Below are positions 1 to 64,000 of a DNA stretch of 64,000 nt, piece after piece. Numbering within the stretch: position 1 is the stretch's first letter; every line of letters starts with the position of its first letter. The position numbers and the translations under genes were made by a program. A model generated the notes under the pieces. It did no database searches and was not told the DNA's origin. It saw nothing but the letters and a program-made list of their open reading frames with translations. Where the stretch lies: assembly GCA_020850325.1 (NCBI GenBank), contig JADZEW010000001.1:62001-126000 (forward strand). Direction: 5' to 3'. This stretch comes from Methanoregulaceae archaeon. GTDB taxonomy: Bacteria > Armatimonadota > Fimbriimonadia > Fimbriimonadales > Fimbriimonadaceae.

Positions 1-1488
1 GTGTATCGCAAGTACCCGGCGGGTTGGTCCGCCGAGGCGAGGCAGCGAGTGGCCGGGCCCGTGACGGTTAGTGTGACGGTGTGCGATTCTGATCTAGACC
101 GGCTGTCCTGCGAAGCGGCTATGTCCCCCTTTGTCCAGGTGCCGAAGCAGGGGCCTTGGCCCCATACGGACGTCGGCAATGCAGAACGACTAGCGTCGAT
201 CCTCAGGGGCAAGGCGCTGTGGTGTCACCCATGGAAGTCGTGGCTCATTTGGGACGGTGCGCGCTGGAAACGTGACGAAACAGGCGGTGCACCAATCATC
301 AGAGAAGCCACTGCGATGGTACGCGCTCAGTTCCGGTCAGCTATTGACAATGCCGCACAAAACTGGGCAAAGAAGAGTCAGGATCGCAGGCAATTGACCT
401 CAATGATCGAGCTGGCCAAGGCCGAGGAAGGCATCTCTATCACTCCAGATGCGCTCGACCGTGACGAATGGCTGCTGAACGTGGCCAACGGGACCCTCGA
501 CCTGCGCACGGGCGAGCTGCGCAGCCCGCGGCGCGAGGATCTCATCACGCGGATCACGAACGTGCCTTATGACCCCGAAGCCGACATCACCCGTTGGGAG
601 GCGTTCCTCGATCGGGTGACCGCTGGCTCGCGCGACCTGCAAGTGTTCCTGTACCGAGCGGCTGGATACTCGTTGACGGGTTTGACGACCGAACAGGCTC
701 TATTCTTCCTCTATGGTAGCGGGCGAAACGGCAAGTCCACTTTCATGGACCTGTTGATGCACGTCATGGGAGAGTACGCGATGCACACCCCGACGGAGAC
801 TTTGATGGTCAAGGGGAACAACTCGAGCGTACCAAATGACCTCGCCAGGCTCAAGGGTGCGCGCCTCGTCGCAGCCACTGAGACCGAGGCCGGCAAGCGA
901 CTGGCAGAGTCACTCGTCAAGCAACTAACCGGCGGGGACCCGATCACGGCTCGCTTTCTCCACGGTGAGTTCTTCACGTTCACCCCGACATTCAAGCTCT
1001 GGCTCAGCGGAAACTACAAACCCACGATTCGGGGCGCAGATGATGGCATCTGGCGACGGATCCGCTTGATCCCCTTCGAAGTGAGCATCCCGGAGTCCGA
1101 AGTCGACCCTGACTTGAAGGATAGGCTGAAGGAAGAAGCGCAGGGAATTCTGGCCTGGTGCGTCCGAGGGTGCCTTGAATGGCAGCGCGAACGGCTGTTC
1201 GCTTCCGATGTCGTGACCAGCGCGACCGATGGGTATCGACGGGAGATGGACACGATCGGGGACTTCCTGGAGGAATGCATTAGGGATGCGCCCGGAGACT
1301 TTCTTACGTCGGGCGATTTGTACCGAGCCTACAAAACGTGGTGTGAGGAGCATGGTGAGCAAGCGCGGAGCCAAAGGGCACTCAGTAACGAGCTATCAAG
1401 GCGCGGACGGGACCCACACAAGAACACCCACGGCGACCGAGGCTTCTATGACATCAACCTGCGAAACGCCGATATACCCAAGTATTAG
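1..1488 (+). CDS. Phage/plasmid primase-helicase, P4/D5 type (possibly 5'-truncated by window edge)
   Basis: This is a replication initiator helicase of mobile elements: a SF3 AAA+ helicase preceded by a D5_N-like domain. The Walker A motif GSGRNGKST lies near residue 240. It is followed by a Walker B-like stretch (RLVAATETEAGKR) and the SF3 motif C region (KLWLSGNYKPT). The N-terminal HPWKSWLIWDGARWKRDE is typical of the D5/P4 family start region. The frame is open to base 1, so the true start may lie upstream; the ATG at 121 is an internal alternative with no clear RBS. No separate primase active site is visible, so it may be helicase only. Its position at the island edge suggests self-replication or rescue of an integrative element. 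Confidence 0.85.
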   Translation: MYRKYPAGWSAEARQRVAGPVTVSVTVCDSDLDRLSCEAAMSPFVQVPKQGPWPHTDVGNAERLASILRGKALWCHPWKSWLIWDGARWKRDETGGAPIIREATAMVRAQFRSAIDNAAQNWAKKSQDRRQLTSMIELAKAEEGISITPDALDRDEWLLNVANGTLDLRTGELRSPRREDLITRITNVPYDPEADITRWEAFLDRVTAGSRDLQVFLYRAAGYSLTGLTTEQALFFLYGSGRNGKSTFMDLLMHVMGEYAMHTPTETLMVKGNNSSVPNDLARLKGARLVAATETEAGKRLAESLVKQLTGGDPITARFLHGEFFTFTPTFKLWLSGNYKPTIRGADDGIWRRIRLIPFEVSIPESEVDPDLKDRLKEEAQGILAWCVRGCLEWQRERLFASDVVTSATDGYRREMDTIGDFLEECIRDAPGDFLTSGDLYRAYKTWCEEHGEQARSQRALSNELSRRGRDPHKNTHGDRGFYDINLRNADIPKY

Positions 1489-1533
1489 ACCAATGCTTGA
1501 TTTGACGTCGTGTTTGGAAGACCAGGACATCAC

Positions 1534-1631
1534 CGGCGCATCGGCGTATCCGGCGCAAAGACCTGACTTTCTTTCTTACGCGCGCGTATTGGGCAAATAT
1601 AGAAGTACCTGTCCAATGCGCCGATGCGCCG
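1534..1631. repeat. Inverted repeat in the 510-bp gene-free stretch after the primase
   Basis: The stretch 1489-1998 has no convincing gene. Inside it, CGGCGCATCGGCG (1534-1546) is exactly complementary to CGCCGATGCGCCG (1619-1631), with 72 bases between. The second arm is extended by a direct repeat of GCGCCGAT. It could be a terminator-like long-range stem or an initiator-binding site for the neighbouring helicase. No AT-rich unwinding region is evident, so an origin role is only a guess. Confidence 0.45.
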
Positions 1632-1998
1632 ATGCGAAGCGTGTGTCAGAAGTGACTCGGTGCTAGCTGTCAAGCCTATCCTCTCAAGCCTAGGATGGAT
1701 CCAGCGAATCCAACCGTTTGGGTGTATGACAGCCGAGAACATGATTGCTGCAACCGCAATCAGCCCCCGGAAGCGTCCGCTTGCAAGAGGGGCAGCAGCT
1801 GGGCTCTAGCCGATCTCTTCATTGACGTTCAAACTCAAAATAGCCAGGTGTATTACAACCCGAGACCCTTGACGGTTTAAGCCTGAGCGATCGAGGGTTG
1901 ACTGTTCTGAGGCCATTAGGCGCAGAACGCGACTATGAAATCGTTGACTCCGGCACCAGTCTCTCCAGAGTCGAAGACGTGGGCCGCGCGTCTCGGTA

Positions 1999-2685
1999 TC
2001 AAGACTCTACTGGGCTCGGAGAGCTTCCCGCTCGCACCCGGATGCCGCGTGTGTTACAGCCCGCCGCCTTGCAGACGTTCCGGACGCTAGATATCGACCA
2101 AACCTTACGGGGTTGACCTTCGGGGAGAACGTCCGAAGCGAGGGTTTCTACGATTTCCTGGTAGGTGGCGCCGCTCGCCCGGAGTTCGATGATGCGGCCG
2201 CGCGTCTTGGTATCCCAAACAGGACGGCCGAGTTTCATGCCCTTGGCTTTGCGCGCTGCCAAGGCATCCTTGGTGCGCTGGGCAATCAGGTCGCGTTCGA
2301 GCTCGGCCACGAGAGCCAGGATCCCGATGGCAAACCGCCCCATCGGGGTCGATGTGTCGAGATCCGCGTCCAGGACACGCAGCTGCCAACCTTCGGTCTG
2401 AGCCTGCTTGGCGAGTTGCAGGAAGCCTAGCGCCGACCGGCTGATGCGGTCGAGCTTCGCCGCGACGAGGATGTCCGCCTCGCCCGCCCGAAGCAAGGTG
2501 ATCGCCTCTTCGAGCCCTGGGCGGCTCATGGTCTTGCCGCTGAGCCCTGCGTCTTCGATGATGCGCACGATGGTCCACCCTCGCCGAATCGCCTCGGAGA
2601 GAATCGCTGAGCGCTGGGCATCGAGCCCCGCGCCCGATTGGGCCTGTTCGTCGGTGCTGACTCGGATGTAGCCGATGGCGTTCAT
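1999..2685 (-). CDS. Serine recombinase (resolvase/invertase family)
   Basis: This is a small serine site-specific recombinase of 228 aa. The N-terminal catalytic domain begins GYIRVSTDEQ, with the nucleophile serine at about residue 10. Downstream lie the expected DRISRS and GRFAIGILALVAELERDLI segments, the latter forming the E-helix and dimer interface. The tail GRPVWDTKTRGRIIEL... is the usual resolvase helix-turn-helix that reads the res site. The start ATG overlaps the stop of a 34-aa upstream ORF (ATGA). It lies in the island and may resolve element dimers or invert DNA. A 30-bp palindrome upstream (2807-2836) is a plausible target or operator. Confidence 0.9.
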   Translation of the reverse strand: MNAIGYIRVSTDEQAQSGAGLDAQRSAILSEAIRRGWTIVRIIEDAGLSGKTMSRPGLEEAITLLRAGEADILVAAKLDRISRSALGFLQLAKQAQTEGWQLRVLDADLDTSTPMGRFAIGILALVAELERDLIAQRTKDALAARKAKGMKLGRPVWDTKTRGRIIELRASGATYQEIVETLASDVLPEGQPRKVWSISSVRNVCKAAGCNTRGIRVRAGSSPSPVES

Positions 2686-2786
2686 TCTTCGCCCTCCTCA
2701 AAGTCGAAATCGAGCTGGTCTTCAAGTCCAGGCAAGGACAGCTGCCGCTGCAGTTCGAGATCGTCAATCGGGTCGGCTTGTTTCAC
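2682..2786 (-). CDS. Small acidic ORF (34 aa) coupled to the resolvase
   Basis: This GTG-started ORF is not in the supplied track and encodes VKQADPIDDLELQRQLSLPG followed by an acidic tail. It ends in an ATGA overlap with the resolvase start, so the two would be translationally coupled. No Shine-Dalgarno precedes the GTG, but a perfect TATAAT box ends 7 nt upstream, so the message could be leaderless. About a third of its residues are D or E. Function is unknown; it may simply be a leader that sets resolvase expression. Confidence 0.45.
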   Translation of the reverse strand: MKQADPIDDLELQRQLSLPGLEDQLDFDFEEGEE

Positions 2787-2793
2787 GCTTTAT

Positions 2794-2799
2794 ATTATA
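2794..2799 (-). promoter_or_regulatory. Perfect TATAAT -10 box of the resolvase unit
   Basis: On the minus strand the sequence reads TATAAT ATAAAGC GTG. The box sits 7 nt before the GTG of the 34-aa ORF, which would place the start site at or next to the start codon. No good -35 lies at 17 nt; the upstream palindrome occupies that region, so control by a bound protein is likely. Confidence 0.5.
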
Positions 2800-2806
2800 T
2801 AGCTAC

Positions 2807-2836
2807 TTTTGCCAAAAACGACCGTTTATGGCAAAA
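2807..2836. repeat. 30-bp near-perfect palindrome upstream of the resolvase
   Basis: TTTTGCCAAAAACG, then AC, then CGTTTATGGCAAAA: 14-bp arms with one mismatch around a 2-bp centre. This is the layout of serine-recombinase crossover sites (two half-sites around a central dinucleotide) and also of a dimeric repressor operator. It overlaps the expected -35 region of the resolvase promoter. Confidence 0.6.
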
Positions 2837-3078
2837 ACAATTAGGGATGCCAACACATCGTCATGCCAGATAACTGGGAGTATTGGCGCGTGGGTCGATT
2901 GCGCGCCTGGACATCGGCAACACGGATGGGCGGCAGCGGTGCGCGGGGGTTGGCCGGCGCTGTGACGACGGTCCGGAGACGGTGGCAGTCCGATGCAGGG
3001 GAAGGGGGGAGGGGGACCGACACGCGCGGTGGGGCCCCCTCCTACCGCTCGGAGTTCCTGGCACAAATCTCCGGGAAC
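2837..3078. other. Gene-free stretch between resolvase unit and metallophosphoesterase
   Basis: Several short overlapping ORFs exist on both strands here, but none shows a ribosome-binding site or recognisable sequence. I see no RNA gene or further repeat. Confidence 0.4.
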
Positions 3079-3750
3079 CTAGCGCAAGGGTTGATCCCAT
3101 AGTTGCGCCCCGCTTGCCTGATCATTGGTTAGCCTGCCTAACAGATCGTGATGATCGTTCGATACGAACATCCTCTCCGCCATTCTCATCTCGACTCCAT
3201 CGAGGGTTAGCGGCACCAAGAAGTTGGCATCAACACCCACATCCAGCATCTTTCGCTTGCGGCCGACCCGCATGAGTCGACCGTGGTCGTCCCGCAGACT
3301 CCCGTGACTGTGTCCGTGAAGGTGCCAACTTCTCTGCGCGGCTCCATTCCAGCTTCGCAGCGGGTAGTGGCAGAGGACGATATGTTGGGTGTCCGAACCT
3401 CGCTCAACGTACAGGTCCACAAGCGGCTCCAGCACCGTCCAGACCTGCGAAATCAGGTCTAGCTGTCGCTCGTGGTTTCCAGGCAGGTAGCAGATCTTGC
3501 CGTTGAAGCTCCGCAACAGATCGAGAGCCTGTCTCTCAACGAGGGCCGGACAGTCCCTCGGCAAAAGCAGCGCATCACCAAGGTTGAACACGATGCTGTC
3601 ACGATCAAACAGACGGTTGTGAGCATCGCGCATGGCCTCGTTCATGCCAAGGACACTAGCAAAGGGCCGATTCTGAAGCCTGATGATCTTCGCGTGATAC
3701 AGATGTAAGTCGCTGGTGAAACCGATGCGTTGTTGATCAGAAACATTCAC
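3079..3750 (-). CDS. Metallophosphoesterase family protein
   Basis: A calcineurin-like metallophosphoesterase of 223 aa with every expected metal-binding block in order: TSDLHLYH (D and H of motif I), NLGDA (GD), LPGNHE (GNHE), VLCHYPL, and HLHGHSHG near the C-terminus. Proteins of this size are common in phages and islands as predicted phosphodiesterases or phosphatases; the substrate cannot be read from sequence. The RBS GGAGGTG lies about 8 nt before the ATG. It is the last gene of a minus-strand series after the VirD4-like ATPase (56-bp gap), so it is probably co-transcribed. Confidence 0.85.
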   Translation of the reverse strand: MNVSDQQRIGFTSDLHLYHAKIIRLQNRPFASVLGMNEAMRDAHNRLFDRDSIVFNLGDALLLPRDCPALVERQALDLLRSFNGKICYLPGNHERQLDLISQVWTVLEPLVDLYVERGSDTQHIVLCHYPLRSWNGAAQRSWHLHGHSHGSLRDDHGRLMRVGRKRKMLDVGVDANFLVPLTLDGVEMRMAERMFVSNDHHDLLGRLTNDQASGAQLWDQPLR

Positions 3751-3806
3751 AAGACACCTCCGGAACCTGCTCCGAAATCGCTTATCTCTCTAGGACAATC
3801 GACTCC

Positions 3807-5771
3807 TCACTCGACTTCCGAGTCATCACGGGCGGCCTTGCGTCGCTTTGCCTCTTCCTCCTTCTTTGCCCTTGTATAGTCCAGGTACAATAGGTTCGCC
3901 ATGATGTTGTTGGTATTGGAATAAACGTAGGCCAAGAAGAACTCCGTGATCGTCGCATTTCGGTTTGCCAATTCTTCAGCCAGCCGCAAGATGAGCGAAA
4001 CCCGTTGGTCGTTCTCCTGCATAAACGCTTCCCACCACTTCTTCGCGCTACCGGTCGTGTCTGCCCAACCAATCTTGGCCATCGTTGCCCGCAGAAGCTT
4101 GCGGATCTCGCGCTCGGACATTCCACGAGTATCAGTGATTCCAGGCTGCAGTTCAGTATGCCCGGTGGGCTTCACCGCTTCGACCGCTGGCTCTGCCTTT
4201 CTCTTCCTCTTAGGGACCTGCTTATCGGGCATAGCTCCACCTTGGGTGCGATTCCAAGTCTCGAAGCCCGGCAGTTGCCAAATTGGGCATGCATACCCCA
4301 GCAGCGGCGGCAACTCAGGGAGCAAAATGGTCAGCAACAAACCCTTGTCTGGATGTCTGCGCGGATTGGCGATCTCTTCGGGGGAGAGGACATGACGCAA
4401 CACCTCCCGTTCCGCGATGATCCGCGGATCGTCGGGACCAGCCGTCTGGAATTCCAGGTATCTGCACGTGGCCGATCTCTCACTCAGAAATTGCGCATCC
4501 GCAAGACCTAGCGGCGGGACGGCGATCAAGGTACCAAAGCCGTCAAGCAGTGCGGAGGCCCCCGGGCCATATCGCTCTCGGACCTGCCCCAGCGATTGAA
4601 CCGCGACCGTAAAGAAGCACTTGCGGCTTCGGGACGTGTGGATACTGTCCTCGATAGGGATCGGTGCAGCAAGCGAGCTGGCGAACTCGTCGACATAGCA
4701 GTTCATTGGGCGCGGCAGGCTGCCTCCATGGCGGTTAGCGCAATCGACCGTCCAAGCCAACAGTCGGCTGAGAAAGACCGTTGTCAACGAGGCCAGTCTG
4801 CTTGAACCCTCTGGACAGCGGTAGATGAAGACGCATGGTTGATCGGAGAGCATGTCGAACTTGAACTCACCCTGTGAAGTCGTCGCTGAGATTCGCGGGT
4901 CTGCAAACGCCTCGCACAGATTCTCAGCGACTGTGATCGTCGTTTCTGCATTTTTATTATCTCGGACGGCATAGATGAGCGATGCAGGTATGTTGCTAAC
5001 ACCGGATCTTTGCAGGTCCTTGACAATCGCATCCGCTGGCAGATCAAGGAGCCGTTTGAGGCCCGCAGGGTTAATTGGACTACCCGCTGCAATGTGGACG
5101 TGCAGCAAGTCTGTTACCAGTTTCGTACCCTGCACCTTGAAGTAGGTCCCATCTGAAGTCGTGCTCTTATCGATGAAGCTTAGACATTGAGCGATTTCTT
5201 GACATCCACCTCGATCGGACAGCCCATCGAACGGGTTCCAACGGATCGAGTGGAGCGGTTCCAACGGCGAGAAGTAGATCACGTTGGCGCGTTTTCCACG
5301 GGCTTTCTCAGCCATTTCTAAGACAACAGACGTCAAATCCCCTTTCGCATCGATGACGACGACGGTGCTTTCTTGGTTAAGAAGATCCCCATACATAAGC
5401 ACGGTCAGAATCTTCGTCGTCTTGCCAGATCCCGTCTTGCCTAAGATGAGGGTATGACGTTCACGCACATGCTCAGGGAAGCAGAGGTCGAAGGTCTTCG
5501 CCTCCAACTGCCCATCGGCTCTTTCGAAGAGGCCGGTGAACGATGGCAACTTAGAGGACCCCGCCTGATCCCCCGCCATTTGAGCTGCATGGATACCTTG
5601 CCACGTCATAAGCGATGGCTCGGAGTAGGCTCCTGGCGTCGGGCGCTCGGGGATCCAGGCCTCACGCACAGGCGGGAGTTCCTGACCTTGCGCGACCGCC
5701 AAGCTTGCTCTCACGCCAAGGCGAGTACTTCCCGCGAGAACGTCACGATCAATCAACACGCGATTACTCAT
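3807..5771 (-). CDS. VirD4/TraG-like conjugative coupling-type ATPase
   Basis: A 654-aa P-loop ATPase of the type IV coupling protein/HerA-FtsK group. Walker A GKTGSGKTT is at residues 111-119, VVIDAKGDL follows at about 139-147, and the Walker B-like YVDEFASS is near residue 360. The segment FFTVAVQSLGQVRERYG resembles the TraG/TraD C-terminal region. No transmembrane helix is obvious at the N-terminus, unlike classic VirD4, so it may act in the cytoplasm. The ORF start overlaps the AAA+ gene by 8 bp (ATGAGTAA), implying coupled translation. No relaxase or pilus genes are in the window, so a role in conjugation is not established; a role in the neighbouring putative defence system is possible. 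Confidence 0.75.
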   Translation of the reverse strand: MSNRVLIDRDVLAGSTRLGVRASLAVAQGQELPPVREAWIPERPTPGAYSEPSLMTWQGIHAAQMAGDQAGSSKLPSFTGLFERADGQLEAKTFDLCFPEHVRERHTLILGKTGSGKTTKILTVLMYGDLLNQESTVVVIDAKGDLTSVVLEMAEKARGKRANVIYFSPLEPLHSIRWNPFDGLSDRGGCQEIAQCLSFIDKSTTSDGTYFKVQGTKLVTDLLHVHIAAGSPINPAGLKRLLDLPADAIVKDLQRSGVSNIPASLIYAVRDNKNAETTITVAENLCEAFADPRISATTSQGEFKFDMLSDQPCVFIYRCPEGSSRLASLTTVFLSRLLAWTVDCANRHGGSLPRPMNCYVDEFASSLAAPIPIEDSIHTSRSRKCFFTVAVQSLGQVRERYGPGASALLDGFGTLIAVPPLGLADAQFLSERSATCRYLEFQTAGPDDPRIIAEREVLRHVLSPEEIANPRRHPDKGLLLTILLPELPPLLGYACPIWQLPGFETWNRTQGGAMPDKQVPKRKRKAEPAVEAVKPTGHTELQPGITDTRGMSEREIRKLLRATMAKIGWADTTGSAKKWWEAFMQENDQRVSLILRLAEELANRNATITEFFLAYVYSNTNNIMANLLYLDYTRAKKEEEAKRRKAARDDSEVE

Positions 5772-6645
5772 AGTTATGCTCCTCCATCACTGCATCGCCC
5801 CAAAGCCTGAGCTCTAGGTCTGCCAGAACACCGTGCAAACCGCGGACACCGCTGCCCTGCTCCAGTGCGCTGTCAACCACCGTCCACAGCGCGTTCTCAG
5901 AGAAGTCGACTTGGGCACCGAGCGCCTCCGAAAGCGCATCGGCCAGCGCTCGAGCTGGCGATAGTGGGGACTCCAAAATGCGGAACAGGTCTTCCCTCCC
6001 GAGGGGCCGAAAGCCGATGCGATGTCGAATCGTGTCGAGCAGTATGGGAGGAAGTTGCCTATAGATAACGGCAGCGTGGTCGTTGTCCGGGGTCGGAACG
6101 TAGCTGAGGTTTGCCAACCAAAGAAGTCCCGTGAGATCCATCTCCGCCTTCGCCCCACGGTGCCGATAGCTCACCTTTCCAGGGTCACGAAGAACAAGGG
6201 CCAACTCCTCTCGAGCACTCGGCGTGGCATAGAGCAGGTCATCGACCAGAACAACCGCCACCGGTTTCGTCGGGACCTCTCGGTCGTTGTAGAGGTCGAG
6301 GAGGCCTGTGAGAGCACGCGAACGAATTTCATCTCGATGTCCAGCAACCGACGGCAAGTGGACCTCTACCAGAGGGAGGCTGGCCGCCTCGGTTACTTCT
6401 CGAACAGACTCGGTTTTGCCGACCCCGACCGGTCCAAAGAGCAGAACGGGGGGCACTCGCCGGTCAGTCTGGCGACTCCAAATGTAGTGCGCCGCAACCC
6501 CGCGCAGTCGAGCGATGGCCTGCTCTTGGCCTATGACCCGCGAAGCGAAGTTTGGGATTTCTGCGTCAATCCGCAACTCGGTCTGGGCAGTGCTTCGGTA
6601 CGGCTCAGGGAAGCCGTCGTCTTCAAACTGGTAGGTGGTGGACAT
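5764..6645 (-). CDS. AAA+ ATPase (Clp/RuvB-like core)
   Basis: A AAA+ ATPase of about 293 aa. Walker A is LLFGPVGVGKTES, Walker B is VAVVLVDDL, and the sensor I region is LLWLANLSY. The block FASRVIGQEQAIARLRGVAAHY before the P-loop matches the entry helix of Clp-type AAA+ domains. The winged C-terminus is short. I start it at the ATG 6645, which has AAGGA about 10 nt upstream; a GTG at 6669 is an alternative. It is translationally coupled to the VirD4-like gene, so the two probably form one machine. The bipartite motif GTAAACC-N15-GAGAATCA lies just upstream. Confidence 0.75.
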   Translation of the reverse strand: MSTTYQFEDDGFPEPYRSTAQTELRIDAEIPNFASRVIGQEQAIARLRGVAAHYIWSRQTDRRVPPVLLFGPVGVGKTESVREVTEAASLPLVEVHLPSVAGHRDEIRSRALTGLLDLYNDREVPTKPVAVVLVDDLLYATPSAREELALVLRDPGKVSYRHRGAKAEMDLTGLLWLANLSYVPTPDNDHAAVIYRQLPPILLDTIRHRIGFRPLGREDLFRILESPLSPARALADALSEALGAQVDFSENALWTVVDSALEQGSGVRGLHGVLADLELRLWGDAVMEEHNYE

Positions 6646-6693
6646 GGGCGGGGGATCCTTGTTCTTCACAGGTGATTTGACCTGCTCTGTAAG

Positions 6694-6723
6694 TGATTCT
6701 CCGCCGGCACAGGAATGGTTTAC
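6694..6723 (-). promoter_or_regulatory. Bipartite ECF-like promoter motif, copy 1 (AAA+ gene)
   Basis: On the minus strand: GTAAACC, 15 nt, GAGAATCA. The pair ends about 48 nt before the ATG of the AAA+ gene. It is one of seven sites in this neighbourhood with identical spacing and is proposed to be a promoter for the island-encoded ECF sigma factor. Confidence 0.6.
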
Positions 6724-6738
6724 AAGGACTAGAAGATT

Positions 6739-7791
6739 CTATAGACCCTCGTCTGCGAAGCCATATACCGAGCAGAAGCAGTCTCGGATCAGCCCCGTGG
6801 GAACACTTGACTGACGGATCTCACCGTCTTCGTACACACACCGGATGGCTGTCGATCGAAGCAATCGGCCCGCGACAAGTTCCTCAATCGATCGCAATGC
6901 CCAACTGACGGCCATCATGTTGATGCTTCGGAGACTGCCTAGCCGACCACGCCCAAACTCGCGGCTTTCGTCTGCGATCTGCGCTGTTCTCCGATCGAGT
7001 CCCATCGTGCAAGCTAAGCACCGATCTCCGGGCAAGGAGACGGCGCCCTCAAAGCCGATCAAGGGCTCTTCAGCCGTCCCGAAAACGCCTGTCCCGATCG
7101 AGAGTGTTGGAACGAGGTAACGGCTGCCGATTGCGGCAATGGCTCGACGAGCTCGAGCAGAATCACACGCGGCGACGATAATGTCACAGTCAAGAAACTG
7201 GCTAAACGTGCTGAAGCCTTGGATGTCCCCTTGGATCGTTGTGACACGAACTTCTGGGTTGAGCTCACGGGCGAGCCGGCCGATCACGTCTACCTTTGGC
7301 CTTCCAAAGTCTATGAGTGCGATGGGTTCCGGCCACCGACTTGAATCTGTAGGCCCAAGGATGTCTGGGTCCGCCAGCACCAACTCACACACGCCCTCCA
7401 TAGCCAGGGCCGTTGCGAGATTCGAGCCTAGTCCTCCGACTCCGGCGATACCAACTCGCAGCCGACTCAGCTTCGACCAAGGAAGCAAGCCCAAACCTCC
7501 GGCTTGGCGGCTCCGCTCAACACCAACGAGAACAGGTTCAACTACCGTCCAATCAGGAACAAGAGCGATCTCACCGACCTCCGGACCATCCGGAAGCTGA
7601 ACCTTTAATGGCGCACCATCGCTGCCCAGCACAAAGTTTGCAGGCTGACCGTCCGCCGACGGCGTAAGGACAAGGAGGTCACCGAGCGGAGTGCGGGTGA
7701 CTCCCCGCCGCCACAAGGACGGCGGGGAGGTCAGGAACGACAAGGCGGGAACTCGAACTCGCATCGCAGTCATCTCAGTGCTGAGTGGCAA
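6739..7791 (-). CDS. ThiF/MoeB/E1-like adenylyltransferase family protein
   Basis: A 350-aa protein with a Rossmann-type E1 core. The glycine-rich loop GIAGVGGLGSNLATALA is followed by VLADPDILGPTDSSRW, the ATP-binding aspartates and arginine of the family. GDRCLACTMG gives one CxxC pair, and CFCSVYG near the C-terminus gives a second Cys pair, together suiting a structural zinc. About 100 N-terminal residues are not recognisable. Family members adenylate ubiquitin-like or small-molecule C-termini; no ubiquitin-like protein, E2 or JAB protease is seen nearby, so the substrate is unknown. The start overlaps the small gene upstream by 17 bp, showing an operon. Confidence 0.8.
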   Translation of the reverse strand: MPLSTEMTAMRVRVPALSFLTSPPSLWRRGVTRTPLGDLLVLTPSADGQPANFVLGSDGAPLKVQLPDGPEVGEIALVPDWTVVEPVLVGVERSRQAGGLGLLPWSKLSRLRVGIAGVGGLGSNLATALAMEGVCELVLADPDILGPTDSSRWPEPIALIDFGRPKVDVIGRLARELNPEVRVTTIQGDIQGFSTFSQFLDCDIIVAACDSARARRAIAAIGSRYLVPTLSIGTGVFGTAEEPLIGFEGAVSLPGDRCLACTMGLDRRTAQIADESREFGRGRLGSLRSINMMAVSWALRSIEELVAGRLLRSTAIRCVYEDGEIRQSSVPTGLIRDCFCSVYGFADEGL

Positions 7792-8032
7792 GAGTCTGGA
7801 GTCCGACTACAAACTCGTGCACATCAAGCGTCGTCACCTGCTCCCTTCGCGAAACGAGCGGCAAGGTGATGGCGCGGTCAAGCCACTGATCGAACGACGC
7901 TTCGCTCCGACAGATCGCGGCACACACGTAGTCGATGCCGAAACGGTCTGCCAACCTCTCAAGCGCACCCTTTCGAGCAGCGTTCACTCGCCCCAGATAT
8001 TCGAGAGCATACAACCAAAGATCACGGTTCAT
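7775..8032 (-). CDS. Small conserved island protein, copy A (85 aa)
   Basis: Not recognised by family, but one of three paralogues in this window (with 15091-15366 and 24513-24730). Shared blocks are ERLADRFGIDYVCAAIC, then ASFDQWLDRAITLPLVSR. The protein looks alpha-helical with a conserved Cys. I place the start at the ATG 8032 because AGGAGG sits 5 nt before it; the track start at 8083 is upstream of that. It overlaps the ThiF-like gene by 17 bp. The bipartite promoter motif 8076-8105 lies 44 nt upstream. Confidence 0.75.
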   Translation of the reverse strand: MNRDLWLYALEYLGRVNAARKGALERLADRFGIDYVCAAICRSEASFDQWLDRAITLPLVSRREQVTTLDVHEFVVGLQTLATQH

Positions 8033-8075
8033 CTTTCCTCCTTCGATTCCCCTCATTTGCATGCGGGGTGTTAGG

Positions 8076-8105
8076 AGGTACACGGGACCGGGCTGTTTGG
8101 TTTAC
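8076..8105 (-). promoter_or_regulatory. Bipartite ECF-like promoter motif, copy 2 (small protein A - ThiF)
   Basis: Minus strand: CCTTGTAAACCA context, with GTAAACC, 15 nt, GTGTACCT. The downstream box is the weakest of the seven, but the upstream box is identical over 12 bases to copy 1. Confidence 0.5.
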
Positions 8106-8385
8106 AAGGCCCGCAGAAAACTCGCAGAACGGCAAGCAAGTCGCCCGCGATAGTGAGCATGTTCGGAGCCGCTGACCGCCCCGAAGGCAGGTCCGCCGAC
8201 CCAGTATCATCAGGTTCAGGGCCTTATGCCATCCTAGCTACTTGGCACCTTATACCGGCAACATTCTCGGCCGCAGAACCCTATCGCCTCTCAGAGCAAA
8301 GCCCCCTCGTGAATAGTCCATTTGTGGAACCCTCCACGCTACTGGGTCAGCGCACACCCCATTCCGAATGCAGTATCACGTACCC
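8106..8385. other. Gene-free stretch downstream of the STAND gene
   Basis: The 280 bases between promoter copy 2 and the stop of the large STAND gene contain no supportable ORF, strong hairpin with a U-run, or RNA gene that I can see. Confidence 0.4.
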
Positions 8386-11300
8386 TCAAGTGCAACCCGT
8401 TCCCGCCGGCACGTATTCATAGATAAAGGGTCCCTCACCTTCCTTAAACACAGCAATGAGCCGCGACACTTCCTCTTCGGCAAGAACGACTGACGGCGCA
8501 CCAATCCAGTCAAGTACCACTGGCGCCTGATTCGAAGAAATACGCATTAGATACCCAAAGCTGGTATAGCACACCCCATTTAGGCTCAACTCCGGATACT
8601 CTCCAAAGCTACCCACGTTCGGAAGCTCGATTCTACCAGTCATCCGACCGCAACCGTCGAACACCGCAAGTTGTCCCTTGCTACTACCCACTGCAAGACT
8701 TCCGTCGTCCAGCACCATGCTAGAATTGATAACTCCTTCTAACTTTTTCTGCAAATGCCCTCTTTCACCGAGATCCATGGGCACGCCCATTGTGTCGAAT
8801 ATCGTTACACTGCCTTCCGAAGTCACAGATGCAACACGTCCAGCCTCAAGCGCAACAAGGCGTTGAAACAACTTGCAAGTTACACTCGGAGTTCTAGTCC
8901 TATTTGCATCAAACGGACTTCCACTCTGGTCGAACACTGCGACAACTCCCCTAGTTGTAGCAACAGCAAAACGGCCCTGTTCCAGATCGATCATCGAACA
9001 CACGCACCCTTCAACAATCGGCTCTTGCGTCCTCTTGGGCTCGACTGGGCTGCCACAGTTCTCAAAGACTGAGACCACTCCAAGGTCGGTCCCAACAGCA
9101 AACCGCTCTTGATTGATCGAGACAATCCTCGTAACCGTGCCCGCAACCCTCACTTCGCTTGCTGGCAGCCCAATAGGCTTTGCCAGTTGATCAAACACAT
9201 GAACGGAGCCTGAATCGGTAAGAATCACAAAGTGGCCCTGAGCCAGAGGACTTATCACAACAGGTCTCCCTGGGATGCTTGGATCGACAGTTTTGGATGC
9301 GTCCAATGGCAAACCATCTTTGCTAAAACCTGCAACAATGCCTTCATCTGTGCAAACAGCGAAGCACCCATTTTCAAGCGGTACTATCTTTACAACGCAT
9401 CCGACAACGCGCACCTCCCGGGATTCTGACCGTTGTAGCTGCGTGCCGTCATCTTGGAATACAGCAACAGCGCCTGTTTCCGTGCCAACTGCGAACAAGT
9501 TTGGACTGATTGGAGTCATTGACCAGATCATGCCATCTAAGCTCCTTCGATCAGACGGCACTGCTTTCTCTGACATCTTAGAGGTGTCAACCACAATGAC
9601 CATCCCCTCATCTGTGATTGCTACGACTCGCCCTAAATCTAGCGCCCCAAGCCACTGGACACCTCCTCTCACTCGCAATACTTGTTTTAGCTGGTAGTGG
9701 CTCGTCTCAGATTGACAATCGAACAACGCTACATCGCCAGATGTCGTTCCTACCACGAAGCGACGCTCGGAGATCAACTTAAGAGCCCAGATCCACCCGT
9801 CGCTTAAGTCCCAGTATCTTGTCTCATAGTTACTACCCTGTGCCCTGTTACATTTAAACACGGCGATTAGACCTAAGGAATCGCCAACTACAAAGTTCTC
9901 CTGATCGAGCAAATGTAGTTCTGATGGCCAATCACGCCAACTTGGATCTGTCGTCTTCGATTGATCAGTTGGAACTCCGTCGATATCAAAGACGGCCACC
10001 ACCCCGGAATCGGTACTAACGACGAAATGTTTCCCAGCGAGCGCAAGCATTGAACAGACCTTTCCAACAACACTTGTCGTATGCGTCTTAGCTGGATCAA
10101 CTGGTGCTCCGTCGATATCGAAGACCGCGACCACACCTTCATTCGTGCAAACGGCGAAGCGCCCATTCTCTAGCACGACGACTTCCCTGACCGCACCGTA
10201 TACACTCGCCACATGCGTCTTGGCAGTATCAACAGGCTCCCCGTCTCTATCGAAGACCGCTACGACTCCAGCATCCGTGCAAACGGCGAAGCGTCCGTTG
10301 TTGAGGGAGTTGCATTTTGGGAATGATCCTCTGACACTCACATCCTGCGTCTTAGCTTGATCAAGTGGTGCTCCGTTGTTATCGAAAACTGCCACCACGC
10401 CTTCATACGTACAGAGGACGAAGCGTTCGTTATCGATCAAGATGCATGTTGCGGGTGATCCGACAACACTCGCCTCCTGCGTCTTAGCTGGATCAACTGG
10501 TGCTCCGTCGCTATCGAAGACTGCAACCACACCTTCATTCGTACAAACTGCGAAGCGCCCATTCTCTAGCACGACGGCTTCTCTGACCGCACCGTATACA
10601 CTCGCCTCATGCGTCTTGGCAGTGTCAACAGGCTCCCCGTCTCTATCGAAGACCGCTACGACTCCAGCATCCGTGCAAACGGCGAAGCGTCCGTGAACGA
10701 GGGGTACTACAAGACCGACTTTTCCTCTTACACTCGTTTCTTGAGTCTTTGTGTAGTCAACTGGCAATCCATTGTTGTCGAATACAGCCACTACACCCGC
10801 ATCAGTGGCAACGATGAAGAAACCATGATCTAAGATAGAAAAGCAGGATGCTTCCCCTTTACATAACGCTGTGACGCGGTATTGCGGATGTGCGACTGTC
10901 CGCTCTCCACGCCGTATGACCCGTTCTTCTCTTCGAAACTCCAGCCGGCGGCGGGCCGATACAGAAACAGGCAATAGGCCGGCGTGGTTTGCGGCAAGGA
11001 TCAGTGGGCTCACGCCAACCAGCCGATGCTCAGCTGTAGCATCCAGCCAGTCGCACAATGTCTCAACTTCCTCGATTAGAGCCGCATCGGTGCTCAGGGC
11101 TCTCAGGTGCTGCATGAGCACAATGAGGTTCCGGCGTGCTCCCGATACAACAACTTCATGAACCCACCCCGACCAGAAGTCGGCGTCACCAATGATGACC
11201 CGAATCGCGTCTTGCGCCTTGGCCAAGAGAGGACAGGCCCTGTTGGGATCGACATTCATCAGACTTTGAATGTGCTCAAGGTGTCTAAGAACATGGTCCA

Positions 11301-13443
11301 TGAGGTAGCGCGCATCGTAGCGATCGACCCCGACGGCATCTTCCCAGCGATAGTGTTCATCGTTGGCTCGCTTCTGGATGTGCTTGTTCGCCTTTTCAAG
11401 CACGCACGCCTCGATGGCCGAGATCTGCTCTTGGAGACCCTCGACTTGTTCGAACGCCTCTCGAAGGGCGGGATGGCCCAGGTCGTAGACCACGGAGCGC
11501 GCCCGGGCATCGCTCTGGGTTCCAGGGTCGAGACTCAAGTCCGAAGCTCGGGTTTCCAGCACCCACCGCTGAACGGGCTCGCCTGCCTTCGCCAATGGAC
11601 CTGGTTTGAGGTTTCTTGGCAGGCGGTCCAGCCATGCCTGGTCGATCGCGCCCCGAGCCGCGACGATAGCTGGAATCCACTTCCAGCCAGCCGTTCGCTT
11701 CATTGACCGCCATTCAGCGCGGACGAGGTCAACGAGGCTCTTGGGCAAGTCCTCAACCCGCTCAAGCAGCGACCGGGACGGCTCAGTAGCGGTCTGAAGT
11801 TGGCCGAGCAAGCGGTCGGTGAAGAGCGGATAACCTTCCGTTCGGTCCCACAAAGCTTGAGTGACTGCGCCGAGTTCCACTTCGGGAAGCTCTGCGTGCT
11901 CTAGCGCTGACCCAATCCAGTGATCAAACGGGGGACGCGCGAGGTTCGCAAGCGAGTAGTAGTGGCAAGGACGCGGGTGGGAATTGGGACCCACGATGGG
12001 GACAATCGGCAGTCGCTCAGCAACCTGGGAACCTGTTCCCCGCACGCCCAGAAGCACGGTGACTTGCTTCGATATCTCCCAAGTCCAGATACCTTGAGGA
12101 TCCACGGACGCCTCGTCCACGCCGTCGATGACGACCACGATCCGCTTGCCTTCATAATCGCGGACGAAGTCTCTGAGCGTTGTAGACTCCTCGCCAATCC
12201 CCTCAGCATGGAGCTGCGCGAGAAGAGCCTGATGGATACGATCCCAATCAGAAGTGGCCGGCTCGCGCTGACTAATGTTGAAGCGAGCGACGGCAGCGTC
12301 GCCCCAGTCGTGGTTCACGAGTTCACCGATGAAGCTGGACTTGCCGACACCTGCTGGGCCGTGAACGACGATAAGCCCACCCGACCCCTGCTCGCGCACG
12401 AGGCATTGGACGTTTTCGACATCCTCTTCTCGACCAAACACCTTTCGGCAGCGTCCCGCTTGCACACGCAAAGAGGATTTGTAGGCAGCCTCGATCTGGG
12501 GGTCAGTGCTGAGAACCGGAGGCGGCACTGGATTCGTCGCTAACCTCCACGCCTCATCACGCGAACTGAACAGCTTGCACTTCTTGGTGTCAACGTTGTC
12601 GGGAAGCCGGTCGGCGAGGTAGTGCCTGGCCATTATGCCCTGTGACCAATCCGTAAATGCTTCGTGCTTAGCAGTTACCTCTGCGACCGACTCGGTCTCT
12701 CCCTTTACGATCGCCCCAGTTGCGCAAACAGTATGTAGGTCAGCGGGATGATGTTCATAGAAAGCGCGAAATGCGAGAAAGGCTGCCACCCCGACCGAAG
12801 GTCCATCCACCCACGCCGTTGCATCGGGAAAATGATCGGGTTTCCATACACTCTCCAGCGACCAAGCAACTCCTTCAGGTCCTGCGTCTCCGAGCGGCTT
12901 TGCAGCTTGACATGCTTCCTTGAGTGCTTCAAGAAAGCTTCGGCCGACATGGGTGCTCAGCAATGAGTGAGGGTTGTCGGGATGGTTGACTAATGGAGCC
13001 ATCACCACGACACCGGGAGTATCGGGCAGTGCGTAGAGTTTGAGCCGGAGGATTGCCGCCTGTGAGTTTGCGAACACGACCGGAAAGTGAATACTGACGC
13101 TTGGACGCTGAATTTGGTCGGTCAGAGCCGCCAACCACGCTGATTTTCGGGCGACGGGTTCGTCCCCAAGCTGTACGGGGAGATCGACCTTCTCCGCCAA
13201 AGCGGCCGCGAGTGTCACCGCTCTGGCCTCAGCTTCGATATCGACAGGCAGGCTCTGTCTTGCGTTCAAGACTTGGTAGGCACGCTCACTCGCCAACGAA
13301 ATGCAATGCTGCAACCAAGGGTAGTTCCCATGTTGCCCAAGAGGCACGTCAAAGCCAAACATCGGCAACTTGACCAGATTTTCCAGGGTCTGTCCACCCT
13401 CGACGGGCGCCAGCACTTTCTCAAGCCACTCTTTCGGCCTCAT
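8386..13443 (-). CDS. Lon-like domain - STAND NTPase - beta-propeller giant protein (1685 aa)
   Basis: A likely conflict/defence receptor. N-terminal residues ~200-265 resemble the Lon S16 protease domain: DGPSVG (candidate Ser ~216), then CATGAIV and SVAEVTAKHEAF (candidate Lys ~259), at the spacing seen in Lon. A STAND/NACHT-type NTPase follows, with Walker A VVHGPAGVGKSS (~362-370) and Walker B RIVVVIDGVDE. A helical region leads into about 17-19 propeller repeats of ~42 aa (GRFAVCTDAGVVAVFDRDG type) that fill the C-terminal half. The ATG at 13443 is chosen because MRPKEWLEKVLAPVEGGQT aligns with the start of the 420-aa paralogue, and the upstream bases match too. By analogy with STAND sensors, the propeller should bind a trigger and the Lon-like domain should cut a target. 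Activity is inferred. Confidence 0.8.
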   Translation of the reverse strand: MRPKEWLEKVLAPVEGGQTLENLVKLPMFGFDVPLGQHGNYPWLQHCISLASERAYQVLNARQSLPVDIEAEARAVTLAAALAEKVDLPVQLGDEPVARKSAWLAALTDQIQRPSVSIHFPVVFANSQAAILRLKLYALPDTPGVVVMAPLVNHPDNPHSLLSTHVGRSFLEALKEACQAAKPLGDAGPEGVAWSLESVWKPDHFPDATAWVDGPSVGVAAFLAFRAFYEHHPADLHTVCATGAIVKGETESVAEVTAKHEAFTDWSQGIMARHYLADRLPDNVDTKKCKLFSSRDEAWRLATNPVPPPVLSTDPQIEAAYKSSLRVQAGRCRKVFGREEDVENVQCLVREQGSGGLIVVHGPAGVGKSSFIGELVNHDWGDAAVARFNISQREPATSDWDRIHQALLAQLHAEGIGEESTTLRDFVRDYEGKRIVVVIDGVDEASVDPQGIWTWEISKQVTVLLGVRGTGSQVAERLPIVPIVGPNSHPRPCHYYSLANLARPPFDHWIGSALEHAELPEVELGAVTQALWDRTEGYPLFTDRLLGQLQTATEPSRSLLERVEDLPKSLVDLVRAEWRSMKRTAGWKWIPAIVAARGAIDQAWLDRLPRNLKPGPLAKAGEPVQRWVLETRASDLSLDPGTQSDARARSVVYDLGHPALREAFEQVEGLQEQISAIEACVLEKANKHIQKRANDEHYRWEDAVGVDRYDARYLMDHVLRHLEHIQSLMNVDPNRACPLLAKAQDAIRVIIGDADFWSGWVHEVVVSGARRNLIVLMQHLRALSTDAALIEEVETLCDWLDATAEHRLVGVSPLILAANHAGLLPVSVSARRRLEFRREERVIRRGERTVAHPQYRVTALCKGEASCFSILDHGFFIVATDAGVVAVFDNNGLPVDYTKTQETSVRGKVGLVVPLVHGRFAVCTDAGVVAVFDRDGEPVDTAKTHEASVYGAVREAVVLENGRFAVCTNEGVVAVFDSDGAPVDPAKTQEASVVGSPATCILIDNERFVLCTYEGVVAVFDNNGAPLDQAKTQDVSVRGSFPKCNSLNNGRFAVCTDAGVVAVFDRDGEPVDTAKTHVASVYGAVREVVVLENGRFAVCTNEGVVAVFDIDGAPVDPAKTHTTSVVGKVCSMLALAGKHFVVSTDSGVVAVFDIDGVPTDQSKTTDPSWRDWPSELHLLDQENFVVGDSLGLIAVFKCNRAQGSNYETRYWDLSDGWIWALKLISERRFVVGTTSGDVALFDCQSETSHYQLKQVLRVRGGVQWLGALDLGRVVAITDEGMVIVVDTSKMSEKAVPSDRRSLDGMIWSMTPISPNLFAVGTETGAVAVFQDDGTQLQRSESREVRVVGCVVKIVPLENGCFAVCTDEGIVAGFSKDGLPLDASKTVDPSIPGRPVVISPLAQGHFVILTDSGSVHVFDQLAKPIGLPASEVRVAGTVTRIVSINQERFAVGTDLGVVSVFENCGSPVEPKRTQEPIVEGCVCSMIDLEQGRFAVATTRGVVAVFDQSGSPFDANRTRTPSVTCKLFQRLVALEAGRVASVTSEGSVTIFDTMGVPMDLGERGHLQKKLEGVINSSMVLDDGSLAVGSSKGQLAVFDGCGRMTGRIELPNVGSFGEYPELSLNGVCYTSFGYLMRISSNQAPVVLDWIGAPSVVLAEEEVSRLIAVFKEGEGPFIYEYVPAGTGCT
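10084..10693 (-). repeat. Recent 214-bp tandem-type duplication inside the propeller
   Basis: Bases 10084-10297 and 10480-10693 are nearly identical, with about nine differences by eye. They are offset by 396 bp, which is exactly 132 codons, so whole propeller blades were copied in frame. Neighbouring blades differ much more, so this is a recent amplification or conversion. Confidence 0.8.
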
Positions 13444-13529
13444 CTTTGATGCCCTTTCTACCAGAATATCCGCCGCCCCGGAGAGCCATTCCAAGCACAC
13501 TCACCCACAACTGGGCATCGTTTCGCATG

Positions 13530-13742
13530 CTCCCCGCCTTGTTCAATCATCGCGACGACTCCCTGACTGGTTCCAACTGGAAAGCATTGCCGTGACTGCA
13601 CCGTACGCGCTAGGCATGTACACTGGCTTTGAGGCAGAGGCTTGCCTCGAGCGACAAACACCCCGACGATTCTGTGGCTCGACCCAACCGCGGAGCCATC
13701 GCCAAACGGAACCATGGTCCCGACCCAACCTTCCACGCTAGG
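13530..13742 (-). pseudogene. Decayed propeller blades following the 420-aa protein
   Basis: Directly after the TAG at 13743-13745 the same frame continues PSVEGWVGTMVPFGDG, an exact propeller-blade opening. Another frame then gives PSAYGAVTAML, the next blade opening, and GTSQGVVAMI. So at least two further blades exist here, broken by a nonsense codon and a frameshift. They are the lost C-terminus of the 420-aa protein. Confidence 0.75.
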
Positions 13743-15005
13743 CTATTCCGTTTGGTCCTGCGCCAAATGCTGGTGATCGGCACCAAACGCCTCGACGAGT
13801 CCCTCACTGGTCCCAATCGCGAAGCCACCGCCAAGCGCGACCATTGAGGTGACCTCACCATGCAGGCGACACATGCTTCCCGCCAAAGGCTGGCCAACTT
13901 TTCCAAACGCCTCAACGTATCCCTCACTGGTCCCAATCGCGAAGCCATCGGCAATCGCCACCATTGAGGTGACCCAACTTTCTACGCTGGGTTCGTGCGT
14001 TTTGGCACCAGGCAGCGGCTGACCATCAGCACTAAACAGCGCGACGACACCATGGCTCGTTCCAACAGCAAAGCTATCGCCCAGTGGTAGCATCGCCGTG
14101 ACCCAACCTTCCACGCTGGGTGTATGCGTTTTGGCACCAGGGACCGGCCGGCCATCGGCACCAAACAACACGACGATTCCCTCGGTTGTACCAACCACAA
14201 ATCCACTGCCAAACGGGCGCATCGCGTTGACCGCACCGTACACGCTACCCTCGTACGTTTGGCTTGTCGGCAAGGGCTGCCCATCAGCACCAAACAGCGC
14301 GACGACACCATGGCTCGTTCCAACAGCAAAGCTATCGCCCAGTGGTAGCATCGCCGTTACCGCTCCTTCCACGCTGGGAGCGAGCGTGATGCTCCCTGCA
14401 AGAGGCTGGCCACCTGCACCAAACGACGCGACGATTCCCTCGCTTGTTCCTACCGCAAAGCCATCGCGAAACGGGATACTCGCCTTGACAATACCTCCAA
14501 CGGTATGTTCGTACGTATGACTTAACGGCTGACTGTTAGCACCGAACACAACGACGCCTCCATTGCTCACCGCCACCACGAACCCATCGCCAAACGGAAC
14601 CATCGCGTAGGCCCAACCTTTCACGCTGGGTTCATGGACTTGGCTTCCCGGCAGAGGCTGGCCATCAGATCCGAACGTCGCGACAACTCCCTTGCTTGTC
14701 CCAACGGCAAAACCGACGCCAAGAGGGATCATCGCGATGATCTCACCCTTCACAGCATCATGTCTTGATGAGGAAACCTCTTCGCCTTCGTCATCGAGAA
14801 TGCAGGTCTCACCCAGATCGGTCCCGACTGCACATCCGCCCCCTTTCAAGGTGACGAAATGCTTGACCCGACCTCGAAAAACCGCGGTCGTTCGATAACG
14901 CAGCACCAGGCGCTGGACGTTAGCCTCATCTGCCTCGCGACCAAACTCCGTCTGACCGCCCTCGACAGGCGCAAGCATTTTCTCGAGCCATTCCTTCTTC
15001 TTCAT
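13743..15005 (-). CDS. Beta-propeller protein, internally deleted paralogue of the STAND giant (420 aa)
   Basis: It starts KKKEWLEKMLAPVEGGQT, matching the giant protein's N-terminus. It then jumps straight to EFGREADEANVQRLV, which matches the giant's VFGREEDVENVQCLV just before the P-loop. The Lon-like domain and the NTPase are therefore missing, and the protein moves directly into about eight or nine ~42-aa propeller blades (GFAVGTSEGIVASFGAGGQP type). It ends at a TAG in the linker after QDQTE, while blade sequence continues in frame beyond. It could be a truncated decoy or sensor, or a decaying gene. It follows small protein B by 85 bp and probably shares its promoter. Confidence 0.7.
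   Translation of the reverse strand: MKKKEWLEKMLAPVEGGQTEFGREADEANVQRLVLRYRTTAVFRGRVKHFVTLKGGGCAVGTDLGETCILDDEGEEVSSSRHDAVKGEIIAMIPLGVGFAVGTSKGVVATFGSDGQPLPGSQVHEPSVKGWAYAMVPFGDGFVVAVSNGGVVVFGANSQPLSHTYEHTVGGIVKASIPFRDGFAVGTSEGIVASFGAGGQPLAGSITLAPSVEGAVTAMLPLGDSFAVGTSHGVVALFGADGQPLPTSQTYEGSVYGAVNAMRPFGSGFVVGTTEGIVVLFGADGRPVPGAKTHTPSVEGWVTAMLPLGDSFAVGTSHGVVALFSADGQPLPGAKTHEPSVESWVTSMVAIADGFAIGTSEGYVEAFGKVGQPLAGSMCRLHGEVTSMVALGGGFAIGTSEGLVEAFGADHQHLAQDQTE
14034..14357 (-). repeat. 66-bp identical direct repeat in the 420-aa propeller gene
   Basis: Bases 14034-14099 and 14292-14357 are identical as read here. They are offset by 258 bp (86 codons, two blades). Synonymous sites are identical too, so the copy is recent. 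Confidence 0.8.
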
Positions 15006-15090
15006 CTTTCATACCAACTCTACCGGTCCCCGCCACCCGAAGAGCGACGGGGGATACGATAGGCGGAGTGTTTCCAGCTCGGCAGGGCCG

Positions 15091-15366
15091 TCACACCTGA
15101 GCAGCCAATGTCGCGAGGCCCGTGGCGAACTCGCGCTTACTTACCATCGGATACTTCTTGCGCGAGACCAGGGCAAGCGTCATCGCACGATCCAACCAGA
15201 CATCGAACGACTTCTCCGACTGGGTGCACACTGCCGCGCACACCCAGTCGGCTCCAAACCGATCGACCAGTCTCTGCAGGATGCCCAAACGGTGGGCCTG
15301 CTTCGCCTCGAACACGCGACAGATCGATTCCCATCGCGCCTCACTAATTGTCTTCCTCTTCATCGA
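15091..15366 (-). CDS. Small conserved island protein, copy B (91 aa)
   Basis: A paralogue of copy A with blocks LQRLVDRFGADWVCAAVC, SFDVWLDRAMTLALVSR and FATGLATLAAQV. The start is set at the ATG 15366, where GGAGG lies about 6 nt upstream; the track start at 15423 is in the leader. It precedes the 420-aa propeller gene, and promoter motif copy 3 ends about 37 nt upstream. Function unknown. The repeated placement at the head of transcription units suggests an accessory or regulatory role. Confidence 0.75.
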   Translation of the reverse strand, partial: SMKRKTISEARWESICRVFEAKQAHRLGILQRLVDRFGADWVCAAVCTQSEKSFDVWLDRAMTLALVSRKKYPMVSKREFATGLATLAAQV

Positions 15367-15402
15367 GTCCTCCAAACTTCGCCCTCTGCGGGGGCGTATA
15401 GG

Positions 15403-15432
15403 GGATTCAAAGATTCGGTTCAAGTGGTTTAC
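15403..15432 (-). promoter_or_regulatory. Bipartite ECF-like promoter motif, copy 3 (small protein B - propeller)
   Basis: Minus strand: GTAAACC, 15 nt, TTGAATCC. The wider context CCTGTAAACCA matches copies 1 and 2. Confidence 0.55.
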
Positions 15433-15447
15433 AGGGTGGTGAGCAAC

Positions 15448-15716
15448 TTACTGTACTTCGGCAACGCCTTCGAAGATGCAGGTCTCACCCCAAGAGACGC
15501 GGGCCGCACATCCGACCCTTTCAAGGCAACGAAGTGGTCAACCTGACTTCGAAGAACCGTCGTCATATGACAAGGTAGGCGATACACTTTGAGATTGGGC
15601 GGACAACTCGGGTCGCGCTCTCGTCGCCTTCCGCCCGTAGCGACTGGGCAATCCCGGTCGGTAACTACCGAACGGCCGCCCAGATTCACGGTAGACGACC
15701 TTGACGGAGCGAGCAT
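15448..15716 (-). pseudogene. Decayed head of another EWLEK/propeller paralogue
   Basis: One frame gives MLAPSRSS and later VDHFVALKG, matching MLAPVEGG and VKHFVTLKG of the 420-aa protein. After a frame change (about a 2-nt loss), GCAARVSWGETCIFEG matches GCAVGTDLGETCILDD. It then ends at TAA 15448-15450, before any blades. This is a third copy of the module, now broken, lying between CHAT protein 1 and small protein B. Confidence 0.65.
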
Positions 15717-15756
15717 TTCAACGCACCCATCTCTATCCTGGTGGGGCCACTGAACC

Positions 15757-18732
15757 TCACCTGGGGGCTACTAGTCTCGTCGCCCCATTTCCAATCACGG
15801 TGAAGGGCGCCCAGTAGTATGGCGATGTGAAGCGAGGATCGCTTGCGACGGCGCATCGACCGTGCCTAGCCGCGGAGGCGACCGTCTCCCCTTGGAGCAA
15901 CCGCAGGTGGAACTCTTTAGCGAAGAGGAGCGAGGACCCGTCGTTCGCCGGCCACAAGGAAGCAACTACGCACTCTGCGCCAGCGGCGAGGTATGCGTCC
16001 GCTGCACCAAAGGCGGCCCCTGATATGGGTGAATGCCTAACGGTATCACACCCGGTAAGGACCACAACCTTCGCTGTTAGCTCGGCCAAATATACCTCTT
16101 TCGTTAAGAGGAGGTTCGCATCAGCCGACCCATCTCCCAAAACCATATACGAGAGCAATGCGTTTCGGGCAAAGGAGTCGTCCTCATTCAGATGAAGGGT
16201 GCCCGCAGCCGCGTCGCGCGCGCGCTGGCTCGGGCGTAAGGACTCATGGGGGTAGACATGGTGAGTCGCGATGTGGATGATGTCTGCTCTCCCCATCTCC
16301 ATTCGAACTCTCCTCGTGCTCTGCTCTTGGTGCTGTAGATGAACACAAGATGGGTAAAGCGTCGCCACCTCCTCAGCTTCAAGGACGGCCGCGGGAAGCC
16401 GGTCGAGGTGATTGTACATCTCTCCGTGCCGGAACTTAGGGGATATTGCGCTAGGCCGGTAGTGACTAAAGTCAGAAACGCCTATAACAAGCGCCTTCGG
16501 CTCGGATAGCACCGGACGATCCTGTGGTGGCATGAGACCACCGGTTGTTAGATAGATGTCATGAATGAGACCAAGGGGCCCCCTTGCTCTGTCAGAAACG
16601 ACAATCTCCCAGTCATCGGAACATCTGCCGCTTTCCAACAAACTACCCTTGAGAATTGCATTGTAGGGAACATCGCACCAGCTGTCTTCGGGAACGATAA
16701 CTAATGCACTTTCGGGCTTAAGATCACGCAACTGGGGTCCGTCAGGAAGGAGGCGAGACTCGATTTGGGCGTTCCAGCTACGCCACCATCCGTCGATCGT
16801 CCGAAGGTCGTCGGCTGTCAGCGAGGACTGAGTGCGCAGAGCATAGTGCCAAGGGGACTCGATATGACGTCGGATGGTCTCTTGAGACTCATGCATCTCA
16901 GTGACCACTATTCTCGACTGCCCGCTCTGGTAGCGGTGAACCTCTGAATCTTTCGTAGAGATGTCCAGGACCAAGCTGCCCGGTTGACGGTTGGCGACCG
17001 CCTGCAGGGCAGAGGAGCGCCGGAGCGCGAGAATCGTCAACTTTCTCTCAAGGATGCCCATGGCCGTATCGTCGCCTGAATACACGTCAATTAGCGTTTC
17101 CAAGCACTCTTCGGCCCACCGCTTGAGGTACCCGTAAATCTCCAACTCTGCGGTGCCATGGTACCAGTGCTTGGAAAGCTGGGCTAGAGCACTTTCTATG
17201 GGGTCGGGCAGGTAAGCGCTCCTGAGCCAGCGCGCCATCTCAATCTCTATGGACTGAGCGAGCTCGATCCTACGAAGAGGGTTTCTCGTGACAGCCAATT
17301 GCATGATCCCAATCGTCACAATCCGCATGCAGCCATCCACCTGTTCATCCTCCGAGACAGAGGACCGCACGAGGAGCTGCTCAATGAGCGCGAGCAAAGA
17401 GAGATCTAAACCCATCCCCCCATTGCAGAGGGCATGGCGGGCGCGTTTAAGTCCATCCCGCTGGGCAGCCGTGAGTTCAGAGCCCTGACGCCTCAATCTC
17501 AGGGCCCGGAGCACCAGGCAATAGACGCCTTCAGGGCTAAAGCACTTGAGCGCAAAATCGAGCACGAAGATCTGTGTCTTGTGCCAGGAGTCGTCGTCCT
17601 CCTGCATTTGGCCGATCTCCCTCGTCAGCAGATGCTCAAAGGACCGAAAGAAACGGGCGACGGAAAAAGGAACGGAAACCTCGTCTGGCTCGAGACTCTC
17701 TTCTCCTTCGAACAGGGTGACAAGCCCGTATCTTCCGAGGAGGTCAAGGTTGGACAGGGCCTCCTCTTTAAGAAGCTGAATGGTCTGTGCATAAGCATGT
17801 TCGTCTTCAGCGCCTGGGACCCGTCCGAGCGCGAACAAGAACTGGTAGGTGTGCATCTCGTCTCCGACCGCAGCCGCCTGGAGCATGAATCGCAGGAACG
17901 TAGCCGTTTGCAGGGGTAGCTTCGATTCAAGCCTCGGGGCCTGCTCGTAAATGGGTAAGGAGAAGGGATCGAAGAGAAAGTGGCCAGTAGCTTCGATCTT
18001 CTCGCCGCCAGAGCGTTTCGCCAACAAGAGTTCGCGGCCGAAGGCTAACGCGTGCCGATTAACAGTAAGAAGCGACCACAAATGCTGGTGCGGCTTGAGG
18101 TGAGGCTTTAGGGCCTGGATCGGAAGTAGAGACGCCTTGATCAGTAACTTTCGATCTAACTCGGAGTCGGTGAGCCCCGCAATGCAAAGTCGATAGTAGA
18201 CCTCCTCGAACCGATAGACCTCTTGTTCGTCCAGAATGTCTGGCGAACTCCGAATGAGTTCGGCGAGATCCGAAAATGCTTGCGCAAGGTTATAGCCCGG
18301 TAAGAGACCGTGTCGACCAAGAATCGCGGAGAGCAGAACATCGCCCGGCGAAGTTGTGAGAGTTTTGTAACCCACGGAAGGCATGAGAAGTAGCCCTCCT
18401 GATAAAACTGGATCCTGCAAGACAGGGCGCGTGATATCTGGGTCACCGGACGAGGAGAGGAGCCATGCACCGAATGCGATTGAGTTGTGCCGGATCGACT
18501 CACACTTTGACATAGTTTCGCGCGTAATGAATGTGCGGAAGAACTCAGCCTCGTCGTGGCTCTCGGGAAGCACAACACTTAATAGGCTCGACAGATTTAC
18601 GATCCGATCAAAAAGGTCCGGATCCGACATTGGGTCGAACATATGCGCGGCGCAGAGTACGTTGAAGAATGCCCCACTTGTTGGGTTATTGTTATTGGGA
18701 GGTGGGTTATGCATGGACATCAACGTTGTCAA
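15757..18732 (-). CDS. CHAT-domain protein 1 (candidate cysteine protease, 991 aa)
   Basis: The C-terminal ~280 residues form a CHAT (caspase-HetF) domain: the beta strand LVIGVSDFSHY, the catalytic His in ADIIHIATHH, the catalytic Cys in VVVLTGCDT, and the closing ECVVASLWPANDGSS. The first ~650 residues are helical without clear TPR consensus and probably sense or scaffold. It shares the PGDVLL and WSLLTVNRH blocks with CHAT protein 2 (18742-21636), 10 bp upstream, so it is a tandem paralogue in the same operon. The track start is a TTG; ATGs at 18720 and 18714 are alternatives. It may process another island protein, such as the 442-aa partner of the sigma factor. Both catalytic residues are present. 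Confidence 0.85.
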   Translation of the reverse strand: MTTLMSMHNPPPNNNNPTSGAFFNVLCAAHMFDPMSDPDLFDRIVNLSSLLSVVLPESHDEAEFFRTFITRETMSKCESIRHNSIAFGAWLLSSSGDPDITRPVLQDPVLSGGLLLMPSVGYKTLTTSPGDVLLSAILGRHGLLPGYNLAQAFSDLAELIRSSPDILDEQEVYRFEEVYYRLCIAGLTDSELDRKLLIKASLLPIQALKPHLKPHQHLWSLLTVNRHALAFGRELLLAKRSGGEKIEATGHFLFDPFSLPIYEQAPRLESKLPLQTATFLRFMLQAAAVGDEMHTYQFLFALGRVPGAEDEHAYAQTIQLLKEEALSNLDLLGRYGLVTLFEGEESLEPDEVSVPFSVARFFRSFEHLLTREIGQMQEDDDSWHKTQIFVLDFALKCFSPEGVYCLVLRALRLRRQGSELTAAQRDGLKRARHALCNGGMGLDLSLLALIEQLLVRSSVSEDEQVDGCMRIVTIGIMQLAVTRNPLRRIELAQSIEIEMARWLRSAYLPDPIESALAQLSKHWYHGTAELEIYGYLKRWAEECLETLIDVYSGDDTAMGILERKLTILALRRSSALQAVANRQPGSLVLDISTKDSEVHRYQSGQSRIVVTEMHESQETIRRHIESPWHYALRTQSSLTADDLRTIDGWWRSWNAQIESRLLPDGPQLRDLKPESALVIVPEDSWCDVPYNAILKGSLLESGRCSDDWEIVVSDRARGPLGLIHDIYLTTGGLMPPQDRPVLSEPKALVIGVSDFSHYRPSAISPKFRHGEMYNHLDRLPAAVLEAEEVATLYPSCVHLQHQEQSTRRVRMEMGRADIIHIATHHVYPHESLRPSQRARDAAAGTLHLNEDDSFARNALLSYMVLGDGSADANLLLTKEVYLAELTAKVVVLTGCDTVRHSPISGAAFGAADAYLAAGAECVVASLWPANDGSSLLFAKEFHLRLLQGETVASAARHGRCAVASDPRFTSPYYWAPFTVIGNGATRLVAPR

Positions 18733-18741
18733 GATCGCCGG

Positions 18742-21636
18742 TCAGGATCCCCCTGCGACCAGGCGCGCCATCCCCTTTCCGACAACCGAAAACGGAGCCC
18801 AGTAGTAGGGAGAGCGAAACCGGGGATCGCCGGCGACAGCCTGACGACCAAACCTGGCGGCCCGCGCTACTGTCATGCCCGAAAGGAGGCAGCAGTGGAA
18901 CTCTGTCATGAAGATGAAGGCCGCCTCATCATGGATGGGCCAAAGAGTTGCTACGACGCACTCGGCCCCCGCTGAAAGGTAAGCCCCAGCGGCGGCCAAA
19001 GGTGCCCCATGAACAAACGTCGTCTGGAACGTGCTGCAACCAGACAGCACGACAACCTTCGCCTTCAACTGAGCGAGGTGTACCTCCTTCGTCAAGAGTA
19101 GGTTCAGCCCACCGTCGCGGTCTTCAGCAAAGACCGTGTAGCTGTGGTGCGACAATTGGGCCCTTGCCTCGCCTGCCACAAAGGTCCAGCTCGTGCGGTC
19201 CTGACATCTGCGGTCGCCGAGCCGAATGCCACTCGGCTGTTCATGGTGACTCGCGAAGTGAATGATATCCGCCAACGGCAACTCCATTCGGATGCGTCGG
19301 ATCGTTTGCTCTTGCGGCCGGAGATGGACCGCGCCGTCTCCATAGATTTTTGCAACCCATTCCGCCTCCGCCTCGGCTAGCGGTAGGGGTTGAAGACGGT
19401 CCTCGGGCGGGCGATGCCACAGCATAGGGTCAATCGTGTCGGGGCTCATGTGGGAAAAGTCCGAGACGCCTGCGACAAGCGCCCGTATGGCGGACTCGAC
19501 CGGCGGACTAGGCTCGAGGTCGAATCCTCCCGGTGAGAGGTACAAGTCACGCGAAAGCCCGAGGGCCTCTCCCGTCTCCAAGTCGCGCAGCGCGTTGTAG
19601 GGAACGTCCCACCACTCTTTCTCCGGGGCGACCACGAGGTTCCCTCCTTGCGGCACTAGCTGATGCAGAGCAGTGTCCGGGCAGAGGTATTTACACACCC
19701 TCTGGCCCCACAGGTCCCACCAACCGTCTGGCGCCTTGAGGTCCTCTGGACCCAGGGCGCTTGATCCAACCATCGCGTGCTGCCACGGCGAGTAGATCTC
19801 CGCAGCTACCTCGGGCGATCTCCCGGGGAACCCAAACATCTGCACGTCGGTGGCGGTCACATAACGATGCATGGCTTCGCCAGTTGGGCAAAGATCGAGC
19901 AGGACAGAGCCCTTGTGGCGTTGCACCAATGTTCGCAGGGCAAGGCTCCGTTGGTGCGTCAGCTTGAGGATTTCTGATCGGAGCTGAATCGCCTCCCCTG
20001 GCACCATAGGCTCGCTCCTCAGGTAAGGCAGGACGCTCTCTACGAAAGAGCGTAGCGTCCGGACGAGCCGCTCATCTCCGATCATGAGCCCCCAGTTTTT
20101 AGCTAACTGCTGCAGAAACTGCTTGGTTCCTGGATGCGCGGACATGGTGACCACCCAGTTTTGGAGCGCCTGTTCGACTTCGACCGCGTGCTCGACCTGA
20201 GTAAGGCGGTTCCGAGACAGCGCAAACCGGGCGAGGCGGAGAACCAGGATCCGCATCCATTGGGCCTGTTTCGTCTCAGGATCTGTCTCATCGAGCGTCA
20301 GGAGGAGCTCAAGGTAATCCGCGGCCGCAAGGTCCCACATTCTCAGTCTATGAATCTCCTGGGACTGCGATCGCTGCAAAAGCTGGGCCTGCGCCTCGCC
20401 AATCGGACTACCCTCAAGACGTCCTTTCGTCACCCGAATAAGCTGATCATAAAGACTGTCTTTTTCATTTAGAAGCGCTCGTTCCAAAGTGTCCAGGACA
20501 AGGAGTGCCCGTGCCCTTTGCCTTGGCTGCCATGTCTCCTGTTCTCGGTGAGGAAGGGCCAGTGTCCGCTTCGCCTCACGGAAAAGGCGAATCAAACCGA
20601 ACATGGAAGAGATTCGACCCGGCGGCAACTCACGCTCCACGTCGAAGGTCGGGGTCAAGCCCCAAGTTCCAATAGTGGTGCACCACATCGATGCTTCGAA
20701 GGTGAGCATTTCGACTATCTCAGTTCCGGCGGGGCTGCTCATGTCCGGACTGTAGCCTTTGGCCATGCTCCTCAACTGCCGAAACAACAGCTCATCCCCA
20801 GATCCTGCGGCCCGGACCATGAGCATCACCATTCTAGCGACTCCGCGATCGACTCCAGCGGTGGCCAAATGTTCCTCAAAATAGGGGTGCCATCGACAAT
20901 AGGGGTCGAAGACATACTCTGGCTGCGCATAGACCCGGCCGCCCTCCCCATCCGACACGGCGACGGGTAGGGGCGCCCTGACGAGAAGAGAGCGATGGAT
21001 CGTAAGGAGCGACCAGATCTTTTGGTGAGAGGTGATCTCCGGACGCAGAGCGTCCAGAACAAGACCGGACGCATCCACCGATGCTGGCCACCGATCAGGA
21101 GCCTCATCTATCGCGGCGTCACAAAGTTTCTGAAACACCAACTCAAGGCGGTCGATGTCACGGATGTCAGGGTAGTCCGGAAACTTGGTCACGAACTCCC
21201 TCAGCTCAATGAATGCGTCCTCCGACGAAAAGTCGACTAGTCCGGACTGGCCTGCGATCGCAGCGAGGAGAACGTCACCGGGGGAAGCCTGAAGAAGGCC
21301 AGCACTTACGGGTGGCATCTCATGCTGCGTACCCTGCATCATCTCGGCACTTAGCAGCGCCGCCACAAGATCATCACAGTCACCCCTGACAATCTCTTGC
21401 GTGATCTCGATGGTAAGTCTCCGCAACGGGTCAGCCAAGTGCTTCTTGCTCCGAAGCGCCTCAAACGCACTCGCGTCGCCCTGCGTTTCCGGTACCAATC
21501 CTCCTATTAGGGTTAAGAGATTGACTGCGCGCGCGAGGACGGCAGGGTCACTCGTCGCCATGACAGGACCCAGCACAGCCTTAACCAATGGGTTCCGCTT
21601 CATGACGCGAAGTAAGCTCTCTTCCACTGGAATCAC
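18742..21636 (-). CDS. CHAT-domain protein 2 (candidate cysteine protease, 964 aa)
   Basis: A paralogue of CHAT protein 1. The CHAT domain is at the C-terminus, with LVAGVSDFSHMS, the His in ADIIHFASHH, the Cys in VVVLSGCST, and ECVVATLWPIHDEA. The N-terminal two thirds are helical and share PGDVLLAAIAGQSG and KIWSLLTIHRS with its partner. The start is a GTG overlapping the stop of the ~105-aa gene (GTGA), showing tight coupling. Two CHAT paralogues could form a heterodimer or have separate targets. CHAT proteases are known effectors or initiators in bacterial conflict systems, including craspase; the trigger here is unknown. Confidence 0.85.
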   Translation of the reverse strand: MIPVEESLLRVMKRNPLVKAVLGPVMATSDPAVLARAVNLLTLIGGLVPETQGDASAFEALRSKKHLADPLRRLTIEITQEIVRGDCDDLVAALLSAEMMQGTQHEMPPVSAGLLQASPGDVLLAAIAGQSGLVDFSSEDAFIELREFVTKFPDYPDIRDIDRLELVFQKLCDAAIDEAPDRWPASVDASGLVLDALRPEITSHQKIWSLLTIHRSLLVRAPLPVAVSDGEGGRVYAQPEYVFDPYCRWHPYFEEHLATAGVDRGVARMVMLMVRAAGSGDELLFRQLRSMAKGYSPDMSSPAGTEIVEMLTFEASMWCTTIGTWGLTPTFDVERELPPGRISSMFGLIRLFREAKRTLALPHREQETWQPRQRARALLVLDTLERALLNEKDSLYDQLIRVTKGRLEGSPIGEAQAQLLQRSQSQEIHRLRMWDLAAADYLELLLTLDETDPETKQAQWMRILVLRLARFALSRNRLTQVEHAVEVEQALQNWVVTMSAHPGTKQFLQQLAKNWGLMIGDERLVRTLRSFVESVLPYLRSEPMVPGEAIQLRSEILKLTHQRSLALRTLVQRHKGSVLLDLCPTGEAMHRYVTATDVQMFGFPGRSPEVAAEIYSPWQHAMVGSSALGPEDLKAPDGWWDLWGQRVCKYLCPDTALHQLVPQGGNLVVAPEKEWWDVPYNALRDLETGEALGLSRDLYLSPGGFDLEPSPPVESAIRALVAGVSDFSHMSPDTIDPMLWHRPPEDRLQPLPLAEAEAEWVAKIYGDGAVHLRPQEQTIRRIRMELPLADIIHFASHHEQPSGIRLGDRRCQDRTSWTFVAGEARAQLSHHSYTVFAEDRDGGLNLLLTKEVHLAQLKAKVVVLSGCSTFQTTFVHGAPLAAAGAYLSAGAECVVATLWPIHDEAAFIFMTEFHCCLLSGMTVARAARFGRQAVAGDPRFRSPYYWAPFSVVGKGMARLVAGGS

Positions 21637-21950
21637 TCTGTCGATTCGGTCAGGAGGCGGTGGACCAGCCGCAAACGCTCCCTTAGGCTTTGTACTGACT
21701 CATCCAGTCCCGCAAAGTCCCCTAGCCGCCTGTCGACAGCTACCTGGACACTCACAAGCGCCCACTCGGGCAGGACCAACTTAGCGCAGATCTTAGAGAG
21801 CGCTTCCTTGAACTCTTGCTCCGCGTGGCTCGCGCCGCGCGAGGCACTCTCGCCGTTTGCCACTTGGTTTGCGTGGAGGAGTGTTACAAGGCTATCGATC
21901 TCCTCTTCCATGCACGCGATTTCTTTCAAGACGTCGGGGTTAATAGCCAA
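21633..21950 (-). CDS. Small helical protein in the sigma-CHAT operon (~105 aa)
   Basis: Not recognised. It has two predicted helical segments rich in E and L (VLKEIACMEEEIDSLVTLL and SLRERLRLVHRLLTES) around a central hydrophobic block. The track start is GTG 21959 with AAGGAG only 1 nt away; a TTG at 21950 has better spacing and is used here. It overlaps the genes on both sides, so its dosage is tied to the 442-aa protein and CHAT protein 2. A coiled-coil adaptor between them is a reasonable guess. Confidence 0.6.
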   Translation of the reverse strand: MAINPDVLKEIACMEEEIDSLVTLLHANQVANGESASRGASHAEQEFKEALSKICAKLVLPEWALVSVQVAVDRRLGDFAGLDESVQSLRERLRLVHRLLTESTE

Positions 21951-23268
21951 TGAACACACTCCTTAAGGTCTTAACATCTTGTATGAAGTCCAATAGCTCG
22001 AAGTTCGCCCCTTGTGCGGACTGTGCCCGGCTCATTAACAGATCACCCGCGGGTAGATCGCCGAGCCGCCAAGCTAAGCACGCGCCTACGGCGTCACAGA
22101 AGATCTGCGCAGGAGGGAACTTGAGAGCTACCTTATCGCTGAGCGCCCGGGCCCGAATGTATGATCGCTCTGCCGCGCCCAGATCGCCTGCCCGAAGGGC
22201 GGCAAGGCTGTCGGTGGCGAGGAGCCAAGCGGCCAGATCGACCTGCCCTGGCTCTAGCTTGGCCAGCAAGCGCGACAGCTCGTCCCGGACGTGGCTGAGA
22301 GCGGTCATCGCACCAAGCAACTTGCAGATTGCCCTCGCTTCTCCAATCGCGGGACGAGGATCCTTAGCCCACAGGAACGGAACCCCGATCTGGGGCACAG
22401 CCGTAGCTCTCATCCCACCGCGTTGTGCATGCCCGGCAAAAGCAGCACCCGAGGCCTCGATCGCAGCAAGAATCCCGGGGGCGATTATCTCGAGCAACAC
22501 ATCGACTGGGATCGGTGGTGTGCCCGCGAACTCCTCCGCAACGCCGCTAAGCTCCGTCTCCTCATACTGATCTACATAGTACTCGTGGCCCGGTTGAACC
22601 CCAAATCCCACGACGACTGATTCGCCGGTAACGTGAACGGATACCTCGTCAACCTCTTTGCCTTCACACTCGACCTTGACAACCGTGCCAGCATCTGCTC
22701 GAAACGTCAGTTCAAGGTACCAACCCGTGGCTTCTGCAAAAACGTCAGAATGTTGGAGCCGTCCATGGTCGATCACAATGCCAATCGAACCCAAACCGAG
22801 CTTGCCTTCGAGACCAATCTCCATTGCTTGCGAGTCCTTGGCCGCCGCAGCAGCAGCAGCACCCATGGGAATAGGTTGCGCCAGGCGCGACACGAGCTCA
22901 CCGATTCCGAGTTGAAGGCAGTAAGTTGCGTAGACGACAAACCCGTGCCAGTTTTTCAGATAACGGGCGAGTCTCTTCTGGTCATCGGCGCCGAGAGAAG
23001 GAGCCAAAGCTAAGGACGCCTGCAAACCAGCTTCAGCTGCAGATGTGAGCCTAACGTAATCTTCGGGGAGTGGATCGAGGTCAACCCCTTCGAGATTCGC
23101 GATTCGCTCGACGAGCTGATCGTCCATGATCTCGTTGATGACTTCAACCAGGAACGGATCGTCGCCCTTCATGTAGGCCCGAAGATCGTCGTCACTCACC
23201 TCATTCATAAGGTGAATCGTCTTTTGGACCTTCAGTTCTTGTTCATTAGTTAGTTTGATGTGCTTCAC
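21940..23268 (-). CDS. Partner protein of the ECF sigma factor, 442 aa, unknown (candidate anti-sigma or CHAT substrate)
   Basis: No family recognised. The first ~130 residues are acidic and helical (LTNEQELKVQKTIHLMNEVS). A flexible Ala-rich linker (MGAAAAAAAKDS) follows, then a beta-rich domain (~150-245). A helical C-terminus looks TPR-like (LAALRAGDLGAAERSYIRAR and ACLAWRLGDLPAGDLL). No transmembrane helix. The GTG start overlaps the sigma gene stop (GTGA), the usual place for a sigma regulator. The exposed linker would suit proteolysis. By gene order it corresponds to Csx30 between CHAT and RpoE in craspase loci, but no sequence similarity is claimed. Confidence 0.6.
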   Translation of the reverse strand: MKHIKLTNEQELKVQKTIHLMNEVSDDDLRAYMKGDDPFLVEVINEIMDDQLVERIANLEGVDLDPLPEDYVRLTSAAEAGLQASLALAPSLGADDQKRLARYLKNWHGFVVYATYCLQLGIGELVSRLAQPIPMGAAAAAAAKDSQAMEIGLEGKLGLGSIGIVIDHGRLQHSDVFAEATGWYLELTFRADAGTVVKVECEGKEVDEVSVHVTGESVVVGFGVQPGHEYYVDQYEETELSGVAEEFAGTPPIPVDVLLEIIAPGILAAIEASGAAFAGHAQRGGMRATAVPQIGVPFLWAKDPRPAIGEARAICKLLGAMTALSHVRDELSRLLAKLEPGQVDLAAWLLATDSLAALRAGDLGAAERSYIRARALSDKVALKFPPAQIFCDAVGACLAWRLGDLPAGDLLMSRAQSAQGANFELLDFIQDVKTLRSVFIGY

Positions 23269-24311
23269 TTGCTGTTCCTCTTTCCGCCCTTGAAACTATG
23301 AGAGACATCTGTCCGCTTTACCTTGATTCGAGCCTGTGAGACCATTTTTTTGACAGTCGGTTGAGGTCGACTCAAAATTGTCGACGCTTCCACAAGACTG
23401 AGTCCTACAACCTCAACCAATACCCAAGCCCGAAACTGGGGCTTGTTCTCGATCGCTCTGCGCGCATGCCGAACCTTGACTCGTGCCTTAGCAGACGCAT
23501 GTTGAACGATTCGCGCCCGATCAGACGTACGTTCAACGCCTCCAAACGGACGATCCACCCATAACTCTCCAATAGACTCCACTCCAAACGCTACTTCCTC
23601 ACCCAGCCGTCTCTGTACGTTGTCCGGAAGTCCCTGCAAGCTGTTCAAAGCCCAAGCGCTGAACTCGAACTTCTGTTCCATTGCGGCACGTATCTTCTGG
23701 CGAGCGCGATGCAACCAGGACTTTATAGTCCCCTTGTCGCGGTTCAACTTGATTGCGGCCTCATGTTCAGTGAGGTCCTCGACATCGCGAAGCACCCAGA
23801 CGGCGAACTCAGGGGGCGTAAGAACCCGCTCGGCCGTAGCGACGATTGCGCAAACTTGATCCTGCGTTTCCAAATCTGCGAACAGATTCAGCGACTCTGA
23901 GTCTGCTATCTCAGGCGCACCCTCGTCTTCGATCGAACGCGTCGGCATGCGTCCGGGGGCAGCATCTTGGTCCACTTTGTGCCACCAACCCAACCGATCG
24001 TCCCACTCGAACGACCCCTTCAATCTTGGTTTGGACTTGCGACACTTGTTTCTCGCGATCGCAAACACCCACGTCGAGAACTTGTAAGCGGGATCGAACC
24101 GCTTCAAGAATTGGAACGCTGCGACCTTCGTTTCTTGATAAGCGTCCTCCGCGTCAACCACATTTTCCATGGAACGGCAGCAGAACCTGTAGGTTTGTTT
24201 GTCCACCGTACTCCACAATGTGTCAAACGCTGGTCGATCCCCCTTCTGGGCGCTAATGACGAGTGCTTGGACAGTTACTGGGTCAAGTCCGCCTGCTTGC
24301 TGATCGATCAT
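23265..24311 (-). CDS. ECF-type RNA polymerase sigma factor with a second sigma4-like domain (348 aa)
   Basis: Region 2 is clear: DAEDAYQETKVAAFQFLKRFDP, then KFSTWVFAIARNKCRK, which binds the -10 and core polymerase. Region 4 is LTPPEFAVWVLRDVEDLTEHEAAIKLNRDKGTIKSWLHRARQKI, which reads the -35. At 348 aa the protein is nearly twice the normal ECF length. The extra C-terminus holds a second similar helix-turn-helix, FRAWVLVEVVGLSLVEASTILSRPQPTVKKMVSQAR. RBS GGAGGAAGG precedes the ATG. It heads the operon with the 442-aa protein, the small protein and both CHAT genes. It is the obvious candidate reader of the GTAAACC-N15-nnGAAY sites nearby. Confidence 0.85.
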   Translation of the reverse strand: MIDQQAGGLDPVTVQALVISAQKGDRPAFDTLWSTVDKQTYRFCCRSMENVVDAEDAYQETKVAAFQFLKRFDPAYKFSTWVFAIARNKCRKSKPRLKGSFEWDDRLGWWHKVDQDAAPGRMPTRSIEDEGAPEIADSESLNLFADLETQDQVCAIVATAERVLTPPEFAVWVLRDVEDLTEHEAAIKLNRDKGTIKSWLHRARQKIRAAMEQKFEFSAWALNSLQGLPDNVQRRLGEEVAFGVESIGELWVDRPFGGVERTSDRARIVQHASAKARVKVRHARRAIENKPQFRAWVLVEVVGLSLVEASTILSRPQPTVKKMVSQARIKVKRTDVSHSFKGGKRNSK

Positions 24312-24512
24312 CGTCCTTCCTCCATACTAACCTCTACCACTTGATCGGCCATCCACCGCCTCGCGAAACTCCTCTCTGCGTCTCGGTTTTCCAATCCTGA
24401 CGGCTACGACTCATGTTTGGTTCGCAGCCTGCCGGTCTCGCGCAGCCAACATGCAAGACCGGCGGTGGACCCGAACGCTAAGGCACTCTACCAGCGCCTC
24501 CGGGCCAGCGAA

Positions 24513-24730
24513 TTACTTCACCGGGTCGACCATCTGAGATGTGGATCGTCCAACCAATGGCATCGTAATCGTCCCATCGATCCACGCCTCGAAGGACGCC
24601 CCTCATAACAAACGGTGGCGACGGTGTAGTGGCCACCGAATCGCTCTCCAGACGTTCGATCACGGCCAACCTCTTCGGCTGGCGGCGAGCCAAGAACTCC
24701 TTCAAGTGGGTCCAAAGATCAGTGTGCATC
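24513..24730 (-). pseudogene. Frameshifted third copy of the small island protein (copy C)
   Basis: With RBS AGGAGG and ATG 24730, the first frame gives MHTDLWTHLKEFLARR and VIERL. A second frame gives ERFGGHYTVATVCYEG, and a third gives ASFEAWIDGTITMPLVGR before TAA 24513-24515. Joined, these match copies A and B block for block (ERLADRFGIDYVCAAIC; ASFDQWLDRAITLPLVSR). Each shift is a single lost base, and both can be explained by shortening of a homopolymer (AA to A, GGGGG to GGGG). The C-terminus is also shorter than in A and B. It is either a pseudogene or a real gene damaged by sequencing error. Confidence 0.8.
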
Positions 24731-24776
24731 CGTTCCTCCTGTGGTCTCGACACCTCGATTGCGGTGCCGTACAGTC

Positions 24777-24806
24777 TAGTTCTCATCAGGCTCGAGAAAA
24801 GTTTAC
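24777..24806 (-). promoter_or_regulatory. Bipartite ECF-like promoter motif, copy 4 (small protein C)
   Basis: Minus strand: GTAAACT, 15 nt, GAGAACTA, ending 46 nt before the ATG of copy C. The upstream box differs at its last base; the downstream box is close to consensus. Confidence 0.55.
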
Positions 24807-24919
24807 GGGCCAGCTCATATTCTTTGGAGACTTCTTGGCGTCTCAATGAGAGAGGCCCGCCTCCACCGAGGACGGCGGGCTCTTCGGGTGCTGCACGGGC
24901 GGGGTTCGCTTGGGGAAGT

Positions 24920-25069
24920 TCAGTCAGCCAGGAATCGCTGGCGCTCGAGCTCTTCTTGGCGTCGACGGTCCCGACGCTTGCGACGAGCCAACTCCTCGCG
25001 GACGGCTTGAAGTCCTTGGGGCTTGACCGTCTCGGTCGGATGTTGGTTAACGATCATCGGCTGCTTCAT
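24920..25069 (-). CDS. Small highly charged protein (49 aa)
   Basis: Encodes MKQPMIVNQHPTETVKPQGL followed by an Arg/Glu-rich helix (EELARRKRRDRRRQEELERQ). The ATG 25069 has GGGAGAA upstream; the longer track ORF starts in the leader. The helix resembles a nucleic-acid-binding or coiled-coil segment, but no family is recognised. Promoter motif copy 5 sits 33 nt upstream, placing it in the putative sigma regulon. Confidence 0.55.
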   Translation of the reverse strand: MKQPMIVNQHPTETVKPQGLQAVREELARRKRRDRRRQEELERQRFLAD

Positions 25070-25101
25070 TGGATTTCTCCCTGCGCATCGCGCATGTAGA
25101 T

Positions 25102-25131
25102 CCATTCGCAAAGCAGCCGCCTACGGTTTAC
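25102..25131 (-). promoter_or_regulatory. Bipartite ECF-like promoter motif, copy 5 (49-aa protein)
   Basis: Minus strand: GTAAACC, 15 nt, GCGAATGG. The upstream box is perfect and the GAAY core of the downstream box is kept. The stretch 25132-25395 between this site and copy 6 holds no other recognisable element. Confidence 0.5.
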
Positions 25132-25395
25132 GAGCTCGGCGCAGGGTTGCGGAACTTGTCCAAGAACGGTCCGGTCGAGTCTTTGAATCGTCCACCAACA
25201 ATCTTGGCACCCATAAGCCGACTCATACCACACAAGACGACCCGACTCGCGTCTTATCGGCCTCCTCTCTGCCTGATCACGGTTGGATCTGTACCGGATC
25301 CTCAAAATAGCTTCCGTCGAGCAGGCACCGTCATGCACGTGATGGCGTCTGCGAGACCCCACATTGGAACTTCCTCTTCGTTCTTCGCCGCTAAC

Positions 25396-25425
25396 GTAAA
25401 CCAACGGCGTCGGCGGTGAGAACAA
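25396..25425 (+). promoter_or_regulatory. Bipartite ECF-like promoter motif, copy 6 (201-aa gene)
   Basis: Plus strand: GTAAACC, 15 nt, GAGAACAA. It ends 6 nt before the start codon, so a transcript would be almost leaderless. The distance from the upstream box to the ATG is 29 nt, the same as in copy 7. Confidence 0.6.
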
Positions 25426-25431
25426 GGGAGC

Positions 25432-26037
25432 ATGATGATCACAATCGATGCTCCCTTCGACATCAAGGCTACGACCCACATCACGGCTATGGGGGCACTG
25501 GCCATCGAGTTGCGCTCCGAGCGCGCAGAACTCATCGACGCCGTCGGATTGCTCTTTCGGAAAGAAGGAACAGACTGGTGCTTCATCGGGGAAGTGCGCC
25601 TGAGCGGGAATCCTGTGGCCGCGCAGTTGTACAACTACCGCTCCACGAGCCTCCGCCTTGAAATTGTCCAAACCACCATTCGACGTTGCCGATCCACTCT
25701 GGCTACTGACTGCCCAGAGGAAGTCAGCCAGTTGGCTCTTCGACTTGGCGCCGACCACCCCTTCTGGGGTCATTTGCTTGATCGATTCGGAAGTGCGGGC
25801 CCCGAGTACCTTTGCCGGATTCTTCGCCGTTCTCACATCGCTCTCCGCTCGCAGGCCGAGATCCTGGCTCTGATCGAGCTTAAGTTGGCACGTGAAGCTA
25901 TGCCCGAGGAACTCCGTGGCCGGGACGACCTCGTTACGTCGACGGACGCACGGATCGAGATGGCAGCCCTCGCGATTGAGTTCACGAGTGACCTTCGTCA
26001 CGACAACCTGTGCCCTCAGCAAAAGAAATCTGCCTAG
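25432..26037 (+). CDS. Hypothetical protein in the sigma regulon (201 aa)
   Basis: No family recognised. A soluble mixed alpha/beta protein opening with MMITIDAPFDIKATTHITAM and LFRKEGTDWCFIGEV. The C-terminal half is helical and Leu/Arg-rich (PEYLCRILRRSHIALRSQAE). AAGGGAG precedes two consecutive ATGs (25432, 25435). The 335-aa minus-strand ORF over the same bases is judged a shadow, because only this frame has an RBS and the conserved promoter motif. It is divergent from the 49-aa gene and may be an effector of the system. Confidence 0.6.
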   Translation: MMITIDAPFDIKATTHITAMGALAIELRSERAELIDAVGLLFRKEGTDWCFIGEVRLSGNPVAAQLYNYRSTSLRLEIVQTTIRRCRSTLATDCPEEVSQLALRLGADHPFWGHLLDRFGSAGPEYLCRILRRSHIALRSQAEILALIELKLAREAMPEELRGRDDLVTSTDARIEMAALAIEFTSDLRHDNLCPQQKKSA

Positions 26038-26039
26038 CC

Positions 26040-26069
26040 GTAAACCGATTCGAGGCCCGAGGAGAACAA
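26040..26069 (+). promoter_or_regulatory. Bipartite ECF-like promoter motif, copy 7 (30-aa ORF)
   Basis: Plus strand: GTAAACC, 15 nt, GAGAACAA, starting 3 nt after the stop of the 201-aa gene. The downstream 8-mer is identical to copy 6, and the distance to the ATG (29 nt) is also identical, although the spacer sequences differ. Confidence 0.6.
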
Positions 26070-26075
26070 CCAATC

Positions 26076-26168
26076 ATGGAGATTCGCCGCAAAACGTTCA
26101 CTAGCATCACCAAGACTACGACCGCCGTTCCAGACGTGGTTCGGACAGCGAAGCAAGCTTCGAACTGA
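26076..26168 (+). CDS. Small ORF, 30 aa
   Basis: Encodes MEIRRKTFTSITKTTTAVPD plus ten residues; too short for the track. GAGGAG lies 9 nt upstream and promoter motif copy 7 precedes it. Thr/Lys/Arg-rich with no hydrophobic stretch, so not an obvious toxin. It may be a short effector or leader peptide. Confidence 0.45.
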   Translation: MEIRRKTFTSITKTTTAVPDVVRTAKQASN

Positions 26169-26197
26169 TCCGCTACGCGGCAGCATGGAGGAAGAGC

Positions 26198-26269
26198 ATG
26201 AAGAAGACAACTCATAAACCGTGGCCTGAGCCGGTGCTGGACGCCCGCAAAAGGTTCAAAGGACGATAG
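26198..26269 (+). CDS. Small ORF, 23 aa
   Basis: Encodes MKKTTHKPWPEPVLDARKRF plus GR, with a strong GGAGGAAG 3-8 nt upstream. It follows the 30-aa ORF by 29 bp, so the two could be one message ending at the hairpin 26276-26299. A highly basic, Pro/Trp-containing peptide of unknown role. Confidence 0.35.
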   Translation: MKKTTHKPWPEPVLDARKRFKGR

Positions 26270-26275
26270 AGACGA

Positions 26276-26299
26276 TGCCCCCAGAGCACAATGGGGGCA
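26276..26299 (+). terminator. Hairpin after the small-ORF pair
   Basis: TGCCCCC, a 10-nt loop, GGGGGCA: a perfect 7-bp GC stem just after the 23-aa ORF stop. The following GATCTTTC is only a weak U-run, so termination may be partial. Confidence 0.5.
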
Positions 26300-26390
26300 G
26301 ATCTTTCAGAAAAGCCGGCCATCTGCCAAGGACTTCACTGGCAACATCGAGTAAGGTTCATCAGGTACGAACCGTCGTATCGATCAGAGT

Positions 26391-29300
26391 ATGAGCACCT
26401 CGATCCGAACCAATTTCGCGATATTCATAGAGCACGACCCGCAGCTGCTTCGGCTCGGCATGTTGGCGGAACGGTACTTCACCGAGGATCCAAACACGAG
26501 CGTACTGAAGATCCGCCAGTTCGCCGAACTGTTGGCGCAGCGAGTGGCATCCGAGGTCGGCGAGTTCACGAGCACTGAGGAGCCTCAATACGAGCTTCTC
26601 AGGCGGCTACAAGATTCCGGTGTGTTGCCGAGAGAGGTCGCCCAGCTCTTCGGCCACATCAGAAGAACGGGCAACGCGGCCAACCACTCGCTCGCCGGCG
26701 ACCACGACACGGCCCTTTCCGCCATGAGATTCGCGTGGCAACTCTCAATCTGGTTTCAACGAACGTTTGTCGAACCGGCATACGCCTCTGTGCCCTTTCT
26801 GCCGCCTGCTCCACCGCAAGACCCAACTCCGCAACTGCTGAAAGAAATCACCGAACTTCGGCAGAGACTCTCCGAGTTCCAAGCGGCGCATGCCGAGAGT
26901 GTTGCCTCACAGACAGACCTCCAAGAGCAACTTGCTTCGGCCAAGAGCGAACAGCAGTTCTGGGCCGACCTGGCTCAGCAAGAAGAGGCGGCCAAGATTG
27001 AGGCCAACGCCAGGCTCGCACAACTTCAAGCAGCCGCGATCCAGAAGCCGAGCAATCGACAGGCCGTCTCAAGAATGGCTGCCCAAGCGGCGCTCAACCT
27101 CAGTCTCGACGAGGCCCAGACCCGGGCGATCATCGACGAGCAACTACGACAGTCTGGCTGGGAAGCAGATACCCAGAACCTCGCTTATGGAACTGGAGCG
27201 CGCCCAGAGAAGGGCAAGAACCGGGCAATCGCAGAATGGCCGACGAGTACGGGACCTGCCGACTACATCCTGTTCTGCGGCCTAACACCCATCGCAACGG
27301 TGGAGGCGAAGCGAGCGAATGTTGATGTCTCTGGATCACTTCAACAAGCGCAGCGTTATGCCCGGTCCTATTCCAGCTCTGACTTCCCGCCGCCGCAAGG
27401 ATCACCGTGGGATAACCTCAACATTCCCTTCGCCTTCTCCACGAACGGTCGCCCTTACTTGCGCCAGCTCGAGACCAAGTCTGGCATCTGGTTTCGTGAC
27501 CTACGTCGGAGCTCGAACCTGCCCGTCGCCCTAGATGGCTGGAAGACCCCGGAAGGTCTTCTCGCTTCACTCGCCAGCGACCCTGAAGCTGCCGAAGCGA
27601 AGCTCCAAGATGAGGGCTTCGAGTACGGCTTCACCGTCCGAGACTATCAACGAGCCGCAATCCAAGCGGTGGAAGAAGCGATCCAGGACGGTCAGAGATC
27701 CATGCTCGTGGCCATGGCAACGGGCACAGGCAAGACAAAGACCTGTATCGCGCTGATCTACCGACTCCTCAAGGTGAAGCGCTTCCGGAGAGTGCTGTTC
27801 CTCGTCGATCGAACCTCGCTTGGTGAGCAAGCCGCTAACGCGTTCAAAGAGACGCGGATGGAGAGCCTGCAGACGTTTGCCGACATCTTCGGCATCAAGG
27901 AAATCGACGAGCAACTTGCCGATCCCGACACTTGCGTCCACATCGCCACGATCCAAGGCATGGTCAAGCGTGTGCTCTACCCTGGCGAGAACCAGCACCC
28001 CCCGTCCGTCGACGCGTACGACTGCGTTATCGTTGATGAATGTCATCGTGGCTACCTGCTCGACCGGGAAATGGCCGACTCGGAGTTGCTCTTCCGAGGG
28101 TTCGAGGACTACGTTTCAAAGTATCGGCGCGTGCTCGACTACTTCGATGCGTTCAAGATCGGACTCACCGCAACGCCAGCGCTCCATACCACCGAGATCT
28201 TTGGGCGCCCTGTGTTCGTGTACTCCTATCGAGAAGCCGTCATCGATGGATTCCTGAACGATCACGAACCGCCGATCCGGATCGACACCGAGTTGTCTAC
28301 CGGCGGCATCCAGTGGAAGGTTGGCGAAACCGTCAAGGTGTACAACCCGGGCCGCAATGCGATCGACCTCTTCAACGCTCCCGATGAAATCAAGATCGAA
28401 GTCGATGAGTTCAACCGAAAGGTGGTGACCGAGTCGTTCAACCGAGTCGTCTGCCAACACCTCGCCAAAGAGCTCGATCCGAAGTCACCGCAGAAGACGC
28501 TCATCTTCTGCGCCAACACCGACCATGCTGATCTGGTCGTCAAGGTCCTGAAGGAAGAGTTCGAGAAGCAGTGGGGTTCGGTGGATGATGACGCAGTGCT
28601 CAAGATCACCGGCAACGCAGATAAGCCGCTCGAACTGATCCGACGATTCAAGAACGAGCGTTATCCCAACGTCGCGGTGACCGTCGACCTGCTCACCACC
28701 GGCATCGACGTGCCCGAAATCTGCAATCTCGTCTTCCTCCGTCGGGTGAACAGCCGCATCCTCTACGATCAGATGCTCGGACGAGCAACGCGCCTCTGTC
28801 CGGAGATCGGCAAAGAGGCCTTCCGAGTCTTCGATGCCGTCCAGCTCTATGACGCACTGAAGGATCTCACCGACATGCAGCCCGTCGTGGTGAACCCGAC
28901 CATCGAGTTTGCCACCCTCCAGGACGAGATCGCTTCGAACCACTCCGAGGAGCATCAGGCTCTTGCCGTCGATCAGTTCCTTGCCAAGTTCCAGCGGAAG
29001 AAAGCAAAGCTGGACGATCAAGCCGCCGGTGAGTTCGAAGCCATCGCAGGGATGAAGCCCACGGCATTCGTCAATCACCTGCGAAGCCTCACCGTCGACG
29101 AGATTGCTGCTTGGTTCACGCAGCACCCGGGCCTTGGCGAACTGCTCGACCGAAAGACGAAGCAACCCCCCAGGCCCATCCTGATCTCCGAACACGAAGA
29201 CGCGCTAAAGAGCGTGCAAAGAGGCTATGGCGATGGAGTCAAGCCGGAAGACTATCTCGACGGCTTTAAGTCATTCCTGAATACCCACCGAAACTCGATC

Positions 29301-29747
29301 CCTGCTTTGATCACCGTTCTCACCAAGCCACGCGATCTCACCCGAAAAGACCTGCGCGAGCTGGCCATCGAACTCGACAAGGCTGGATTCAATGAGGCCG
29401 GACTGACCACCGCGTGGCGGGAAGCTAAGAACGTCGACATCGCCGCGCGTATCGTTGGGTTCGTTCGTCAAGCTGCCCTCGGAGATCCCCTAGTTCCCTA
29501 CGATCAACGGGTTGACCAAGCCCTCCAGTCCATGTTGAGTTCGCGAGCGTGGAGCACCCCTCAGCGGCAGTGGCTTCAGCGTATTGCCGCCCAAATCAAG
29601 GCCAATGTCGTCGTCGATGCCGAAATGCTGGACGACCCGCAGCTACTCTTCAAGCGAGAGGGCGGCGGTTCCGAGCGCCTCAACCGGCTCTTCGAGGGCG
29701 AACTCTTCGACATCTTGGCCAAACTCAAAGACGCCGTCTGGGCCTAA
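26391..29747 (+). CDS. hsdR: Type I restriction enzyme, R subunit
   Basis: The motor and nuclease subunit of a type I restriction-modification system, 1118 aa. An N-terminal DUF4145-like helical domain (about 1-130) precedes a coiled-coil stretch. Next comes the endonuclease core with the catalytic Glu-x-Lys in TVEAKRANVDV. The SF2 helicase has Walker A AMATGTGKT, the DECH box in VDECHRGY, and motif VI in MLGRATRLCP. The C-terminal helical part (KAGFNEAGLTTAWREAKN) is the HsdM-contact region of EcoR124-like enzymes. It sits 6 bp before hsdM in the same operon and looks intact. Confidence 0.95.
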   Translation: MSTSIRTNFAIFIEHDPQLLRLGMLAERYFTEDPNTSVLKIRQFAELLAQRVASEVGEFTSTEEPQYELLRRLQDSGVLPREVAQLFGHIRRTGNAANHSLAGDHDTALSAMRFAWQLSIWFQRTFVEPAYASVPFLPPAPPQDPTPQLLKEITELRQRLSEFQAAHAESVASQTDLQEQLASAKSEQQFWADLAQQEEAAKIEANARLAQLQAAAIQKPSNRQAVSRMAAQAALNLSLDEAQTRAIIDEQLRQSGWEADTQNLAYGTGARPEKGKNRAIAEWPTSTGPADYILFCGLTPIATVEAKRANVDVSGSLQQAQRYARSYSSSDFPPPQGSPWDNLNIPFAFSTNGRPYLRQLETKSGIWFRDLRRSSNLPVALDGWKTPEGLLASLASDPEAAEAKLQDEGFEYGFTVRDYQRAAIQAVEEAIQDGQRSMLVAMATGTGKTKTCIALIYRLLKVKRFRRVLFLVDRTSLGEQAANAFKETRMESLQTFADIFGIKEIDEQLADPDTCVHIATIQGMVKRVLYPGENQHPPSVDAYDCVIVDECHRGYLLDREMADSELLFRGFEDYVSKYRRVLDYFDAFKIGLTATPALHTTEIFGRPVFVYSYREAVIDGFLNDHEPPIRIDTELSTGGIQWKVGETVKVYNPGRNAIDLFNAPDEIKIEVDEFNRKVVTESFNRVVCQHLAKELDPKSPQKTLIFCANTDHADLVVKVLKEEFEKQWGSVDDDAVLKITGNADKPLELIRRFKNERYPNVAVTVDLLTTGIDVPEICNLVFLRRVNSRILYDQMLGRATRLCPEIGKEAFRVFDAVQLYDALKDLTDMQPVVVNPTIEFATLQDEIASNHSEEHQALAVDQFLAKFQRKKAKLDDQAAGEFEAIAGMKPTAFVNHLRSLTVDEIAAWFTQHPGLGELLDRKTKQPPRPILISEHEDALKSVQRGYGDGVKPEDYLDGFKSFLNTHRNSIPALITVLTKPRDLTRKDLRELAIELDKAGFNEAGLTTAWREAKNVDIAARIVGFVRQAALGDPLVPYDQRVDQALQSMLSSRAWSTPQRQWLQRIAAQIKANVVVDAEMLDDPQLLFKREGGGSERLNRLFEGELFDILAKLKDAVWA

Positions 29748-29753
29748 CCGAAC

Positions 29754-31235
29754 ATGAGCAACGTTCAAGACATCGTCGCCAAGCTGTGGAACCTCTGCAA
29801 CATCCTCAAGGATGACGGAGTCACCTACCACCAGTACGTCACCGAGCTCACCTACCTCTTGTTCCTCAAGATGGCAGAGGAGACCGGCAACGAGAAGCAA
29901 CTCCCCGAAGGCTATCGTTGGAAGGATCTCGTTCAGCACGCGGCGCCGGAGCGACTGACCTTCTACAAGAAGATGCTCGTCGACCTGGGCAACACGGGCT
30001 CACCCCTTGTTCAGGAGATCTACGCCAACGCGAGTTCCTTCGTCAAGAAACCCAAAACGCTCTCCGAGCTCGTCACCCAAATCGATAACCTGGACTGGTT
30101 CGAAGCCAAACGGGAGGGGATGGGTGACCTCTATGAGGGCTTGCTCGAAAAGAACGCGAACGAGAAGAAGTCCGGTGCGGGTCAGTATTTCACGCCTCGA
30201 CCCCTGATCGAATCCATGGTCCGCGTGCTCAAACCGCAACTCGGCGACATCATCCAAGATCCCGCAGCGGGCACCGGTGGCTTTCCGATCATGGCGAGCC
30301 ACTACATGCGGAACCTGCCTCCGTTCGCTCCGAATGCTGACGATGACCGATTGGCAACGTGGACCGATGCGCAGCAGAGGCAGTTCCACACGAAGACCTT
30401 CTATGGGATGGAGCACGTCCAAGACGCGCACCGCCTTGCCCTCATGAACCTGATGCTCCACGGTCTCGAGACCGATCCGGAACACAGTGGGATCTTTTAT
30501 GGCGACACGCTTTCCAGCGATCACGAGCGGATGCCCAAGGCGACGCTCATCCTCACCAATCCGCCGTTCGGCACCAAGAAGGGCGGAGGCGTACCGACGC
30601 GGGATGACTTCACCTACCCCACCAGCAACAAGCAACTTGCCTTCTTGCAGCACATCTATCGCGCGTTGAAGCCCGGGGGACGTGCGGGGGTCGTGCTCCC
30701 AGACAACGTGCTCTTCGAAGGCAACATCGGCCGGTCGATCCGCCAAGACCTCATGCACAAGTGCAATCTGCACACGATCTTGCGGTTGCCGACCGGAATC
30801 TTCTATGCGCAGGGCGTGAAGACGAACGTGCTCTTCTTCACCAAGGGGATGGAGGAGAAGGACAACACCAAGGAGACATGGGTGTACGACCTGCGCGCGA
30901 ACATGCCGAACTTCGGCAAGCGGACGGTGCTCGAGCATTCCCACTTCGAGCCGTTCGAGATTGCGTTCGGTGACGATCCCCTCGGCGGTCCCACTGCGCT
31001 GGCAAAGAGAGTCGATGAAGGCGAGACGGGCAGATTTCGGCGGTTCACGCGCGAAGAGATCGCCGCCCGGGGCGACAGTCTGGACATCTCTTGGTTGAGG
31101 GACGACTCCGCTGGTGCTAACGATGAATTGGAGGAGCCAAGCGTGCTCGCTCGCGAGGCGATGGATGAGCTCGAGGCGGCAATGGTCGAGTTACGCGGAA
31201 TCCTGGAAGAACTCGGCGAGGCGGTCGAGGCGTGA
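29754..31235 (+). CDS. hsdM: Type I restriction-modification DNA methyltransferase, M subunit
   Basis: An N6-adenine methyltransferase subunit of 493 aa. An N-terminal helical HsdM_N domain (DIVAKLWNLCNILKDDGVTY) leads to the SAM-binding motif I DPAAGTGGF and the catalytic NPPF in ILTNPPFGTKK. QYFTPRPLIESMVRVL is the usual entry to the catalytic domain. It works with HsdS to methylate host sites and with HsdR to restrict foreign DNA. The stop overlaps the hsdS GTG start by 4 bp. Confidence 0.95.
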   Translation: MSNVQDIVAKLWNLCNILKDDGVTYHQYVTELTYLLFLKMAEETGNEKQLPEGYRWKDLVQHAAPERLTFYKKMLVDLGNTGSPLVQEIYANASSFVKKPKTLSELVTQIDNLDWFEAKREGMGDLYEGLLEKNANEKKSGAGQYFTPRPLIESMVRVLKPQLGDIIQDPAAGTGGFPIMASHYMRNLPPFAPNADDDRLATWTDAQQRQFHTKTFYGMEHVQDAHRLALMNLMLHGLETDPEHSGIFYGDTLSSDHERMPKATLILTNPPFGTKKGGGVPTRDDFTYPTSNKQLAFLQHIYRALKPGGRAGVVLPDNVLFEGNIGRSIRQDLMHKCNLHTILRLPTGIFYAQGVKTNVLFFTKGMEEKDNTKETWVYDLRANMPNFGKRTVLEHSHFEPFEIAFGDDPLGGPTALAKRVDEGETGRFRRFTREEIAARGDSLDISWLRDDSAGANDELEEPSVLAREAMDELEAAMVELRGILEELGEAVEA

Positions 31236-32809
31236 GTGACTTGCCAGAGGGCTGGGAACGAGTCCGCTTTGGCGACTTGAACAGTTATTCGTCGGGCACC
31301 GTGGACCCATCGAACACCCCAGGCGAGGAGTTCGAGTTGTACAGCGTTCCAATCTTCCCAACCGGTGAGCCTGAGTTCCAGCTCGGAAGCGAGATTGGTT
31401 CAACGAAGCAGTCAGTTGAGCCCGCAGACGTGCTCGTCTGCAAGATCAATCCGAGAATCAACCGTGTCTGGCAAGTGAAACCAAAGGGCCCGAAGCGACA
31501 GATCGCCTCCTCAGAGTGGATTGTGATTCGGTCGCCAGAGATGGACCCAAGGTTTCTACGCTACTACTTCATGAGCCCAGCGTTTCGCGAGTTCATCTGC
31601 CAGGACGTGACTGGAGTGGGGGGCTCACTGACTCGCGCTCAACCAAAGCGAGTGGCCACCCACGGCGTCCCTATTGCCCCACGACCTGAGCAAGGGCGCA
31701 TCGCCGACAAACTCGACGCGGTGCTGGCGCGGGTGGACGCCTGTCGAGCCCGCCTCGACCGCGCCGACGAGATCATCCAGCGCTTCCGCCAATCTGTCCT
31801 ATCTACCGCAACATCAGGCAACCAGAACGCGGAATCTTCTGCATCTGAAGCAGACTCTGTTGGTTGGGAGTTGCATACATTGGCTGATTTGTGCGAGCGC
31901 GGCCGGGTCATTACTTATGGAGTGATCAAGTTGGGCCCGGAGGCTCCATCGGGCATACCCTGCCTTAGAACGAGTAACGTGCGATGGCTTCGCTTTGAAC
32001 TCGATGGATTGAAGAAGATCTCCCCGAGCCTCTCATTAGAATATTCGCGGACAATCCTACAGGGTGGGGAAGTGCTCGTCAATGTAAGAGGGACCCTGGG
32101 AGGTGTCGCCGTCTCGACGCCTACCATGATGGGTTGGAATGTCTCCCGAGAAGTAGCTGTCGTGCCCGTCGACACTCTCAAGGTAAACCCTTCATATCTT
32201 GCCTACTGGATCGGCTCAAGCCGGAGTCAACAGTGGCTAGGTGCGGTTAAGAAAGGGGTTGCCTACATAGGCATAAACATCGAAGACCTTCGAAGCCTGC
32301 CGGTCATGCTCCCTACTCTCCAAGAACAGTCGCGAATTGTCGCATTGGTTCAGACTCTGAACTTGTTCGCGGACGTATTGGAGGCGCGTCTTCAGTCCGC
32401 ACGCTTGACAATCGATGCCTTGACGCCCGCCCTTCTGGCCAAGGCCTTTCGAGGCGAACTCGTACCCCAAGACCCCAATGACGAACCCGCCGCCGAACTG
32501 CTCGAGCGTATTCGAGCCTCCAAAACCCCAAAGAAGAGCGTCCCAAGACAGAAACGGCGCTCCGCGAGAAACACCAAACGAGAAGCCATGCTCACTCGAA
32601 CACCAACTCACCGGAAGGATCCTGCCGTGCGGGATCAACCCTACCTCAAGGAAATCGTTCTCGAGCTTGGCGGCCTCACCGACGCGGCTGTCCTCTTCAA
32701 TGCTGCTGCACTGCCGATCGTCGACTTCTACAAGCAACTGGCCGACGAGTTTCGGGCGGGGCACCTGCGAGAGGCGGGCGAAGGTCAAATCGAGGCGGCA
32801 AAAAGATGA
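31232..32809 (+). CDS. hsdS: Type I restriction-modification specificity subunit S
   Basis: The DNA-recognition subunit, 525 aa. Two target-recognition domains are separated by the conserved helical spacer RIADKLDAVLARVDACRARL; the second copy near residue 365 ends in TPALLAKAFRGELVPQDP. A Lys/Arg-rich linker and about 70 extra C-terminal residues (PYLKEIVLELGGLTDAAVLF) follow. This tail is unusual and may have been a separate small protein now fused. The GTG start overlaps hsdM, and the end overlaps the next ATPase gene by 4 bp, so restriction and the Septu-like pair form one operon. Confidence 0.9.
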   Translation: MSDLPEGWERVRFGDLNSYSSGTVDPSNTPGEEFELYSVPIFPTGEPEFQLGSEIGSTKQSVEPADVLVCKINPRINRVWQVKPKGPKRQIASSEWIVIRSPEMDPRFLRYYFMSPAFREFICQDVTGVGGSLTRAQPKRVATHGVPIAPRPEQGRIADKLDAVLARVDACRARLDRADEIIQRFRQSVLSTATSGNQNAESSASEADSVGWELHTLADLCERGRVITYGVIKLGPEAPSGIPCLRTSNVRWLRFELDGLKKISPSLSLEYSRTILQGGEVLVNVRGTLGGVAVSTPTMMGWNVSREVAVVPVDTLKVNPSYLAYWIGSSRSQQWLGAVKKGVAYIGINIEDLRSLPVMLPTLQEQSRIVALVQTLNLFADVLEARLQSARLTIDALTPALLAKAFRGELVPQDPNDEPAAELLERIRASKTPKKSVPRQKRRSARNTKREAMLTRTPTHRKDPAVRDQPYLKEIVLELGGLTDAAVLFNAAALPIVDFYKQLADEFRAGHLREAGEGQIEAAKR

Positions 32810-34368
32810 GACTTCTGAGTCTGAGAGTAACCGGTCACAGGAAGCTGAGAGACCTGACCATCGATTTTTCAACGCAACTGACCACCGTCATGATCGGAGA
32901 GAACGGGACAGGTAAGTCGACCATCTTAGAGGTCATTGCGGATATCTTCAAGCGGCTCGACTTTCAGGAGTCTCCGCCAACATACGGTGTCGAACTCACC
33001 TACCGGATAAACAACGTGACAGTGAAGGTGTCGAACCCAGAGAGTAAGTGGGAGATACTGGTTGGGGAAGATGCTTGCAGCTTGACTCAGTTCGTGGCTC
33101 AGGAGTTACTACCTGACATGATCTTCGGCTACTACTCTGGAGACAACAATCGCCTCGAGAGCATCTTCGAGAGGCACCAGACTGACTACTATAAGTGGGT
33201 GAGGAGCTCAGCTTCTCAAGAACTCTTGGTGACTCCGCCAAAAGAGAGGCGACTCTTCTTTTGCCGGCCGATCCATGGCGTACTGGCACTCATCACCAGC
33301 TTTATGTTCCCAGACGATGCCATCCATGACGAGTACAAAGAACTTCTCAAGATAGAGGCGTTTCATCAGGCGCTCTTTTTGCTCCGGGAACCATGGTGGA
33401 CCAGAGGCTCCGTCGACAGTTTTTGGGGAGCGACTGGAAGACCAGCTGAGATAAGCAAGTGGCTGGAACAATGTTCCTTCTTTCCAATAGTCATCAAGTC
33501 CAAGGTTCGAGACGATTATCGAGCGTCTGGCAGTGATGAGGAGCAATATGCGCTCTTCTTAAATGGCCAGGACAGCCTGGACGCGCTTCTCACGAACTTT
33601 GCTGAAGTTAAGCAGAAGGAGCGCGTGGTCTTCGAGTCTTTAGAAAGTCTCGACATTTCCGGGCTGTATCGCTGGGTGCAGGTCTGGCTCTCCAAGCGTG
33701 ATGAGCAAACGGGTGAAGTAAGTTTCGGCGACCTTTCTGACGGAGAACGACAAGTGCTGATGGTCTTGGGACTTCTGTGGGTCTCGACGGGCAGGAACAC
33801 GCTGTTCCTCTTGGATGAGCCTGATACTCATTTGAACCCTGCATGGCAACTCCGTTACTTGGATCTGATACAGAAGTGGGCTCGCTTCGACAAAGACAAC
33901 TGTCAAGTGATCATGGCGACCCACAATCCCCTCACGATTGCTTCCTTGAGCAGAGACGATGTAAGAGTCCTGGTCGAGCAGGATGGAGAGCTTCGAGCTT
34001 CAAGGCCCTTTACGGATCCCTTGGGTCTGGGTTTCTCCTCAATCCTTACAGAGGTCTTTGGACTACCATCGACGCTCGACTCCAAGACGCAAAAGGACAT
34101 TGATCGAAGAAATGAGCTTGCCAGGATAGGAGAACTCACTTCTGAACAGGAGATAGAGCTCGCGAATCTGAGTCAAAGACTAGACAAGCTTGGCTTCGCG
34201 TTCACGAGTCGAGAGCCGCTCTATAACGAGTTCTTGCGCGCTTGGAACGACGTACGATACCAAAGGACAGCCGGGCGATCGCCTGAGGAACTTGCCAATC
34301 GGAGAAAGGCGATGACGGCTCTGATCAAGCAGTTAACAACTCCGGAGGTGCCGGTTGATCCACATTAA
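32806..34368 (+). CDS. PtuA-like ABC-type/AAA ATPase (Septu-like defence)
   Basis: A 520-aa SMC/ABC-class ATPase. Walker A is MIGENGTGKST near residue 30, the signature motif is DLSDGERQV, Walker B is LFLLDEPDTHLNP, and the H-switch is VIMATHNP. This is the layout of PtuA and related OLD/RloC ATPases that arm a nuclease partner. The next gene encodes an HNH protein overlapping by 14 bp, the PtuA-PtuB order of Septu systems. Both genes continue the hsdRMS operon without a gap. Assignment to Septu rather than another ATPase-HNH pair is inferred from gene order. Confidence 0.75.
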   Translation: MRLLSLRVTGHRKLRDLTIDFSTQLTTVMIGENGTGKSTILEVIADIFKRLDFQESPPTYGVELTYRINNVTVKVSNPESKWEILVGEDACSLTQFVAQELLPDMIFGYYSGDNNRLESIFERHQTDYYKWVRSSASQELLVTPPKERRLFFCRPIHGVLALITSFMFPDDAIHDEYKELLKIEAFHQALFLLREPWWTRGSVDSFWGATGRPAEISKWLEQCSFFPIVIKSKVRDDYRASGSDEEQYALFLNGQDSLDALLTNFAEVKQKERVVFESLESLDISGLYRWVQVWLSKRDEQTGEVSFGDLSDGERQVLMVLGLLWVSTGRNTLFLLDEPDTHLNPAWQLRYLDLIQKWARFDKDNCQVIMATHNPLTIASLSRDDVRVLVEQDGELRASRPFTDPLGLGFSSILTEVFGLPSTLDSKTQKDIDRRNELARIGELTSEQEIELANLSQRLDKLGFAFTSREPLYNEFLRAWNDVRYQRTAGRSPEELANRRKAMTALIKQLTTPEVPVDPH

Positions 34369-35176
34369 GGTTGATCCCAACATCATTCCGGCCGAAGTGC
34401 TCAAAGCTGCCCAGCACGCCGCAGAGAGCTTAGAGAAAGAGCCCGAGGAGAATCGGACGGACTTTATCAAGAAGCGATCTCACATCTGGTCAGCTTTCAA
34501 AGAGAGTCTGAGAGTGATGTCGCATGGGAAGTGCTGGTATTCCGAAGCGAGAGAGTCTCAGTCCTTCATGGCTGTCGACCATTTTCGCCCAAAGAACGCC
34601 GCCAAGCGCTCTGAGACTGAAGAAGACAAGCCGGGTTATCAGTGGTTAGCCTTTGATTGGGCCAACTACCGTCTCGCAGCAGACTGCTCGAATACCGCAA
34701 CGTGGAGTGACACGGGAACTCTCGATGGCAAGAACGAGTGGTTTCCCCTCTTGGGTGGGAGTCCAAAGGCGACTTGGGCGGAACGGTGTGTAAGTGACGA
34801 GAAGCCACTTCTCATTGATCCTACCAATGAGGAGGATGTTAGGCTCGTAGACGTAGCCGAAGACGGACTGATCGTACCCACCAAGTCAACGGTGGGTACC
34901 GCTGCCTATCGGGTCAAAGAGTCGGCTCGGATCCTCGGTCTGAATCATGGTCGCATCAAGGAGGCGAGAGTCCGAAAAATGCGGGAAATTAATGAGTGGC
35001 TCAATGTCTTGGAGGATCTTGCTGTATTGGGTCAATCGCTCCCACCGGATCGTGCTGACCTCCTGCCAGTAGCCAAGGTTGAGGAACTAGTGCGGTCCGC
35101 ATGTCGTCCGGAATCTGAGTTCTCACTCGCTGCAAGGAAGACTGTCGAGAGTCGTTATCCCGCGCTTCTAAGATAA
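34355..35176 (+). CDS. PtuB-like HNH endonuclease
   Basis: A 273-aa HNH-fold nuclease candidate. GKCWYSEARES, AVDHFRPKNAAK (His of the beta-beta-alpha metal site) and FDWANYRLAADC (Asn and the following helix) stand in the order seen in PtuB-type proteins. The usual CxxC zinc pair (CxYCE) is CWYSE here, so one cysteine is replaced by serine. I believe related CWYxE variants exist, but cannot verify that here. The TTG start 34355 is chosen because GGAGG lies 6 nt upstream. As the effector of the ATPase-nuclease pair it should cut DNA when the system senses infection. Confidence 0.7.
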   Translation: MIHIKVDPNIIPAEVLKAAQHAAESLEKEPEENRTDFIKKRSHIWSAFKESLRVMSHGKCWYSEARESQSFMAVDHFRPKNAAKRSETEEDKPGYQWLAFDWANYRLAADCSNTATWSDTGTLDGKNEWFPLLGGSPKATWAERCVSDEKPLLIDPTNEEDVRLVDVAEDGLIVPTKSTVGTAAYRVKESARILGLNHGRIKEARVRKMREINEWLNVLEDLAVLGQSLPPDRADLLPVAKVEELVRSACRPESEFSLAARKTVESRYPALLR

Positions 35177-35234
35177 CTGGTGGTCTTGGCGGCTAGGGCG
35201 GGCATTTGTAGCATCTGCCCGATGAGACCAATGG

Positions 35235-36251
35235 CTAGTCACCTTCGAGCACGACGGTCCAGATACGCTTGAGGGGCAGTTCGGCACGGATCTCGTCGCT
35301 CAGTCGGTCGTAGTGGTCGAGCACAGCCGTCACCAGGTCATCGCTGCTCCACAGGCGGATCTCGAAGAACTGCCGGCTGGTCTCCTTGATCACGGTTCCC
35401 TTGAATCCGCCCCAAGCAATTACCATGCCGTGATCTGCACCGAACGACTTCATCACGCCCTGCAACTCCCGAACGACCTTGACATCGATGGGCGACTGTT
35501 CCGACTTCACCTGCACCACGAGTCTCGGCGGGTCGAATCCCAACGGACCTGAACCGGCCACAACGTCGACCCCACCGTCGGGCCCGGCGGGCGACGTCAC
35601 CGTTCGATAGCCTTGGGCTTCGAGCACCGCCGCCACGAGCCTGGACAGGCCATGACCCTTGAACCTCGCGTAGATCAACCCACGAATCTGCTCTCGCACG
35701 ACGGTCTCGAGATCAACGTCAACACCATCAGCGTCGGGGTCGTCCTGCCCAACAACGGGTGAGACCAAGGTGGCGTCCTTACCATCGAGCAGGGCGTGGA
35801 TCCGCACCTCGGCATCGTTTCTCCAGATGCGGCAGACCGTCATGAACGCACCGAGCGAATAGAGAATGTCCTGAGGAATCGAGCTCCGCGGCACTTCCTT
35901 GATCCACTCGACAGGCAGTTGGTTCTGCGCATCGTTTGGTGCGTCCGCCGCAAACTTGTACTTGCCGGTCACCCGCCCGAAAGCAACAAAGGGACGCGAC
36001 TTGAGTGGCAGCGCGACGATATCGCCCGGCTTGATGTCGTTCACAAAGGGCCAGACCTGGCTATTCCAGTTGATCAGGGTTTTGGGCTTGAGGTCCGGCC
36101 AAACTTCTTGAAGCCGCGTGAGGAGTGCGGTCTTGCTTCCGATCCCTGAGAGGTCACCAAGATCCGACCAGCCAGCGACAACGACACCCTTCTCCAGGGC
36201 GAGGTTCTCGTGCTCGCCCGACTTCCCCGCCCGCACCAACCAAACTGCCAC
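35235..36251 (-). CDS. Mrr-type restriction endonuclease
   Basis: The C-terminal Mrr_cat domain has GYRTVTSPAGPDGGVDVVAG (catalytic Asp) and RLVVQVKSEQSP (Gln-x-Lys), a PD-(D/E)xK variant. About 190 N-terminal residues (VWLVRAGKSGEHENLALEKG, LPLKSRPFVAFGRVTG) form a separate, probably DNA- or base-reading module. Mrr enzymes cut modified DNA. I use the GTG 36251, because the longer ORF to 36323 would overlap the divergent VRR-NUC gene. It converges on the ptuB-like gene, 58 bp apart. Confidence 0.8.
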   Translation of the reverse strand: MAVWLVRAGKSGEHENLALEKGVVVAGWSDLGDLSGIGSKTALLTRLQEVWPDLKPKTLINWNSQVWPFVNDIKPGDIVALPLKSRPFVAFGRVTGKYKFAADAPNDAQNQLPVEWIKEVPRSSIPQDILYSLGAFMTVCRIWRNDAEVRIHALLDGKDATLVSPVVGQDDPDADGVDVDLETVVREQIRGLIYARFKGHGLSRLVAAVLEAQGYRTVTSPAGPDGGVDVVAGSGPLGFDPPRLVVQVKSEQSPIDVKVVRELQGVMKSFGADHGMVIAWGGFKGTVIKETSRQFFEIRLWSSDDLVTAVLDHYDRLSDEIRAELPLKRIWTVVLEGD

Positions 36252-36268
36252 GGGTGTTATGCTACCGG

Positions 36269-36805
36269 ATGGTTGACCGTTCCGAAGCTCACTTCCGCAA
36301 GCCAGGTGGTTTCTTTGGCGCACGGGTAGGCTGGCACGTGCACACCTTTGAGCTGGCCCATGTGAAGTGGTGGAACAAGCAACTGATCCTTGTCGATGGC
36401 GCGCCTACGGTGGCTGAGCTGGGTGTCCTTGCCGTCAGCCTCAGAAAAGACGAACGCGGGGTCTGGTTGAATGCTTCGAGTCGCAAATGGATGAACCGAC
36501 CGAGCGGAAAGCACACAGGCGTCATCGGGTTAGCAAGAGATGCTAGCAAGCCAAGTGGGTTCTCGACGATCCGTGCGCCCATTCCAGAGGCGGTCATCGA
36601 GAGGCTTATCGTGATCTACTCCCACGCGGGCATTGCCCGAGGGTGCCCGGACCTAGTTCTTTGGGATGAAAGGGTGAGGCGGATTCGCTTGATTGAAGTC
36701 AAGTGTCCGCTCTGGGATCGTCTGTCAGCCGACCAGGTTTCATTTCTCAACGTCGCGCGAGCGCTCGGCATCGACGTCGAGATCCGCGAGTGGCGTCCTT
36801 CTTGA
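36269..36805 (+). CDS. VRR-NUC domain nuclease (178 aa)
   Basis: The C-terminus has GCPDLVLWDERVRRIRLIEVKCP, then LSADQVSFLNVARALGIDVEI: the PD, ExK and QxxF elements of the VRR-NUC fold. The first ~100 residues are unassigned (RKPGGFFGARVGWHVHTFEL). The ATG 36269 is chosen; the longer track ORF overlaps the divergent Mrr-type gene. Only 17 bp separate the two start codons, so their promoters must overlap the opposite genes. VRR-NUC proteins are phage, plasmid and repair nucleases; this is probably another defence or mobility gene of the island. Confidence 0.8.
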   Translation: MVDRSEAHFRKPGGFFGARVGWHVHTFELAHVKWWNKQLILVDGAPTVAELGVLAVSLRKDERGVWLNASSRKWMNRPSGKHTGVIGLARDASKPSGFSTIRAPIPEAVIERLIVIYSHAGIARGCPDLVLWDERVRRIRLIEVKCPLWDRLSADQVSFLNVARALGIDVEIREWRPS

Positions 36806-36977
36806 TGGTAGGTCGATCCGCGACGGCGGTCATCCGGAAGGCGCAGCCAAACCCCCGACAAATCGGCCGTCAGGTTCAACGCAATTTATACTTAAATTTA
36901 CACTTCCATCGCATTCAAGGCCTTCCGCGGCTCTTCTTTTAGGTTCAAATAGCCGACTAAAATGCCCTTCCCGGTGA

Positions 36978-37022
36978 TTTGTAAACAGCGGGTCGCGGGT
37001 TCGAATCCTGTCACCGGCTCCA
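36978..37022 (+). other. Attachment-site scar: 3' half of tRNA-Thr(TGT)
   Basis: The 45 bases read as the second half of a tRNA: anticodon loop TTTGTAA (anticodon TGT), 3' stem ACAGC, variable loop GGGTC, T-arm GCGGG-TTCGAAT-CCTGT, acceptor CACCGGC, discriminator T, and CCA. The bases before it do not pair as the other half of an anticodon stem, and no D-arm is present. This is the usual duplicated att segment left when an island integrates into a tRNA gene, with the intact tRNA expected at the other end, left of the window. The stretch 36806-36977 before it is AT-richer and gene-free. Confidence 0.8.
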
Positions 37023-37127
37023 GTTCACTTACACGTCACCTCTCCTCACCGAGTTTATGCTTGGGGTTTATCCTCCGGAGCCACTCGCCCTAGCTCATCC
37101 TTCACGACCTCGCGTACACTGAAATCC

Positions 37128-37766
37128 ATGCTCGCCGCCGTCGCATTAGTCGCGCTCTCCCAAACCCCCACCCTCAATACACCTCCCAAAGACTTCATCG
37201 CTCTGTTCAACGGCAAGGACCTCAGCGGATGGAAAGGCTTAGTCGCGTCCCCGCCCGAGCGGGCCAAGATGACCCCCGAATCCCTCAAGCAGAAGCAAGC
37301 CGAAGCCGACGAGCGGATGAGGGCGCACTGGCGCGTCGAGGACGGTGCCCTCGTTTTTGATGGCAAGGGCGACAGCCTCTGCACGGCCAAGGACTACGGC
37401 GACTTCGAACTGTTGGTCGACTGGAAGATCCTCAAAGACGGGGACAGCGGCATCTACCTGCGAGGCTCGCCTCAGGTGCAGATCTGGGACAACCCGCTCG
37501 GCTCGGGAGCCTTTTACAACAACCAGAAGAACCCATCGAATCCGCTGGTCAAGGCAGACAGGCCGATTGGCGAGTGGAACACGTTCCGCATCCGCATGGT
37601 CGGCGAGCGCGTCAGCGTTTGGCTGAATGACACGCTCGTCACGGACAATGTAGTGATGGAGAACTACTGGGAGCGCGACAAGCCTATCTATCCGCGGGGC
37701 CAAATCGAACTGCAAAATCACGGCAACACCCTGTGGTTCCGCAACGTGTTCATCCGCGAACTCTAA
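37128..37766 (+). CDS. DUF1080 (3-keto-disaccharide hydrolase-like) secreted protein
   Basis: A 212-aa protein with a short N-terminal hydrophobic signal (MLAAVALVALSQTP), then the DUF1080 opening FIALFNGKDLSGWKG. Later blocks ALVFDGKGDSLCTAKDYGDF, DWKILKDGDSGIYLRGSPQVQIWD and the closing IELQNHGNTLWFRNVFI define the lectin-like beta-sandwich. Such proteins are secreted and linked to 3-keto-glycoside or glycan breakdown in Planctomycetes, Verrucomicrobia and Armatimonadota. It is the first gene outside the island and stands alone. Confidence 0.85.
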   Translation: MLAAVALVALSQTPTLNTPPKDFIALFNGKDLSGWKGLVASPPERAKMTPESLKQKQAEADERMRAHWRVEDGALVFDGKGDSLCTAKDYGDFELLVDWKILKDGDSGIYLRGSPQVQIWDNPLGSGAFYNNQKNPSNPLVKADRPIGEWNTFRIRMVGERVSVWLNDTLVTDNVVMENYWERDKPIYPRGQIELQNHGNTLWFRNVFIREL

Positions 37767-37840
37767 ATCACGACTCTGCCCACCCCACAAGGGCCCACTC
37801 TCGCCATCTCGATTCGAGTATGTTAAGAACTCGTTAAGGG

Positions 37841-38908
37841 ATGGTTATGAACGTCGACAGTTGGGTTCTTAGAGCGGGCGGATTCGGATTGATCATGGGG
37901 CTAACGGCGTGCTCATCGGCACAGGGAAAGCCTGACCCCGGCAAGTTCTCGGGCGTCCTGTTCGGGGACCTGTACTCGGTGGGTTCGCACAATACGGGCC
38001 GACCCGACGGACGCGAGGGCTGGTTCAACCGCCGATTCAACCTCTCTTACGACCGCAAACTCGACGCCGCATGGAGCATGCGGTTGCGGGTTGAGTTTGG
38101 CGACACCGGAAGCGGCGGCCACGGCACAAACTTGTTCTCCTCTGAACACTCAGTGGATCCGTTCATGAAGGACGCTTGGCTGCGATATGCCGCGAACGGG
38201 CACAAGATCAACTTTGGCTTGATCCCAACCCCAACCTACGAGGCCAACGAAGACAAGCTCAACTATCGCCCCATTGAGAAAACCCCCGTCGACCTGTGGC
38301 GTATGGGCTCCTCGCGCGACAAAGGCATGTCCGTCGCCGGCCCCATCGACGCCCAGAAGAAGTTCGATTACACCCTCATGGTCGGCGACGGAAGCGGGAC
38401 CAAGTCCAGCAAGTCCGGCTTGCACACCCTTTACGGGCGAATCGGCTACAAGCTCAGTCCGCAGGTCTACCTCAACGTCTATGCCGATTCCTGGAAGCGA
38501 GATCGCGGGGTTCGCTGGCAGACAACGATGGCCGAGGTCTTCCACAATACGCCCACCACAAAGGTCGGCCTTAGCGTGGTCAACCAGCGCCGCACGCAGC
38601 CGGGACGCGCCGCGGTCGACGTCGATGTGATCTCGCTCTATGGCGAGGCGAAACTCACCGAGCGAATGAGCCCCTATGCGCGGATCGATGTCGTTGGCGA
38701 CGCATTGCCTGATGCCGATCGGATCGCTTACTACCGGATGTCCAAAGACGGCAAGCCGACGCTGTTTCAAGCGGGTCTGCGCTACCGAGTTCACGATAAT
38801 CTCGAGTTGGTGCCCAACGTCACCTTCGTCAGCTACCGCCGCGGCCCCACTGGAGTCACCCCGTCGCAAGACGTGATCTTCCGTTTAACGTTTAGTCTCA
38901 AGTTCTAG
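37841..38908 (+). CDS. Porin-like outer-membrane beta-barrel protein
   Basis: A 355-aa protein with a signal peptide (ends near LTACSSAQG). The repeated pattern of alternating polar and aromatic strands (FNRRFNLSYDRKL, MRLRVEFGD, LYGRIGYKLSPQVYLNVYADSW) closes with VIFRLTFSLKF, a terminal aromatic beta-signal. This suits a phosphate-selective-porin-type barrel, though the exact family is unclear. It would imply a diderm cell envelope. The stop overlaps the convergent 681-aa gene by 4 bp. Confidence 0.65.
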   Translation: MVMNVDSWVLRAGGFGLIMGLTACSSAQGKPDPGKFSGVLFGDLYSVGSHNTGRPDGREGWFNRRFNLSYDRKLDAAWSMRLRVEFGDTGSGGHGTNLFSSEHSVDPFMKDAWLRYAANGHKINFGLIPTPTYEANEDKLNYRPIEKTPVDLWRMGSSRDKGMSVAGPIDAQKKFDYTLMVGDGSGTKSSKSGLHTLYGRIGYKLSPQVYLNVYADSWKRDRGVRWQTTMAEVFHNTPTTKVGLSVVNQRRTQPGRAAVDVDVISLYGEAKLTERMSPYARIDVVGDALPDADRIAYYRMSKDGKPTLFQAGLRYRVHDNLELVPNVTFVSYRRGPTGVTPSQDVIFRLTFSLKF

Positions 38909-40932
38909 GGCGTCAACGTCAACGTTTGTGTCCGAAGCACGGGTCCACGGTGGGCAACGAGCGTCACGTTGATCGTCGACGTCACGTCGGTTGTCGCGAA
39001 ACTGAGATTCCTCGTATTCGTGCCCACTGGCACAGCGGTGCTCGAGGGCAAGACGACCAGCCCGGGCGCACCGGAGATCAGAGAAATGCTGTAGCCACCC
39101 GTCGGAGCGAGTGCGTTCAGCGTGACGGTCAGCGACCCGTTCTGCCCGCCGACGACGCTGGATGATCCGAGCGTAAACGTCGACAGCGCGGGTGCATTGA
39201 CGGCCATAAAGGCGGTCCGGGTGACGCTGTTGCGAGTTGCCGAGATGACGATGCCCGTGTTTGCGGAGACCGGGTTCGTCGAGATCACGAACGGGGCGGT
39301 CGAGAGCGTGGCGGGGATCGTGACGGTGGAGGGCACGGACGCCGCCGCGTTGCCCGAACTCAAGTTGACCAACCACCCTCCGGTCGGCGCATCGCCGGCG
39401 ATGGTCACGGTTCCTTGAGTCGAAGTCCCTCCCGTCACCTGAACCGGACTGACGACCAACGTCGAAAGGAGGGGCGGCAACAAGGTGACGGCCTTCTGGG
39501 TGATGTATCCCACATGCCGAACATTGACCGTCGCGACCTTGGTCGAGGTTACGCCGAGGGTGTTGATGGGCACGGTGGTGCCGGTGCTTCCGAGAGGCAG
39601 GTTGACGCTGGTGGGTACGGGAAGTTCAACTGCGTTGGAGAACAACAGAACGGGCAAGTTGGCGACCGGGGTGGGTCGAGTCAACAGGACTTGAAGCAGG
39701 ACCGAGTTGCCGCCAATGACGCTCGTGCGGTCGAACCCGACGAGCAGGCCCTGCAACACATAGAGGTCTTCCGCGCTGCTGAGCAGGACGTTCCCAGTTG
39801 GGGTGACATCGAGGTCGGTGGGTAAGGAACTGACTCCAGTGATCACGTGTTCCCAGAGAAGTGCACCGGTTGACGGGTCGCGCCGTTCGATCACGGTATC
39901 CATCCACGACTGTTGGGTGTCCCTTCGGCCGATGAGGATGTTGCCGCTGGCGTCCTGGTCTGCGAGCAAAAAGTAGAGTGATTGGTTGAATAAGTCGATT
40001 GACCAGCTTACGCCAGCCGCGCTCCGCCGCAAGATCCTATCGCCCTCACCAGATCCAAAGAACTGGAGAGCGATGATTGCGCTTCCATCAGCCTGCGGCA
40101 GGACCGCCTTCAGGCTGTCGAAGTCGTCTGCATTGATCGTCCATGCTGAGCCCGATCCGTCGCTGAGCTTTCCCCGGTAGAGCAAGACGTTCGATCCTCC
40201 GTTGACCAGGGTCCCATCGTAGCCAACCATCACGAGGCTCCCATAGACGTTCATGGTCCGGGCAGTCCGGGCCGCATAACCTGGGAAGGAGAGGGAGAGA
40301 TCGTAGTGGAGGCTCCCGGCGGCGTTTACGCGGATGAGCCGAGAGACGCTTCTGGTCGTGCCAGGACCGGCAACGTAAACGTGCCCCGAACCATCCATTG
40401 CCGACTGGTCTAACTCGGTGAGACTGGCTAGGGTGGTGGATCCCAAGTTGTTGCCCGTGGCGGCCGCTCGGCGGCGAGCCGTTCGGGTCGTGCCGTTGTC
40501 TTCGAGGGTGACAACTTGCGTTGCGGTGGCGTGAATCGCCTGAACCTCGACACCGTCCATGACATCGAACCACGCCATCGTCAAGTCGCCTGTCTCAAGC
40601 GCCATGATTCCTGAGCCGTCGGCACTCGTCAAACCCACATAGATCCTTCCACCTGCAAAGGACGGGGCTAGCGTCTTGGCGTTGCTCCCCGTGGCGAGCC
40701 ACCGAGACGCGTCGGCAAGCCGAACGCCGGTCGGCGAGTACTTGATCACATGGATCGAGTAGTTACCTCCGAAGGAGTCTGCACCGACCCAGAAAATACT
40801 CCCGTCGGCATCCACCGCCGTCTGTGAGTTCGTGAACCCAGGAGCAAATCCTCGCCAAGCGAGGGGGTCCTGCGCGCGCGTCAACAATGCGCATGCACAC
40901 AGGAAGACAAGAGCAGCGATGCGCAGAGGCAT
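38905..40932 (-). CDS. Large secreted repeat protein (PQQ-like N-terminus, Ig-like C-terminus)
   Basis: A protein of about 675 aa with a signal peptide (MPLRIAALVFLCACALLTRAQ). The N-terminal ~350 residues read like a recorder-type beta-propeller (DADGSIFWVGADSFGGNYSI, KYSPTGVRLADAS). The rest is four or so Ig-like modules with the recurring pattern VxGGxSxxxxVxLxxPAPxGGxxVxLSS. Similar long secreted proteins are common in Fimbriimonas-like genomes. Start at ATG 40932 with AAGG adjacent; a GTG 6 codons earlier is an alternative. Probably a surface or matrix protein. Confidence 0.65.
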   Translation of the reverse strand: MPLRIAALVFLCACALLTRAQDPLAWRGFAPGFTNSQTAVDADGSIFWVGADSFGGNYSIHVIKYSPTGVRLADASRWLATGSNAKTLAPSFAGGRIYVGLTSADGSGIMALETGDLTMAWFDVMDGVEVQAIHATATQVVTLEDNGTTRTARRRAAATGNNLGSTTLASLTELDQSAMDGSGHVYVAGPGTTRSVSRLIRVNAAGSLHYDLSLSFPGYAARTARTMNVYGSLVMVGYDGTLVNGGSNVLLYRGKLSDGSGSAWTINADDFDSLKAVLPQADGSAIIALQFFGSGEGDRILRRSAAGVSWSIDLFNQSLYFLLADQDASGNILIGRRDTQQSWMDTVIERRDPSTGALLWEHVITGVSSLPTDLDVTPTGNVLLSSAEDLYVLQGLLVGFDRTSVIGGNSVLLQVLLTRPTPVANLPVLLFSNAVELPVPTSVNLPLGSTGTTVPINTLGVTSTKVATVNVRHVGYITQKAVTLLPPLLSTLVVSPVQVTGGTSTQGTVTIAGDAPTGGWLVNLSSGNAAASVPSTVTIPATLSTAPFVISTNPVSANTGIVISATRNSVTRTAFMAVNAPALSTFTLGSSSVVGGQNGSLTVTLNALAPTGGYSISLISGAPGLVVLPSSTAVPVGTNTRNLSFATTDVTSTINVTLVAHRGPVLRTQTLTLTP

Positions 40933-40963
40933 CCTTACACTATAAACCACGCTTGTCTAGAAA

Positions 40964-41161
40964 TCAAGCGGACTGGGCGAGTTCGAAGCACACTTCCCGC
41001 TGAAGCCGGCCATCAGTTACTTCGGTGAGGTGCACGGCACTCAGGTGGGGCCGTTGGAGCATCGCGCCCAGATACGCCGCCAAGTCCTCGGCCTCCGCGC
41101 GGGTCAGCACGATCTTCAGGTCATTTAACTTGGCCGAGCTTTCGTAATCGAAGATCTGCAT
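40964..41161 (-). CDS. Small hypothetical protein (65 aa)
   Basis: Not recognised. The sequence MQIFDYESSAKLNDLKIVLT then RAEAEDLAAYLGAMLQRPHL is soluble, with a beta strand, helix and beta strand. It lies divergently next to the ECF sigma gene, and its start is 82 bp from that gene's likely ATG. It could be a regulator of it, but that is only a positional guess. Confidence 0.5.
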   Translation of the reverse strand: MQIFDYESSAKLNDLKIVLTRAEAEDLAAYLGAMLQRPHLSAVHLTEVTDGRLQREVCFELAQSA

Positions 41162-41243
41162 GTTTTCCGTGTCTCCTGCTTGGATGCAGGCTAAGACGCT
41201 GATCCTGCGCGATTGTTCAGTGCCGAAAGCGGTACAAAGATGT

Positions 41244-41750
41244 ATGCCCGTTGAAGCGTCCCGTTTCGAGAGCTTGGTGAATCAGCACAAAGACGCCGTG
41301 TATCGCCAGATGGCGCGGGTATGCGGCCACCGTGAAGATGCCGAAGATGCCCTTGCCACCGCACTCATGCACGCCTACAAGGCGCTACCCAAGCTTGAGT
41401 CGGACGAGGCATTTCGCAGCTGGCTTGGCACCATCGGGCGGCGGGTGTGCAGTCGCATGCGTCACCACCCCTCCATCGAGAACGCTTTGGAGCTTGCGGA
41501 CGAAGTCGGGCTCGCCCTCGGGAACGACCCCGGGTACGAAATGGCGGTTCTCAAGGGTTGCGTCAAAGACGCAGTGGATGCTCTCCCTGAGTCGTACCGG
41601 GTGGTTTACGAACGCTGCGAACTTGACGAGAAAACGGTGCCGGAAGCCGCGGATGAGCTCGGTCTCAGCGTTGCTGCGGTGAAGTCTAGGCTCCTACGCG
41701 CCCGGGCCATGGTCCGCGAGCAACTCGACCACTCGGTTTGCGCCCCGTGA
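41244..41750 (+). CDS. ECF-type RNA polymerase sigma factor (168 aa)
   Basis: Region 2 is ESLVNQHKDAVYRQMARVCGHREDAEDALATALMHAYKAL, ending in SWLGTIGRRVC. Region 4 is ALPESYRVVYERCELDEKTVPEAADELGLSVAAVKSRLLRARAMV. Its length is standard, unlike the island sigma factor. I start it at ATG 41244, where homology begins; the track start 41160 would add an unconserved 28 residues. No anti-sigma gene is adjacent apart from the small divergent ORF. Confidence 0.85.
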   Translation: MPVEASRFESLVNQHKDAVYRQMARVCGHREDAEDALATALMHAYKALPKLESDEAFRSWLGTIGRRVCSRMRHHPSIENALELADEVGLALGNDPGYEMAVLKGCVKDAVDALPESYRVVYERCELDEKTVPEAADELGLSVAAVKSRLLRARAMVREQLDHSVCAP

Positions 41751-41787
41751 ATCCTTTCTCGCCTTCGGGGGCTCTTAAGCCCTAGAC

Positions 41788-42540
41788 ATGGAGTGGATCG
41801 CCGTTTTCGGCATGGGCGTGCTGCTGGGACTTCTCGGCGGCGGCGGGGGCATCCTGACCGTTCCCATCCTCGTCGGGTTCTTCGGCATGCCCGCCACTCA
41901 GGCCACTGGTGCTTCCCTCTTCGTCGTCGGTGTGGCGAGCATCGTGGGCTCGGTACAAGGCTTCTGGAAGAAGGAAGTTGACTTGCCTTCGGCGATCATG
42001 ATTGCCGCGCCTTCCGCGATCGGTGCGTTCGTTGCGCGCAAGTATGTGGTGCCAGGATTGCCTGAATCGATCCTAGGCATGTCGAAGGACGACTTCCTGC
42101 TCGTCGCCTTTGCCGCGCTGATGATCGTGGTCGGATGGCGGATGCTGAGTTCTAAGGATGCGCCTGATCGGCGCGCGGCGCCGCCCTACATAACGGCTGC
42201 CCTCGGCTTGATGATCGGCTTGGTTGCCGGTACCCTCGGCGCAGGCGGTGGCTTCCTCATCGTGCCCGCACTAACCCTGCTTCTCGGCGTCGACATCAAG
42301 CGTGCGATCCCCACGTCGCTGACCGTGATCGCCATCCAATCGCTGATCGGGTTCTCGGGGGAGCTGGGCAAACCGATCGCGTGGGATACCTTGATGCCGG
42401 TGCTTGGCGTGGGCTTGCTTGGCATGTTCGGCGGAATGCCGTTGCGCGAGCGCACACCGAAGGGACACCTCAAGGTTGGCTTTGCCGTGCTCATCTTTGT
42501 CGTCGCTGCGTGGATGCTCTTTCGCGTCGCGAACGGCTGA
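41788..42540 (+). CDS. TauE/SafE family sulfite/anion exporter-like membrane protein
   Basis: A 250-aa polytopic protein with about eight hydrophobic segments arranged as two repeats. Each carries the family glycine motif: GVLLGLLGGGGGILTVPILVG at the N-terminus and GLVAGTLGAGGGFLIVPALT in the middle. TauE-type permeases move sulfite, sulfoacetate or related sulfur anions. It is followed by rhodanese and persulfide dioxygenase genes, supporting a sulfur role. Confidence 0.85.
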   Translation: MEWIAVFGMGVLLGLLGGGGGILTVPILVGFFGMPATQATGASLFVVGVASIVGSVQGFWKKEVDLPSAIMIAAPSAIGAFVARKYVVPGLPESILGMSKDDFLLVAFAALMIVVGWRMLSSKDAPDRRAAPPYITAALGLMIGLVAGTLGAGGGFLIVPALTLLLGVDIKRAIPTSLTVIAIQSLIGFSGELGKPIAWDTLMPVLGVGLLGMFGGMPLRERTPKGHLKVGFAVLIFVVAAWMLFRVANG

Positions 42541-42642
42541 AGGGGTCTCCTCTCGCCTTGCTGGTCGTCCGAGGCAGGGTTGCGCCAAAGGAACTTGGTG
42601 GATCCCTGAATCGTTTTCAGCCAGGACTGCCTCTTCTATCGC

Positions 42643-43191
42643 ATGAGACATTCGATCTCGGTGGAAGAGTTGTCCCGTCTGATGGACTCGAACCCCGCCG
42701 TAAAGCTAATCGACGTTCGTTCGCCCGGTGAATACGCGACCGGGCACGTCCCCCAGGCCAGCAACATCCCGCTCGAACAGGTCGAGATGCGGCTCGGTGA
42801 CCTGGGCGATGGTCCGGTCGCCCTCCTGTGCCACAGCGGCAATCGCGCCAACATGGCCTGCGAAATCCTCGCCGACCACCATCCCGAGTTGCTCGTCGTC
42901 GAGGGCGGCACGCAAGCCTGGATCGAAGCGGGCAGGCCGATCGTGTCTTCGAGCTGCACCCGCTGGTCGCTTGAGCGGCAGGTGAGACTGATTGCAGGCT
43001 CAATGGTCCTCGCCGGTTCACTGCTTGCCCTGCTCGTCAGTCCGTCTTGGATCTACCTTCCCCTGATGATGGGTGCCGGACTCACGTTCGCCGGGCTCAC
43101 CAACAAGTGCGGCATGGCTTCCATGCTCGCACTCCTGCCCTGGAACCAACCCGCGAAGGTCAAGGCTTGCGGCACCGAGGTGAAGGCATGA
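42643..43191 (+). CDS. Rhodanese domain protein with C-terminal membrane segments
   Basis: 182 aa. The rhodanese fold has KLIDVRSPGEYATGHV, then the active-site Cys loop LLCHSGNRANMA, then VVEGGTQAWIEAGRPI. The last ~70 residues (RLIAGSMVLAGSLLALLV, WIYLPLMMGAGLTFAGL) are a two-helix DUF2892-type anchor. It probably carries persulfide sulfur at the membrane. The stop overlaps the ATG of the next gene by 4 bp (ATGA). Confidence 0.85.
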   Translation: MRHSISVEELSRLMDSNPAVKLIDVRSPGEYATGHVPQASNIPLEQVEMRLGDLGDGPVALLCHSGNRANMACEILADHHPELLVVEGGTQAWIEAGRPIVSSSCTRWSLERQVRLIAGSMVLAGSLLALLVSPSWIYLPLMMGAGLTFAGLTNKCGMASMLALLPWNQPAKVKACGTEVKA

Positions 43192-44567
43192 TCATCCGCA
43201 ACTTCTACGATGACAAGCTCGCCCAGGCGAGTTACCTGGTCGGCTGTGCCGCGACCGGTGAAGCGATCGTGATCGACCCGCTACGCGACATTAAGCAGTA
43301 TCTGGATATGGCCGAGGCGCAAAACCTGCGCATTACCGCCGTCACCGAAACTCACATCCACGCCGACTACCTGTCGGGGAGCCGTGAACTCGCCGCCGCC
43401 ACCGGTGCCCAACTGTTCCTCAGCGACGAGGGTGATGACCTGTGGAAGTACGCCTACGCGAACGAGCCGGGAATCACGCTGGTCAAGGACGGTCACGTCA
43501 TCCGGGTCGGCAACTTGACCCTCAAGGTCATGCACACGCCGGGACACACCCCCGAGCACATCAGCTTTCTGCTCACCGACCACCCGATGAGTAATGAGCC
43601 TCACTCGCTCTTCACCGGCGACTTTGTGTTCGTCGGCGATGTCGGCCGCCCCGACCTGCTCGAGCGTGCCGCGAACTTCGAAGGAACCATGGAAGCGGGA
43701 GCGCGGACGCTGTTCCGCTCCTTGCGCAAACTCGACGAGCTTGCCGATTCGCTGCTCATCTGGCCCGGCCACGGGGCGGGATCGGCATGCGGCAAGGCCC
43801 TTGGCGGCTCGCCGGTGACCACGCTGGGCTACGAGCGGCGCACCAACTGGGGTTTGCTTGCGAAAAACGAAGACTCCTTCGTGAGTGAAGTCCTCTCCGG
43901 TCAGCCGGAGCCGCCGTTCTACTTCAAGGAGATGAAGCGGCTGAACAAGGAGGGCCCCCGCATTCTCGGCCACCTTCCGCACCCGGAGCCCGTCCACACG
44001 GCGGTCGGCAAGCTCATCGACGTGCGAACCCTCGCCGCGATCCGTCGCGGCCGCTACGAAGGTTCGATCGCGATCCCGACCGGCCGGTACCTGACCACTT
44101 GGGCGGGATGGCTACTGGACTACGATCAGCCGGTAACCCTGATCGCCGACTCGCAAGAACAGGCGAACGAAGCCGCGCGCGACCTCGCGACCATCGGTCT
44201 CGACGTAGTCTGTGGATGGGTCCATCCCGACGATCTCTCGTTTGAGCAGTTCCAGCCGGTGCACGCCGCCCACATGGACGACCTGCCCGGGGCGTTTGTG
44301 CTCGATGTCCGTGGAGTGAACGAGCGTGCGGAGGCGCATATCCCTGACTCCGCTCACATACCGCTTGGCTACCTGAGCCAGCGTTTGGATGAACTCCCCA
44401 AGGACCGGCGCATCATCGTCCACTGCGCGTCCGGCGGACGGACGCCAACCGCGTACTCGATCCTCGCGAATGCCGGCTTTAGCGACATCTACGAGCTTGC
44501 TGACGGCCTAACGTCGGTGATCGAAGCCAAGCCCGAGTTGGTCACTCAGAACACGCTCCCCTCTTGA
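43188..44567 (+). CDS. Metallo-beta-lactamase-fold persulfide dioxygenase fused to rhodanese
   Basis: 459 aa from ATG 43188; the longer track ORF runs into the previous gene. The N-terminal MBL domain has ETHIHADYLSG, HTPGHTPEH, GDFVFVGDVGRPDLLE and WPGHGAGSACG, the iron ligands of ETHE1/CstB-type persulfide dioxygenases. Two rhodanese domains follow: one degenerate (KLIDVRTLAAIRRG) and one active, with the Cys in IIVHCASGGRTPTAYSI. This is the CstB-like layout: it oxidises low-molecular-weight persulfides to sulfite or thiosulfate, which the TauE-like gene may export. Confidence 0.9.
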   Translation: MIIRNFYDDKLAQASYLVGCAATGEAIVIDPLRDIKQYLDMAEAQNLRITAVTETHIHADYLSGSRELAAATGAQLFLSDEGDDLWKYAYANEPGITLVKDGHVIRVGNLTLKVMHTPGHTPEHISFLLTDHPMSNEPHSLFTGDFVFVGDVGRPDLLERAANFEGTMEAGARTLFRSLRKLDELADSLLIWPGHGAGSACGKALGGSPVTTLGYERRTNWGLLAKNEDSFVSEVLSGQPEPPFYFKEMKRLNKEGPRILGHLPHPEPVHTAVGKLIDVRTLAAIRRGRYEGSIAIPTGRYLTTWAGWLLDYDQPVTLIADSQEQANEAARDLATIGLDVVCGWVHPDDLSFEQFQPVHAAHMDDLPGAFVLDVRGVNERAEAHIPDSAHIPLGYLSQRLDELPKDRRIIVHCASGGRTPTAYSILANAGFSDIYELADGLTSVIEAKPELVTQNTLPS

Positions 44568-44671
44568 GGGGAGCTGACGAGCGGAGCGAGTCTGAGGGGT
44601 AGCCGTAATCCTGGGTGACGTACAGCTACCCCTCCACCCTTCGGGCACCTCCCCTTTCTGAAGGGGAGGTG
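44555..44671. repeat. Compound palindromic (REP-like) element between genes
   Basis: GCTCCCCTCTTGAGGGGAGC (44555-44574) spans the stop codon of the dioxygenase gene. CACCTCCCCTTTCTGAAGGGGAGGTG (44646-44671) lies 71 bp further on, and GGGGTAGC / GCTACCCC pair between them. The outer hairpins probably act as a terminator. Neither arm matches the RAYT-flanking palindromes, so it is a different family. Confidence 0.7.
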
Positions 44672-44707
44672 GTTCATAGATGTACCTCATTGCGCTATGC
44701 TCTGCAG

Positions 44708-45571
44708 ATGCGCATCCTCGTCGTCTGCTTGGCCCTTGCCACCAGCACTTCTGCGGTCGCCCAGTCCAGTGGCGTCGCCATCGAACTCCAGTCGGTCGAG
44801 GCGGCGAACCGGGCGCTGATGCCCGCGATCAACGAAGCGCGTCAAGCCAAGAAGCTGCCCACCCCCGAAACCATCAAGCAGTGGCTGGCCGCGCCGCTCA
44901 AGGTCACCCTCGACCTCCCCAAACCCAACACCACCCCGCTCAAGCCCGCCGAGATCCTCGCGCGCAGCCGCAAAGCGATGGTTCGCCTGGGCTGGCACTA
45001 CCTCTGCAAGAACTGCGATAACTGGCACACCAGCCTAGCGGCAGCCTATGCAATTGCGCCCGGCTATGTAGCGACGTGCGACCATGTCATCCAGGTTCCG
45101 GAGACCATGCGCGAGGGTGTGTTCGTGTGCGCCACTGCGGACGGAAAGCTGATTCCGATCCTCGGGGTTGTTGGCCATCATGCCAAGCTCGATGCTGCCA
45201 TTCTGAAAGTGGACGCGCCCGAGTTGGTACCGCTTCCGCTGCAGCCCGACGCCGCCCCCGGCGATGCCGCGTTCCTCTACAGCGATCCTGTCAATGTGCG
45301 TGGCTACTTCAGCACGGGCATCATCAACCGCTTCTTCTGGCAAGGCGACCGCCCCGGATACGTCGGCACGCTCGATGGAATCGCCTCGCTACGGATCAAC
45401 CTCAGCACGGATTGGGCCCCCGGCAGCAGTGGCGCGCCGCTGATCGACGCGTTCGGCAACGCCCTCGGCCACGTGACCACCATCAGCCCGGTGTCGCAAG
45501 GTGAGCATCCGATGTTCTGGACCCACGAGGCGGTTCCGGCTCGGGGGATATTGAAGCTGCTTGGTAAGTGA
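44708..45571 (+). CDS. Secreted trypsin-like serine protease
   Basis: 287 aa from ATG 44708, with a signal peptide (MRILVVCLALATSTSAVAQ). The chymotrypsin-fold triad is visible: His in YVATCDHVIQV, Asp in AKLDAAILKV, and Ser in APGSSGAPLIDAFGN. No PDZ domain is present, so it is a short DegP-less type. About 90 helical residues separate the signal from the protease domain. It faces a heptamer-repeat element and a convergent secreted protein gene. Confidence 0.8.
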   Translation: MRILVVCLALATSTSAVAQSSGVAIELQSVEAANRALMPAINEARQAKKLPTPETIKQWLAAPLKVTLDLPKPNTTPLKPAEILARSRKAMVRLGWHYLCKNCDNWHTSLAAAYAIAPGYVATCDHVIQVPETMREGVFVCATADGKLIPILGVVGHHAKLDAAILKVDAPELVPLPLQPDAAPGDAAFLYSDPVNVRGYFSTGIINRFFWQGDRPGYVGTLDGIASLRINLSTDWAPGSSGAPLIDAFGNALGHVTTISPVSQGEHPMFWTHEAVPARGILKLLGK

Positions 45572-45579
45572 GTAGGCAG

Positions 45580-45650
45580 TTGGCAGTTGGCAGTAGGCAG
45601 TTTGCGGTTGGGTGCCTTGAGTGTTAACTGCTAACTGCTAACTGCCAACT
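45580..45650. repeat. Heptamer-repeat palindrome between convergent genes
   Basis: One arm is built of GGCAGTT units (GGCAGTTGGCAGTTGGCAGTAGG). The other is built of the complementary unit (AACTGCTAACTGCTAACTGCCAAC), with about 25 bases between. A transcript of either strand would fold into a long stem, so it probably serves as a two-way terminator. It is made of short tandem repeats and is likely present elsewhere in the genome. Confidence 0.75.
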
Positions 45651-46091
45651 CTACGGAAGCGGCAACACCTGCTTTGGCGCGAAGAAGGGCGGCTCGGTCC
45701 AACCGATCCAGTACACGTCCGTCGGCCCGATGACGAAGTCGGCGACGGTCCACTTCTTGTTCTTCAGCTTAAGCAGTGCGTAGGTCGTCTCGCCATCGAA
45801 GGTGCCATCTTCAAGCCGCTCCTTGTACTTCGTCTTCTTGAAGTCGATCGGCTTTGAGTTCGGCTGAACCGGACGACATTGCACGAATGCCCAGCCGTCG
45901 TAGACCCGAATCTTCTGGACGACGAAGATGACCTTCTGCTTGAGGTCCTTCTCGATGTTCGGCCGAAGTCCATCGAGCACCGCCTTGCGGAGCTTGGTGC
46001 CGGGTCCGGGTTGCTCGACTTTCTTGGTCTGGGCAAACGTCGGGCAGACGAGCACCGCAATAGCGACGATGACCAGAAGTAGACGTGTCAT
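45651..46091 (-). CDS. Secreted hypothetical protein (146 aa)
   Basis: It has a clear signal peptide (MTRLLLVIVAIAVLVCPTFA). The mature part is basic, then beta-rich: KVIFVVQKIRVYDGWAFVQC, YALLKLKNKKWTVADFVIG. The pattern resembles small NTF2/cystatin-like secreted domains that follow KxxWxVxDFVIGxTDVxW. No family is assigned. Confidence 0.6.
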   Translation of the reverse strand: MTRLLLVIVAIAVLVCPTFAQTKKVEQPGPGTKLRKAVLDGLRPNIEKDLKQKVIFVVQKIRVYDGWAFVQCRPVQPNSKPIDFKKTKYKERLEDGTFDGETTYALLKLKNKKWTVADFVIGPTDVYWIGWTEPPFFAPKQVLPLP

Positions 46092-46226
46092 GGTTGTATT
46101 GTAGGTGATTCGGGAGAGCGCTGCTCTTCAACGCCGGTTTTGGTCGCGACCGAAGCGCGACCTCCCAATACAAGAACGCTCCCCTGAGAAACCTCAGGAG
46201 AGCGTCCAGTTCACACCAGCGTCGCT

Positions 46227-48692
46227 TTAGCGTCGCGGGCGGAAGCGAGCGTTCACATCCTCGTCGTCACCCTTCTTCTTGGGGAACTCGTCGGGAACGA
46301 CGGGCGTCTCGTCACGCGGGCGCTCTTCGCGCGGACGGTCCTCACGGGGTCGATCCTCGCTCGGGCGATCTTCACGGGGTCGGTCGTCGCGCGGACGATC
46401 TCGATCACGATCTCGGCCGCCGAAGCCGCCTCGATCTCCACCGCGTCCACCGCGATCTCCGCCGCGTCCGCCGCGGTCTCCGCCGCGATCACCACCGCGT
46501 CCACCGCGATCACCACCGCGTCCGCCGTAGCCGCCGCGATCACCGCCACCGCGACCCGGCGCGGGCGGCTCGCCAGCTTCGTTGCCCTCGAGGCCGGGCA
46601 GCGTCTGCTTGAGGCCGATCGCCGTGAAGTTCACGCGACCTTGGCCGTCGATTTCGTGGACGCGCACATTGAGTTCGTCGCCGATGTTGACGACGTCCTC
46701 GATGCGACCCAGCGGGTTGACCGACAGCTGCTCCTTGGGGACCATGCCATCACGACCCGGCATGTATTCCACGAACGCGCCTCGGCCGATGATTCGAGTG
46801 ACCTTACCGCGGAACTCGGCACCCATCGCGACTTCGTCGGTCAGGCCCTTGATCATTGCGATCGCGCCATCGATCATCTCCGAGCTCGTTCCACCGATGA
46901 GCACCGTGCCATCCTGTTGGATGTCCACGCTGGCACCGGTCGTGCCCGTGATCTTCTTGATCGTAGCGCCACCCGGTCCGATGACCGCACCGATCTTCTC
47001 GGGGTTGATCTTGATGGTGACCACTTGCGGAGCCGACGGCGCCACGCTGTCGCGGGGAGCCGAGATCTCAGCTTCGATCACGTCGAGAATCTGGAACCGA
47101 GCGGTCTTCGCCTGGCCGAGAGCCTGAGCGAGAACCTCGTCGGGAATACCGTCGAGCTTCGTGTCGAGCTGAAGGGCGGTGATGCCGTCTCGCGTACCGG
47201 CGACCTTAAAGTCCATGTCGCCGCAGAAGTCTTCCATGCCCTGGATGTCCGTGAGCACCTTGAAGACCTTGCCGTCCGACATGAGACCCATGGCGATACC
47301 GGCGACCGGTGCCTTGATCTTGATGCCAGCATCCATCAGCGCAAGGGTCGAACCGCAGACTGACGCCATCGACGTCGAACCGTTGGATTCGAGAACTTCG
47401 CTGATGAGAAGCAGGGTGTACGGGAAGTCCGGATCGTCGAGCGGGATCACGCTTCGCAGCGCGCGCTCGGCGAGGGCACCATGGCCGATTTCGCGTCGGC
47501 CGGGGCCGCGCATCGGTCGCACTTCACCGACCGAGTAGGCCGGGAAGTTGTAGAAGTGCATGTATCGGTTGTTCTCGACATCTTCGATGCCGTCCATCGT
47601 CTGCGCCTCGCCAGGAAGGCCGAGGGTGGCGACGGTCATGACCTGAGTCTGGCCGCGGGTGAAGAGGCCCGAACCATGGACACGAGGAAGAATGCCTGCG
47701 ATGGCTTCGAGCGGGCGGATTTCGTCCAGCTTTCGGCCGTCGGGGCGAGTGTCCTTCTTGAGGATGTTCTCGCGAACAACGCCCTTGACCACGTAGTCGG
47801 CGGCTTCAAACAGCTGCTTCTGAAGATCGGGCTGATCTTCGTATTCCGGCTTGAGCTGCTCGACGACATCCTTGATGATGTCGTTCAAGGCAGACTCGCG
47901 CATCGCCTTGTCCTTCGCGCCCAGCATCGCCTTAGAGATGTCCTTGCCGAACTTCTTTTGGATAGTGGCGACGAGGCCCTCGTCGACTGAGTACAGCTTG
48001 ACTTCGCGCTTCGGCTTGCCTGCGGTCTTGGCGAAGGTCTCGAACTCGGCGACGATCACCTTGATCGCTTCGTGGGCGAACTTGAGGGCCTTCTGCATCA
48101 CCTCTTCGGTGACTTGGTTGGCACCGGCTTCGACCATCGAAATCGCATGCTTATGGCCAGCGACAACGAGGTCGAGGTCCGAAACCTTGATCTGCTCGAT
48201 CGACGGGAAGAGGATGAACTCGCCTTCGATCAGTCCGACGCGAACGCCGGCGACCGGATACTTAAAGGGGATGTCGCTGACCGCAAGCGCACAGCCGGCG
48301 GCGCAGATGGCGAGCACGTCGGGCGGACACTCTTGCTCCACCGCGAACGGCATGCTGATCACCTGTACCTCGTTGCGCAGACCCTTGGGGAAGAGCGGGC
48401 GAAGCGGGCGATCCATGAGTCGGCTGGTGAGAACCGCCTTCTCGGAAGGTCGGCCACCGCGCTTCATGAAGCCGCCGGGAATCTTACCGACGGAATACTT
48501 GCGCTCTTCGTAGTCGCAAACGAGGGGGAGAAAATCGATGCCTTCGCGGGGGTTCTCGGACATCGTGGCGACGCCCAGAACGACGGTCTCGCCCATACCG
48601 AGGAGAACGGCGCCTCCGGCCTGCTTGGCCACGCGCCCCGACTCGATGCTGAGGGTCTTGCCCCCAACCTCGAATGAGTGGGAATGAATCAT
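46227..48692 (-). CDS. pnp: Polyribonucleotide nucleotidyltransferase with extended RG/RD-rich tail
   Basis: PNPase, the phosphorolytic 3'-5' exoribonuclease. Two RNase PH cores (first SRLMDRPLRPLFPKG, second FYNFPAYSVGEVRPMRGPGRREIGHGALAERAL) flank an all-helical domain. The KH domain has IGAVIGPGGATIKKI and the S1 domain KVTRIIGRGAFVEYMPGRDG. At 821 aa it is about 110 longer than usual: after S1 comes a tail of GGDRGG and RPRED repeats ending NARFRPRR. Such tails bind RNA or RNase partners. It is downstream of rpsO, the common bacterial order. Confidence 0.97.
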   Translation of the reverse strand: MIHSHSFEVGGKTLSIESGRVAKQAGGAVLLGMGETVVLGVATMSENPREGIDFLPLVCDYEERKYSVGKIPGGFMKRGGRPSEKAVLTSRLMDRPLRPLFPKGLRNEVQVISMPFAVEQECPPDVLAICAAGCALAVSDIPFKYPVAGVRVGLIEGEFILFPSIEQIKVSDLDLVVAGHKHAISMVEAGANQVTEEVMQKALKFAHEAIKVIVAEFETFAKTAGKPKREVKLYSVDEGLVATIQKKFGKDISKAMLGAKDKAMRESALNDIIKDVVEQLKPEYEDQPDLQKQLFEAADYVVKGVVRENILKKDTRPDGRKLDEIRPLEAIAGILPRVHGSGLFTRGQTQVMTVATLGLPGEAQTMDGIEDVENNRYMHFYNFPAYSVGEVRPMRGPGRREIGHGALAERALRSVIPLDDPDFPYTLLLISEVLESNGSTSMASVCGSTLALMDAGIKIKAPVAGIAMGLMSDGKVFKVLTDIQGMEDFCGDMDFKVAGTRDGITALQLDTKLDGIPDEVLAQALGQAKTARFQILDVIEAEISAPRDSVAPSAPQVVTIKINPEKIGAVIGPGGATIKKITGTTGASVDIQQDGTVLIGGTSSEMIDGAIAMIKGLTDEVAMGAEFRGKVTRIIGRGAFVEYMPGRDGMVPKEQLSVNPLGRIEDVVNIGDELNVRVHEIDGQGRVNFTAIGLKQTLPGLEGNEAGEPPAPGRGGGDRGGYGGRGGDRGGRGGDRGGDRGGRGGDRGGRGGDRGGFGGRDRDRDRPRDDRPREDRPSEDRPREDRPREERPRDETPVVPDEFPKKKGDDEDVNARFRPRR

Positions 48693-48706
48693 TGTTGCCT
48701 CCGTGG

Positions 48707-48988
48707 TTAACGGGGCTTGACTTCGCGGATGCCGAGACGGGAGATCAACTCACGATACTTGACGACGTCCTTGTTGCGGAGGTAAGCCTCCAGCCGACGC
48801 CGCTTTCCAACAAGCAACATGAGGCCACGACGGGAGTGGAAGTCCTTCTTGTTCCGTCGTAGGTGGTCCGTGATCTGCTCGATACGCGATTGCATGACGG
48901 CGATTTGCACCTCCGTCGATCCCGTATCACCCTCTTGGGTCGCGTAGTCCGCGATCACCGTTGCCTTCTTTTGCTTGTCCAGCGGCAT
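48707..48988 (-). CDS. rpsO: 30S ribosomal protein S15
   Basis: 93 aa, slightly over the usual 89. It contains [21 protein letters not shown], then the strongly conserved [22 protein letters not shown] and [12 protein letters not shown] that contact 16S rRNA and S6/S18. It stands 14 bp before pnp, the classic rpsO-pnp operon. Confidence 0.98.
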
Positions 48989-49236
48989 TCTTTGAAATCA
49001 GCTCCGTTTCCGATTGGTCGACGGAAAGACTAGCCTGCCGCTCTACGCAAACTCCCCGCAAGGTGGAGAGGCTCCGTACAACGGCACACACACTTCTCGC
49101 CGATTTAGGGATGATACCTGATTCCCACGACTGTGTCAAGGAGCGGATCCGCGCCGCCAAAGGTAAACTTGACAACGTAGTAAGGATTGATCGCGCGATG
49201 TCGGGTCTCCCGAGTGGGCGCGCTCGAAACACCACC

Positions 49237-50790
<1,554 letters not shown>

Positions 50791-50844
50791 TCCCAAACGC
50801 CGCCCCGCGAGCAATCGTCTCGCGGGGAGGGTGGTGGGGCCGCG

Positions 50845-51222
50845 TTACGAAGAGCTTTCCGGAAACAGGTTCTGCAATCCCGAAAGCGCACGATCCCAGC
50901 CTGGGTAGTCGTACACCTGCTGGATAACTTCCTTTTCGGCGGCTGCATATTCGGCGGCCGTCATCGTCGCGCAGAGCACCGGGTTGAATCGATTGCTGAC
51001 GGTCGTTCCGCCCTTTCGCTCCACCAAGACAGAAATCGGCGGGATGTTGTGGTCGAGGCAGACCCAGTCCCGGATGAAGGCGAGCGGACGGCTGAATAAC
51101 CGAGTCTCGACGCCCGCTGCTTCGCCGAGTTCGTCGTACGTGGTTCGGCGCCCCGTCTTTGCGCATTCCACCAAGTGGGGGAAGATCTTGACCGCGATGG
51201 GGACGTGGGAAGGTAGGGCCAT
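50845..51222 (-). CDS. Hypothetical protein, winged-helix-like (125 aa)
   Basis: No firm family. MALPSHVPIAVKIFPHLVEC then GRRTTYDELGEAAGVETRLF then LDHNIPPISVLVERKGG gives a helix-turn-helix followed by an IPPI-V strand, loosely resembling alkyltransferase-like (ATL) proteins without their active-site motif. Start at ATG 51222. Convergent with sufB, 54 bp apart. Confidence 0.55.
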   Translation of the reverse strand: MALPSHVPIAVKIFPHLVECAKTGRRTTYDELGEAAGVETRLFSRPLAFIRDWVCLDHNIPPISVLVERKGGTTVSNRFNPVLCATMTAAEYAAAEKEVIQQVYDYPGWDRALSGLQNLFPESSS

Positions 51223-51306
51223 ATCCCATTGTGGTGCATTGGGGCCCTGGCGTGGGTTTTGGGATGAGAACCGCCAGCGCGCCGAGCGTCGTCCTAGTTC
51301 TTGACC

Positions 51307-51974
51307 ATGCGCAAACTCGGTCTCTGGCTGATCAAGGCGATCCAAGTTCTAGCGGTGATCTCGCTCGCTTGGGTCGGGGGCGGGATGTGGCTGAGCAAGA
51401 ACTCCTCCCCGAGCGAGTCGACGATGGGGGGCTGGCTGTCGGCAGGTGCGGTTGTTGTTGCCGTTTTGGGTGCGTTTTTGATCTACGGAAGGCAAGACTA
51501 TGCCAAGCCGCTCAAGAGCACGTTGCTGGGAATGGTCATTGTTTGGATTGCCTCAGCGATCATGACGCCCGTCTTCCAGAGCGCGAAAGAAGCATCGAAG
51601 CCAACCTACTGTGCGTCGAACCTGAAACAGTTGGGCACCGCCGCCCATATCTACTTCTTCGACAACAACGACGCTTTCCCACCAGCGACGTCGTGGGAGG
51701 ACCTGCTTCGTGCGTACACGAAGGCTGAGTATCGGTGCCCTGAGGCCAAGTCGAAGTACAGCTATGGGATGAACACGGCCCTCGGAGGGCTCGCGGTGGA
51801 CAAGATCGAGAGCCCCGAACGGACGGTGTTGTTCTTCGAGATGGACTCGGACATTCCGAACGCCCACGGCACTGCGAAGGATGCCGTCGCCCGCCACGAT
51901 GGGTGGTTCAACATGGGTCTCCCGACGGTTCTGCCTTGAGGAGCACATCGATCGAGCCGAAGTGGACGCCGTGA
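51307..51974 (+). pseudogene. H-X9-DG type pseudopilin-like membrane protein with a 1-base frameshift
   Basis: From ATG 51307: two or three N-terminal membrane helices (LWLIKAIQVLAVISLAWVGG, MGGWLSAGAVVVAVLGAFLI), then KPTYCASNLKQLGTAAHIYFF, the DUF1559-like pseudopilin signature. The track ORF ends at 51939 with RHDGWFNMGLPTVLP. Adding one base in the CCC run near 51922-51924 restores DGSALRSTSIEPKWTP and a TGA at 51972-51974. It also recreates the family's H-X9-DG motif exactly (His, nine residues, Asp-Gly). So the gene is frameshifted, or the assembly dropped a C. Confidence 0.75.
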
Positions 51975-51988
51975 TCAGAGGACGACGG

Positions 51989-52600
51989 ATGCCGCAGAGT
52001 ATCCCCTTCACTGACTGGGTTTACGACGCTTGGGACCAACTTGTTCTTGACAAAGGGGCCAAGCTTTCGTTCGCCGAGCGATACGCGGGGTGGCGGGCGC
52101 TCTACGAAAGATGCTACATCGACGGCAAGTGGACCATCCCCGTACACGATGCGGAGCTTGTGACCAGCTTGGGCTTCTATCAGGGCTGGGAGACCCGTTC
52201 ATTTCAAGACTCTCGCGATCGGGTGCGTGAGCTCCTTGACCACCCAGACTTCGCCCAGCTCTCGCGCTGGGAATCCCACGATTGGGTCGCGAAGGAAGCG
52301 ACTGCGACCTTTCTCTGCGGTGACACCGGACATGCCCTTGGGCAACTTCGAAGGTGCCTGGAAACTCGCGGGCATGGAGAGCTCGTTCTGCTGAGAGCAA
52401 GTCTCTACATGCTTCTTGAAGCACTGGGCCCGGATCACGTGCCCTCCGAGGGCTTGGTGGCATTGGTCGCAGATGTCATCGCGGCTCATCCTGGGCGAAA
52501 GCGACTAGCCAAATCGGTGCGCACGGCCAATACGACCTCGGAGTTGCAGGACGCTCTGGATCGCTCCTACGTGAGGCCCAACGGGCCGATCACCCGATAG
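51989..52600 (+). CDS. Hypothetical soluble protein (203 aa)
   Basis: Start at ATG 51989 with AGAGGA 9 nt upstream; the longer track frame only arises from reading the pseudopilin gene out of frame. Helical throughout (LVLDKGAKLSFAERYAGWRALYE, RVRELLDHPDFAQLSRWESHDW), possibly HEAT/TPR-like. No catalytic motif is seen. It ends 1 bp before a REP palindrome. Confidence 0.55.
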   Translation: MPQSIPFTDWVYDAWDQLVLDKGAKLSFAERYAGWRALYERCYIDGKWTIPVHDAELVTSLGFYQGWETRSFQDSRDRVRELLDHPDFAQLSRWESHDWVAKEATATFLCGDTGHALGQLRRCLETRGHGELVLLRASLYMLLEALGPDHVPSEGLVALVADVIAAHPGRKRLAKSVRTANTTSELQDALDRSYVRPNGPITR

Positions 52601-53216
52601 CCCGGGCCGCAAGGCCCGGGTAGAGCAGTTCCCATTCGAGCCCTGAAGGGGCGACACAAGACGTCAATCCCACAGGTACCGCTCGTCGAACTCCACGCCA
52701 ACCTCCGTCAAGAGCGCGCGATACTCGTCCTCGAAGGAGATCTTTGCGTGGTGCTCGACTTGGCGCTGAATGTACGCGACGATGCGGTCGCGTTCGCTCG
52801 GCCCAACTGCGAACGCACCATAACCCGCCTGCCAGGCGAAGTCGCGGAGCCCATGGCCTTTGAGCCAATGGGTCGAACTGGTCTTGAGTTCCGACACGAC
52901 GGTTGCCAGCGCGGTTGTCCTAGAGAGGGCAAAGAAGGCGTGGACATGATCCTCAACGCCTCCGATTCGAATGCTCGGACAGCCCAAGCCACGGAGCGTG
53001 CCCGCCATGTAGGCGTGAAGGTGTTCACGCAGTTCTGGCGTTAGCACGGGTGCCCGATGTTTGGTGGAGAACACGACGTGGATGGTCAGATTGGCAAGAG
53101 ATTGCGGCACGTATTTAGGATAAGGGTTCGCGGCCTCATTTGCACGCTTTGATTTGTGTGTCGCCCTTGCAGGGCTCACGGGATTCTGGTGGCTTTCCCA
53201 GGCCTTGCGGCCTGGG
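52601..53216. mobile_element. RAYT transposase with flanking inverted REP palindromes
   Basis: Left: CCCGGGCCGCAAGGCCCGGG (52601-52620), then GAGCCCTGAAGGGGCGACAC (52638-52657). Right: GTGTCGCCCTTGCAGGGCTC (53158-53177), then CCCAGGCCTTGCGGCCTGGG (53197-53216). The inner pair are inverted near-copies of each other (rc of left is GTGTCGCCCCTTCAGGGCTC). Both ends thus carry the same two-hairpin module in mirror order around the transposase gene, the typical structure of a REP/RAYT element. Confidence 0.8.
52664..53110 (-). CDS. REP-associated tyrosine transposase (Y1/IS200-like)
   Basis: 148 aa from GTG 53110. The HUH motif is in IGGVEDHVHAFFAL, and the catalytic Tyr is in VAYIQRQVEHHAKISFEDE. 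The opening SLANLTIHVVFSTKHRAPVL and WQAGYGAFAVG are standard for RAYTs. The track ORF runs upstream into the REP region without support. The enzyme recognises and nicks single-stranded REP hairpins like those on both sides. Confidence 0.9.
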   Translation of the reverse strand: MPQSLANLTIHVVFSTKHRAPVLTPELREHLHAYMAGTLRGLGCPSIRIGGVEDHVHAFFALSRTTALATVVSELKTSSTHWLKGHGLRDFAWQAGYGAFAVGPSERDRIVAYIQRQVEHHAKISFEDEYRALLTEVGVEFDERYLWD

Positions 53217-53290
53217 CTGTCGGGTCGTCGGCCCGTTGGGCCCCCAGGAGAAACTTGCACTTCAGAGTCAACACAGTCCACTGAAGCCCG

Positions 53291-53704
53291 TCAGGAGCTC
53301 CAGACATGCCATGACTTCAACATCCGGTTTGGGTCCATGATCAGCACAAGGCCCGAGAAGCCCATCGCCGAAATGCCATCGGCCATCGGGTAGGTCATGA
53401 TCGTGTCGTCTGGAGCGGCTCCAGGCGCCATCGAATCCCAGCCACTAGAGTCCCTAAACACAAACTCCTGAAGCGGATTCCCCATGAGCGCAATCACTCC
53501 CTCCCTTGTCATGCCGGGCCTTAGGTGGTTCTGACCCAAGTCGCCGACCATCCGAGTGCGCTCAGAGAAGAACATCCCGCGTTCCGCGGACTTCCATCTT
53601 GCGGAGTCGAATGGCATAGGGCGCAACTCCAGCAGCAGCAAGACCAGACCGATCAGCCAAAGTGTTGCCACGCAGGCCAGTAGCCGCTTTCTCCACCTAG
53701 GCAT
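53291..53704 (-). CDS. Membrane-anchored protein with a BamE/SmpA-like segment (137 aa)
   Basis: ATG 53704 begins MPRWRKRLLACVATLWLIGLVLLLLEL, a positively charged signal anchor. The core LGQNHLRPGMTREGVIALMGNP resembles the SmpA/BamE-type domain (LxxGMTxxEVxxLLGxP). The remainder is short and beta-rich. Assignment is tentative, and the role may be structural. Confidence 0.5.
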   Translation of the reverse strand: MPRWRKRLLACVATLWLIGLVLLLLELRPMPFDSARWKSAERGMFFSERTRMVGDLGQNHLRPGMTREGVIALMGNPLQEFVFRDSSGWDSMAPGAAPDDTIMTYPMADGISAMGFSGLVLIMDPNRMLKSWHVWSS

Positions 53705-53780
53705 GACAGTAGTGTAACAAACGATTCGACGACCCGGAACCAGAATCGGCGGGGGCGAACCTCTGTGCCCATAATCTCCC

Positions 53781-54086
53781 ATGCCCCCGAAGCTCCTCCG
53801 CGATGCGCTCGATGTCGTCCTCACGTGGGGCCCCGAGCGCATGACGCCCGAACTCGACCGCCTCAAGGAGAAGCAACCCAAGTCATCTGAGGAGGAGCGA
53901 CAAGAGGCCTTGCAGACTGCCTACCAAGTCCTCAGCGCCGCCGAAGCCCTCGCCCCCGAGATCAAGGGCGGCGCGACCAACGCCACCGCCCAACTTCGGG
54001 AACAGTTCCCGTGGGTGAGCGACGACCAACTTGCCCGCGCGATCCAGCAGGGCCTCTATTCCCACTGGCGCGACACCGGGCTCTAG
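53781..54086 (+). CDS. Hypothetical helical protein (101 aa)
   Basis: MPPKLLRDALDVVLTWGPER, then LKEKQPKSSEEERQEALQTAYQ and FPWVSDDQLARAIQQGLYSHW: an acidic, fully helical protein without recognised family. The stop overlaps the convergent purM stop region by 4 bp. Confidence 0.55.
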   Translation: MPPKLLRDALDVVLTWGPERMTPELDRLKEKQPKSSEEERQEALQTAYQVLSAAEALAPEIKGGATNATAQLREQFPWVSDDQLARAIQQGLYSHWRDTGL

Positions 54087-55120
54087 AGGATCTGCACGTC
54101 GTTCGGGCCCTTCTGCACGGTGCCAATGATCGCCGCCGCTTCGCCCGACTCGTTCAGCCGTTGCACCACCGCCGCCGCGAACTCCTTGTCCACGAGCAAC
54201 ACCATGCCGATTCCCATGTTGAACGTGCGGTACATCTCGACGTCGGGCACTCCGCCCGTGTCCTGAATCAGCCGGAAGATCGGCAACGGCGACCACGACC
54301 GCCGCTCGATAATGGCCTGATAGTCCGAGGGCAGCACCCGGGGAAGGTTGTCGTAAAGACCTCCGCCGGTAATGTGCGCAAGCGCATAGATTTGCGGAAG
54401 TTCCTGAAGCAAGGGATAGATGGATCGGTAGTAGCAGCGGTGGGGAGTCAGCAGTTCCTCGCCGAGCGTCCTTCCCAAACCCGGAACCTCGTCCCGGACC
54501 GACATGCCGCCCATCTCGAGCAATACCCGCCGCGCCAGCGAGAAGCCGTTCGTGTGTAAGCCGTTGCTGGCCACGCCGATGATCGCGTCGCCGGTCGTGG
54601 GCTTGCCGCGCGGCAGTTTGCGATCGGCGTCCACCACGCCGACAATCGTGCCCACCACATCGACCTCGTCGTCGTGATAGACCCCCGGCATTTCGGCGGT
54701 CTCACCGCCGATGAGCACCGTCCCCGACTCGCTGCACGCTGTCGCCATCCCGCGCAGCACCGCCTCAAACTGGCTGGACTGCAGCCGCGACGTGCCGTAG
54801 TAGTCGAGAAAGAAGAGCGGACGCGCGCCTTGGCATAGGATGTCGTTGATGCAGTGGTTGACGATGTCGTGGCCGAGGCCCTCATACCAGCCAACCATCG
54901 CCGCGACTTTGGTTTTCGTGCCCACCCCGTCGATCGAACTCACCAAGATGGGATTCTCGATATCGGGGAAGCTGGCGCGGAACAGACCGCCGAATCCGCC
55001 CACCCCTGCGACGACGTTCTCGTTGTAAGTGGCCTGAATCGTCGGAACGACGGCGCGAAGGGCGCGTTGTGCCTCGTCGATATCGACGCCGGCATCGCGG
55101 TACGAGGGAGACTCCGCCAT
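54083..55120 (-). CDS. purM: Phosphoribosylformylglycinamidine cyclo-ligase
   Basis: AIR synthetase, the fifth step of purine synthesis, 345 aa (normal length). YRDAGVDIDEAQRAL opens the family, VSSIDGVGTKTKVA is the ATP-site loop, and VNHCINDILCQGARPLFFLDYY is the dimer interface. VLIGGETAEMPGVY, ASNGLHTNGFSLAR and AHITGGGLYDNLPRVLP complete the set. No other pur gene is in the window. Confidence 0.97.
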   Translation of the reverse strand: MAESPSYRDAGVDIDEAQRALRAVVPTIQATYNENVVAGVGGFGGLFRASFPDIENPILVSSIDGVGTKTKVAAMVGWYEGLGHDIVNHCINDILCQGARPLFFLDYYGTSRLQSSQFEAVLRGMATACSESGTVLIGGETAEMPGVYHDDEVDVVGTIVGVVDADRKLPRGKPTTGDAIIGVASNGLHTNGFSLARRVLLEMGGMSVRDEVPGLGRTLGEELLTPHRCYYRSIYPLLQELPQIYALAHITGGGLYDNLPRVLPSDYQAIIERRSWSPLPIFRLIQDTGGVPDVEMYRTFNMGIGMVLLVDKEFAAAVVQRLNESGEAAAIIGTVQKGPNDVQIL

Positions 55121-55197
55121 AGGTGCGAGCGTACCCGTGGCTCAATCAGCTTCACTTGGTGATACCGTCCGGGCGGGCTGTGCGTCTGGTTCCTTCG

Positions 55198-56310
55198 ATG
55201 ATGCTTTTGACGCTTGCGTTGATGGACGACGATGCCGCCTTTCAGAAGGCGCTGAAGTGGGTGGAGGGACAGATTGCTCGAGTGGAGCAAGGGCCGAGAT
55301 TCGGGGACGACGGCGCGATGCGGTTTGCCGCTATGGATGCGCAGGAGGCTTGCGAAGCGGTGCTGGCGAAGTACGGCTCACGCCCGGCGATCCACCGCGT
55401 GATGGGGCGCGTCCATCAGGCACTGGGCAAGTACGCGGAGGCTTCCGCGGCATTCGAACTCGGCGGCCAACCCGCCCAGGCGAATCGCTCGCGAGAGTTC
55501 GGGCAGGTGAAGTCACAGTTCGAGGCGAACCATCCAAAGCGGGTGGTGGCCAGCATGGCCCGGATCGGCGAAGGGGGCAAGGTGCGCTGGGTCATCGCGC
55601 ACGGCGATCGCCACTCGGACACCGACGCCATCATTACCCCCCACGTGAACGTACGCGTCACGATCAGCGAAGCGGGGGCCAACGTCTACACCTCGCCCAA
55701 TCTGAAGCGCCCGGAGTGGGACGAGAGCGAGTTCAACGAGGCCAATCTCTACATTCGAGATTTGAACCGCGACGGCCGGAGCGAGGTCGTGTTCATCGGC
55801 GTCTTCTATGGGGCCAGTTGGACGCCGTCAGTCCTAAACGTGCTCAGCGCGAGCGGTGCGAAGTGGCAGACCTCGCGGACGATCGCTACGCATGATCCGC
55901 TTTGGATCGACGATCTCGATGGCAATGGCACGATCGAAGTAGGTGGGGTCAATGTGATTGGGGTCACCCTCTCGCATGCTGCTCAGCCGCGTTGGCTCGA
56001 AGTCTACGAGTGGACACCCGCCGCCGGCCCGGTGCGTGCCGACTCGAAGTATCGCAACCGTTACCGAGACCTTCGGAAGGAGATCGACGAGTTGCTGAAG
56101 GAGAACGAGCACGACTGGGAGCTACTTGCCTACCGAGGACGTACCGCCCGCATCTTCGGCAATCGCAACGAGGCGGCAAACTGGGAGCAACGAGCGCAAG
56201 CTGCTTTCGCGGCCGAGCGACGACGCGATTCCGAACTGCCAGCCTCGCTCGGCGCCTACATCCGAAAGGTGGTTCGCCAAGACGAAGTGGGCGACTCGCC
56301 GCGCATGTAG
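55198..56310 (+). CDS. Hypothetical TPR/FG-GAP-like secreted protein (370 aa)
   Basis: Start placed at ATG 55198 (MMLLTLALMDDDAAFQKALK). The N-terminal ~130 residues look TPR-like (VMGRVHQALGKYAEASAAFELGG). The centre has repeats of the form YIRDLNRDGRSEVVFIG and WIDDLDGNGTIEVGGVNV, acidic D-x-N/D-x-D/N-G loops like FG-GAP calcium repeats. The C-terminus is helical and charged. No enzyme motif. It diverges from purM. Confidence 0.6.
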   Translation: MMLLTLALMDDDAAFQKALKWVEGQIARVEQGPRFGDDGAMRFAAMDAQEACEAVLAKYGSRPAIHRVMGRVHQALGKYAEASAAFELGGQPAQANRSREFGQVKSQFEANHPKRVVASMARIGEGGKVRWVIAHGDRHSDTDAIITPHVNVRVTISEAGANVYTSPNLKRPEWDESEFNEANLYIRDLNRDGRSEVVFIGVFYGASWTPSVLNVLSASGAKWQTSRTIATHDPLWIDDLDGNGTIEVGGVNVIGVTLSHAAQPRWLEVYEWTPAAGPVRADSKYRNRYRDLRKEIDELLKENEHDWELLAYRGRTARIFGNRNEAANWEQRAQAAFAAERRRDSELPASLGAYIRKVVRQDEVGDSPRM

Positions 56311-56325
56311 GGTAAATCGCCAAAG

Positions 56326-57921
56326 TTGAAGAGCGATCCCGCCGGAACGGTCAATCCGTGGCGTTTCATCCCCCTCCTGTACTTCATGCAGGCGGTTCCG
56401 GTTACGCTCGTGCAAGACGTCGCGACCGTCGTCTACAAAGACCTCGGCATCGCAAACGAGTCGATCACGCGATGGACGTCGCTGATCGCACTGCCGTGGT
56501 CGCTTCAAATGATCCTCGGTCCGCTGGTGGACCTCAACGGCACCAAGCGCCGGTGGATCGCCGGCGGTCAACTCGCCATCGCCGCCGGGCTGATCCTCGC
56601 CGCCTTTGCGCTAGGCACACCGAGAGCGTTTGAGCTGTCGCTGGTGATCTTGGGCTTCACCGCGGTTGCAAGCGCGCTCACCAACATCGCCACTGACGGG
56701 TTCGTGATTCTCTCGACCACCAAGAACCAGCAGGCGAAGTTTGCCGGGTTCATGTCGACGTTCTACCGCCTGGGGCGGCTGTTCGGCGCGAGCCTCCTCG
56801 TGTTCCTTGCCGGCGTGCTCATGCGCTCCATGCCCGCGGGCCAAGCTTGGCCCATCGTGTTCTTCCTGGGCACGGCGGTCTATGGGTTGGCCCACCTCGG
56901 ACTGCGACCCCTTCTTCCCCGCCCCGAAGCGGACATCGTGAAGGGGGATCGGGCCGAGACCTCGATCACCCTTCGCCAGACCGTTGCCTTGCTCGGTACC
57001 GCGCTCGGCGGCTACTTTACGATCAACGCGATCGTGCGGCTGGTCGCTCATGCCTTGGCGGTGAACTTCGACATCATGCCTGGCTGGCGGCTACCCGAGG
57101 ACAACCGTATTCCCCAACTGATGGGCACCGTCGAAGGCGGGCAGATCGGGTCTCCCGTGATGACGGAAGTGGCCCAACTGGTCGTGGCGGGGACGGTCGC
57201 CGTTCTCTCGGTCTCGGCCGCCATCCGCTGGATTCGTGGCCGCGAGATGGGCAATGCCCTTGGTAGCTTCTTCGCTCAAGAGCGGGTTGCCGCGATCCTG
57301 TTCTTCATCCTCTTCTATCGGTTCGGCGAGGCGATGGTCGGGAAGATCACACCGCTGTTCCTCAAGGACGCGCTCGACAAAGGCGGGCTGGGCATCGGTA
57401 ACGAGCAGCTCGGCCTGTTGAGCGGCGGGGTGGGCGTGGTTGGGATCATCCTCGGCGGCATTACCGGCGGCTGGGTGGTGTCGAAGATCGGCCTGCGGCG
57501 GGCGTTCATTCCGCTTGCGCTCGCAATGCACGTGCCGAACATTCTCTACCTGCTGGCGAGTTACCGACTCTTACCCATGCAGGCGTACGACCTTCCCTGG
57601 CTGGGGCCGCTCAGCCCAATGCTCGGCGGAATGTTGTTCGTCGACCAGTTCGGCTACGGGTTCGGGTTCGCCGGGTACATGATCTACTTGATGTGGGTTG
57701 CCCAGCGGGGCAACTTTGTGACGAGCCACTACGCGATCGGCACCGGCCTCGGTGCGTTGTGCATCGCCATCGCGGGGATTCTCAGCGGCGTGGTGCAGGC
57801 GAACTTTGGCTACTCGGGGGTGTTCTGGGCGGTGCTGGTCGGATCGATTCCAGGATTGCTCGCATTGCTGTGGATACCGTTGGAGGATGCGCATCGCTCG
57901 ATCAAAGTCTCGGTGGAATAG
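56326..57921 (+). CDS. MFS transporter (AmpG/PucC-like permease)
   Basis: 531 aa with about 12 hydrophobic spans. The opening WRFIPLLYFMQAVPVTLVQDVATVVYKDLGI resembles AmpG-type muropeptide or sugar permeases, and IVGPL-type loop LGPLVDLNGTKRRWIAGGQL is the MFS motif A equivalent. The start is TTG 56326. The next gene, a GH65-type lipoprotein, begins inside its last 35 bp, so transport and sugar-polymer breakdown may be coupled. Substrate unknown. Confidence 0.8.
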   Translation: MKSDPAGTVNPWRFIPLLYFMQAVPVTLVQDVATVVYKDLGIANESITRWTSLIALPWSLQMILGPLVDLNGTKRRWIAGGQLAIAAGLILAAFALGTPRAFELSLVILGFTAVASALTNIATDGFVILSTTKNQQAKFAGFMSTFYRLGRLFGASLLVFLAGVLMRSMPAGQAWPIVFFLGTAVYGLAHLGLRPLLPRPEADIVKGDRAETSITLRQTVALLGTALGGYFTINAIVRLVAHALAVNFDIMPGWRLPEDNRIPQLMGTVEGGQIGSPVMTEVAQLVVAGTVAVLSVSAAIRWIRGREMGNALGSFFAQERVAAILFFILFYRFGEAMVGKITPLFLKDALDKGGLGIGNEQLGLLSGGVGVVGIILGGITGGWVVSKIGLRRAFIPLALAMHVPNILYLLASYRLLPMQAYDLPWLGPLSPMLGGMLFVDQFGYGFGFAGYMIYLMWVAQRGNFVTSHYAIGTGLGALCIAIAGILSGVVQANFGYSGVFWAVLVGSIPGLLALLWIPLEDAHRSIKVSVE

Positions 57922-59713
57922 TTGGCTCGCCACCGTGGTCGTTGTGGCCAATGGCTGTGGGTCCGGCAGTCAGCAAACGGATCCCCTCACCCCCCAACCC
58001 CCTCTCCCCGCAAAGCGAGGAGAGGGGGAGATGGACCCTTGGACGGTCGTCAACCGAGACGCGGCTGAGAAAACGCTCGCCTGGGTGAGCAATGGGCAAG
58101 TCGGGGCGAGAATCAGTCGCTCGGGAGAGATCGCCCTCATCCTCCTACCCTCTGAATCCGGGCCCGAGAACTGGACTCCCTACAAGCACCGGTCAATCCG
58201 GCACACTTGGGATGGCCAGACCATCGAACCCGAATCCGACTACGAGGAACGATGGGATCTCCGCACCGGAGTTCTGACCCAGCGCTACTCGTTCCGCGGG
58301 CTGAGAGTTCTCGTAACCACGCAAGTCGTTGGCGACCGGATCGAGCAAGAGCGGCACGTCATCGCCGAAACCGATGGGGTGCTCGGCCCGCCCGTGAGGC
58401 GGATGACCCGGGGCGAGGCGACGACCTTGGGGAGCCTCTCCACTCTCGACCCAGGTGAGGGCGCATCGGTCGAAATCGATGGCCCCGCCGAGGACCAGCA
58501 GGCGATCAACGCGATGCGGTTGACGCTCTTGTCGTCGATCCACCCAGGGGTTGGCCGATCGATCGCACCCCACGGAACCAGCTCGACACTCTACAACGGC
58601 CGGGTCTTCTGGGACGCCGAGATGTGGGTGTTCCCGAGCCTCTTGTTGCTGGATCCCGCACGGGCCAAGTCGATCCTGGACTACCGCCTTGCGCGCACCG
58701 GCGCTGCCCTCCAAAATGCAGAGCAATGGAGCAAAGAGAGGGGAACTAAGCTCTCGAATGCGGCGATGAAGTTTCCGTGGGAGTCGGGGCTGAGCGGCGC
58801 CGAACTCGCCACCGGCGAGTTCAAGGATGAGCTCCACGTGAACGGCGGCGTGTTGTGGGCGCTCCATCAAGGCCAGCAGTTTGGACTCGTAGAGTCTCAG
58901 CAAACCGACCCGATCGCCCAAGGCCTCAGCGCGTTTTGGCGTGGACTGCTGACCGCTCGCCCCATCCCCAGTGTAGACGCGGGTTTCGACTCCCGCTCGC
59001 GAGACGAGGCCCCGCGCAATCTCTACGACCTCAAGAACGTCCTCGGCGTCGACGAATGGAAACGCGTGGACAACGAGTTGTACACGAACCTACTCGCGCA
59101 ATGGACGATCAACGGCCGCACGTGGAAGCGTCCAAGTTGGGCCCCGGAGCTCTACCTACCCCGAAGGGCCGGCTCCTTCACCGCCTACGAAGGCGAGCGG
59201 CAAAACGTGTTCAAGCAGGCGAACACGCTGCTCGCGGTGTACCCGCTTCAGTATTCCGGCGCGGAAAAGGAAGCCCAGCGGCTGCTCGCCCTTTATGCGC
59301 ACAAGATCGACAAACGTGGTCCGCCGATGGCCGAGGCGATCCACGCAACCGTCCGCGCGCGATTCGGAGACCCCGGCGAGGCTTATGCCGAGTGGCGCAA
59401 AGGCTGGAAAGAGTTCATGCGCAACGGACTCTTCAGCGAAAGTCGCAAGGAAGATCGGACCGTTTTCGTCACCGGAGCGGGCGGCTGCCTGCAAACCGTG
59501 CTCTACGGATTCGCCGGATTTCGGATAGACTATCAGCAGAACCCGGACGCGAAATGGAGCATTCAGCTCCGCGACGGTGGATGGTTGAATGTGAGTCCCC
59601 GGCTACCGACCCCTTGGAAGCGAATCACGCTGCGAGGAGTGACGATTCTGGGCAAGAAACTCACGTTTGTCATCACCGCCGAGAAGGTCCAGGTACTGGA
59701 AGGAGACGGGTAG
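57887..59713 (+). CDS. GH65-like glycoside hydrolase/phosphorylase lipoprotein
   Basis: 608 aa from ATG 57887. A signal with lipobox-like VVANGC near residue 28 suggests a lipid anchor, then an inserted low-complexity stretch (see 57983-58030). The (alpha/alpha)6 barrel shows VFWDAEMWVFPSLLLLDP, ILDYRLARTGAALQNAEQ, and MKFPWESGLSGAEL, the catalytic-centre block of family GH65 (trehalose or kojibiose phosphorylase, glucosidase). Other GH65 parts are VNGGVLWALHQGQQF and RITLRGVTILGKKLTFVI at the end. The substrate is uncertain. The gene overlaps the MFS gene. Confidence 0.8.
   Translation: MRIARSKSRWNSWLATVVVVANGCGSGSQQTDPLTPQPPLPAKRGEGEMDPWTVVNRDAAEKTLAWVSNGQVGARISRSGEIALILLPSESGPENWTPYKHRSIRHTWDGQTIEPESDYEERWDLRTGVLTQRYSFRGLRVLVTTQVVGDRIEQERHVIAETDGVLGPPVRRMTRGEATTLGSLSTLDPGEGASVEIDGPAEDQQAINAMRLTLLSSIHPGVGRSIAPHGTSSTLYNGRVFWDAEMWVFPSLLLLDPARAKSILDYRLARTGAALQNAEQWSKERGTKLSNAAMKFPWESGLSGAELATGEFKDELHVNGGVLWALHQGQQFGLVESQQTDPIAQGLSAFWRGLLTARPIPSVDAGFDSRSRDEAPRNLYDLKNVLGVDEWKRVDNELYTNLLAQWTINGRTWKRPSWAPELYLPRRAGSFTAYEGERQNVFKQANTLLAVYPLQYSGAEKEAQRLLALYAHKIDKRGPPMAEAIHATVRARFGDPGEAYAEWRKGWKEFMRNGLFSESRKEDRTVFVTGAGGCLQTVLYGFAGFRIDYQQNPDAKWSIQLRDGGWLNVSPRLPTPWKRITLRGVTILGKKLTFVITAEKVQVLEGDG
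57983..58030 (+). repeat. Palindromic GC-rich element read through in the GH65 gene
   Basis: CCCCTCACCCCCCAACCCCC followed by TCTCCCCGCAAAGCGAGGAGAGGGGGAG folds back on itself. It encodes PLTPQPPLPAKRGEGE between the lipobox Cys and the catalytic domain. The same peptide pattern appears in the mtaB gene (63335-63432). Confidence 0.8.
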
Positions 59714-59721
59714 AAGAAGTT

Positions 59722-60483
59722 ATGCCGAATGTTGTTCTCACCATCGACTGCGAAGGAGCCCACCACGATCGCTGCTATACCAGCGAATACGTCAAGATTC
59801 TGGAGAGCGCGTTTGTCCCCGCGACGTGGTTGATCCACGTTTCGATGAAGGACCCGAGCGCCAACACTAACCTGTACTATCACGAGTACGTCCACAAGAT
59901 CCCCAGCTGGCACGAGTTCGGAATGAAGGTCAACTTCGAGAACGAGCGCGGCTATGTCGAGGACGAGAAAGAGCGATGCAACATCATGTGGATCGCCAAG
60001 GACACCTTGAAGTCCCACCTGATGAAGGCGACTTCGTTCCGCGCAGGCGGCTTTGCGTTGCTCCCATCGGACATCAAATACCTTGAGGATATGGGCATCA
60101 TCGTCGACAGTTCGGTGGTTCCCGATGCCGAGTACAAGATGTTCGTCGACTGGACCGGCGCTCCGCACGAGCCCTACCATTCCGACACCGCCGACCTCAA
60201 GAAGGAAGGCAACAACAAGGTTCTCCACGTGCCGGTTGCCACCCACAACGGGATGCATGGCTACCTGCACCACGGGTTCGATGCGCTCGTTCCGCTTTTT
60301 GAAGCGAACATGCATCGTGAAGTCATCTGCCTCGGATTGCGGGACTACCACGACTCGTGCGACGACCTGCAGAAGACCATCCAGTATTTCCGCGGCAAGG
60401 GCGCGCACTTCACGACGCTCACCCAAGCCGCCAGCGAGCATTACGAGCACCATGCGGCGCTTGCCGCCGCGCAGGCCAAGTAG
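59722..60483 (+). CDS. Polysaccharide deacetylase-like (NodB fold) protein
   Basis: 254 aa. It opens PNVVLTIDCEGAHHDRCYTS, the first strand of a NodB-type domain with the metal-site Asp. It continues VPATWLIHVSM, SWHEFGMKVN and KATSFRAGGFALLPSDIKYLEDMGIIVDSSV, where RAGGF and the D..SSV block are family-typical. The second metal His pair is not clear, so activity is uncertain. It follows the GH65-like gene by 8 bp, and a cell-wall or exopolysaccharide role is likely. Confidence 0.65.
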   Translation: MPNVVLTIDCEGAHHDRCYTSEYVKILESAFVPATWLIHVSMKDPSANTNLYYHEYVHKIPSWHEFGMKVNFENERGYVEDEKERCNIMWIAKDTLKSHLMKATSFRAGGFALLPSDIKYLEDMGIIVDSSVVPDAEYKMFVDWTGAPHEPYHSDTADLKKEGNNKVLHVPVATHNGMHGYLHHGFDALVPLFEANMHREVICLGLRDYHDSCDDLQKTIQYFRGKGAHFTTLTQAASEHYEHHAALAAAQAK

Positions 60484-60568
60484 TCTCAAATCGGGATGAG
60501 GAAGCGGGTGGGAGCGATCTCCCGCCCGCTTTGTTCTTTTGCGATCCGCAACCTGGTAGATTGTGCCC

Positions 60569-61204
60569 ATGAGGGCATCCCTCCTGTTGATCAGCATTGT
60601 CGTCCTTGCCGGTTGCGGCGCTAAGCCTTATGTGGGTACAGCTCCAGCCGGAAAGCACCAGGACATCTCGTTCCGGGCGGTCTCAACCAAGTTGGAGTAC
60701 CAGTCCGGCGAACCGATCAGACTCGCGGGTTACGTCAAGAACGAAGGCAAGCGGCTGCAAACGGTGCTGATCGACGCTGACCCCCGGATTGGCGTCGTCT
60801 TCCGGTGTGAGATCAAGGGATCGAGTGGCGCATTCACTCCTGAACTCCGCCCGGCCGAGCCGCGCGCAGAACTCGCACTCGATAACTCCTCGTTCATGAT
60901 TCTCGACCCGGAGAAGGAGTCTCGCGTCAGCGTGTTCGATATCCGCACCGTGAAAGGTCCCGACGGGAAGACCGGAACTCTGCCTCCGGGCGAATACCAA
61001 GCGATGATTCGCTACGAGGTTCCGCCCACCGCCGGTGAGAAAACCACCGACGGCCAATCGGTTACCCAACTCGGACAATCGGCGCGCTACTTATCGAAGT
61101 CACCGCGGGCGGTGTGGGAAGGCATCGTCACGTTCAAGGTCAGCGCCGACGCCTACACTCCGCCGAGTCGTGGACCGCGCGGCGGCGGACCTAGCGGCGG
61201 ATAG
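60569..61204 (+). CDS. Lipoprotein with an Ig-like domain (211 aa)
   Basis: ATG 60569 gives MRASLLLISIVVLAGCGAKP with a perfect LAGC lipobox. The body is beta-rich (LEYQSGEPIRLAGYVKNEGK, LPPGEYQAMIRYEVPP), like the Ig-type fold of protease-inhibitor or DUF-type lipoproteins. The C-terminus is a short GPRGGGPSGG tail. Convergent with ggt. Confidence 0.7.
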   Translation: MRASLLLISIVVLAGCGAKPYVGTAPAGKHQDISFRAVSTKLEYQSGEPIRLAGYVKNEGKRLQTVLIDADPRIGVVFRCEIKGSSGAFTPELRPAEPRAELALDNSSFMILDPEKESRVSVFDIRTVKGPDGKTGTLPPGEYQAMIRYEVPPTAGEKTTDGQSVTQLGQSARYLSKSPRAVWEGIVTFKVSADAYTPPSRGPRGGGPSGG

Positions 61205-62875
61205 TCAGCGCCCTGCCGCTCCCGAGGTCGAGATGCGGGGGTCGACTCCCGTTTGGCGATTGCCCTGCCCAGTCGTCCAAATGGCATGGCAGGAACCCAT
61301 CGTGCGCGCTTGAGCCTCGAACACGTGCCCCCTGGCCTCCATCGCGGTTCGCAGGTCAGAACCAAGTCCGTAGGGCTCCCACCGGATCGCGTCCGGCATC
61401 CACTGATGGTGGAAGCGTGGGGCCGCAACCGCTCGCTGGATGTTCATTCCGTGGTCGACCACGTTCATGATCGTCTGGAAAACGGTGTTGATGATCGTCG
61501 GTCCGCCCGGTGACCCGAGCACCATCACCACTTTGCCATCCTTGGCGAGGATCGTCGGCGTCATCGACGACAGGGGCCGCTTTCCGGGCTGGATCGAGTT
61601 CTTCTCGCCTTGAATGAGCCCGAACAGGTTCGGCGTGCCCGGCTGAGCCGCGAAGTCGTCCATCTCGTTGTTCAGCAAAAAGCCAGCTCCTTCGACCACC
61701 GCACCTGCGCCGTAGCTGCCATTGAGCGTGTACGTCGTACTGACCGCATTGCCCTCGCCATCGATGATCGAGTAGTGGGTCGTTTGCTCAGATTCCTTGC
61801 CCCAGGGTTTGATCTCCTTCGCGGGGAGGGCTCGATCGGTGATGCTCTTACGGAGTCGGCTGATGTAGTCGGGCGCGAGAAGCTGGGCGACCGGCACGGA
61901 GACGAAGTCGGAATCGCCCAAGTGCTCGGACCGATCCGCAAAGGCGCGTTTCATCGCCTCGACCGCCAAGTGAAGCGTTGCCGATGAGTTCCATCCGAGT
62001 GACTTAAGGTCATCGCCCTCGACCATCCCCAGCATCTGCAAGAGCGCGATCCCGCCTGAACTCGGTGGCGGCATCGTAATCACCTCGTATCCACGATACG
62101 TGCCGACCAGCGGCTTCCGCGCGACCACGCGGTAGCTCTTGAGGTCCTCGGCGGTGATCAGCCCACCTTTGGCCGCCATGTCCTTCACGATGAAACCCGC
62201 GGTCTCGCCCTCGTAGAAGTCCTTTGCCCCATGGTCGCGGATGCGCTCCAGCGTCCTTCCGAGGTCGGGTTGCCGGAAGTTCTCGCCCTCCGCATAGAAC
62301 CTACCGTTGCGGCAGAACTGGGCGTAGGCCGCCGGAAATGGCTTGAACAAATCGGCATTTTCGCGAAGGCTATCCGCCAGCCCACGCGGCATCTTGAACC
62401 CACGATTTGCAAGCAAGACCGCGGGCTCGATCAACTCCTGCCATCGGAGTTTCCCGAACCTTCGGTGCGCCTCCGCCAGGCCCGCAACCGTCCCCGGAAC
62501 CCCGGCCGCCCGGTAACCGACGAGGGAGTCCTTCGTCACTTTGCCGTCTGGTCCGATGTACATCGTCTTCGTTGCGGAGAGCGGCGCAATCTCGCGGAAA
62601 TCCAGCGCCACCGTCTCGCCGCTGCGCCGGCGAACGATCATAAACCCGCCCCCGCCGAGGTTCCCCGCCGCTGGATGCGTGACCGCCAACGCAAAGCCCA
62701 CCGCAACCGCCGCGTCGACGGCGGTTCCTCCCTTGGCCATGATGTCCGCTCCGATTTGCGACGCAATCGCGCTGTCCGACACCACCGCCTCGTACCAGTA
62801 GCGCTGAGGGTGTAACTGGGCATGACCCACGCCAGCAACTGCGCAGATCGCAAGCGCAATAAGCGATCTATTCAT
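61205..62875 (-). CDS. ggt: Gamma-glutamyltransferase
   Basis: A secreted glutathione hydrolase of 556 aa from ATG 62875, with signal MNRSLIALAICAVAGVGHAQ. The substrate region has GNLGGGGFMIVR and DFREIAPL. Auto-cleavage yields the small subunit at the nucleophile Thr in EQTTHYSIIDGEGNAVSTTY. The lid and oxyanion part is GAGFLLNNEMDDF, RPLSSMTPTI and VLGSPGGPTIINTVFQ. It looks complete and should hydrolyse extracellular glutathione or gamma-glutamyl peptides. Confidence 0.95.
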   Translation of the reverse strand: MNRSLIALAICAVAGVGHAQLHPQRYWYEAVVSDSAIASQIGADIMAKGGTAVDAAVAVGFALAVTHPAAGNLGGGGFMIVRRRSGETVALDFREIAPLSATKTMYIGPDGKVTKDSLVGYRAAGVPGTVAGLAEAHRRFGKLRWQELIEPAVLLANRGFKMPRGLADSLRENADLFKPFPAAYAQFCRNGRFYAEGENFRQPDLGRTLERIRDHGAKDFYEGETAGFIVKDMAAKGGLITAEDLKSYRVVARKPLVGTYRGYEVITMPPPSSGGIALLQMLGMVEGDDLKSLGWNSSATLHLAVEAMKRAFADRSEHLGDSDFVSVPVAQLLAPDYISRLRKSITDRALPAKEIKPWGKESEQTTHYSIIDGEGNAVSTTYTLNGSYGAGAVVEGAGFLLNNEMDDFAAQPGTPNLFGLIQGEKNSIQPGKRPLSSMTPTILAKDGKVVMVLGSPGGPTIINTVFQTIMNVVDHGMNIQRAVAAPRFHHQWMPDAIRWEPYGLGSDLRTAMEARGHVFEAQARTMGSCHAIWTTGQGNRQTGVDPRISTSGAAGR

Positions 62876-62928
62876 AGTCCATTTTGGCCCGCCCAATCTT
62901 CGGGCAGCTTAGCCTGCCAAAATCATCC

Positions 62929-64000
62929 GTGTCCTCGGCCGCCTTCACAACCCTTGGCTGCAAAGTCAACCAATACGAAACCCAGCGAATCTTGGAGAGC
63001 TTCTCCGAAGATGGTTTTGAGGTCGTTCCCTTCGATCAGCCAGCTGACATTTACGTCATCAACACCTGCAGCGTGACCTCGATCGCCGAGAGCAAGAGCC
63101 GCTACACGGTGCGCCGCGCCCTGCGCAAAAACCCTGCGGCTAGGGTGGTCGTTACCGGTTGCGCGGGCCAGTTCGCGCTGATCCGCGGCGAGGAAATCCC
63201 CGGCGCCGACCTGATCGTGCCGAATCCCGAAAAGCTGCGAACCATCGAGTTCGCAAGGAACGCCTTTCCGGAGTTGTTCGAGGATTTGGCCTCCAATCTG
63301 AAGTCTGAAATCAACAATCCGAAACTCGGGTCGACCCCACCCCCCGGCCCCCTCCCCGCAAGCGGAGAGGGGGAGTCCGGTCCCCTCACCCCCCAGCCCC
63401 CTCTTCCCGCCGTTCATAGGGGCGAGGGGGAGTTGAGGGGACGCACCCGAGCGACCCTGAAGATCCAAGACGGCTGCAGCGTGATGTGCAGCTATTGCTC
63501 GATCCCCTACACTCGGCCGGGCTTGGTGTCTCGTCCCCATGAAGAGGTGATCGCCGAAGCGGTCCGTATGGCCGAAGCCGGCTATCGCGAGATCGTCTTG
63601 ACCGGAGTATTGATCGGCGCGTACGGGCCTGAAACCGGCAGCGGTGGCCCAGACTTTGAGGAACTGATTGAGTTGATTGGAAAGGCCGTCAGCAGAGCAC
63701 AAGTCATCCCGGCCGCTTCCCCCGTCCGACTCCGCATCTCGAGCATCGAACTCCGCCAAGTGACGCCGCGGGTCATCAGCCTGATTGAGCGCGGCGTCGT
63801 GGTTCCCCACCTGCACATCCCTCTGCAGGCGGGCAGCGACCGCGTGCTCGCCGACATGAACCGGCCCTACACCCAAACCGACTACCTCGATATCGCCCGG
63901 AGGCTGAAGCAACAGGTCCCCAATATCAGCCTCACCACCGACATCATGGTCGGCTTCCCCACCGAGACCGAGGACGATTTCGCCGAGACGGTTCGCGTAT
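62929..64000 (+). CDS. mtaB: tRNA t6A37 methylthiotransferase MtaB (C-terminus beyond window)
   Basis: Not in the track because it runs off the window. GTG 62929 opens VSSAAFTTLGCKVNQYETQR, then VINTCSVTSIAESKSRYTVRR and VVVTGCAGQF: the three cysteines of the UPF0004 domain. The radical-SAM cluster is KIQDGCSVMCSYCSIPYTRPG (CxxxCxxC), followed by EIVLTGVLIGAYG, HLHIPLQAGSDRVLADMNR and TTDIMVGFPTETEDDF. It adds a methylthio group to t6A37 of tRNAs reading ANN codons. An in-frame palindromic insertion lies between the two domains (63335-63432). Confidence 0.9.
   Translation, partial: MSSAAFTTLGCKVNQYETQRILESFSEDGFEVVPFDQPADIYVINTCSVTSIAESKSRYTVRRALRKNPAARVVVTGCAGQFALIRGEEIPGADLIVPNPEKLRTIEFARNAFPELFEDLASNLKSEINNPKLGSTPPPGPLPASGEGESGPLTPQPPLPAVHRGEGELRGRTRATLKIQDGCSVMCSYCSIPYTRPGLVSRPHEEVIAEAVRMAEAGYREIVLTGVLIGAYGPETGSGGPDFEELIELIGKAVSRAQVIPAASPVRLRISSIELRQVTPRVISLIERGVVVPHLHIPLQAGSDRVLADMNRPYTQTDYLDIARRLKQQVPNISLTTDIMVGFPTETEDDFAETVRV
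63335..63432 (+). repeat. Double palindromic element read through in the mtaB gene
   Basis: Two related GC-rich hairpins in tandem (63335-63375 and 63382-63432). They encode TPPPGPLPASGEGE and GPLTPQPPLPAVHRGEGE inside the UPF0004-radical SAM linker. The second matches the peptide of the GH65 insertion (PLTPQPPLPA..RGEGE). Confidence 0.8.

What the first reader, a model, noticed from the sequence alone, without database searches (positions are those of the whole stretch)
8386..13443. Giant receptor combining a Lon-like S16 domain, STAND NTPase and a very long beta-propeller
The N-terminus has the Lon-type Ser motif (GPSVG) and, at the expected distance, TGAI followed by a Lys in VTAKHEA. A P-loop NTPase and about 17-19 near-identical blades follow. 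STAND proteins with C-terminal repeat sensors are known defence receptors (Avs-type and NACHT-type). A Lon-type protease as the N-terminal effector with a propeller sensor, next to CHAT proteases, would be an unusual architecture.
Basis: partly seen in the sequence, partly recalled or inferred. Interest (0 to 1): 0.7.

Follow-up and report, generated by a model that had tools for sequence, protein, structure and literature searches.

The report
Immune-receptor-like protein with Lon-type protease head
A bacterial defence island carries a 1,685-residue NOD-like (STAND) receptor whose head most likely is a Lon-type protease with an intact catalytic pair and whose tail is two sensor propellers, beside wrecked copies of itself; this head-tail pairing was not found in the genomes and papers searched.

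Summary
Observation largely confirmed. ORF 8386-13443(-) is an intact 1,685-aa protein. Residues 204-309 align with a divergent Lon/S16 profile (hhalign score 39.1, P 1.5e-5; best of 150 shuffles 19.4, best of about 130 unrelated segments 21.1). Ser216 and Lys259 fall on the Lon Ser and Lys columns, 43 residues apart as in Lon. The signal sits in about 60 residues around the active site, Pfam Lon_C does not hit, and the single-sequence fold failed (pLDDT 38), so "S16 homologue" is likely, not proven. A STAND-type NTPase (P-loop 362-370) and about 17 blades follow. The blade region matches tandem double-propeller structures including Apaf-1, so it is probably two propellers. The blades are not near-identical (median 30%); only six are recent. 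New: the gene upstream is a gutted paralogue (N-terminal tag, stub, 8 blades, in-frame stop, decaying blades) and a third relic lies further upstream, so receptor copies turn over here. The neighbourhood is a real defence island (two CHAT proteases, sigma factor, type I R-M, PtuAB-like, Mrr) beside mobile-element genes. Best reading: an Apaf-1/NLR-like receptor that fires a Lon-type protease on oligomerising. No relative found. A new variant of a known kind.

The parts
8386..13443 (-). Receptor A, 1,685 aa, intact: N-terminal tag, helical region, S16-like domain, STAND-type NTPase, C-terminal blades
   Evidence: open frame and domain hits
13387..13443 (-). 19-aa N-terminal tag shared with ORF B (residues 1-19)
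   Evidence: 16 of 19 residues identical, 8 synonymous v 3 non-synonymous codon differences
12478..13128 (-). S16-like domain as searched, residues 106-322 (aligned part 204-309 = 12517-12834; Ser216 codon 12796-12798, Lys259 codon 12667-12669)
   Evidence: hhalign score 39.1, P 1.5e-5, controls at most 21.1; catalytic columns; core-only signal
12106..12444 (-). STAND-type NTPase core, residues 334-446 (P-loop 12334-12360, Walker B 12109-12138)
   Evidence: Pfam AAA_16, AAA_22, NB-ARC over cut-off; NLRP7 NACHT E 0.003; motifs
8389..10881 (-). About 17 blades of ~44 aa plus end pieces, probably two tandem propellers (residues ~855-1685)
   Evidence: model pLDDT 66 with Foldseek E 1e-16 to 1e-20 to double-propeller chains
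10006..10797 (-). Recent tandem duplication of a three-blade unit (blades 1-3 = 10402-10797, blades 4-6 = 10006-10401)
   Evidence: 88 of 396 bases differ; blade 2 v 5 95% identical in protein
13743..15005 (-). ORF B, gutted paralogue: tag, first 14 aa of the NTPase region, 8 blades; lacks S16 and NTPase; ends at an in-frame TAG inside a blade
13500..13742 (-). Decaying blades continuing ORF B after its stop
   Evidence: tblastn E 2e-15 to ORF B, same frame;
15456..15559 (-). Third relic, 73% identical in DNA to the start of the B propeller
   Evidence: blastn E 5e-13
15757..18732 (-). CHAT protease 2 (991 aa); neighbour, membership in the system unproven
   Evidence: PF12770 E 1.5e-29; His and Cys motifs
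18742..21636 (-). CHAT protease 1 (964 aa), 35% identical to CHAT 2
   Evidence: PF12770 E 7.7e-31; motifs
21940..23268 (-). 442-aa orphan overlapping the sigma-factor gene
   Evidence: no Pfam, NCBIfam or PDB match; unique among 291 genomes
23265..24311 (-). ECF-type sigma factor (348 aa)

Best explanation
Receptor A is an Apaf-1/NLR-like STAND sensor of a bacterial defence island. Its C-terminal propellers recognise an infection-related ligand (inferred). The NTPase then exchanges nucleotide and oligomerises (inferred from family). Clustering switches on the N-terminal S16 domain, a Ser216-Lys259 protease of Lon type, which cleaves a protein target (inferred); by analogy, host proteins for growth arrest, or partners such as the neighbouring CHAT proteases or the sigma/442-aa pair. 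Shown here: domain order, active-site homology to S16 with both catalytic residues, intact P-loop, propeller fold at moderate model confidence, defence-island setting, local duplication and decay of receptor copies. Not shown: proteolysis, oligomerisation, ligand, target, phage protection.
For: S16 profile score 39.1 v at most 21.1 in controls; Ser and Lys on the catalytic columns, unlike ComM- and RadA-like rows; STAND-type NTPase over Pfam cut-offs with intact motifs; propeller matches include Apaf-1 and Nostoc-type repetitive propeller 2ymu; paralogue decay and blade amplification as described for immune STAND propellers (PMC9218822); type I R-M, PtuAB-like, Mrr and CHAT neighbours; precedent for an oligomerisation-activated Lon domain in CalpL (PMC11417357).
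Against: Pfam Lon_C does not hit. The S16 signal is lost when the motifs are masked and residues 106-203 show none. AF2 without homologues failed. No relative was found, so conservation of the dyad cannot be tested. No functional data.
Confidence: 0.62

Rival explanations
1. The N-terminal domain is an S16-fold homologue without protease activity, acting as an oligomerisation or docking module as in ComM, RadA or BrxL; the CHAT proteases are the real effectors.
For: Many S16 homologues lack the dyad; BrxL carries a Lon domain without the dyad (PMC12839542); CHAT proteases with intact motifs are next door.
Against: Ser216 and Lys259 are both kept at the right spacing, which dyad-less relatives do not do.
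Confidence: 0.15
2. The N-terminal domain is not S16 at all; the GPSVG/TGAI/Lys match is convergence.
For: Signal concentrated in about 60 residues; no structural model.
Against: No shuffle or unrelated segment comes near the score; the alignment runs on to the end of the domain in the same register even with motifs masked.
Confidence: 0.13
3. The receptor is a housekeeping or developmental signalling STAND regulator, for example of the sigma/442-aa/CHAT cluster, not phage defence.
For: ECF sigma factor and orphan in the same strand cluster.
Against: Unique to this genome in the phylum, in a defence island beside mobile-element genes with copy turnover.
Confidence: 0.1
4. The whole receptor cluster is decaying and the intact ORF A has no current function.
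For: Two wrecked copies within 2.5 kb; GC3 of the blade part (0.50) is lower than in the NTPase part (0.65).
Against: ORF A is open for 1,685 codons with intact P-loop and catalytic pair.
Confidence: 0.06

Closest known systems
Apaf-1 (STAND NTPase with two C-terminal WD40 propellers)
   Same: STAND-type NTPase followed by a region that matches Apaf-1 among other double-propeller chains (3shf, E 6e-17).
   Different: N-terminus is S16-like instead of CARD; ~17 blades v 15 (own knowledge); bacterial.
WRAP-type bacterial STAND receptors with amplified propellers (Nostoc Npun_R6612)
   Same: STAND NTPase plus recently amplified blades, with disrupted copies nearby (PMC9218822).
   Different: Effectors coupled there are TIR or caspase; blade identity here is far lower (median 30%).
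CalpL (CRISPR-associated SAVED-Lon protease)
   Same: Lon-type Ser-Lys protease as an immune effector at the N-terminus, activated by oligomerisation (PMC11417357); a sigma factor nearby.
   Different: No SAVED domain detected; STAND NTPase and propellers instead of a cyclic-nucleotide sensor.
Avs / bNACHT antiphage STAND proteins
   Same: Tripartite effector-NTPase-sensor plan (PMC12169576).
   Different: Only a weak Avs2 match in the P-loop region (PADLOC E 0.022); propeller sensor and S16-like effector.
Craspase module (Csx29 TPR-CHAT, Csx30, sigma factor)
   Same: CHAT proteases next to an ECF sigma factor and a protein of unknown function (PMC10028731).
   Different: No sequence match of CHAT 1 or the 442-aa protein to any solved structure; CRISPR not examined.

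Membership tests
Peptidase S16 (Lon) superfamily | Catalytic Ser in a GPSxG-like context and Lys 43 residues on | tested here: met
   Ser216/Lys259 on the catalytic columns
Peptidase S16 (Lon) superfamily | Significant profile similarity | tested here: met
   custom diverse S16 profile: P 1.5e-5, controls far below; motif-driven
Peptidase S16 (Lon) superfamily | Curated Pfam Lon_C model above cut-off | tested here: not met
   Lon_C is absent from the listed Pfam matches (25 best of 26 up to E 1) of the receptor and its own-genome search finds only Lon and a ComM-like gene; so not a member of the Lon_C family as curated, only a remote superfamily relative
Peptidase S16 (Lon) superfamily | S16 fold | tested here: inconclusive
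   AF2 pLDDT 38 without homologues
Peptidase S16 (Lon) superfamily | Proteolytic activity | not testable with these tools
   needs biochemistry
STAND NTPase (NACHT/NB-ARC-like) | P-loop and Walker B in a STAND-type AAA+ core | tested here: met
   exact STAND clade not resolved (NACHT and nSTAND1 below cut-off)
STAND NTPase (NACHT/NB-ARC-like) | Ligand-driven oligomerisation | not testable with these tools
   needs biochemistry
WRAP-type highly symmetric propellers | Median blade identity above 60% (criterion of PMC9218822) | tested here: not met
   30% in receptor A, 54% in ORF B
Avs1-4 | Match to an Avs family model over the full length | tested here: not met
   only Avs2, E 0.022, P-loop region
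CalpL | SAVED domain fused to Lon | tested here: not met
   no SAVED match in the Pfam or PADLOC scans of the receptor

The most novel reading that the evidence does not exclude
A class of bacterial NLR/Apaf-1-like receptors in which a directly fused Lon-type Ser-Lys protease is the effector, wired to neighbouring CHAT proteases and a sigma factor as a CRISPR-independent protease cascade.
Probability: 0.2. Interest if true: 0.72.

Novelty: new variant of a known kind. Interest (0 to 1): 0.52.

Why it matters
Protease effectors of STAND receptors are usually described as caspase-, CHAT- or trypsin-like (own knowledge and the papers read). A Lon-type effector would add a catalytic class and, with CalpL, would show that S16 has been used more than once as an oligomerisation-triggered immune protease. 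The locus also catches receptor turnover in the act: a fresh three-blade duplication in the intact copy, a gutted sister copy and a third relic.

Tried and rejected
Relatives of the N-terminus or N-terminus plus NTPase: order (113 genomes), phylum (291 genomes; only generic NTPase hits), plasmids, phages (one chance hit), IMG/VR, GTDB species contigs, 327 genomes of another phylum (two chance-level hits). The pattern-based scans see only close relatives, so absence is weak evidence. Blade family: found only in this genome among 291; the GTDB blade scan gave two unrelated matches. Narrow Lon-only profiles gave weak scores; divergent S16 domains had to be added, a choice made after seeing the weak first result, which is why the shuffles and unrelated segments were run against the final profile. 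AF2 of 1-330 alone failed and its Foldseek matches were discarded. I did not thread the domain on an S16 alignment in AF2: it would be circular, and those loci came from a tool not on the predictor's allowed list. Papers: no S16/Lon STAND effector in the papers read or surfaced by the searches; the library is incomplete and the main Avs paper is not held.

Full report
The object. The minus-strand ORF 8386-13443 encodes 1,685 aa without interruption. The ATG at 13443 is preferred over the GTG at 13500 because the sequence that follows it, MRPKEWLEKVLAPVEGGQT, matches the start of the upstream ORF B, 16 of 19 residues, with 8 synonymous and 3 non-synonymous codon differences.

The N-terminal domain. 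Standard libraries do not recognise it. A first comparison with Lon domains alone was weak (P 0.0036, Ser aligned). I then built a diverse S16 alignment from genomes of the same phylum: Lon, ComM- and RadA-like proteins, and LonB-like or secreted S16 proteins. Residues 106-322 score 39.1 (P 1.5e-5, probability 79%). The best of 150 shuffles scores 19.4 and the best of about 130 unrelated segments of the window scores 21.1 (two overlapping pieces of the domain itself score 40.1 and 38.5). Using only catalytic S16 rows gives 38.8. Ser216 (DGPSVG) and Lys259 (AKHEA) fall on the catalytic columns; the six rows without the dyad, among them ComM- and RadA-like ones, lack that Lys. The spacing of 43 equals that of Lon.

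Limits of that evidence. The profile was broadened after the first weak result. The score comes from roughly 60 residues around the active site. Masking the motifs leaves the register unchanged but the score insignificant, and residues 106-203 carry no detectable signal. AF2 without homologues failed (pLDDT 38) and Foldseek on it gave noise. Its secondary-structure order (three strands, helix, strand, Ser216 before a helix, two short strands, Lys259 at a helix end) agrees with an S16 domain, but that is soft evidence. I put S16 homology at about 0.85 and catalytic competence, given homology, at about 0.8.

The middle and the tail. Residues 334-446 hold a STAND-type NTPase (Pfam AAA_16 and NB-ARC above cut-off; best PDB sequence match the NLRP7 NACHT, E 0.003), with intact P-loop 362-370 and Walker B 436-445. 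From about residue 855 come ~17 blades of ~44 aa. They are not near-identical: median identity 30%, with a recent tandem duplication of a three-blade unit (blades 1-3 and 4-6, 78% at DNA level; blade 2 v 5 95% in protein). An AF2 model with a two-row alignment (pLDDT 66, pTM 0.45) matches 1,827 PDB chains at E<=0.001. Many of the best matches carry two propellers in tandem, among them Utp21, Gemin5 and Apaf-1, and the highly repetitive propeller 2ymu is also listed (which chains have two propellers is partly own knowledge; TM-scores are low, so blade arrangement is not fixed by this model). Two propellers are likelier than one.

ORF B (13743-15005) is a gutted sister: the same 19-residue tag, the first 14 residues of the NTPase region, then 8 blades aligned with the start of the receptor propeller. 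It stops at an in-frame TAG in the middle of a blade; the following bases continue the blade in the same frame and then decay. A third fragment, 15456-15559, is 73% identical to the start of the B propeller. The locus has thus held at least three receptor copies. The same mix of amplified and disrupted propellers has been described for STAND proteins and read as fast turnover under an immune role (PMC9218822).

Setting. Upstream on the same strand lie an ECF-type sigma factor overlapping a 442-aa orphan, a 108-aa ORF, and two related CHAT proteases with intact His and Cys motifs. Beyond them, on the plus strand, are HsdR, HsdM and HsdS with PtuA- and PtuB-like genes, and, on the minus strand, an Mrr endonuclease. 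Downstream are ThiF, AAA and VirD4/TraG-like genes, a serine recombinase and a D5-type primase. It is a defence island next to mobile-element genes.

Distribution. Neither the N-terminus nor the blade type was found elsewhere in 291 genomes of the phylum; the N-terminus was not found in plasmids, viral contigs, GTDB contigs or 327 genomes of another phylum beyond two chance-level matches. These searches reach close to moderate relatives only.

Mechanism. The most likely reading, partly by family analogy, is a tripartite receptor: propellers sense, the NTPase oligomerises, and the S16 domain is activated by clustering and cleaves a target. CalpL shows that a Lon domain can be run this way (PMC11417357), and Csx29/Csx30/sigma shows that a TPR-CHAT protease can act on a sigma-factor inhibitor (PMC10028731). 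Whether the sigma/442-aa/CHAT cluster belongs to the same system is open.

Verdict. It is a new variant of a known kind (propeller STAND receptor), with an effector class I found no description of in the literature available here.

Noticed in passing
window 15757-24311 (-): ECF-type sigma factor, a 442-aa orphan overlapping it by 4 bases, a 108-aa ORF and two CHAT proteases in a row resemble a CRISPR-free counterpart of the Csx29/Csx30/sigma module; the orphan would be the candidate sigma-factor partner or substrate.
   Followed up: partly
window 26391-36323: Type I restriction-modification genes hsdR, hsdM, hsdS with PtuA- and PtuB-like (Septu-type) genes directly behind hsdS, and an Mrr endonuclease next to them.
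   Followed up: partly
window 1-7791: Mobile-element genes: D5-type primase, serine recombinase, VirD4/TraG-like ATPase, AAA ATPase, ThiF-family protein.
   Followed up: partly
window 15006-15430 (-): A short ORF of about 90 aa (MKRKTISEARWES...) with no Pfam match lies between the third relic and ORF B.
   Followed up: no
window 13387-13443 and 14949-15005 (-): The 19-aa N-terminal tag differs between intact receptor and gutted copy mostly by synonymous changes, so the tag itself may have had a role (docking or adaptor peptide); no third copy in the genome.
   Followed up: partly
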